Source: Planctomycetota bacterium (GTDB lineage Bacteria > Planctomycetota > Planctomycetia > Pirellulales > Pirellulaceae). From it: DNA of 32,055 nucleotides. Location: assembly GCA_963204995.1 (NCBI GenBank), contig CAUJKL010000395.1, positions 1 to 32,055 of the forward strand, given 5' to 3'. The notes under the pieces were generated by a model. It ran no database searches. It saw only the letters and a list, made by a program, of their open reading frames with translations, and was not told where the DNA came from. Numbering within the stretch: the first letter of the stretch is position 1; every line of letters begins with the position of its first letter. The translations under genes and the position numbers were made by a program. Shown one piece after another: positions 1-32,055 of the stretch.

Positions 1-1
1 C

Positions 2-109
2 GATGATATCCACGAACTCCATGAAGCCCTCGATCGTCTCTTGGAAACCTATCGCCATCAACCTAACCGCCTTCATTCATTCTTCCGCGCAGCTCACTTA
101 TCCGCATAG
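2..109 (+). CDS. 3' end of an unidentified protein (partial at left edge)
   Basis: The first bases of the window read as an open frame of 35 codons ending in TAG at 107-109. It encodes a charged, probably helical tail (begins DDIHELHEALDRLLETYR, ends RAAHLSA). The start lies outside the window. The composition (alternating acidic, leucine and arginine residues) looks like real protein, but 35 residues are too few to assign a family. The stop overlaps the 3' end of the minus-strand RES gene by 16 bp, so the two genes converge tightly. It could be a chance open frame. Confidence 0.35.
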   Translation, partial: DDIHELHEALDRLLETYRHQPNRLHSFFRAAHLSA

Positions 110-501
110 TTGTTTTCCATTATCAATGTAAGACTCAGTAGGGCGTTGATGGCGGAGGGAACCCTCAGGGCGAGAGACGACCGACCAATAATCCATTTCG
201 TACCGATTTGCTTTAACTTCGCTGGGGCTGGATACCTTCGCCAATCAGTCGGAAGATCAGATACTTTGATCTCTTCGACAGAGATTGAATCTGGGAGTGT
301 GCCACAAACGGCAATCAAGTCCGTCGGTAGGATGCCGGGCGACACATGGACAAACAACTCCAGGGCCGCAAGAGAGAGATTCTCGGAAGTGTAAACGAGC
401 GGATATCCCTTGTAGTTCCAACGTCCGCCTGTTCTTTCGGCACCGGATCCGCAGAAGACTGACGATTGGTAACTGGACTTGCAAATCCGCCAGACCTTCA
501 T
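94..501 (-). CDS. RES-domain toxin of a RES/Xre toxin-antitoxin pair
   Basis: A 135-aa protein with the RES fold signature: GGRWN near residue 26, then VYTSENLSLAALELFVH with the conserved tyrosine and glutamate, then LP.DW and a late VPSAI. Characterised RES toxins (for example MbcT) degrade NAD+ and are held inactive by the cognate Xre/MbcA/ParS-type antitoxin. The start codon lies two bases after the stop of the antitoxin gene, so the two are probably translationally coupled. The C-terminus is odd. Family members usually continue after VPSA with a Pro-Glu-Asn and NP.HP-type segment to about 150 residues. Here the frame ends in a hydrophobic tail of about 18 unrelated residues. A neighbouring frame reads HQRPTESYIDNGK, a little closer to the family, so a frameshift near base 130 is possible. 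The family call is firm; activity is uncertain. Confidence 0.8.
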   Translation of the reverse strand: MKVWRICKSSYQSSVFCGSGAERTGGRWNYKGYPLVYTSENLSLAALELFVHVSPGILPTDLIAVCGTLPDSISVEEIKVSDLPTDWRRYPAPAKLKQIGTKWIIGRSSLALRVPSAINALLSLTLIMENNYADK

Positions 502-503
502 CG

Positions 504-974
504 TTAGCTGTACACTCCAAATTCGATTCGCCGCAGGACATCCATGACGTCTTCGAAACCAATCCCCGTGTCCAGCAGGTCAATGGGACGTTCGCCGTGA
601 AGCGCGGTGTTTTCAGTTAGCAGCCATTCTCTCGCCTTGTCTTTGTCGCCCAGTACTTCTTGCGCGGCAACCAAGACCCTGCTGAACCGGAAAATGAGTT
701 CCGATTCGGACGCTTTGAGACGTGCGGATCGTGCCTTGCGACGGGCGGCTGTGCGTTTGGCAATTCGAAGGGATTTGCAAATCAAATCTTCGCTTACCGC
801 CGAAGATTTGACGACGGATGCAATTACTTCCGATGGCAAGCCCCTTCGAATGATCTCGATAAACTCAAACTCGGATCGCGGCGAGCCAACGACACTGGAT
901 CCGCCCATGAACTTCGTTAACGATTGAATGTTTTCCATGTCGATATTATCTGATTGCATGTTGCCGTATGGCAT
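504..974 (-). CDS. Xre/MbcA/ParS-type antitoxin (DUF2384-like C-terminus)
   Basis: A 156-aa protein directly upstream of the RES toxin. The C-terminal 60 residues match the MbcA/ParS toxin-binding domain: a helix with an AREWL core, ENTALHGERPIDLLDTGIG, then DVLRRIEFGVYS ending in the usual Gly-x-Tyr/Phe-Ser tail. The middle, rich in Arg and Ala (AKRTAARRKARSARL), would carry DNA-binding helices. In this class the antitoxin neutralises the RES enzyme and represses its own promoter. Three in-frame ATGs exist (974, 959, 938) and none has a clear Shine-Dalgarno sequence. The longest is given; the start at 938 (MENIQ) is a serious alternative. Palindromes lie on top of the first ATG, consistent with autoregulation. 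Confidence 0.8.
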   Translation of the reverse strand: MPYGNMQSDNIDMENIQSLTKFMGGSSVVGSPRSEFEFIEIIRRGLPSEVIASVVKSSAVSEDLICKSLRIAKRTAARRKARSARLKASESELIFRFSRVLVAAQEVLGDKDKAREWLLTENTALHGERPIDLLDTGIGFEDVMDVLRRIEFGVYS

Positions 975-988
975 TATTATTTATGCCA
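962..988. promoter_or_regulatory. Overlapping palindromes at the antitoxin start (possible operator)
   Basis: Two inverted repeats overlap here: TGCC-GTAT-GGCA at 962-973 and TGGCAT-8 nt-ATGCCA at 969-988. They cover the first ATG of the antitoxin gene. RES/Xre operons are generally autorepressed through palindromes at this position, so this is a reasonable operator candidate. No binding evidence exists, and short palindromes occur by chance. Confidence 0.3.
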
Positions 989-1005
989 CGTGACACGTCA
1001 ACAAG

Positions 1006-1104
1006 ATGGGGCTGGATGTCTCGCTGGCCGACATGGAGCAAGTCGCTGCGGTGGCGACTAAAGCGATTATTCGTGGAGCCATCGAGACGATGGCCGAGGA
1101 ATAA
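1006..1104 (+). pseudogene. Short coding-like remnant (32 codons)
   Basis: An ATG-initiated frame of 32 codons (ends ATKAIIRGAIETMAEE, stop TAA) with codon use like the surrounding genes. A stop lies four codons upstream of the ATG, so it is either a tiny gene or, more likely, the surviving 3' end of a decayed gene. No Shine-Dalgarno is evident. I recognise no family. The rest of the gap between the antitoxin and the first large gene (1105-1277) holds a small CAGGG/CCCTG hairpin (1200-1214) and the ribosome binding site of the next gene. Confidence 0.22.
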
Positions 1105-1277
1105 CCTTCATCTTGGTCGCGCCCACAACAGCAAAACAGGTTGGCACGCGATTATAAACCGGTTAAAGTAGCTGTGGATTAGCGTGGTGAATAAACTGCC
1201 AGGGAAGCGCCCTGCCGAAGCGACCTCGCTCGTTGTTCGATGGTAAACGCCGACCTAGCCTCCTGGAGGACTGAGGA

Positions 1278-4200
1278 ATGTTGATTGTTCCAACGGTACG
1301 TAGAGGGAGCTGCACACCTATTCCGCGATCGCTTAACGTACTTGGTGCGTTGACACTGAGCTGGCTCGTGGCGGCAAGTTGTCTCTGGGCACAAACGCCG
1401 GACAAGGCGACGCAGTCGCCAGCCAGCTCCGCCAACTCGTTTGTAATTCCCGCTTTTGCCTTCGACCGAGGCAACGCCAAGACGTTCACGACCAGTTGGG
1501 CGGATGCCGAACCGATGGTGGCCTTCGGCGGAGAAAGTCCGATCGTGATCGAATACGATATCGACTTTCCCGCGACGGCTGAATACGCGCTGAGCATCAA
1601 CTACGCAGCTGCCGACGCCCGGCCCGTACAGTTGTTCCTCGATGGCAAGAGTGTGGGGATGTGTTGTCGCACGGCAACGGGAAGTTGGAATACGAGTGGT
1701 GCCAAGTGGGAGTCGACGACCACGTTGACGATTACCCAGGGCAAGCACACGTTGAAGTTGCAGCGTGAAGGTGCGTTTCCCCACGTGGTGAGCCTGAAGT
1801 TCGAGTCAAGTGCGGCATTCCCGGAAGGTTGGCAGTTGGTTCGCCCCGCTGCGCGGACACTTGACAGTCCTCCGCCCGTGCCGGCCTATGTTCGTTACAC
1901 CGTCGACAATGTCGACACCGCCGCATTGCGTCGGGCGATCGTCGATCTGATGGAAACGTTTGGCAGTGCGTATCCTCGCGGCGGCGAATACTTGAAACAA
2001 TTGGATGGACTAGAAAGCCAAGCTGAGTCATCGACGAACAACTCGGCGGAAGTCTCGCGGGCGCACACGGAATCGCTCGTGGCACTGCGGCGTCAGGCGT
2101 TGTTGATCGACAACCCGCTGCTCGACTTCGATCAGCTCTTGTTAATCAAGCGGGCCGCGAACGCGCCTAGCCTCGGTCTGCCGCGTAACTGGGAGAGCAA
2201 TTCCAGCTTGCCGCACAAAGGCTATGACGACGAAATCGCGATCCACGCGCTCGCCGCCGCCGACAACGACGAGGACAACGAATTAACAACGCTCTTCAAG
2301 CCAGCCGATGGCCGCTTCGTCGGCGATCTCGACTTGCATTTTGATGCCGAACGCATGCTGTTCTCGATGCCCGCCGATCAAGGCCGCTGGCAGGTCTTCG
2401 AAATCGGCGCGGATGGCTCGGGGTTGCGGCAGCTCACCGGCGAGCAGCCTGACGTCGATAGCTACGACGCTTGTTACTTGCCCAGCGGCAAGATCATCTT
2501 CACGTCGACCGCCTGCTTCATCGGTGTACCTTGCGTGTATGGCAGTTCGCACGTGGCGAACTTGTACGTGATGGACGGCGACGGGCAACAGATCCGTCAA
2601 CTGTGCTTCGATCAAGAGCACGACTGGTGTCCCACCGTGATGAACGATGGCCGCGTGATGTATACGCGGTGGGAGTATACGGATACGCCGCATTCGAACA
2701 CGCGATTGCTCTTTCAAATGAACCCGGACGGCACCGAGCAAGCGGAGTTCTACGGCAGCAACTCGTATTGGCCCAACTCTTTTTTCTATACGCGCCCCAT
2801 CCCAGGGCATCCCACCAAAGTCGTCTCGGTGATCGGCGGGCATCACGACAACCCGCGGATGGGTGAACTGGTCATCTTTGATCCGGCCAAGAGCCGTCGC
2901 GAGGCCGATGGGGCGGTGCAGCGGATTCCCGGATATGGACAGAAGGTCGAGTCGATCATTCGCGACGGACTGACTAACAACAGCTGGCCGAAATTCCTGC
3001 ATCCCTATCCGCTCAGCGAGAAGCATTTTCTTGTTTCGTGCAAGCCGACGCCCCAGTCGTTGTGGGGCATCTATCTGGTCGACACGTTCGACAACATGGT
3101 GTTGATCAAGGAGCTGCCGGACCACGCCTTGTTGGAGCCGACACCGTTGCGAAAGACACCGGCACCTCCGATCATCGGCGAGAAGGTGGATCTGGCGAAG
3201 ACGGACGCGACGATTTACATCTCGGACATCTACGCGGGCGACGGCCTCAAGGGCATCCCGCGCGGCACAGTCAAGTCACTGCGAGTCTTCACTTACCACT
3301 TTGCCTACCAGAACATGGGCGGCTTGTTGGGCGTGATCGGCATGGACGGCCCCTGGGACATCAAACGCGTGATCGGCACTGCACCGGTGCATGAAGACGG
3401 TTCCGCCAAGTTTCTCGTGCCCGCCAATACGCCGATCTCGATCCAGCCGCTGGACGAAGAGGGCAAAGCCGTGCAACTGATGCGCAGTTGGACGACCGCC
3501 ATGCCGGGCGAGGTGGTCTCGTGCGTTGGTTGCCACGCCTCGCGCAGTGCCGCACCGCAAGCACGCGAGACGTTGGCTCAATGGCGGCCGACATCAACGA
3601 TCAAGCCGTGGCATGGCCCGACGCGCGGGTTCAGCTACGCTCGCGAAGTCCAGCCGGTGATCGACAAGCATTGTGTCGGATGTCACAACGGTGAGCCGGA
3701 TTCCAGCGGCGCACAAATCCCAGACTTGCGCGGCACCGAGATGATCAAGGATTGGAGTTCCATCACGCCGGGTAACGGTGGCGCGCACGCTGGAAAATTC
3801 TCGGTGGGCTACGCCGAGTTGCATCGCTTTGTCCGGCGACCGGGAATCGAAAGCGATTACCACATGCTCGAGCCGATGGAATATCACGCCGATACGACGG
3901 AGTTGATCCAGATACTGAAGCAGGGGCATCACAATGTGAAGTTGGATGCCGAGGCCTGGGATCGGTTGATTACTTGGATCGATCTGAACTGCCCTTACCA
4001 TGGTACGTGGGGGGAAGAGTTGGACGATCCCGGTCGCCAGCGCGATCGGCGGCGCGAGTTGTTAAAGCTGTACGGTGGAATCGACGAGGATCCGGAAGCC
4101 GTGCCAGTGGCGGTCGTGTCGGCGATCGAACCGATTCTTCCCGATCCGCTTCCGGTGGTCGAAGCCACGCATGTTGATTGTCCCAACTGGCCCTTCGATG

Positions 4201-5072
4201 CCACCGAGGCGCGACGTCGTCAAGCCGCCGCGGGCCGCGCGACGGCTCGGACGATCGAGTTGGGCGCTGGTGTTACGATGCAGCTCACTTTGATTCCCGC
4301 CGGCCAGTTCGTGATGGGCAATCCGGCTGGCGCTAGTAATGAACCTCCCGCCACGCGCGTGCAAATTGAACGGCCCTTCTGGATGGCTGCTTTTGAAGTG
4401 ACGAACAAGCAATTCAATCAGTTCGCACCCGATCACGATAGCCGCGTCGAGTCGAAGAACACGTATCAATTCGGCATACATGGCTATCCGATGAATCTGC
4501 CGGACCAGCCGGTGGTGCGGGTTTCTTGGACCGAGGCTATGTCGTTCTGTAACTGGCTTTCGGAACAGACCGGCGAGAAGTTCTCGTTGCCATCCGAAGC
4601 CCAGTGGGAATATGCCTGCCGAGCCGGGACCGATACCGCGATGTACTATGGCGATGTAAATGCGGACTTCAGCAAATTTGCCAACATGGCAGACGCCAAG
4701 TTGTCGGAATTCGCCAGCGACCCTTACACCGTCGACACGCCGCTCGCGAACCCGCCGAAGTACGACGATTGGATCCCGAAAGACGCGCGATTCAACGACG
4801 GTGCTTTGCTGACGGTTGCTCCTGGCGCGTATCAGCCGAACGCTTGGGGATTGTTTGACATGCACGGTAACGCCAGCGAATGGACGCGTTCGATCGCGCG
4901 ATCTGCCGACGGTCAGGACGACGCAGCGTTGGCTAGAAGAATTGTTCGTGGTGGCTCGTGGCGCGACCGGCCCGAGCGTTGTACGTCCAGTTTCCGAATT
5001 GACTACCCGCCCTTTCAACGCGTGTATAACGTTGGCTTTCGAGTTGTTTGTGAAATGGCTGACGAGAAGTAA
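1278..5072 (+). CDS. Exported HzsA-related dihaem c-type cytochrome with C-terminal SUMF1 domain
   Basis: A 1264-aa exported protein. GGAGGA seven bases before the ATG fixes the start. The N-terminus is a Sec signal (hydrophobic run LGALTLSWLVAAS, then WAQ). Residues about 50-170 look like a carbohydrate-binding beta-sandwich. Residues about 340-610 form a PD40/WD40-like propeller (DGSGLRQLTG, NPDGTEQAEFYG). Two haem c motifs follow, CVGCH at 749-753 and CVGCH at 799-803. Residues about 1000-1260 are a SUMF1/FGE-sulfatase domain (IPAGQFVMG, WTEAMSFCNWLSE, RGGSW). The propeller plus two CxxCH order is that of the alpha subunit of anammox hydrazine synthase, and homologues in other planctomycetes are called HzsA-related. 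No HzsB or HzsC is present, so hydrazine synthesis is not implied. The SUMF1 domain has Asp where formylglycine-generating enzymes have the first of two copper-binding Cys, so FGE activity is doubtful. Confidence 0.85.
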   Translation: MLIVPTVRRGSCTPIPRSLNVLGALTLSWLVAASCLWAQTPDKATQSPASSANSFVIPAFAFDRGNAKTFTTSWADAEPMVAFGGESPIVIEYDIDFPATAEYALSINYAAADARPVQLFLDGKSVGMCCRTATGSWNTSGAKWESTTTLTITQGKHTLKLQREGAFPHVVSLKFESSAAFPEGWQLVRPAARTLDSPPPVPAYVRYTVDNVDTAALRRAIVDLMETFGSAYPRGGEYLKQLDGLESQAESSTNNSAEVSRAHTESLVALRRQALLIDNPLLDFDQLLLIKRAANAPSLGLPRNWESNSSLPHKGYDDEIAIHALAAADNDEDNELTTLFKPADGRFVGDLDLHFDAERMLFSMPADQGRWQVFEIGADGSGLRQLTGEQPDVDSYDACYLPSGKIIFTSTACFIGVPCVYGSSHVANLYVMDGDGQQIRQLCFDQEHDWCPTVMNDGRVMYTRWEYTDTPHSNTRLLFQMNPDGTEQAEFYGSNSYWPNSFFYTRPIPGHPTKVVSVIGGHHDNPRMGELVIFDPAKSRREADGAVQRIPGYGQKVESIIRDGLTNNSWPKFLHPYPLSEKHFLVSCKPTPQSLWGIYLVDTFDNMVLIKELPDHALLEPTPLRKTPAPPIIGEKVDLAKTDATIYISDIYAGDGLKGIPRGTVKSLRVFTYHFAYQNMGGLLGVIGMDGPWDIKRVIGTAPVHEDGSAKFLVPANTPISIQPLDEEGKAVQLMRSWTTAMPGEVVSCVGCHASRSAAPQARETLAQWRPTSTIKPWHGPTRGFSYAREVQPVIDKHCVGCHNGEPDSSGAQIPDLRGTEMIKDWSSITPGNGGAHAGKFSVGYAELHRFVRRPGIESDYHMLEPMEYHADTTELIQILKQGHHNVKLDAEAWDRLITWIDLNCPYHGTWGEELDDPGRQRDRRRELLKLYGGIDEDPEAVPVAVVSAIEPILPDPLPVVEATHVDCPNWPFDATEARRRQAAAGRATARTIELGAGVTMQLTLIPAGQFVMGNPAGASNEPPATRVQIERPFWMAAFEVTNKQFNQFAPDHDSRVESKNTYQFGIHGYPMNLPDQPVVRVSWTEAMSFCNWLSEQTGEKFSLPSEAQWEYACRAGTDTAMYYGDVNADFSKFANMADAKLSEFASDPYTVDTPLANPPKYDDWIPKDARFNDGALLTVAPGAYQPNAWGLFDMHGNASEWTRSIARSADGQDDAALARRIVRGGSWRDRPERCTSSFRIDYPPFQRVYNVGFRVVCEMADEK

Positions 5073-5248
5073 ATTCGAGTTTTGTACTCTTTGGAGTGCG
5101 GCGATTCTTCGCCGCTTTGGTATTTTTCGACTTGGAACCGATAATTCGCGAGCCCACATAAGCTGCGGTGACGCTGAAAAAGTGCTTCGCACTGAAGAGC
5201 AAAGCGGTGACAAGTCACCGCAGTCCAAAAAAAGGTGCAAAACTCAAA
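5073..5248. repeat. MITE-like element with hairpin-bearing imperfect terminal inverted repeats
   Basis: About 175 bp between two HzsA-related genes. The left end (TTCGAGTTTTG, then TTTGGAGTGCGG) and the reverse complement of the right end (TTTGAGTTTTGCAC, then TTTGGACTGCGG) are imperfect inverted repeats of roughly 45 bp. Each end contains its own hairpin: GCGGCGA-TTCT-TCGCCGC at 5098-5115 and GCGGTGAC-AA-GTCACCGC at 5204-5221. Each hairpin runs into a T-rich stretch when read into the element, so both may act as terminators. AAGTAA occurs on both flanks (5067-5072 and 5247-5252), possibly a target duplication, although GTAAATTCGAG is also shared with the second copy near 20460. The stop codon of the upstream gene lies exactly at the left boundary. 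Confidence 0.7.
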
Positions 5249-5264
5249 GTAAGAGGAGAAGAGC

Positions 5265-8200
5265 ATGATGAGCCGTTGTATGTTTCGTCGGACTTGCCCG
5301 TTGTTGCTTCTGCTCGCGGTTGCGGCCTGTGCGTCGCCTTGGATGTGGGCTGCGGAAGCCGTCGGTCCCCGCACCGAACCGGCGGCCGAGTACTCTCAAC
5401 TGACCAGCGAACGCATGCAACTGGCTCGTCGAACGTTGGCCTATGTGGAAGCGAGCGTTAAGCAGCCGGAACTGGCGGTGGAACTGGCGGCGTTGGAGCA
5501 GCGAGTCGAGACGGCGGCTTCAGCTTCGACCACCTTTCCAAAATCACTTTACGAGGAAGCATGTGACTTGCGGCGACGCATCATCCTCGCACATCCATTG
5601 TTGGATTTCGATCGGCTGCTGATCAACAAACGCCCGCCGCCCGGATTCAATCATCAATCCGATCAGTATCTCGGTCGTTACAGTGGTGTCGGCGATGGAC
5701 TGGTCGTGCTCGATTCGTGGAAACAACAGCCGCGCGAAACAGTGTTGCTCAAAGACCAACTGCCCGCCGGTTCGGTGTTGCATCCGGATCTTTCCTTCGA
5801 CGCCCAACGGATTCTGTTTTCTTACTGCGACCACACGCCAACCAATCCGACTCGCCGCCGCTTCTTTGTTTACGAAATTGGCGTCGACGGTAGCGGCCTG
5901 CGGCATGTGACCGGCACCGAGCTCGATTCGCTCGACGGTTCGCATGGCCGCGACACGGTATTGATCGAAGATTGGGACGCCTGCTATTTGCCGGATGGCG
6001 GATTCGCGTTTGTCAGCACGCGAAATCAGGGCGGCGTGCGCTGCCATTTCGGAGACCGTTACTGTCCGACGTATACGCTGTACCGTGGCGAGTTGGACGG
6101 CACGGGCATTCGGCCGATGGCTTATGGCGAAGCCAACGAGTGGGACCCCAGCGTGATGCACGACGGCAGCATCATCTGGACTCGTTGGGACTACATCAAT
6201 CGACACGACACGTTGTTCCAAAGCCTGTGGACCACACGCCCCGATGGCACGTCGCCGGAACATTTCTATGGCAACTACACCCGCAATCCGTGCAGCATTG
6301 CCGAGGCACGGGCCATCCCCGGTTCGCGCAAAGTTGTGGCGACCGCGACAGCTCATCACAGCTATACCGCTGGTTCGATCATCGTGATCGATCCCTACCG
6401 AGGGCACGACGGGCAGGAACCGATCACGCGGATTACGCCCGAGACGGCTTTCCCGGAAACGGAAGGTTGGGCCGACAGCGCCTACGCCACACCTTGGCCG
6501 CTCAGCGAAGATCTTTTTCTGGTCGCTTACTCCGCGGCTCCTCACACGAGTCAGGGCAAGCGACATGCCGCGAACGACTATGCCATCTATTTGATCGATA
6601 CGCTCGGCGGTCGCGAGCTGGTCTATCGCGACGAGTCGATGTCGTGCTTTTGCCCGATCCCGATCCAGCCGCGTGTGACGCCGCCGACCTTGCCGTCATT
6701 GCGTGCCCAGGACTCGGCGTCGGAAGACGCCACCGGCGTCTTCTACGTCCAAAACGTTTATGAAAGCGACGCCGAGATCGAGCCGGGCAGTGTAAAGAGT
6801 TTGCGCGTCGTGCGTGTTGATTCGCAAACGACACAAGCCGTTCCACCTCGGAGCACGGTGCTGTTCGAGACGGCCAAGAAGATTCTCGGTACGGTGCCCG
6901 TCGCGGAGGACGGCTCGGTCGCCTTTCGCGTGCCGGCCGGCGAATCGCTGTTGTTCCAATTGCTGGACAAGAACGGCATGGCCGTCATGGGCATGCGTTC
7001 GTTCACCTACGTGCATGCGGGCGAAACCGTCAGTTGTGTGGGCTGCCATGCCCCGCGTAATACATCTCCGGTGAGCAATCGCAGATTCAACAACGTCACG
7101 GTCCATGAGCTGCAACCGCCGGTCGGACCGCAATACGATGGCGGACTCAGTTTCGCACGGACCGTGCAACCGGTACTGGATCGCCATTGCATTCGCTGCC
7201 ACGGACTGGAGCAGACCGCTGGGGACGTGAACTTGCTGGGGACCATCGAGAATCGTCCCGCCAACGTGAAGGATCTGCTGGCCAGTACGGCGTACAACTC
7301 GCTCGTGTCGCGCAAGGGGCTCGTCGCGATGGCGTTGCGGAACCAGGAAGCCGATGCCAGTACCGCCAAGGACTATTTTTCTCATGCTGGTCGGTTGGCC
7401 AAGATGCTACTGGAGGGCGACGAGCATCACGACAAGCTCGATCCCGAAAGCTTGCAGCGAATCGTGGATTGGCTCGACTTGAACGCCCAATTCTTTGGCG
7501 ACTATTCCTGGAATAAGGTTGAATGGCGGCGCGCGGACCCCGAGGGCGAACGGGCGCTGCGCGAACACATCCGCGACCAATTCGGCGCGGAGTTGGCCGA
7601 GCAATCATACGCCAGCCTCGTGAATGTGGGACTGCCCGCGGAGAGCCGGATTCTCAAAATGCCGTTAGCCACGGCTGCTGGTGGTTGGGGGCAGATCTCG
7701 CGTCATGGCTGGCAGAGCACGAACGACCCCGGTTACGAAAGAATGCGGCAATTGGTCGAGCAATCGATCCAGCCGCTGGCGACTCACGATGTCGACGGAA
7801 CCTGCGGTCAGCAGCCTTGCGTTTGTGGTTCGTGTTGGGTACGCCTGGCCCCAGAGCCGAGCGGGCCTCTCATCAGCGTTGATGCCGCGCAGGCGATCGG
7901 CACGCCGATTCCTGCCGAACGGTATACCGTGGTGCGAGTCGATAGCGAGAATATCGGTAACTACGACGGTCGTGCGGTGAATGCCTTCGATGGCAATCCG
8001 GCGACCATGTGGCACACACAGTTCTCTGGAGCGAATCCCTCGCATCCGCACGAACTGGTCATCGATCTAGGAGCCGAATGTAGCGTCGCGGGTTTCCGTT
8101 ATCTGCCGCGGGGCGGAAACGGAGACATTGACAGCTGCGAGTTCTATGTGAGTAACGATCCGCAGCAATTTGGAAAACCTCAAGCCAAAGGCTCCTTACA

Positions 8201-8384
8201 GCCGCACGGTTCAGAGCAAGCGGTCAACATTCGTCCCACGCGGGGGCGTTACGTTCTGCTCCGCGCCTTGTCCGAGGCGCAAGGCCAACCTTGGACTTCG
8301 ATTCCTGAGCTGCGAATCCTCAGCCAGGAAGAACGACCGGACGACAATTCCCCAGTGGAAGGTAAAGCAAGACAACAACCATGA
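5265..8384 (+). CDS. Exported HzsA-related dihaem c-type cytochrome with C-terminal discoidin-like domain
   Basis: A 1039-aa paralogue of the preceding large gene. GAGGAG lies just upstream of the first of two adjacent ATGs. The N-terminus is a strong export signal (PLLLLLAVAAC); VAAC could be a lipobox, so the protein may be membrane-anchored. A helical segment is followed by NPLLDFD..L.KR-like HPLLDFDRLLINKR, then a propeller at about 170-430 (GVDGSGLRHVTG, DGSIIWTRWDY). Haem c motifs are CVGCH at 591-595 and CIRCH at 642-646. The spacing between the two haem motifs (51 residues) is close to that in both paralogues. A cysteine cluster, C847-x4-C852-x-C854-x2-C857, precedes a C-terminal F5/8-type-C-like domain (FDGNPATMWHT, HELVIDLG, RYVLLRALSE). 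Such domains usually bind glycans or surfaces. The substrate is unknown. The stop overlaps the start of the next gene. Confidence 0.85.
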   Translation: MMSRCMFRRTCPLLLLLAVAACASPWMWAAEAVGPRTEPAAEYSQLTSERMQLARRTLAYVEASVKQPELAVELAALEQRVETAASASTTFPKSLYEEACDLRRRIILAHPLLDFDRLLINKRPPPGFNHQSDQYLGRYSGVGDGLVVLDSWKQQPRETVLLKDQLPAGSVLHPDLSFDAQRILFSYCDHTPTNPTRRRFFVYEIGVDGSGLRHVTGTELDSLDGSHGRDTVLIEDWDACYLPDGGFAFVSTRNQGGVRCHFGDRYCPTYTLYRGELDGTGIRPMAYGEANEWDPSVMHDGSIIWTRWDYINRHDTLFQSLWTTRPDGTSPEHFYGNYTRNPCSIAEARAIPGSRKVVATATAHHSYTAGSIIVIDPYRGHDGQEPITRITPETAFPETEGWADSAYATPWPLSEDLFLVAYSAAPHTSQGKRHAANDYAIYLIDTLGGRELVYRDESMSCFCPIPIQPRVTPPTLPSLRAQDSASEDATGVFYVQNVYESDAEIEPGSVKSLRVVRVDSQTTQAVPPRSTVLFETAKKILGTVPVAEDGSVAFRVPAGESLLFQLLDKNGMAVMGMRSFTYVHAGETVSCVGCHAPRNTSPVSNRRFNNVTVHELQPPVGPQYDGGLSFARTVQPVLDRHCIRCHGLEQTAGDVNLLGTIENRPANVKDLLASTAYNSLVSRKGLVAMALRNQEADASTAKDYFSHAGRLAKMLLEGDEHHDKLDPESLQRIVDWLDLNAQFFGDYSWNKVEWRRADPEGERALREHIRDQFGAELAEQSYASLVNVGLPAESRILKMPLATAAGGWGQISRHGWQSTNDPGYERMRQLVEQSIQPLATHDVDGTCGQQPCVCGSCWVRLAPEPSGPLISVDAAQAIGTPIPAERYTVVRVDSENIGNYDGRAVNAFDGNPATMWHTQFSGANPSHPHELVIDLGAECSVAGFRYLPRGGNGDIDSCEFYVSNDPQQFGKPQAKGSLQPHGSEQAVNIRPTRGRYVLLRALSEAQGQPWTSIPELRILSQEERPDDNSPVEGKARQQP

Positions 8385-8668
8385 CAACGAAACACCAAAT
8401 CTCACTACGACGAGCGCTTCTGTACGTCACACTGTTCGCAATTGGCTTTGCCTTGTTTCGTTTCGCTTTCGCTGCGGGAATTGAGCAACAAATTGAGGCG
8501 TTTTGTCTCGCCATGGTTTGTTCATCACTAGCGATGTGTTGCCCGATTGGTTACTTGATTGCGGGAACGTCAGGAGAATGGAGTGCTACGATCATTGGAT
8601 TGTTCTTAGGGCTGGTTGGAACGCCCCTTAGTTTGGTGTTAATGAGAGCCGAAGTAGGTGCGTGGTAA
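8381..8668 (+). CDS. Small integral membrane protein
   Basis: A 95-aa protein whose ATG overlaps the stop of the HzsA-related gene (ATGA), a classic coupled arrangement. Three hydrophobic stretches are visible: ALLYVTLFAIGFALFRFAFA, AFCLAMVCSSLAMCCPIGYLI, and ATIIGLFLGLVGTPLSLVLM. The N-terminus is short and basic (TTKHQISLRR). It has no recognisable catalytic motif and I cannot name a family; small SLRRLLLYVTL-type membrane proteins are common in planctomycetes. Coupling suggests it is co-produced with the cytochrome, but the role is unknown. The 92 bases that follow hold only a small GAGAG/CTCTC hairpin (8675-8687). Confidence 0.65.
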   Translation: MTTKHQISLRRALLYVTLFAIGFALFRFAFAAGIEQQIEAFCLAMVCSSLAMCCPIGYLIAGTSGEWSATIIGLFLGLVGTPLSLVLMRAEVGAW

Positions 8669-8760
8669 CACTTCGAGAGTGGCTCTCAGAATTGCCGATC
8701 GGAGAACGACTAAACCAAGCCAACTAAGCCAAGCGTCGTTGTTGCTGGTCGTTGCGTTTA

Positions 8761-9381
8761 TCAAAAAACAAGCAGCGAGACCGTGATCGCCAATGTCCAC
8801 ACGCTGGCGATTGCTGCTTCCTGCAAGCCTCGTGTCCGCAGCTTGACGCGATCCCAAGCAGCACCGGCTTGCAACGGTGCGGCAATCGAGAGCGCACGCC
8901 AGCAGAAGAACGGCCATAACAGCCCGAACAGCAACGCGCATCGTCCGGCACTGGCTCCGCCCGCCGCAGCCACGACGGGGGCGGCGAGTGCGAGTGTTGC
9001 AATCCCAGTAACCAGGGCTGCACGCGACAAGAAGCCTAACTTCCTTTCCAGCACGATCGCCACGATTGCCGATAACGCCGCCAACGCCGCAGCGACGAGG
9101 AAGCTGGGGTCGGCATTCAGCCACAACGCTCCGAGCGGTGCGAGTGCGGCCAGGCTGGCCCCGGTCACCAACTGGCGCCGTTTTCGCCTTGCACCGGCCG
9201 ATAACGCTGCCATGACGAGGAAGGCTCCGATGAACCCGGTCCCCACTAGCATTGCCGGCTCGACGCCATGTTCGGTGCCGATCAGCGTCCCGGAGACGAC
9301 CGAAATAAAGAGATAGATCCAGGCCCCATGAGCCTTCGACGGATTCGGACGGCCTTGACCCGCAGCGGGCTTGCTTCCCAT
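8761..9381 (-). CDS. Multi-pass membrane protein resembling YwiC family
   Basis: A 206-aa polytopic membrane protein starting at MGSKPAAG. An in-frame extension reaches 9507, but its 42 extra residues are hydrophilic and unlike the family, so the internal ATG is preferred. After a polar N-terminus comes KAHGAWIYLFISVVSGTLIG, similar to the EHGAW motif that opens YwiC-like proteins. Five or six hydrophobic segments follow, with a basic loop (GARRKRRQ) between the second and third. No biochemical function is established for this family as far as I know. The gene faces away from the cytochrome operon starting at 9603, and about 220 bp between them must carry both promoters. It is unlikely to be co-transcribed with either neighbour. 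Confidence 0.55.
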   Translation of the reverse strand: MGSKPAAGQGRPNPSKAHGAWIYLFISVVSGTLIGTEHGVEPAMLVGTGFIGAFLVMAALSAGARRKRRQLVTGASLAALAPLGALWLNADPSFLVAAALAALSAIVAIVLERKLGFLSRAALVTGIATLALAAPVVAAAGGASAGRCALLFGLLWPFFCWRALSIAAPLQAGAAWDRVKLRTRGLQEAAIASVWTLAITVSLLVF

Positions 9382-9602
9382 GATTTCACTCGGTTGAAGA
9401 GGTGACTGGCGGAAAAAGGCGGGAGCAACTCGCTGGTTCCAACCGGGCGAATCATGCCTGGCGGCGGCGGGATGGTTGCTTGACGTAATTTCAAACAGTA
9501 TAAGCAAAGGTTAGTTTCGTGTATATTGGTGAGAGCCTGAGAAACTGCGGCGATGACGCTGCCGGTTGGTGGAGCGATAATACCCTGCGAGGAGACGCCA
9601 CA

Positions 9603-11552
9603 ATGATACGAACCGCACGACGCATGATGTTACGAGTGAGTGTATTTGCAGCAATGGCCGGCGTCTTGCTGGTGCCACGGTATGAGGCGTTGGGACAGGA
9701 CACTCCCGCCTCAAAAGTGTCTGCTTCGACAGACTACCGCTCGCCATTCGGCGTGGTCACTTCCCCGGATGGAAAAACCGTCTATGCCACCGATCAAACC
9801 GGTGGACGCCTATCGATTCTCGACGCCGCAAAGAGGACTGCCCGCGGCGAGATCGCTTTACGTGGCCGCCCGCAGGGGCTGGCGTTATCGAAAGACGGGA
9901 GCACGCTGTACGTCGCCGAGCACGGAGCAAGTAGTGTGGCCGTCATCGATACGAACAAGCAGGCGATCACTTCGCGCATCACGGTTGGATTGTGGCCAAC
10001 CGCCGTAGCCATCGCCGATAAGTCAAAGCGGCTGTACGTCGGTAATCAGGACCGCGATTCCATTTCCGTCGTCGACCTGAGCCAGAACCCGGCGAAGGTG
10101 ATCAAGGAGGTGGCTGTGGTCCGCGAGCCAAGTTGCGTCGCCGTCACACCGGACGAGAAGCACATCGTCGTTACCAATCTGATGGCTCTGGGACGCGGCA
10201 CGGATCCAACCTTGTCGGCTGAGGTGAGCATTATCAGCACAGACACTTTGGCACCGGCGACGGGCGTGAAACTGCCTCCCGGATCAACGATGGTCCCGGG
10301 TGTGTGTGTCAGTCCGAATGGAAAGTGGGCTTATGTGGTACATGGGCTGGGCAGGTTCAACCTGCCGATCACACAACTCGAACGCGGCTGGGTGAACACG
10401 TTTGGGTTAAGCATCATCGACATTGCTAACGGTTCGCGGCTGGCCACGATGCTGCTCGATGATTTGACGCAAGGAGCTGCGGACCCGCACAGTGTCGTTT
10501 GTTCTCAGGACGGCACGCGCCTTTGGATCACTCATACCGGCGTGCATGAAGTCTCTTCCATCGACATTGGCTTGGTCCACGGACTGCTCGAAGGTAAAGT
10601 GCCCGAGGAATTGGCGTCACTCAAGGACGGATCGCAAGCCAACATCTGGGTGCAGGTACAGCAGAACCGGGACAGGATTGCGGACCTCGAAAATGATCTG
10701 ACCGCGCTATACATTGCCGGAGCGATTCGCCGCTTCCGCTCGGGTGGGACCGGGCCGCGCGGATTGGCCCTTTCTCCCGATGGGCAAAACCTGTTTGTGG
10801 CCAACTATTTCTCGGGTTCCGTCGCGGTGCTGGACGCTTCGACGGGCAGCTTGCAAGGCAACATCTCGTTGGGGACGCAACCGGAACCCGACTCGGTGCG
10901 GCTCGGTGCGACGATCTTCCACGACGCGACGCATGCCTTTCAGCGGTGGCACAGTTGTGCCTCGTGTCACGCGAACGAAGGCCGCATTGACGGTCTGCGA
11001 TGGGATTTTCTGGGTGATGGAATCGGCAACCCCAAGGACACACTCAGCCTGCTCCACTTCGACAAGACCGAGCCGATGAACCGGCGGGCGACGATGCAGT
11101 CCGCGCGCGCTTGTGCGAAGAACGGCCTGGAATCGACGAACATGATCGTGCCGACCGAGAAAGATGTGGAAGACCTGTTTGCGTACCTGATTTCGTTGCG
11201 GCCCGTACCCAGCCCGCACCTCACGCCCGAGGGTAAGTTGACCGAGGCCGCCGAGCGCGGCAAGTCGTTGTTCGACGGCAAGGCGAGTTGTGTGCGCTGT
11301 CATCCCGCACCGTACTATACCGATAACAAGATGCACAACGTCGGAGTGCTCAGCCCCAACGAACCGGACGGTCGCTATGACACACCGTCGCTGTTGGAGT
11401 CCTACCGTACGGCCCCGTACTTGCACGATGGTCGTGCGCTGACGCTGAAGGATGTTCTGACGGAAAACAACTCGGAGAAAAAACACGGTGCCGCGGACTC
11501 GCTCAACGAGCAAGAGATCGACGACCTGGTCGCTTACCTACTTTCCTTGTAG
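9603..11552 (+). CDS. Exported YncE-like beta-propeller fused to dihaem cytochrome c domain
   Basis: A 649-aa exported protein. The start at MIRTARRMM is chosen because it follows GAGGAGACGCC and gives a Sec signal (VSVFAAMAGVLLVP); an upstream in-frame ATG at 9519 would bury the signal. Residues about 40-420 form a YVTN/YncE-type propeller with repeated VVTSPDGKTVYATDQ and LALSKDGSTLYVAEHG units. The C-terminal third carries CASCH at 452-456 and CVRCH at 563-567, plus a YDTPSLLESYRTAPYLHDGRA segment typical of dihaem cytochrome c peroxidase/MauG-like proteins. The likely role is periplasmic electron transfer or peroxidase/oxidase chemistry, with the propeller as scaffold or docking site. The stop is 44 bp before the next HzsA-related gene, so the two are probably co-transcribed. 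Which haem is catalytic cannot be told from sequence. Confidence 0.85.
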   Translation: MIRTARRMMLRVSVFAAMAGVLLVPRYEALGQDTPASKVSASTDYRSPFGVVTSPDGKTVYATDQTGGRLSILDAAKRTARGEIALRGRPQGLALSKDGSTLYVAEHGASSVAVIDTNKQAITSRITVGLWPTAVAIADKSKRLYVGNQDRDSISVVDLSQNPAKVIKEVAVVREPSCVAVTPDEKHIVVTNLMALGRGTDPTLSAEVSIISTDTLAPATGVKLPPGSTMVPGVCVSPNGKWAYVVHGLGRFNLPITQLERGWVNTFGLSIIDIANGSRLATMLLDDLTQGAADPHSVVCSQDGTRLWITHTGVHEVSSIDIGLVHGLLEGKVPEELASLKDGSQANIWVQVQQNRDRIADLENDLTALYIAGAIRRFRSGGTGPRGLALSPDGQNLFVANYFSGSVAVLDASTGSLQGNISLGTQPEPDSVRLGATIFHDATHAFQRWHSCASCHANEGRIDGLRWDFLGDGIGNPKDTLSLLHFDKTEPMNRRATMQSARACAKNGLESTNMIVPTEKDVEDLFAYLISLRPVPSPHLTPEGKLTEAAERGKSLFDGKASCVRCHPAPYYTDNKMHNVGVLSPNEPDGRYDTPSLLESYRTAPYLHDGRALTLKDVLTENNSEKKHGAADSLNEQEIDDLVAYLLSL

Positions 11553-11596
11553 CAACGCTTGCGGCGTGAAGTATCAACGTAAAGGAGTTCGATGTC

Positions 11597-14038
11597 ATGA
11601 CAAAGCGCATCCCGTCTCGATGTAGGAAGTTGCTGGGCGTCTCGCTGATGGGGATCGTCTTGGCGGTGGCACTTCAGCCCGCACGAGCCGACGACGTCGC
11701 ACGGCATACGCCCGGCGAGTTGCTCTCTTCCATGCTTCAAGGGCCGTTAGATGGCGTCGAGGAAATCGTGTTCGCCACGCGCGTCTCGGGGCGCGATCAC
11801 TGGTATGTCAGCTTCGGATATTACAGCTGCGACTACGGCGAAGGCGCTGAAAAGAGCTTCGGCAAGTATCCCGACGGCGAGACCTTGCGGGGCTACGGAG
11901 ACGGCGGACGGTTGTGCCGATTGAATCTTCGCACGGGTGAATTGAAGCTGCTGATCGATGATCCGCAAGGTGGCGTGCGCGATCCTCAAATGCATTACGA
12001 CGGCAAGAAGATTCTGTTCTCGTATCGTCGCGGAGGGACGGCGACCTACCATCTGTATGAGATCAACGTCGACGGGAGTGGTTTGCTTCAATTGACCGAC
12101 GGTCCGGATGACGACATCGAACCGACGTACTTGCCGGACGGCGGGATCATGTTCGGCTCGAGCCGCTGCCAACGCTTCGTCAATTGCTGGTTCAGCCGCG
12201 TGGCCACGCTGTATCGCTGCGATGGCGACGGTGGCAACATCCGGATGGTTTCGAGCAATAACGACCACGACAACACACCTTGGGTGCTGCCGGACGGTCG
12301 CGTGTTGTATATGCGGTGGGAGTATGTCGATCGCAGCCAGGTTCACTTCCACCATCTGTGGACCGTGAATCCGGATGGCACAAGCCAAATGACCTGGTAC
12401 GGAAATGAGTTTGCTGGCACCGCCATGCTGGATGCCAAGCCGATTCCCGGCACCAATAAGGTCGTGGCGTCGTTTTCACCCGGTCACGGTCGCCCCGAGC
12501 ACATGGGACACGTCACGGTGGTTGATCCGAGTGCCGGGCCGGACGTCTTGCCGGTCACCAAGCAGATCAGCCAGGGCAACCAGATGTTTCGCGATCCGTA
12601 CGCGATCAACGAGAACTGCTTCTTGGCAGCCGATCCCAAAGGCATCTTCGTCATGGATGGCGACGGCAACAAGGAGTTGGTGTATGCGCTGCCAGAGGCG
12701 TTGCGGCACATGGAGTGTCACGAACCTCGTCCGCTCCAGGCGCGGCCGCGCGAGCCAGTGATTGGCTCCCAGACCGACCTTTCCAAAGAGACCGGCGAGT
12801 TGGTGCTGGCTGACATCTATAACGGCCGCAACATGGAGGGCATCGAACGCGGTGAAATCAAGAAGCTGTTGGTGCTCGAACAGTTGCCCGAGCCGGTACA
12901 TTTCTCTGGAGGCATGGAACCGTTGAGCATTGGCGGCACGTTCACCATGTCGCGGGTGTTGGGAACCGTTCCGGTCGAACCCGACGGTTCGGCCTACATG
13001 GAGTTGCCCGCACTGCGATCGTTGTTCCTGGTTGCGTTGGACAAGGACGATTTGTCCGTCAAGCGGATGCAAAGCTTCGTCACCATTCAACCGGGCGAGC
13101 GGACAAGTTGCGTTGGCTGTCACGAGCAGCGATCGCGCACCGCTCCGGTCGGCGCGGGGTTGATGGCGTTGAACCACTTGCCTCATCGAGTGACGCCGAT
13201 CGATGATGTGCCCTCGGTGCTGGACTTTCCCCGCGACATTCAGCCGATTTTGAACAAGCACTGTGTCGCGTGTCACAACCCAGATCGCCGCGATGCCGGC
13301 GTGGACCTCAGCGGCGATCACACGCCCAAGTATACGAACAGCTACTGGACCATCGTCCGACGCGGTCTGGTAGCCGATGGACGCAATCAACCTTATTCCA
13401 ACCGGGCTGCTCGCACGATTGGCAGCTCGGCCAGCCGACTCATGCAACTGACCAACGGCAGCCATCAGGGTGCCAAGCTCAGCGAACTGGAACGAAAAAC
13501 GATCCGGCTGTGGATCGACACGAGCGCCACGTATCCGGGAACTTATGCCGCGCTCGGTTGCGGCATGTATCCCGCTCCGTTGCCCTACGACATGCTGGCG
13601 AATCGGTGCGGCAAGTGTCACGACGGCCAAAGCCGAGACGGACGAGTGGCGAGCAAGTTCGACTTCAGCTCGCTGCAGTCGAAGTGTAATCTTTCGCGGC
13701 CCGAGAAGTCTGACCTGCTTCGTGCGCCGTTGTCCAAGGAAGCTGGCGGCCTGGCGATTTGTGGCAACGAGGTCTTCAAGAATACGAACGATCCGGGCTA
13801 TCAAGCAATTCTCTCGGCGATCCGCACTTCCGCCAATCAACTAGCCACGGAAAAACGTTTCGATATGCCTGGGTTCCGGCCCAATAAGCATTACATTCGC
13901 GAGATGAAGCGGTTTGGTATCCTGCCTGCGGACTTGGGAACGGATGATCCGATCGACGTGTACGAGACCGACGAGCGGTATTGGCGATCGTTCTGGTACA
14001 CTGGTCAATTCAGCGAGAGCCTTCGACCCAGCGAGTAG
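11597..14038 (+). CDS. Exported HzsA-related cytochrome with three CxxCH motifs
   Basis: An 813-aa protein, close to the length of anammox HzsA and the simplest of the three paralogues here. AAAGGAG lies upstream of the ATG; the signal peptide is LMGIVLAVALQPARA. A propeller spans about 125-370 (NVDGSGLLQLTDGPDDDIEPTYLPDGGIMFGSSRC, then TPWVLPDGRVLYMRWEY). Haem motifs are CVGCH at 505-509, CVACH at 556-560, and a third, CGKCH at 671-675, absent from the other two paralogues. A Cys pair in the propeller loop (RCQRFVNCW) is also present in varied form in the other two. It is followed after six bases by the radical SAM gene. By analogy it is a periplasmic multihaem redox protein. Its reaction is unknown; without HzsB/HzsC partners it should not be called hydrazine synthase. 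Confidence 0.87.
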   Translation: MTKRIPSRCRKLLGVSLMGIVLAVALQPARADDVARHTPGELLSSMLQGPLDGVEEIVFATRVSGRDHWYVSFGYYSCDYGEGAEKSFGKYPDGETLRGYGDGGRLCRLNLRTGELKLLIDDPQGGVRDPQMHYDGKKILFSYRRGGTATYHLYEINVDGSGLLQLTDGPDDDIEPTYLPDGGIMFGSSRCQRFVNCWFSRVATLYRCDGDGGNIRMVSSNNDHDNTPWVLPDGRVLYMRWEYVDRSQVHFHHLWTVNPDGTSQMTWYGNEFAGTAMLDAKPIPGTNKVVASFSPGHGRPEHMGHVTVVDPSAGPDVLPVTKQISQGNQMFRDPYAINENCFLAADPKGIFVMDGDGNKELVYALPEALRHMECHEPRPLQARPREPVIGSQTDLSKETGELVLADIYNGRNMEGIERGEIKKLLVLEQLPEPVHFSGGMEPLSIGGTFTMSRVLGTVPVEPDGSAYMELPALRSLFLVALDKDDLSVKRMQSFVTIQPGERTSCVGCHEQRSRTAPVGAGLMALNHLPHRVTPIDDVPSVLDFPRDIQPILNKHCVACHNPDRRDAGVDLSGDHTPKYTNSYWTIVRRGLVADGRNQPYSNRAARTIGSSASRLMQLTNGSHQGAKLSELERKTIRLWIDTSATYPGTYAALGCGMYPAPLPYDMLANRCGKCHDGQSRDGRVASKFDFSSLQSKCNLSRPEKSDLLRAPLSKEAGGLAICGNEVFKNTNDPGYQAILSAIRTSANQLATEKRFDMPGFRPNKHYIREMKRFGILPADLGTDDPIDVYETDERYWRSFWYTGQFSESLRPSE

Positions 14039-14044
14039 TCCGCT

Positions 14045-15388
14045 ATGAAGATTGTTAACGACCAGCCCGAGTCGGCGGCGGTTTGCGAACCCCAGGAGCC
14101 GACCGAAGGAAATCTGTTCGTCTCGGCCTATCCGCCGTTTTCCTGCTGGAAACCGGAGTTTGTGCCCGGCATCGATCAGGCCCTGCGGACGGTCTCCGCG
14201 AACCAACAAGATGTTCCGTTGGGGTTGTACGTTCACATTCCGTTTTGTCTCCAGCGTTGTGAGTTCTGCTACTACCGCTCCTTCGCCGATCCGGCTGCCG
14301 ATACGATCGATTCGTACCTGAATGCGTTGATCAACGAGATCCGGATTTACGGTGAATTGCCTCGGATAGCCGGGCGGCCTTTGGCGTTCGCCTACTTCGG
14401 AGGCGGCACGCCGTCCATTCTCTCGGCTGGACAACTGCAACGATTGTTTCAGGGCATTCAATCGACATTTCCATCGACGGACATCCAGGAGGTAACGTTC
14501 GAGTGCTCGCCCAAGACGGCGACTCGCGAGCGATTGGAGAAACTGCGTCAAGTCGGCGTGACGCGGATCAGCATGGGCATCCAGCAACTGAACGACGACG
14601 TGCTTCGTCAGAGCGGTCGCGTGCATCTGGTCGAGGACGTCAAGCGAGCGTATGCCGAGATCCGACGTTGCGATTTCGATGTGGTCAACGTCGACCTGAT
14701 GGTGGGCTTGGTGGGCGAGACAGAGGAATCGTTTCAGAACAGTCTGGACGAAGTGATCGCGATGACTCCCGACAGCATCACGTTCTATCAGCTGGAAATA
14801 CCGGCCAACACACCGCTGTTTCGTGCGCTGCACAATAACGAAGTCGCCGCGCCTGTGGGTTGGGACGTCAAGCGAGTACGCTTGGCCGATGCGTTTACTA
14901 CGCTTGAGACGAACGGTTATACATTACGCAGCGCCTATGCTGCCGTGCGAGATCCAGCACGGCATCGGTTTCTGTATCAAGAGCTACAGTATCGTGGTGC
15001 CGATTTGGTTGGAACGGGCTTGGCTTCATTTTCCTATGCGGCGGGGACCCACTATCAGAACGTCGGGTCGCTGCGAGAATACCACGAGCGTCTGGCGGCG
15101 AATCGTCTGCCTTACAACCGTGGTTATGTACTGAGCCCCGCGGACCAGGCCGTTCGCGAGTTCGTTCTTCAATTGAAACTGGGCAAAGTCGAAGCCAGCT
15201 ACTTCACGGACAAGTTCGGCATTAGCATCGGCGAGCAGTTCGCCGCACCGCTGCAACGGTTTTCCGAAGCGGGTTGGCTGGCAGTCGATGAGTCAATTGT
15301 CACGCTCACTCGCCAGGGCTTACTGCGTGTCGATCGCATGTTGCCTGAGTTCTACTTGCCCCAACACCAGGATGTAAGCTATTGGTAA
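14045..15388 (+). CDS. HemN/HemW-like radical SAM enzyme
   Basis: A 447-aa cytoplasmic protein without signal peptide. The radical SAM cluster motif is C68-x3-C72-x2-C75 (PFCLQRCEFCYY), followed by YFGGGTPSIL, the SAM-binding GGTPS element of the coproporphyrinogen oxidase-like family, ECSPKTAT, and GVTRISMGIQQLND. The C-terminus has the HemN-type winged region (LGKVEASYFTDKFG). The family includes HemN (anaerobic coproporphyrinogen oxidase), HemW (haem chaperone), ChuW/HutW (haem ring opening) and class C methyltransferases, and sequence alone does not decide between them. No good Shine-Dalgarno is visible and the gap after the HzsA-related stop is six bases, so translation is probably coupled. 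Its position between a multihaem protein and a flavoenzyme suggests haem-related work or tailoring of a small molecule. Confidence 0.85.
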   Translation: MKIVNDQPESAAVCEPQEPTEGNLFVSAYPPFSCWKPEFVPGIDQALRTVSANQQDVPLGLYVHIPFCLQRCEFCYYRSFADPAADTIDSYLNALINEIRIYGELPRIAGRPLAFAYFGGGTPSILSAGQLQRLFQGIQSTFPSTDIQEVTFECSPKTATRERLEKLRQVGVTRISMGIQQLNDDVLRQSGRVHLVEDVKRAYAEIRRCDFDVVNVDLMVGLVGETEESFQNSLDEVIAMTPDSITFYQLEIPANTPLFRALHNNEVAAPVGWDVKRVRLADAFTTLETNGYTLRSAYAAVRDPARHRFLYQELQYRGADLVGTGLASFSYAAGTHYQNVGSLREYHERLAANRLPYNRGYVLSPADQAVREFVLQLKLGKVEASYFTDKFGISIGEQFAAPLQRFSEAGWLAVDESIVTLTRQGLLRVDRMLPEFYLPQHQDVSYW

Positions 15389-15408
15389 GAATCGATGGAC
15401 AGATAAGT

Positions 15409-15478
15409 GTCGTAGGACGGGTCTCCTGGCCCGTCATGCGACGGACGGGCCGGGAGACCCGTCCTGCCTTGCAACGAC
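15409..15478. repeat. Long near-perfect hairpin repeat
   Basis: Two 22-nt arms, 15414-15435 (AGGACGGGTCTCC...) and 15444-15465 (...GGAGACCCGTCCT), pair with one T/G wobble around an 8-nt loop. After a short bulge the outer GTCGT/ACGAC bases also pair. It sits between the radical SAM and flavoprotein genes. There is no T-tract, so it is not a standard Rho-independent terminator. It may stabilise or separate transcript ends, or belong to a dispersed palindromic repeat family. The element is unrelated in sequence to the repeats at 5073 and 20285. Confidence 0.75.
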
Positions 15479-15539
15479 TATTCTTCGACCGATCCTAACG
15501 TCGCGCCGCGAACAGGAAACACAACGAGGAGATTGAACG

Positions 15540-16787
15540 ATGATCCAACAACCAAATCGCCCGACATCTTATGACGTGATTGTGATCGGTGGCGGGCCGG
15601 CCGGTACGGCACTGGCAACGTTCGTGCAACGACAAGGCCACTCTTGTCTGGTGCTGAACGATTCGACGTTTCCGCGTTACCACATTGGCGAATCGCTGAT
15701 TCCGCATACCTACGGCACGCTCGACCGGCTTGGCTTGCTACCGAAGCTGCGGGAGTCACATTTTCCGGTCAAGCACAGCGTTCGTTTCGTCTCGCCATCG
15801 GGGGCAGCTGCCGATCCGTTCTATTTCTCGGAAACGATCGAAGGCGATCGCGCGCGAACGTGGCAAGTCAAACGCTCCGAGTTCGACCAGATGTGTTTGG
15901 ATAATGCGTTGCAGGCTGGCGTTGAAGTCCGCATGGGCACCAGCGTTCACGAAGTGATGTTCGAAAACGGACAGGCTGTCGGCGTGATGGCACATCAAGG
16001 TGCCGAGCCTCCCTCCGCGATCCGCTCGAAGGTCGTAGTCGATGCATCGGGTCGGTCGACGATCATCGGCAAGCAGCTTGGGTTACGCGAGGAGATTCCG
16101 AACCTGCAGAAGTCCTCGATCTGGTCGTACTATCGCGGAGGCCAAAGGTTGGCGGGAATCGATGCTGGTGAAACGACCGTGTTCACGATTCAGGACCGCG
16201 GTTGGTTCTGGTACATTCCGCTGCCGGACGATATCGTCAGCGTCGGGATCGTCGCCGCACCCGAGTACTTGTTTGACGAATCGAGCGACTTCGAGAAGAT
16301 CTATCAGCGTGAAGTCGAGCGTTGCGGTCCGCTGTCGGAGCGATTGCAAAACGCCGAGCAGGTAGACATCGTCCGCGGCATCCGCAAGCTCGCGTATCTC
16401 AATCGTCAAGTGGCCGGTGACGGCTGGATCATGATTGGGGACGCGGCTGGATTTCTAGATCCGATCTACTCGTCGGGGCTGTTTCTGGCATTGGCGTCGG
16501 CCGAATTAGCGGCGAACTGTGTGCATGAGGCACTCGAAAAGGACGATCTGTCGGCTGGCCAATTGGGTGCGTTCACCGGTGCGTTGTGGGACGGCGTGGA
16601 CGTGGTCTGGCGGCTGATCAAGGCTTACTACGATCCCACGTTCAGCTTCCGCGCCTTCGCGGAAAGACATCCCGAACACCGCGCGGCGTTGATCGATTGT
16701 CTGATCGGCGACGTCGTTGGAAAGGATTTGACTCCCTTCCTCGATGCCTTGGCGAAAATGACCCCGCCACCGGCCCGACTGAAGTAG
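15540..16787 (+). CDS. FAD-dependent oxidoreductase with flavin-halogenase fingerprints
   Basis: A 415-aa cytoplasmic flavoprotein; GAGGAG precedes the ATG. The N-terminal Rossmann motif is VIGGGPAGTALA (residues 16-26), followed by the GESLIP segment (50-55) and a late FAD-binding GDAAGFLDPIYSSG. Two marks of flavin-dependent halogenases are present: WFWYIP at 222-227 matches WxWxIP, and Lys78 (FPVKHSVRF) falls where the catalytic lysine of tryptophan and phenolic halogenases lies (Lys79 in PrnA). Related monooxygenases and geranylgeranyl-reductase-like enzymes share the FAD motifs, so halogenation is likely but not proven, and no substrate-binding module is recognisable. It lies downstream of the radical SAM gene, 151 bp away with a hairpin between, so co-transcription is plausible. 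The last codons and stop are duplicated 150 bp downstream. Confidence 0.8.
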   Translation: MIQQPNRPTSYDVIVIGGGPAGTALATFVQRQGHSCLVLNDSTFPRYHIGESLIPHTYGTLDRLGLLPKLRESHFPVKHSVRFVSPSGAAADPFYFSETIEGDRARTWQVKRSEFDQMCLDNALQAGVEVRMGTSVHEVMFENGQAVGVMAHQGAEPPSAIRSKVVVDASGRSTIIGKQLGLREEIPNLQKSSIWSYYRGGQRLAGIDAGETTVFTIQDRGWFWYIPLPDDIVSVGIVAAPEYLFDESSDFEKIYQREVERCGPLSERLQNAEQVDIVRGIRKLAYLNRQVAGDGWIMIGDAAGFLDPIYSSGLFLALASAELAANCVHEALEKDDLSAGQLGAFTGALWDGVDVVWRLIKAYYDPTFSFRAFAERHPEHRAALIDCLIGDVVGKDLTPFLDALAKMTPPPARLK

Positions 16788-16947
16788 CTCGGCTGCGTTA
16801 GGATCGCCCAGGAAGTAACTTCATGGAACGAGGTGGCTGGGGCTGAGTCCGCGAAGCCCCGGCTTACCATGAACTCCAATCAGCCGTGGCGTCGAAGACT
16901 CCGCCACAGCCACCGGCCACCGGCCCGACTGAAGTAGCTCGGCTGCG
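16766..16947. repeat. 32-bp direct repeat flanking a hairpin-rich insertion
   Basis: The 32 bases at 16766-16797, which encode the last residues and stop of the flavoprotein, recur without change at 16916-16947, exactly 150 bp downstream. The segment between holds two short hairpins: GGGGCT/AGCCCC (about 16839-16860) and GTGGCG/CGCCAC (about 16886-16907). This looks like insertion of a palindromic repeat unit with duplication of flanking sequence, or a slippage event. The second copy ends four bases before the stop of the convergent Rrf2 gene. Confidence 0.7.
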
Positions 16948-16950
16948 CAC

Positions 16951-17415
16951 TTAGGTCTTGGCTTTCGTCTTCTGTGGAGTCGCTCTGATGTCTTTGGCAA
17001 GTTCATCAAGCGTGAGTCCCGCCAGCGATGCCAAGAAAGCCTCTTCCAGCTTGGACATCTTCCGCCGAATCGAACAGTTACTCACGATGGGACACTCGTC
17101 GTCGAGTGACAAGCTGCAACGATCCGTCTCGATCCCTTCCAGCAATTCAACGAGATCGCGTACCGAGATCTTGTCCGCAGGTCGACCGAGAGAGTAACCG
17201 CCGGCGATGCCGCGATGACTACGCAGCAGTCTTCCACGGGCCATCCGCTGGACGACATTGGACAAATAAGTATCCGACGAACTGGGCCAAATCGTCGTCA
17301 TCCAGGCGGCTAATTCGGGGAGCGTCGTCAACTCGCCTGCCGGTTTTGTTGCGATATACGCCATGGCATGGAGACCATAGCTAAAACGTTGTGAAAAGAA
17401 CTGGCCACTTGCCAC
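16951..17415 (-). CDS. Rrf2-family transcriptional regulator (IscR/NsrR-like)
   Basis: A 154-aa protein with the Rrf2 winged-helix N-terminus (SYGLHAMAYIATKP, then a recognition region ending LLRSHRGIAGGYSLGRP) and DLVELLEGIE leading into three cysteines, C100-x7-C108-x5-C114. IscR and NsrR hold an Fe-S cluster through three cysteines in this region, usually with x5-x5 spacing, so the protein probably senses Fe-S status, nitric oxide or redox state. The start is GTG, with AAAGG about eight bases upstream. An internal ATG (MAYIATK) would remove part of the first helix. An IscR-like palindrome and a tandem short palindrome lie upstream, consistent with autoregulation. It converges on the flavoprotein gene and precedes no gene in its own direction within the operon. 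Confidence 0.88.
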   Translation of the reverse strand: MASGQFFSQRFSYGLHAMAYIATKPAGELTTLPELAAWMTTIWPSSSDTYLSNVVQRMARGRLLRSHRGIAGGYSLGRPADKISVRDLVELLEGIETDRCSLSLDDECPIVSNCSIRRKMSKLEEAFLASLAGLTLDELAKDIRATPQKTKAKT

Positions 17416-17430
17416 GAGTTCAGCCTTTCG

Positions 17431-17454
17431 AGAAGAGACTTCAGAAGAGACTTC
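17431..17454 (-). promoter_or_regulatory. Tandem 12-bp palindromic repeats upstream of Rrf2 gene
   Basis: AGAAGAGACTTC occurs twice with no spacer, and each unit contains the inverted repeat GAAG-AGA-CTTC. The pair occupies roughly -16 to -39 from the GTG start of the regulator. It could be a second operator or a leader element; a recent 12-bp duplication is the simpler reading. Confidence 0.45.
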
Positions 17455-17457
17455 AAT

Positions 17458-17482
17458 ATACCCGACTATCCGAATGTGGTAT
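17458..17482 (-). promoter_or_regulatory. IscR-like 25-bp operator upstream of Rrf2 gene
   Basis: Read on the plus strand, the left half ATACCCGACTA fits the IscR type 1 half-site ATASYYGACTR exactly, and the far end GGTAT completes the outer inverted repeat (ATACC...GGTAT) at the correct 25-bp total length. The inner right half is poorly conserved. It lies 43-67 bp upstream of the regulator start, a normal place for autorepression. Known Rrf2/IscR regulators bind such sites; binding here is inferred. Confidence 0.5.
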
Positions 17483-17569
17483 CCCTGCCTTCCGTACCAG
17501 CATAACTAGTTTACCGCTCGAAGGTCAACCATCCCGACCACCCACCGCCTCTGGTGCGGCAGATCTCGT

Positions 17570-18580
17570 TCATAGACGCGAGTTGGCATATTCGATCATT
17601 GCTCGGACGTTTTCCAGGGGTGTATCACGCGGAATTTCACAGCCCGCGCCGACGATGTAGCGCTCACCCGCCTGGCGATGACACTGGGCAAAGGCTGCGG
17701 TCACCGCCTCGGCCTCGGCATTGCGCAGATCCCGGACGGGGTCGACGTTGCCCAGCAAAATCTGCTGCGGCCCCATGGCCTGACGAGCGGCTGCGACCGA
17801 TGTGAAATAATCCAAGTCGACAATCTCGCACCCCAAACTCCCCATGCCGTTGACGATCGAGGTCGCGTTGCCGCAGATGTGCAGCCGCACGGCAGCGCCC
17901 ATGGCGTGGATGCCGTCGACCAGCTTCTTCTCATAAGGCCAGACAAACTCGTCGTAGAACTTGGGCCCGATCAACGACGCGGCGGCATCGCCGATGCCAA
18001 TGATATCCGCCCCCGCGTTCACTTGGGCTTGTGCGTAAAGCAGCGCCAATTCCGTCACGAAGTCGAACAATCTGAGGACAAACGCGGGATCGTCATAGAA
18101 ATCGAACATCAACGTGTTGATGCCCCGCAGATCCGCGGCCTCGGCACAAGGGCCTTCGACCCAACCCATGACGGCCTTCTCGTTGCCCACGCGGTCTTTC
18201 ATCAGACTCAAGGCGTTGACGGCCGCATGCATTCTGCCGTCGCCCAACGGATTGGGCATCTGCAAGCCGGCGAGCTGCGCTTTGTCCGCCAACAGCGCGT
18301 CGCTCTCGACGATCGCCGCCGGCTGATCTTCGAAGAATTCGATACGCGCACCGCAGTCGAACGCTTCCCGAGCTGGATCGGACATGTTGGAAACGATGTC
18401 GAAACCGAATCGATCCGCCGTCTGAATCTGAGCCTCGGCTAGAACTCGATAATCATTCACGTACTCGCCGTACTTAACGCCAATCTGATCGGCGCAAAAC
18501 ATCATCACGACCGGCATGAGCGGCAGTCGGTCAACCGCATCGCCCTTCAAGAACGCCAGAACTCGCTCGCGACCATTCAT
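17570..18580 (-). CDS. Uroporphyrinogen-decarboxylase-superfamily (MtaA/CmuA-type) methyltransferase
   Basis: A 336-aa cytoplasmic TIM-barrel protein starting at MNGRERVLAFLKG, the usual opening of the family. The longer frame to 18868 adds 96 residues of unlike sequence and is rejected. Key elements are GWVEGPCAEAADLRG, DIIGIGDAAASLIGPKFYDEFVWPY, H234-x-C236 (LHICGN), LLGNVDP and C314 (GAGCEIPRDTP). The His-x-Cys and distant Cys form the zinc site of MtaA/MtbA/CmuA-type methylcobamide methyltransferases; true uroporphyrinogen decarboxylases lack it. It therefore probably moves a methyl group to or from a corrinoid, with zinc activating a thiol. No corrinoid protein is encoded nearby. It shares its strand with the Rrf2 gene downstream (154 bp gap) and diverges from the oxidoreductase at 18910. 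Confidence 0.82.
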   Translation of the reverse strand: MNGRERVLAFLKGDAVDRLPLMPVVMMFCADQIGVKYGEYVNDYRVLAEAQIQTADRFGFDIVSNMSDPAREAFDCGARIEFFEDQPAAIVESDALLADKAQLAGLQMPNPLGDGRMHAAVNALSLMKDRVGNEKAVMGWVEGPCAEAADLRGINTLMFDFYDDPAFVLRLFDFVTELALLYAQAQVNAGADIIGIGDAAASLIGPKFYDEFVWPYEKKLVDGIHAMGAAVRLHICGNATSIVNGMGSLGCEIVDLDYFTSVAAARQAMGPQQILLGNVDPVRDLRNAEAEAVTAAFAQCHRQAGERYIVGAGCEIPRDTPLENVRAMIEYANSRL

Positions 18581-18909
18581 CTCATCAACCGTGGTGGAGA
18601 AGGGAAAGATTGTTTTTAACGCACCCCAACTATAGCAAAAGGCGAGCGCGTTGGTGTAGTATATTAGCCAGCAACGACGGAATGTACTCTGCTCCAACCT
18701 GAACCACCGGTCGTGAACTGGTCTCGCCGAGAATTCGCGTTCCCCATGCAAAGCTCCTGCGTCCATCTTCGTCAACCGAATTATTTCGTCAGCCGTAGTG
18801 TCGCAATTCTGCCGAGCAGCGGGACGGATGGCTCCGCTATTAAGACCTTGCAGCTTATAGAACAGCAACTCGTAGATTCTCTGAACTCTAAGAAATGAGG
18901 AGTGATTTC
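18581..18909. other. Divergent intergenic region
   Basis: This 329-bp gap separates the minus-strand methyltransferase from the plus-strand oxidoreductase and must hold both promoters. TATACT (minus strand, near 18657-18662) and TATAGT (minus strand, near 18630) are possible -10 hexamers without good -35 partners. On the plus strand TTGCAG (18848) is a weak -35 candidate. I see no gene, strong hairpin or repeat. Confidence 0.4.
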
Positions 18910-20268
18910 ATGCCAAGTACAGATCGACGACAGTTCCTGAAGAACGCCGCAGCGGCAACGGGTACGGTGCTGGCCGCCGCTCCCGCCATCGCTCAATCCC
19001 GCCGAAGTGCGAATGATCGGCTCCGCGTGGGCTTGCTTGGCATGGGAGGACGGATGCGTTCGCACGTCACCGCGTTGGCGCAAATGGCCGAGGAAAACGT
19101 CGAGATTGTCGCCATCTGTGACTGCGATCAAAACAAGCTCGACTCGGCGGTCGAACGTTATCCCGAATTGCAGGGCAAGAAGCTCACGCACTATAGCGAC
19201 ATGCGGAAGATGTTCGACTACAAGTCGATCGACGTCGTCAGTAACGCCTTGGGTGATCGCTGGCACGCGCTGTCGACGATCTGGGCTTGCCAGGCGGGCA
19301 AGGATTCCTATGTCGAGAAGCCCGGCACGCACAATCTGTTCGAAGGCCGCCAACTGGTCGCCGCGGCCCGCAAGTACGATTGCATGGTCCAGCACGGGAC
19401 ACAAAACCGTTCGAGTCCCAACATCATGGAAGGCATCGCCAAGCTGAAGGAAGGCGCGATCGGCGATGTCTACATGGCCCGCGGAATCGATTACAAGGTG
19501 ATGGGGAACCTGGGGCGAGTTAATCCCAGCCCCGTGCCCAAGGGCTTGGACTGGGATCAATGGCTGGGACCAAAGCCGATGCGCGACTACAGCCAGTTTT
19601 GGCATCACCGCTGGTATTGGAACCTGGAGCTGTCCAGCGGTGGTTTCGCGAATCAAGCCGTTCACGAAATGGACATCCTGCGTTGGGGACTCGGACTCGA
19701 CAGCCATCCAACCCAAGTGACGGCCATGGGCGGCAGATACGTCCACGACGATGACCGCACTTCACCGTCGGATGCAGCGATGACCTATCGGTTCGGAGCA
19801 GCAAAGCCCCTGGTCACGTATGAGCATCGTTCCTGGTATACCAACAGCGAGGCGGGCTTTCGGGACCAGTACCCCTTTGTCCAACCGGATTTTCCGGTGG
19901 GCACGATCTTCTTTGGGACGAACGGCTATATGATTTTTCCTGACTACAGCAGCTACCGAACGTTCTTGGGGCCCAAACGCGAGCCGGGGCCAAGCAAGGT
20001 GGATGAGACGCATACGATGGCGGACTTGCCGCACTTTCAAAACTGGGTGGCCGCGGTTCGCGCCCGCGATCACAAGCTTCTCAACGCCGACATCGAGGAA
20101 GGTCACAAGTCGATGGTGATGTGCCTGCTGGCGCGGACGGCCTATCAAGTTGGTCGACACCTGACTTTCGATCCGGCCACGGAACTGGTGGTGGGTGACG
20201 ACGAAGCGAACGAACTGCTCAACAAGCCCAGCTACCGCGAGCCCTACGTCGTGCCGGCACAGGTGTAA
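18910..20268 (+). CDS. Tat-exported Gfo/Idh/MocA-family oxidoreductase
   Basis: A 452-aa protein. AGGAGTG seven bases before the second in-frame ATG (18910) makes that the likely start rather than 18895. The twin-arginine signal is DRRQFLKNAAAATG, followed by a hydrophobic stretch and AIA. The Rossmann motif is RVGLLGMGGR, then CDCDQNKLDSA, and the family's active-site EKP appears in YVEKPGTHNLFEG. GGFANQAVHEMDILRWG matches the C-terminal dimer and active-site segment. Such enzymes use tightly bound NAD(P) to oxidise, reduce or epimerise sugars, or for NAD-dependent glycoside cleavage; Tat export of the folded holo-protein fits a bound cofactor. It heads a run of exported catabolic genes, but a strong terminator-like hairpin follows it, so it may be its own transcript. 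Confidence 0.88.
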   Translation: MPSTDRRQFLKNAAAATGTVLAAAPAIAQSRRSANDRLRVGLLGMGGRMRSHVTALAQMAEENVEIVAICDCDQNKLDSAVERYPELQGKKLTHYSDMRKMFDYKSIDVVSNALGDRWHALSTIWACQAGKDSYVEKPGTHNLFEGRQLVAAARKYDCMVQHGTQNRSSPNIMEGIAKLKEGAIGDVYMARGIDYKVMGNLGRVNPSPVPKGLDWDQWLGPKPMRDYSQFWHHRWYWNLELSSGGFANQAVHEMDILRWGLGLDSHPTQVTAMGGRYVHDDDRTSPSDAAMTYRFGAAKPLVTYEHRSWYTNSEAGFRDQYPFVQPDFPVGTIFFGTNGYMIFPDYSSYRTFLGPKREPGPSKVDETHTMADLPHFQNWVAAVRARDHKLLNADIEEGHKSMVMCLLARTAYQVGRHLTFDPATELVVGDDEANELLNKPSYREPYVVPAQV

Positions 20269-20284
20269 GCGGCGACTCATTTAC

Positions 20285-20465
20285 GCCAACCTTTTTGGAG
20301 TGCTCCGACTAGTCGGAGCTTTCTAATTTTTCTCCGTGATTTCGGGAAATGTTCTCATCATGGACACCCTTGCTTTGTTTCCAACGCACTGCATTGGCAT
20401 GCGTGTGGGGAAATGAAAGCGGTGACAAGTCACCGCACTCCAAAAGGTGCGAAACTCGAATTTAC
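20285..20465. repeat. Second copy of the hairpin-ended MITE-like element
   Basis: The right end contains the same 18-mer as the element at 5073 (GCGGTGACAAGTCACCGC, here 20419-20436), followed by CACTCCAAAAGGTGCGAAACTCGAATTTAC-type sequence matching the other copy's left end in reverse complement. The left end keeps TTTTTGGAGTGC but carries a different hairpin (GCTCCGAC/GTCGGAGC, 20302-20319) and has lost or changed the outer bases. ATTTAC occurs on both flanks (20279-20284, 20460-20465), possibly a target duplication. Both copies lie shortly upstream of a gene for an exported protein. The interior (about 20340-20410) shows little similarity to the first copy. Confidence 0.65.
20302..20331 (+). 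terminator. Rho-independent-like terminator after the Gfo/Idh gene
   Basis: A perfect 18-nt palindrome (seven-base-pair stem GCTCCGA/TCGGAGC, CTAG loop) is followed directly by TTTCTAATTTTT. It is 34 bp after the oxidoreductase stop and forms the left end of the repeat element described at 20285. Confidence 0.6.
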
Positions 20466-20511
20466 AGCGAGTCACGGAACAAACAACAACTGGATTTAAT
20501 GAGGTTACCGC

Positions 20512-22101
20512 ATGAAGTCGATTTTCTTCCTCGCTGTGAGTTGCTTGGCCGTCCTTATCTCGTCGTTTGGAACACCGCGAAGCTTTGCCGAACAACTGAC
20601 AATCGACTTATCGGCGGACGGAGCAGCGGAGCGTTGGTTGTTCTTGGACTCGACTGCAGCCATCCGTGACGGCGAGTTGATCTTGGACGGTCGGCAAGCG
20701 ATGTCGCGAGCCTTCTTTCAACCGGTCCAATGGGACGACGTCACGTTGCGCGCCAAGTTCCTCGTCGAGCCTGCCGAGCGCGGAGTCCTCGCCTGTGGAT
20801 TCATCGTGCGTGCCGCCGATACCGACACGTACTACTACGTTCATTTCGACCGTACGCAGGCGATCCTTGTCCGCTCTGATTCAGGCGTGTCGTGGAACGA
20901 ACTCAAACGCATCGGTGGGTTGAAGAAACCGGCGGGCGAATGGCACGAAGGCGAACTGCAAGCTGTGGGCGATACGTTGAAGATCTCGTTGAATGGGAAG
21001 CTGTTGTTCGAAGCGACCGACCCGACGTTGCAGGGTGGGCGAATCGGCTTCTATGCGAATCAGGGTCGTGCCCACGTCAAGGACATCGTTGTGACGGGCG
21101 TTGGTCACAAGACCACCGAGGAATTGAAAGTCCCGCCGAAACAGTACGTCCACGTCTGCACGGACGCGGGGGCCGGGGCCTACGAAGCTTTTCCCGATGT
21201 CTGTCGGCTGAGCGATGATCGGCTGATGGCGGTCTTCTATGCCGGGTATGGTCATGTCTCGTTGCCCAACGAGCAATTGCCCCAGGGTGGTCGCGTCAGC
21301 TACTGCACGTCCGACGACGAAGGCCACACTTGGAGCGAAGCCAAAGTGCTGTACGACGGACCCGACGACGATCGCGATCCGTCGATCGTGCAGTTATCCA
21401 ACGGTCGGCTGATTTGCAATTTCTTCTCCTTGCGCAAGGCCGACCAGCCGGGCAAACGTTGGACGGGACTGGGGACTTGGATGGTTGCCTCCGACGACTT
21501 GGGCCGGACTTGGTCCGCGCCGCAGCAGATCGCCAAGGACGCCTATTGCAGCTCCCCGATCCGTGAATTATCCGATGGCCGTCTGATTCTAGGTCTGTAT
21601 CGCGAAGCCAACGCCTCGGCTCACGGCGCGGTCGTTATCAGCGACGACGGAGGCCAGACTTGGGGCGACGTGATCGACATCGACAACGGAGGAACTCGGC
21701 TCGACGCGGAAACCGACATCATCGAGCGGAAGGACGGCACGCTGTATGCCGCTCAACGTCCCGCCATGTATTTTTCCGTCTCGAAAGATCGCGGCCGGAC
21801 ATGGAGTGTCTCGAAACCGATGGGCTTTGCGGGTCACTGCCCGTATTTCTTGCGGACGCGAGACGACATCATCTTGCTGGCACACCGCGTTCCATCGACG
21901 AGCCTGCACTACAGCCTGGACGAGTGCGAGACCTGGAGCGACAACGTCTTGGTCGACACAGTTGGAGGCGCGTATCCTTCGATGGTGAACCTCAAGGACG
22001 GAACCGTGCTGATCGTCTACTATGAAGAAGGCGGTGGTTCGAGTATTCGTGCCAAACGCCTGCGAGCAACACGGTCGGGCATCGAATGGCTTGCGCCGTG
22101 A
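20512..22101 (+). CDS. Exported two-domain Asp-box (sialidase-like) protein
   Basis: A 529-aa protein with a Sec signal (IFFLAVSCLAVLISSFG). Residues about 30-200 form a concanavalin-like beta-sandwich similar to DUF1080/3-keto-glycoside hydrolase-type modules (ERWLFLDSTAAIRDGELILDG, GGRIGFYANQGRAHVKDI). The rest is a six-bladed sialidase-fold propeller with five Asp boxes: SDDEGHTW, SDDLGRTW, SDDGGQTW, SKDRGRTW and a degenerate SLDECETW. The N-terminal Arg-Ile-Pro motif of true sialidases is replaced by AFPDV, so sialic acid hydrolysis should not be assumed. Planctomycete genomes hold many such proteins of unknown substrate. It is the first of several exported hydrolase-like genes on the same strand. 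The upstream gap carries the MITE-like element. Confidence 0.8.
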   Translation: MKSIFFLAVSCLAVLISSFGTPRSFAEQLTIDLSADGAAERWLFLDSTAAIRDGELILDGRQAMSRAFFQPVQWDDVTLRAKFLVEPAERGVLACGFIVRAADTDTYYYVHFDRTQAILVRSDSGVSWNELKRIGGLKKPAGEWHEGELQAVGDTLKISLNGKLLFEATDPTLQGGRIGFYANQGRAHVKDIVVTGVGHKTTEELKVPPKQYVHVCTDAGAGAYEAFPDVCRLSDDRLMAVFYAGYGHVSLPNEQLPQGGRVSYCTSDDEGHTWSEAKVLYDGPDDDRDPSIVQLSNGRLICNFFSLRKADQPGKRWTGLGTWMVASDDLGRTWSAPQQIAKDAYCSSPIRELSDGRLILGLYREANASAHGAVVISDDGGQTWGDVIDIDNGGTRLDAETDIIERKDGTLYAAQRPAMYFSVSKDRGRTWSVSKPMGFAGHCPYFLRTRDDIILLAHRVPSTSLHYSLDECETWSDNVLVDTVGGAYPSMVNLKDGTVLIVYYEEGGGSSIRAKRLRATRSGIEWLAP

Positions 22102-22193
22102 GATGCCGAGGACGATCGGTTTCATCCGCTCGCCACGCCTGGATGTCCCCGCTTTACGATCCCGCATGAAACATGCTCTCAATGGACACAACG

Positions 22194-23552
22194 ATGAAGA
22201 GAATCCAATTGCTGACCTTCACCGCAGCGCTGCTGATTTCGACCGCGCACGCATGTGCCGACGACGTGTGGAAAGCCGGTGTTGCAAAGACCGTGATCAC
22301 GCCGTCGCAACGGATGTGGATGTCCGGTTACGCGAGTCGAGATCGATCGGCCGAAGGCACATTGCACGATCTGTGGGCCAAAGCGCTCGTGATTGAAGAC
22401 GCCGATGCCAATCGGGCGGTACTCGTCACACTGGATTTGGTCGGCATTTCCGGTGAACTTTCGTCGACGATCCGCGACCGCATCCAGGATCGTTACGGCT
22501 TGACTCGGTCTCAAATTGCGCTGGCAACATCTCACACTCACTCCGGCCCGATCGTCGGTGGTCTCACACGGTTCATCTACTTCCTGGACGACGACCAGAA
22601 CAGGCTGGTTGATGAATACGCACGGTTTCTCAGCGATCGGATCGTCGCGGTCGTCGGCGAGGCCTTGACGGATATCGCGCCGGCCACGCTTCAGCACGGC
22701 ATGGGCAGTGCTACCTTTGCCGTGAATCGCCGCAACAATCGCGAGGCGGATGTGCCTCAGTTGCGGAAAGACAACAAGCTAGAAGGGCCATTCGATCACG
22801 AGTTGCCGGTGTTGACCGTCCGCCGCGATGGTGAGTTACACGCTATCGTTTTCGGTTACGCTTGTCACTCGACTGTACTCAGCTCCTATCAATGGTCGGG
22901 CGACTGGCCGGGTTTCGCGCAGATCGAAATCGAGCAACGTCACCCTGGCGTGACCGCGATGTTCTGGGCGGGTTGCGGCGCGGATCAAAACCCCTTGCCG
23001 CGCCGCACCGTCGAACTCGCGGAAGACTACGGCAAGCAGACGGCCACGGCGGTCGACAAAGTGTTGGCCGGCGAAATGCACACGGTCAAGGGCGGCCTGA
23101 CCACAAAGTACAAAGAGATCGAATTGGCTTTCGACACATTGCCCACGCGCGACCAACTGCTGGAAGATATCGAGTCAAAGAACCGTTACGAGGTCGCTCG
23201 GGCCCGACTGCTGCTCGAACGCCTGGACCGCGGCAACAGCCTACCAAGCACGCATCCGTATCCCTTGCAGATGTGGTCGATCGGAGACGACATACGCTTC
23301 GTGATTCTGGGCGGCGAGGTCGTTGTCGATTACTCTCTGCGGATCAAAGCGGAAATCTCCAACAAGACAGTTTGGGTGGCCAGCTACGCAAATGATGTTC
23401 TGGCCTACATTCCATCGCGGCGTGTGCTGTTGGAAGGCGGTTATGAAGGAGCAACTTCCATGGTCTATTTCGGCCACCCTACGATTTGGGCCCAAGACGT
23501 GGAGGAACGCATCATGAAAGCCGTAGGAAACCTGGATGCCGACAAGCCATGA
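22194..23552 (+). CDS. Neutral/alkaline ceramidase-fold exported protein, probable non-canonical active site
   Basis: A 452-aa protein starting at MKRIQLLTF, which gives a clean signal peptide (TFTAALLISTAHACA); an ATG 21 bases upstream is possible. It covers the N-terminal domain of neutral/alkaline non-lysosomal ceramidases: AGVAKTVITPSQRMWMSGYASRD, ATSHTHSGP with His114 and His116, and GYACHSTVL with His225, the expected zinc ligands. Full ceramidases are about 650-750 residues with an extra C-terminal domain that is missing here. In the nucleophile motif, where ceramidases have GDVSPN, this protein reads GCGADQNP, with Asn266 at the serine position. It is therefore probably a zinc-dependent hydrolase of another amide or ester, or inactive. 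It lies 92 bp after the Asp-box gene and 54 bp before the sulfatase, probably in one transcript. Confidence 0.82.
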   Translation: MKRIQLLTFTAALLISTAHACADDVWKAGVAKTVITPSQRMWMSGYASRDRSAEGTLHDLWAKALVIEDADANRAVLVTLDLVGISGELSSTIRDRIQDRYGLTRSQIALATSHTHSGPIVGGLTRFIYFLDDDQNRLVDEYARFLSDRIVAVVGEALTDIAPATLQHGMGSATFAVNRRNNREADVPQLRKDNKLEGPFDHELPVLTVRRDGELHAIVFGYACHSTVLSSYQWSGDWPGFAQIEIEQRHPGVTAMFWAGCGADQNPLPRRTVELAEDYGKQTATAVDKVLAGEMHTVKGGLTTKYKEIELAFDTLPTRDQLLEDIESKNRYEVARARLLLERLDRGNSLPSTHPYPLQMWSIGDDIRFVILGGEVVVDYSLRIKAEISNKTVWVASYANDVLAYIPSRRVLLEGGYEGATSMVYFGHPTIWAQDVEERIMKAVGNLDADKP

Positions 23553-23606
23553 TTCACCTCTGCGACAAGGGCCACATACATCGTCCGACAGTCGAAGGAA
23601 ATCAGC

Positions 23607-25058
23607 ATGACGAAGCAATCCATCAGAAGTTTTGTGATCACTGTTGTGGTTCTTGTCGCCTTCCCAACCGTCGTTCAAGCGGCTGGGGCAAAGAAGCCCA
23701 ACTTCATCGTCGTCTATTGCGATAACCTCGGCTATGGCGACATCGAACCGTTCGGCTCGACGCTGCACCGGACTCCCAACCTTAACCGCATGGCGAGGGA
23801 AGGCCGAAAGTTCACGCACTTCTGTGTTACGGCGGGAGTCTGCACGCCGTCGCGTGCGAGCATCGTGACCGGCTGCTATTCACAGCGAGTCGGCATGCAT
23901 CTGAACGATCGTGATGGCTGGGTGCTGCGGCCGGTGTCGCCTTATGGGCTGCACCCCGAGGAAGTGACGATCGCCGAAGTGCTCAAGCAACAGGGATACG
24001 CTACCGCGATCGTGGGGAAATGGCATCTGGGTGATCAGCCGGAATTCCTGGCGACGCGCCAGGGCTTCGACTGGTTCTTTGGCGTTCCGTATTCCGACGA
24101 CATGACCGAGCGAGTCTGGGACCAGGACGGCTCGCATTGGCCGCCCCTGCCGCTGATGGAGAATGAAACGGTCATCGAAGCTCCCTGCGATCGAGACGGT
24201 CTTACACGGCGATACACCGAGCGGGCGATGCAGTGGATCGCCGCGCACCAGGACGAGCCGTTCTTTCTTTACTTTCCGCACGCCATGCCGGGCAGCACCA
24301 AGACGCCGTTTTCGAGTCCGGCCTTCAAAGGCAAGAGCAAGAACGGACCCTGGGGCGATTCGATCGAGGAACTCGATTGGTCGATGGGCGTGATGTTGGA
24401 TCAATTGGTGGAACTCGGCATCGCGGAAAACACTTTTGTGATCTGGACATCCGATAACGGAGCGCCGATCAACAGCGATCCGACAGACCTCAGCCGCGGC
24501 TCGAATCTGCCGCTGCACGGCCGTGGCTACACGACCAGCGAGGGCGCGTTTCGTGTGCCGACCATTGTCTGGCAGCCGGGAACGGTGCCCGCCGGCACTG
24601 TGTGCGAAGAACTGGCAACCACGATGGACTTGCTGCCCACGTTCGCGAAACTCGCCGGCGGCGGCCCACCGTCAGGCCGCAAGATCGACGGACACGACAT
24701 CGCGCCGCTGCTGTTTGGCGAACCGAACGCCAACACGCCTTATGAAGCTTTCTACTATTACCATCAGGATCAGTTGCAAGCCGTTCGCTCCGGTCCCTGG
24801 AAAATGTTTCTCCCGGTCGCTGCGACTGCCGGACATCCGCATTTCAACAAGAATCAGAAGCCGGAGACCTTGTTGTTCAACGTGGTCGAAGACATTGCTA
24901 GCCAGCACAACGTCGCCGCCGAGCATCCCGACATCGTCGCTAGGCTCAACCGATTCGCCGAACAGGCACGCGCCGATCTCGGTGACAAGGACAAACGCGG
25001 CCAAGGCCAACGCGCGATCGGAAAGGCCGCGCACGTTTCGCCGCGTTTGTTGGAGTAG
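23607..25058 (+). CDS. Exported formylglycine-dependent sulfatase (S1 family)
   Basis: A 483-aa exported type I sulfatase. The signal peptide is VITVVVLVAFPTVVQA. The formylglycine motif is C79-T-P-S-R (VCTPSRASIVTG); Cys79 is oxidised to formylglycine in active enzymes. GKWHLGD supplies the conserved Lys and His, and TSDNGAP the C-terminal metal-binding Asp-Asn. The first metal motif reads CDNLGYGD, with Asn40 in place of the second Asp, a variant I regard as common in planctomycete sulfatases. Late residues YYYHQDQLQAVRSGPWKMFLP match the family C-terminal subdomain. It should hydrolyse a sulfate ester in the periplasm or outside the cell; the carbohydrate or lipid substrate cannot be read from sequence. 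The SUMF1 domain at 1278-5072 is not a convincing activator, so a separate FGE is expected elsewhere in the genome. Confidence 0.92.
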   Translation: MTKQSIRSFVITVVVLVAFPTVVQAAGAKKPNFIVVYCDNLGYGDIEPFGSTLHRTPNLNRMAREGRKFTHFCVTAGVCTPSRASIVTGCYSQRVGMHLNDRDGWVLRPVSPYGLHPEEVTIAEVLKQQGYATAIVGKWHLGDQPEFLATRQGFDWFFGVPYSDDMTERVWDQDGSHWPPLPLMENETVIEAPCDRDGLTRRYTERAMQWIAAHQDEPFFLYFPHAMPGSTKTPFSSPAFKGKSKNGPWGDSIEELDWSMGVMLDQLVELGIAENTFVIWTSDNGAPINSDPTDLSRGSNLPLHGRGYTTSEGAFRVPTIVWQPGTVPAGTVCEELATTMDLLPTFAKLAGGGPPSGRKIDGHDIAPLLFGEPNANTPYEAFYYYHQDQLQAVRSGPWKMFLPVAATAGHPHFNKNQKPETLLFNVVEDIASQHNVAAEHPDIVARLNRFAEQARADLGDKDKRGQGQRAIGKAAHVSPRLLE

Positions 25059-25152
25059 TCCACATCCTGAGTCGGCTCGTGTACCACTTCGGTATGGAAG
25101 TTTTCGGCTAGAGCCGCAATTCACAACAGGAGAATGAGAAAGGAAAGTCGTT

Positions 25153-26463
25153 ATGTGCAACACGAGACTATGTTGGAAACCGATCGTCTGTTTTTGTGTC
25201 GCGGCTTGTCTCGGCAGCGCGCTTGCCGCCGAGACACTCGGGCAGGAACTGCTCACCGCCGCAGGGAAACCGGCGGAAGGGCCGCTGGATGTTTTCTTGG
25301 GTCAGCCGTTCTTCGACATGCAGGTCGTTTTCGATGGAGGAAACGACGTTCGCGAGCCGTACCTGGCGATTGCCGTCGACGGAACGCTGCTGGCAGTGCG
25401 CAACTACAAGAAACAGCTTCGGCGCAGTGAGGACGGCGGACGGACTTGGGGTGACATCATCGACGTGCCAATCGCCCATTCGGACAGCAACATGATTGTC
25501 GATGACAACACCGGCGAGATCATGTCAGTGCGAATGTGGGACGGCGCGGATAGGGTGTTTCGCAGCACCGACGGCGGCCAGACCTGGACGGAAGAAAAAA
25601 TCACCGTCAAGCCCAACAAGTTGATGAAACGGTTCGAGGAAACGGGTGAGAAGAAGCGGGTCACCAAGGGAGCGTCGGACCAGAGCGGCACGTACTACCT
25701 GCACGCCAATGCCAGCGAAGCGGGTGTCACGCTCCGCCACGGGGAACACCAGGGGCGGCTGTTGGTAAGTGCCACCTTCCGACCACACGCCAAAGCCCAT
25801 CCGTCCGATCGAGAGCCTGCCGACGCGCTTTTCAGTTGCGCCATTTTCAGTGACGATCATGGAGCCACTTGGCAGGTCAGCGACTTCTTTCCGGAAGGGT
25901 TCACCGAGGAAGCGGCCTTGGTCGAGTTGCACGACGGCCGAGTCTACTACAACTCCCGCAGCCACAGCGGGTATTACGACAAGGGTTCGGCCCGTCAGTT
26001 ACGCCCGGACGAAACCTTGCGACGCGAAGCCTGGAGCAGCGACGGCGGCCGGACCTGGACAGACCTGCGTATCAGCCAGGTGCTGCCGGACGGTGGTGGA
26101 TACGGCCGAGGCTATGGAATGAAAGGCGGGTTGACACGCTTGCCCGTGAACGGCCGGGACATTTTGATTTTTAGCAACGCGGATACGGCCGGAGGAGACC
26201 GGAAGAAGATGACCGTGTGGGCCAGTTTCGACGGTGCCCAGACCTGGCCCGTGAAGCGCCTCGTCTATGCCCCGCACGGTGCCTATTCGTCATTGGTGGC
26301 CGGACGCCCGGGCACACCCAGCGAAGGCCGGATCTACCTGCTGTTCGAAGGCGGGGCGGACGGTCGGTACTCCGCCATGCAGGTCGCTCGTTTCAATCTG
26401 TCCTGGATCCTCGCAGGGGAACGGACGGGCAGCGGTCAAGTGCCAGAGTGGGTTCTTCCGTAA
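25153..26463 (+). CDS. Exported Asp-box (sialidase-like) protein
   Basis: A 436-aa protein. The N-terminus MCNTRLCWKPIVCFCVAACLGSALA is a Sec signal; AGGAAAG precedes the ATG. Five Asp boxes are visible: SEDGGRTW, STDGGQTW, SDDHGATW, SSDGGRTW and a partial SFDGAQTW. VREPYLAIAVDGTLLAV near residue 60 resembles the Arg-Ile-Pro entry of sialidases and keeps the arginine, so of the three Asp-box proteins here this one is closest to a real sialidase. RLLVSATFRPH, VELHDGRVYYNSRSHSG and GAYSSLV also resemble sialidase core strands. The substrate could be a sialic acid, a related nonulosonate or another acidic glycan. It lies 94 bp after the sulfatase and 132 bp before the next Asp-box gene. Confidence 0.83.
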   Translation: MCNTRLCWKPIVCFCVAACLGSALAAETLGQELLTAAGKPAEGPLDVFLGQPFFDMQVVFDGGNDVREPYLAIAVDGTLLAVRNYKKQLRRSEDGGRTWGDIIDVPIAHSDSNMIVDDNTGEIMSVRMWDGADRVFRSTDGGQTWTEEKITVKPNKLMKRFEETGEKKRVTKGASDQSGTYYLHANASEAGVTLRHGEHQGRLLVSATFRPHAKAHPSDREPADALFSCAIFSDDHGATWQVSDFFPEGFTEEAALVELHDGRVYYNSRSHSGYYDKGSARQLRPDETLRREAWSSDGGRTWTDLRISQVLPDGGGYGRGYGMKGGLTRLPVNGRDILIFSNADTAGGDRKKMTVWASFDGAQTWPVKRLVYAPHGAYSSLVAGRPGTPSEGRIYLLFEGGADGRYSAMQVARFNLSWILAGERTGSGQVPEWVLP

Positions 26464-26595
26464 CCATGAAGTTCAGACGCGACCATCGCCTCTCGGAGCA
26501 ATTAGACTGCATACGATCGCTGCCGACCTCACCCGATCTCGCCGCGAATCGATCGACCGTATTCACCCTTCCTCACCACCACCAGGAGCGCAACG

Positions 26596-27771
26596 ATGAA
26601 TTCAAAACTGACCCGCCGCGAAATGCTCACCTCGACCGCGGCTGCCACGGCGCTGGCCACGTTCGGCATCCCTCGCCCAGCGTTGGCTGCACCGCAAGCC
26701 AAGGTACACTCGACACAAGTCATCAGCCCGGATCCCAAGCTTTATTGCGGCTGGCCGACGGTTGCCCGGCGCAAGAACGGGCAACTCATGGTCTCTTGGT
26801 CGGGCGGGCGCGAAGCTCATGTGTGCCCCTTCGGTCGCGTGGAGCTCATGATGTCCGACGATGAAGCGAAGACGTGGAGCCCGACCAAGGTGGTCCGCGA
26901 CGGCCCCATCGACGACCGCGACTCGGGCTGCGTCGAGACCGACAAGGGCACGCTCCTGGTCACCACCTTCACCTCGCTGGCCTACGTGCCGGGCCTGAAG
27001 AAGGCCGAGGCAATCGAACCCGGGCAACCGGGCGCTTGGGCCCCCGATCGTCTGAAGCGATGGAAGGACGTGCATTACGCCCTGAGCGACGAACAGCGTC
27101 AACAAGAACTGGGCGTGTGGATGCTCCGCTCGACCGACGGCGGCCAAACCTTTTCCAAGCCGTACGACTGTTTGGTCAACAGCCCTCACGGCCCGATCCA
27201 GCTCTCCGACGGGCACCAACTGTACGCTGGCAAGGATCTGTGGCGAGGTGGCTGGGTCGGCGTGTGTGAAAGCCGCGACGATGGCCAAACGTGGAAACGG
27301 CTGGCCGAGATCCCCACGCGGGAAGGCGACCAGCAGCAAAACTACCACGAGTTGCACGCCATCGAGTGTCCCAGCGGTCGAATCATCGCTCAGATCCGCA
27401 ACCACAATAAACAAAATTCCGGCGAGACACTTCAGACCGAGTCGGAAGACCACGGCACGACGTGGACCGTTCCCCATTCGATCGGCGTCTGGGGTCTGCC
27501 CTCCCACCTGATGCGTCTGGCCGACGGACGCATCCTGATGACCTATGGTCACCGCCGGCCTCCGTACGGAAACCAGGCTCGCGTGAGTGAGGACGAAGGC
27601 CGCACGTGGTCGGAGGCGATGATCATCTCGGGCGACGGCACCGGCGGCGACCTGGGGTATCCCTCCACCGTGCAACTTGGCGACGGATCGCTGTTGAGCG
27701 TGTGGTACGAAAAGCTCAAGACCTCCCCGCAGGCCGTACTCCGGCAGGCCCGCTGGACGCTCGAGGATTAG
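26596..27771 (+). CDS. Tat-exported Asp-box (sialidase-like) protein
   Basis: A 391-aa protein with a twin-arginine-type signal (TRREMLTSTAAATALATFG, then ALA). The propeller follows with Asp boxes SDDEAKTW, STDGGQTF, SRDDGQTW, SEDHGTTW and SEDEGRTW. The entry strand reads YCGWPTVARRKNGQLMVSW, without the sialidase Arg-Ile-Pro. GGAG lies about ten bases before the ATG. Tat export is unusual beside the Sec signals of the other two Asp-box paralogues and hints at a cofactor, a folded complex, or export together with the Tat oxidoreductase at 18910. The function is an inferred glycoside hydrolase or lyase; the substrate is unknown. It ends the run of catabolic-looking genes; a hairpin with a T-tract follows. 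Confidence 0.82.
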   Translation: MNSKLTRREMLTSTAAATALATFGIPRPALAAPQAKVHSTQVISPDPKLYCGWPTVARRKNGQLMVSWSGGREAHVCPFGRVELMMSDDEAKTWSPTKVVRDGPIDDRDSGCVETDKGTLLVTTFTSLAYVPGLKKAEAIEPGQPGAWAPDRLKRWKDVHYALSDEQRQQELGVWMLRSTDGGQTFSKPYDCLVNSPHGPIQLSDGHQLYAGKDLWRGGWVGVCESRDDGQTWKRLAEIPTREGDQQQNYHELHAIECPSGRIIAQIRNHNKQNSGETLQTESEDHGTTWTVPHSIGVWGLPSHLMRLADGRILMTYGHRRPPYGNQARVSEDEGRTWSEAMIISGDGTGGDLGYPSTVQLGDGSLLSVWYEKLKTSPQAVLRQARWTLED

Positions 27772-27785
27772 CTGCCGGTTTTCCC

Positions 27786-27851
27786 GTGGCGTATGCTTCT
27801 AGCTTGCGGTGGGTCGCGGCATCGCGAGCTGGAAACCTTACCCACTTTTTT
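27786..27851 (+). terminator. Imperfect inverted repeat with T-tract, possible terminator
   Basis: Outer arms 27786-27807 and 27824-27845 are imperfect inverted copies (about 15 of 22 positions). Within it GTGGGT (27809-27814) pairs with ACCCAC (27840-27845), which is followed directly by six T residues; a CGCG-GCAT-CGCG hairpin sits in the loop. It lies just after the last Asp-box gene. The stem is short for a strong terminator. Confidence 0.4.
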
Positions 27852-27951
27852 CCAACGATGCGCGATCGCTAGACATGGCCGCGGTTGATCGCAATTGGTT
27901 CTTCGACAGACAAAACGTTGACTCACAAGACTTTCCGAAGTTTAATCGTAG

Positions 27952-27969
27952 GGCGGCAGCATCGCCGCC
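27952..27969 (+). other. GC-rich hairpin in leader of the DUF1559 gene
   Basis: GGCGGC-AGCATC-GCCGCC forms a perfect six-base-pair stem 28 bp before the ATG at 27998. There is no T-tract. It may affect translation or mRNA stability, or be a remnant of a palindromic repeat. The rest of 27852-27951 shows no gene or clear signal. Confidence 0.4.
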
Positions 27970-27997
27970 TCGAATGTTACCTTGAGGAGACTGAGAC

Positions 27998-28882
27998 ATG
28001 GCTACTCGGCGAAGCACGACTGGGGGGCGCAAGACAGGCTTCACGCTTGTCGAGCTCTTGGTGGTGATCGCGATCATTGGCATCTTGGTGGCGTTATTGC
28101 TGCCGGCGGTCCAGGCAGCACGGGAAGCAGCTCGCCGCACGCAGTGTACGAACAATCTCAAGCAGCTCGCCCTTGCTCTGCACAATCACCACGACACCTA
28201 CAAACGTTTCCCGAACGCCTATGTGTTGAAGAATTACCCAGGCGGCACTGGCGATTTCGGGGTCATGCCGCATCTGTTCCCGTTCATGGAGGCGACGGCC
28301 CTGCACGACCAACTGAATCCAGGGGACTACCTCGTGCCTATTCCTACCGTCAACGCGACGACGCAGTCCAAGCTGTCTGGCCTGATTTGCCCCAGCGACC
28401 CCACCGGGCACCTCAACCCGAACGCTTCGAATGACGGCAAGTGCAACTACTTGGCCAGTGCCCAGATCTGCGTCGCCACCTCACCGACTGCGGCGGTCAC
28501 GATTCGGATGGCGGGCATCACCGACGGTACCAGTAACACTTTTCTGATCGGCGAACGCGACATGAAGGACGGGATCGGCGCGATTTGGATCGGGCGGCGA
28601 AATGGCATCACGGATGCCGTGGCGTACGCCCGCGGAGATCTGCCCTTGAATACCAAATGGGCGGGCGGCTCCGATCCTCTCTGCACGCGACATGCCTGGA
28701 CGAGCAAGCATCCCGGCGGAGCGAACCTTGCCCTCGCCGACGCCTCCGTCCGCTTCATCGCAGAGACCATTGAAAGTCACGCCGGATACACCGCAAGCTG
28801 TTCCGGAGCCGTCAATACGGCAGACTTCTTGTACCAGAATTTGTACCGCCGCGATGACGGTCGGCCGGTGACGATTCCGTAG
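27998..28882 (+). CDS. DUF1559 protein with type IV pilin-like N-terminus
   Basis: A 294-aa protein with a textbook prepilin/pseudopilin signal: a basic leader, then G14[33 protein letters not shown], with cleavage expected after Gly14 and N-methylation of Phe15. DUF1559 follows ([23 protein letters not shown], then [19 protein letters not shown], and near the C-terminus [17 protein letters not shown], the H-x9-DG-like signature with Asp-Ala for Asp-Gly). These proteins are found in great numbers in planctomycetes and are thought to be surface or secretion pseudopilins; their role is not established. GAGGAG is close to the ATG. The short lipoprotein gene follows after 32 bp, the usual pairing. 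Confidence 0.93.
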
Positions 28883-28914
28883 CCACCACCGTGTCCGCAG
28901 GAGAGGAACTGTTG

Positions 28915-29346
28915 ATGAGACTTCCAATAAAAATGACGACTTGGCTAACGGCGGGGCTGACGGCCGGGCTGGTGATGGTGTTCGTCGGCTGTGGCTCGCC
29001 CGACCAAGTGTTGATCGAGGGCCGCGTGACCTTGGACGGCCAGCCGGTCGGACCGGGCAGTATCGTCTTCTTGCCCGAGACTGGCGGCGAAGCCACGAAA
29101 TTCGCCGCTCCGATCGAAGACGGCCAGTATCGGATCGGGACGGAACGCGGTGCCAAGCCGGGCACGTTTCGCGTGGAGATCAGTTGGTCGAAGAAGACGG
29201 GCCGACAACTGCCTTCCGCGGATCCCGGCATCATGATGGACGAAACGCAGGAGGCGATTCCGCCACTGTACAACACCCAGACAACGCTCGTCCGGGAGAT
29301 CAAGCCAGGGGAAAACACCCACGATTTCGACTTGCAGCTCCAGTGA
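28915..29346 (+). CDS. Small lipoprotein with transthyretin/carboxypeptidase-regulatory-like domain
   Basis: A 143-aa protein. AGGAGAGG upstream supports the start at 28915 rather than the in-frame ATG at 28891. A hydrophobic signal (LTAGLTAGLVMVFVGC) ends in Cys26, a probable lipidation site. The mature part is one beta-sandwich: VLIEGRVTLDGQPVGPGSIVFLP, then DGQYRIGTERGAKPGTFRVEI and a C-terminal NTHDFDLQL strand. This matches the carboxypeptidase-regulatory-like/transthyretin-like lipoproteins that regularly follow DUF1559 genes in planctomycetes. It probably sits on a membrane facing the periplasm or cell surface with the pseudopilin. No enzyme activity is expected. Confidence 0.85.
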   Translation: MRLPIKMTTWLTAGLTAGLVMVFVGCGSPDQVLIEGRVTLDGQPVGPGSIVFLPETGGEATKFAAPIEDGQYRIGTERGAKPGTFRVEISWSKKTGRQLPSADPGIMMDETQEAIPPLYNTQTTLVREIKPGENTHDFDLQLQ

Positions 29347-29439
29347 GCATCACTTCAGCCACGTGGGCACAGCGGTCGCCGTGTGCGAGCGATCGCCGCG
29401 CGCCGTGTGCTTCGACGGCGACAGTCGTCAAGATGCATT

Positions 29440-32055
29440 CTAGTTGCCTGATGCCTGCGTGGCGGCTGCACTTGCGCCAGCAATGAACGCCATGATGTCG
29501 GCACAGTCCTGGATGGTCAGCTCCTTCTCCATGCCGTCGGGCATCATCGACTTGCCGGTGCTCTGCATGACTTCGACTTCGTTGCGGAGGACGACTTGCT
29601 GCTTGCTTTCGGGACCAAGCAAGGTGATGCTGTTGCCGGTTTCGGAAGCCAACATGCCCGTGTAGCTCAACCCGTCCACGGTGATCACAGTGTAGTTGAG
29701 GTACTTGGGTTCCACGGCCTGACTGGGATCGAAGATCGCGGCGAGCAGAGACTGCGGTGTCTTGTTCGTCAGCGAAAGCAGGTTCGGGCCGACCTCGTGC
29801 CCCTTCTCGCCGATCTTGTGACACTTGCCACACTTGGTGTCGAATAGCGCCGTGCCGCGCTGGAGATCACCAGCCGTTGTCGCCGCGACACCAAACCGGG
29901 CGAGCACTTCCTGGCGATCGGCGGTGCTGGCCAAAGCCAATAGCTTTTCTAGTCTGGCACTCAAGTCCGCTTCCTTGCGAGTTGCCAGACGCTGCCGCGT
30001 GGCGATGTCGATATCCGCCGAGACAACGTTCCCCTTCTCCATGTTGTCCAGAAGTACCTCAACCCAGTCCTTGCGAGTTGCCAGTACCGAGAGTATTTGT
30101 GCGCGTCGTGCTGGGCCGTGGCCTTTCCAATTGGCCAGCATCACGTCGGCAACTTCGCGACTTCGCAGCCTCGCCAAATGCGAAACGACAGCGTCTTGAA
30201 TCGCGACCGGAGTTTGTGGGACGAGCAACTCTCCCAGGGCGCGAAGATCTTCGCGCAGCTGATTCTTCTGCTGGGCAAACAGCCGCACCGCCGACGCGCG
30301 AACGGTTTGGTCGACGTCATCGTTCACGGCATACTCGTGCGCCGCAGAGATGATGGCCCCAATCTGCGTGGACACTGCGGCGTCACCGAGTGACTCAATG
30401 GCTAGGTCATGCCGTGCGAGTGCGTCGAGCAAGTCAGCGACCGCGGCGAACTGCCATGCGGCAAACTTCCCGTCTCGATTCTTGCTCACCTCTTGAACCG
30501 CCGTGGCGATGGCCTCGTGATGCTTCAGGTCTACAGCCAAGGCGAGCAAGCGACCGGTCATGTCGTCCGTCTGTTCGCCATCGGCACGCGCGGCGATCGC
30601 CGTGGCTAGTGCTTCGGCGATGTTCGTTTTGTTAAGGGAACTCATCACCCCCGCGTTGATATACGCGTCCTGCGGATCGTTCAGGGCGAGTCGGACCAGC
30701 GCCTCGCCGATTCGCGGGTCTTGCCATTGGCCCAGCGAGCAGGCGACCTGTAATCGCACTTTGGCATCGGCGTCATGGGCGAGCGGCAGCACAAAGCCGA
30801 TCAACTCGGGATGTTGTGGCGCGAGCGGTTCGGCCAGCCGCACAGCGTTCCGGCGGACACCGGGGTGAGGATCACGCAACGCACGCTCCAGCACATCCAC
30901 GTTCAACGCGTTCAATCCGTCGAGCGTGCAAAGAGCATGCAACCTTGCCAACGCCACGTCGCTGCCAGCAGCCAACTTGGTGAGCGGAGGCAAGGCGTTC
31001 GCATCCTGGCGTTCGACGAGCAATTGCTGCGCGACATCACGCTGCCAGCCGTTGGGGCTTTCCAGTTGTGCGACAAGTTGCTCGACGTTCATGCTGCTGA
31101 GTTGTGGAACCTGTCGCGGAGACGTGCCCTGCGGATAGATGCGATAAATCCGACCGCGATCGTCGCCCGAGCGAAAATACGGTTTGAGTTCTTCTTGGCC
31201 GGCTTTCGGCAACCATTGCGGGTGCTCGATCATATAGCGATACATATCCACGATCCACAGCGCTCCATCCGGGCCGGTTCGCGCCATGACGGGTCGGCAC
31301 CAGCGATCTGCCGAGGCGAAGAACTCAGACTGCTGTTCCTCCTGAGCACGCTCCGCGTGAAAACTGACGCCGTCGTCGCGCAGCACTGCATGATGCACGA
31401 GGTTGTGAAACGGTTCGCAGGTAAACGAGTGCTGAGTGTCGCCGCCGCCGAACAGCAATTCATCGCGATAGATCATGGCCGAACAGGCGGAGGTGAAATG
31501 TCCCGACTGTTCAAAGCTGTGAAATCGTTTCTCCGAAGTGACTGGATACACTTTCGGATTGGCTGGCAGCAGCAGTTGCTTCCGTGGATCGGGCGGAGCG
31601 ATGTGTGGATTGCGCCGCGTGTAGTAGTCCTCCAAAACGTAGTGCCACAGCGGGTAACTGTTTTGCTCGCCGAACCAGTTGCCCCAGTCATCTCGATTGC
31701 GACCAAACTGCGATGGACCGGCAAGTGGGTCGAGTAGTCCGGCATCAGGACGGATGCGAAAGTCTCGACCGCCCACGTGAATCATCGCCTCGCTCTTGGC
31801 GGCACGAATCTTCGTGTCTGCGGCGTAACCTCCGTGATGACTGCCGAGGGCGCAGTAGATCCAGTTGTCTAATCCGTAACGCAGCCCGTTGACCCGCAGT
31901 TGCTGATTGCCTTCAAAGAAACCGGAGTAGAGCGTCTCACGCACATCGGCCTTCCCGTCGCCGTCGCTGTCTTCCGCATAGAAGATCTCCGGCGCGGCGG
32001 TCACGAGCACTCCCTTGTTCCAAGGCAACACGCCGGTGGGAAAGTTGATGCCGTC
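29440..32055 (-). CDS. PVC-type haem-binding CxxCH protein (5' end beyond window)
   Basis: The frame runs to the right edge without a convincing start; the eight codons before the GTG at 32031 continue the family sequence (DGINFPTG), so the gene is cut by the window. About 870 residues are visible. The N-terminal part is the membrane-bound dehydrogenase/PQQ-like propeller of PVC proteins (FYAEDSDGDGKADVRETLYSGF, GLDNWIYCALGSHHGG, GPDGALWIVDMYRYMIEHPQW). A long alpha-helical HEAT-like repeat region follows (LRDPHPGVRRNAVRLAEPL, RLQVACSLGQWQDPRIGEALV). The C-terminal cytochrome domain has one CxxCH (KCGKCHKIG, codons at 29818-29832). Such proteins are exported haem proteins, probably for substrate oxidation; substrates are unknown. 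It converges with the lipoprotein gene. The 93-bp gap holds a CGCCGT/ACGGCG hairpin (29401-29420). Confidence 0.9.
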   Translation of the reverse strand, partial: DGINFPTGVLPWNKGVLVTAAPEIFYAEDSDGDGKADVRETLYSGFFEGNQQLRVNGLRYGLDNWIYCALGSHHGGYAADTKIRAAKSEAMIHVGGRDFRIRPDAGLLDPLAGPSQFGRNRDDWGNWFGEQNSYPLWHYVLEDYYTRRNPHIAPPDPRKQLLLPANPKVYPVTSEKRFHSFEQSGHFTSACSAMIYRDELLFGGGDTQHSFTCEPFHNLVHHAVLRDDGVSFHAERAQEEQQSEFFASADRWCRPVMARTGPDGALWIVDMYRYMIEHPQWLPKAGQEELKPYFRSGDDRGRIYRIYPQGTSPRQVPQLSSMNVEQLVAQLESPNGWQRDVAQQLLVERQDANALPPLTKLAAGSDVALARLHALCTLDGLNALNVDVLERALRDPHPGVRRNAVRLAEPLAPQHPELIGFVLPLAHDADAKVRLQVACSLGQWQDPRIGEALVRLALNDPQDAYINAGVMSSLNKTNIAEALATAIAARADGEQTDDMTGRLLALAVDLKHHEAIATAVQEVSKNRDGKFAAWQFAAVADLLDALARHDLAIESLGDAAVSTQIGAIISAAHEYAVNDDVDQTVRASAVRLFAQQKNQLREDLRALGELLVPQTPVAIQDAVVSHLARLRSREVADVMLANWKGHGPARRAQILSVLATRKDWVEVLLDNMEKGNVVSADIDIATRQRLATRKEADLSARLEKLLALASTADRQEVLARFGVAATTAGDLQRGTALFDTKCGKCHKIGEKGHEVGPNLLSLTNKTPQSLLAAIFDPSQAVEPKYLNYTVITVDGLSYTGMLASETGNSITLLGPESKQQVVLRNEVEVMQSTGKSMMPDGMEKELTIQDCADIMAFIAGASAAATQASGN

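Follow-up and report, generated by a model that had tools for sequence, protein, structure and literature searches.

The window (the whole stretch of DNA analysed here, 32,055 nucleotides) lies on contig C395 of a 9.7-Mb planctomycete metagenome-assembled genome (MAG). Four forward-strand genes, separated by gaps of 44, 6 and 151 bp, face a convergent fifth gene on the reverse strand. The five genes, their coordinates, the gaps and the sequence motifs given in the initial annotation were all confirmed. The features considered below are, by position:

1278 to 5072, + strand: HzsA paralogue with CBM6 and FGE-sulfatase domains (Pfam)
5265 to 8384, + strand: HzsA paralogue with an F5/8 type C domain (Pfam)
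9513 to 9529, + strand: conserved upstream block AGTTTCGTGTATATTGG, candidate promoter region of the HzsBC-like gene
9603 to 11552, + strand: gene 1, HzsBC-like fused protein of 649 aa; beta-like seven-bladed propeller and gamma-like dihaem domain, signal peptide-like N-terminus
11597 to 14038, + strand: gene 2, HzsA-like protein of 813 aa; PF18582 at 69 bits, three CxxCH motifs, signal peptide-like N-terminus
14045 to 15388, + strand: gene 3, HemN-family radical SAM protein, rare window-type paralogue; Radical_SAM and HemN_C domains
15412 to 15467, no strand: REP-like palindrome with a 24-bp stem, between the radical SAM and flavoprotein genes
15540 to 16787, + strand: gene 4, flavin-dependent halogenase/monooxygenase-family protein, rare window-type paralogue; Trp_halogenase at 92 bits
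16951 to 17415, − strand: gene 5, Rrf2-family regulator, convergent, with C-x7-C-x5-C; PF02082 at E 6e-27

The Pfam and NCBIfam assignments were Lactonase/YncE propeller plus Cytochrom_C/CCP_MauG for gene 1, HZS_alpha for gene 2, Radical_SAM plus HemN_C for gene 3, Trp_halogenase/CmlS-like for gene 4 and Rrf2 for gene 5. Two CxxCH haem motifs are found in gene 1 and three in gene 2 (at 505, 556 and 671). A scan of genome contigs yielded 38 named loci, from Pirellulaceae, Thermoguttaceae, Phycisphaerae and a few Verrucomicrobia and Kiritimatiellia records. The AGTTTCGTGTATATTGG block occurs once in the window, and similar blocks precede HzsBC in L158, L182, L151, L152, L153 and L159; it is probably the promoter region of the HzsBC-like gene. 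Since the block overlaps the longer GTG start at 9519, the start at 9603 was favoured for gene 1.

The 151-bp gap between genes 3 and 4 contains the palindrome, which has a fold z of −7.0. Its exact half-site was present in 41 copies on approximately 30 contigs of the same genome, in three copies in one genome of the same genus, and in none of four others. A dedicated terminator or riboswitch was rejected, as the hairpin is a dispersed genomic palindrome, and the repeat accounts for the gap. It also ties the contig to the source genome: contamination of the MAG (bin contamination 7%) is disfavoured, because the same repeat is found on about 30 other contigs.

Hydrazine synthase (HZS) is the defining enzyme of anammox, and its origin was long considered to be de novo. 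Gene 1 had been described as a YncE-propeller/dihaem protein, and the propeller and two CxxCH motifs are indeed there, but its identity had been misread: the full-length match to HZS beta and gamma makes it a fused HzsBC. Residues 41–343 matched HZS beta (5c2v_B) with an E value of 2e-38 and residues 430–648 matched HZS gamma (5c2v_C) with 3e-22, while the AlphaFold model, made from 13 sequences, had 5c2v_B as its top PDB match (TM 0.87 on target). Gene 2 matched HZS alpha (5c2v_A) by sequence (E 9e-16), and its low-confidence model, used as support only, also had 5c2v_A as its top PDB fold match. With beta and gamma matched by gene 1 and alpha by gene 2, the window holds a complete, diverged relative of hydrazine synthase in a non-anammox planctomycete, with the three folds encoded together (that of alpha on a low-confidence model). 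The two proteins have five c-type haem sites, compared with four in HZS. None of the curated NCBIfam cut-offs was reached (bits/cut-off: alpha, 76.5/800; beta, 155.3/560; gamma, 85.7/625; beta-gamma fusion NF052342, 186.4/1250), and gene 2 scored 67 bits with the alpha-family HMM, where full-length anammox proteins score >1600.

HzsBC adjoins HzsA in the window and in L151, L154, L157, L158, L161, L181 and L182; in L155, HzsBC is followed by a more diverged HzsA (50%). Among 147 relatives, the two genes co-occurred in 9 of 12 holders (p = 7e-10). The closest relative, L158, matches the window at 84% for HzsBC and 89% for HzsA. Orthologues of the Rrf2 regulator (60–82%) are convergent with HzsBC or with the HzsBC–HzsA pair in five other loci (L151, L152, L153, L157 and L159), which makes it a real partner of the HZS-like genes. 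The C-x7-C-x5-C pattern was invariant across seven Rrf2 orthologues, and a 66% copy lies near the flavoprotein gene in L194. None of the cut-offs for the NsrR, RirA or IscR subtypes was reached. The upstream regions of HzsBC and Rrf2 shared short blocks in up to 7 sequences, against 4–6 in simple shuffles, and this was too weak for an operator to be proposed. Beyond the regulator, at 17570–18868, is an MtaA/CmuA-type URO-D family gene with relatives (72–83%) in HzsBC loci L151, L152 and L159.

The radical SAM protein has its CxxxCxxC motif at residue 68. It scored below the NCBIfam cut-offs for HemW (180/205 bits), HemN (190/325) and HutW (198/400) and also below that for STM4012, so that the deflationary interpretation of a plain HemW plus a reductase was rejected. 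The flavoprotein has WxWxIP at 222 and a conserved catalytic Lys78, and matches the PDB halogenases 8zop and 5dbj; it fell below the CmlS, QhpG and LodB cut-offs. Because both motifs are also present in the canonical planctomycete copies, they are not diagnostic of a halogenase and do not prove halogenation. The two families are widespread, occurring in 129 (radical SAM) and 128 (flavoprotein) of the 147 relatives, with a single canonical copy each at ≈40% identity. In phylogenetic trees, the window radical SAM protein fell in a clade of its own (support 0.999), as did the flavoprotein (a clade of nine, support 1.0).

The canonical copies share one conserved cluster (L197–L204), containing genes for an aldehyde dehydrogenase, an Fe-ADH, a GcvH-like carrier, the radical SAM protein, a ferredoxin-like protein, squalene-hopene-cyclase-like and polyprenyl synthetase/DUF116 proteins and the flavoprotein. 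Radical SAM and flavoprotein are thus an established pair, and this is apparently an uncharacterised, conserved planctomycete cluster of isoprenoid type. (The name chorismate lyase for its 201-aa gene was discarded, being based on a lone match below cut-off in one member only.) The initial annotation counted a modified haem among the possible products of the pair; no evidence for halogenation or modified haem was found, and the canonical pair points instead to isoprenoid-type chemistry.

Among 397 genomes drawn evenly across the class, the window-type radical SAM gene was present in three genomes (G000, G005 and G097), the window-type flavoprotein gene in five (the same three, G340 and G427) and a close HzsBC in six. 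When the window genome was left out, both remaining holders of the rare radical SAM gene (2/2) also held HzsBC (p = 1.3e-4; 396 non-independent genomes), and both (2/2) held the rare flavoprotein gene (p = 8e-5; 396 genomes, with tiny numbers and non-independent genomes). Two loci show physical linkage. In G024, the order is HzsBC–HzsA–flavoprotein, with the flavoprotein gene directly after HzsA. In G097, the order is HzsA–HzsBC–Rrf2–sulfite reductase–radical SAM, the gene between the HZS-like and radical SAM genes encoding a sulfite-reductase-type sirohaem protein (PRK13504 above cut-off; L072:8537-10264). The association of the rare pair with HZS-like genes is therefore seen elsewhere, both as linkage and as co-occurrence. 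The idea of a fixed four-gene module did not hold up, as L158 has no radical SAM or flavoprotein gene after HzsA on a contig that ends 2.6 kb further on, and G005 has all the genes, but on separate contigs. G002 (same genus), G340 and G427 carry the rare flavoprotein gene and have neither HzsA nor a close HzsBC.

Active-site residues were compared by alignment with genuine anammox loci from the same phylum. In alpha, the column of the haem ligand Tyr591 was gapped in all 12 homologues, which also lacked the loop, some 22 residues long, that follows the haem motif of alpha-I. The column of the zinc ligand Cys303 did not contain Cys, and His772 varied among the 12. In gamma, Cys165 aligned with Cys504 of gene 1 and was conserved in 12 of 13 sequences, while His144 was replaced by an arginine (Arg494) that was invariant in all 13, and Asp168 by Asn507 in the window protein. 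The beta tunnel-loop motif LPxxxxExGxVxT was recognisable in gene 1. The likeness to HZS thus lies in the electron-entry half and does not extend to the hydrazine-forming half. An active hydrazine synthase was rejected on the deletion of Tyr591 and the loop, the replacement of the zinc ligand and of His144 and Asp168 in gamma, and the low family scores. A peroxidase of the MauG or bacterial cytochrome c peroxidase type was rejected as well, the catalytic-Trp position (that of gamma His144) being Arg494 in 13/13.

For bacteria other than anammox bacteria, genes for HZS-like alpha and fused beta-gamma proteins were reported in 2023, from Phycisphaerae (PMC10732223). In 2025, Hagglund et al. placed non-anammox HZS homologues in clades I–IV, rejected hydrazine synthesis from residues of clades I–III, and reported none for clade IV (PMC12758564). 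The 2025 paper also describes gamma Cys165 as the third haem-binding cysteine and gives Trp at gamma His144 for clades I–III. The initial annotation knew of no described pathway with this gene set; the HZS-like pair itself has been described (PMC10732223, PMC12758564). The available text of these two papers makes no mention of Rrf2, radical SAM or flavoprotein partners, and the terms "radical SAM" and "halogenase" are absent from that of PMC10732223.

Having lost key residues for hydrazine formation, the HZS-like pair probably carries out a related but different small-molecule chemistry. Drawing on the homology, residue states, gene order and co-occurrence described above, we tentatively favour a periplasmic, HZS-fold multihaem oxidoreductase that is regulated by the Rrf2 protein and has an optional cytoplasmic tailoring pair, a reading that is possible rather than secure. 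The HzsBC-like and HzsA-like proteins would form a periplasmic complex with five c-type haem sites, and the convergent Fe-S-type Rrf2 protein would regulate it. Electrons would arrive at the gamma-II-like haem and move on to the gamma-I-like one. The latter may retain a third cysteine bond, and it is there that a small molecule would be reduced, NO or another N-oxide being the likeliest. The product would then travel past the beta loop to the alpha-I-like haem; ordinary His ligation is probable for this haem, at which no hydrazine would be formed. The radical SAM protein and the flavoprotein would be a specialised pair derived from the conserved isoprenoid-type cluster, and in some lineages may modify a small molecule, perhaps quinone-like or prenyl-aromatic-like, for the HZS-like system. 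By analogy, NO or another small N-oxide is our first guess for the substrate, since the better conserved of the sites is gamma-I, which binds NO in genuine HZS (PMC12607021). An HZS-like reduction of NO cannot be taken for granted, because neither Asp168 nor His144 of gamma is conserved.

The strongest rival, possible if somewhat unlikely, assigns the HZS-like pair to a sulfated-polysaccharide locus, as an extracellular oxidoreductase unrelated to nitrogen. HzsA-like genes are strongly expanded in the source genome (about a dozen strong matches), and the two other HzsA paralogues in the window, with their CBM6, FGE-sulfatase and F5/8 type C domains, lie near genes for a sulfatase, sialidase-like BNR proteins, a ceramidase-like protein and a GFO/IDH/MocA dehydrogenase. 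However, neither gene 2 nor HzsBC has a glycan-binding domain, the other loci showed no conserved block of the window's sulfatase and BNR genes beside HzsBC, and an Fe-S-type Rrf2 regulator would be odd for a glycan system. Positions 20512–27771 of the window, with the sulfatase, the ceramidase-like gene and several BNR sialidase-like genes, are a possible sulfated-glycan locus.

The unified pathway of the initial annotation, in which the cytochromes use a small molecule, peptide or haem that the radical SAM protein and flavoprotein produce or alter, we regard as unlikely. It would explain the co-occurrence and the two independent cases of locus linkage, and in G427 the window-type flavoprotein gene lies directly downstream of one for a TIGR04053 radical SAM/SPASM protein (L195:7608-10187) related to the haem b synthase AhbD. 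It fits poorly with the closest relative, L158, which has neither gene after HzsA, with the isoprenoid-type rather than haem-type setting of the canonical pair, and with scores below every curated haem-enzyme cut-off. The HZS-like pair and the Rrf2 regulator could also be one unit, the radical SAM and flavoprotein genes having been inserted between them by chance. L151, with the order HzsBC–HzsA–Rrf2 and neither of the two genes, is consistent with this, as are L158 and the dispersed repeat between the two genes; but each gene is independently linked to HZS-like loci (G024, G097) and the genes co-occur, and we consider chance insertion quite unlikely.

A more far-reaching reading, and a very unlikely one, is that an HZS-fold, Cys-crosslinked multihaem complex performs a new small-nitrogen reaction, under Fe-S/NO-sensing control and with a special cofactor built by a dedicated radical SAM/flavoenzyme pair; one such reaction would be the reduction of NO coupled with the making of another N–N, N–O or N–C bond, and the cofactor might be quinone-like or other. 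Cryptic anammox, with a working hydrazine synthase in a planctomycete outside the Brocadiia, was proposed for related Phycisphaerae in PMC10732223 and could draw on the anammox gene order (beta-gamma upstream of alpha) and the retained gamma Cys165 and beta-loop motif, but is hardly credible given the alpha and gamma residue losses, the HMM score of gene 2, the single, partial multihaem-cytochrome match in the source genome (11 and 13 in two anammox controls) and the rejection of hydrazine synthesis by PMC12758564 for its own homologues.

A complete HZS relative that has kept the third haem-binding cysteine and lost the hydrazine-forming site offers a natural test of the ancestral enzyme's role. 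The locus adds two handles for which we found no report, the conserved Fe-S-type regulator and the rare radical SAM/flavoenzyme pair. Planctomycetes bacterium CA13 (L181) also has orthologues; as its record carries no metagenome-assembly label, experiments on a cultured strain may be feasible.

Among known systems, the flavoprotein resembles the CmlS/PltA-type FADH2-dependent halogenases and the QhpG/LodB-like maturases in its WxWxIP motif, conserved lysine and full-length similarity to solved halogenases, but these motifs recur in the widespread canonical planctomycete copies and its scores are below the CmlS, QhpG and LodB cut-offs. The radical SAM protein shares CxxxCxxC, the HemN_C domain and whole-length similarity with the HemN-family enzymes (HemN, HemW, HutW and NosN/NocN), but is below every curated cut-off shown and in a clade apart from the widespread planctomycete copy. 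MenK/MqnK are further HemN-family radical SAM enzymes. The regulator is like the Fe-S-sensing Rrf2 proteins NsrR, RirA and IscR in its Rrf2 domain and three conserved cysteines.

With hydrazine synthase (PDB 5C2V), the HZS-like pair shares the folds, by sequence and structure search, the two gamma haem sites, the alpha-I and alpha-II CxxCH motifs, the beta-loop motif and gamma Cys165; the beta-gamma fusion is shared with the Scalindua enzyme (PMC12758564). Unlike HZS, the alpha protein lacks Tyr591 and the following loop, does not conserve Cys303 and His772, and has a third haem motif; gamma His144 and Asp168 are not conserved, and the sequences are distant. Clades I–III of that paper have Trp at gamma His144, whereas arginine is invariant in the window group. 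With the described HZS-like genes of other bacteria the window group shares a fused beta-gamma beside alpha; compared by description only, it fits clade IV, with a taxon-variable gene order and no FG-GAP gene seen (PMC12758564).
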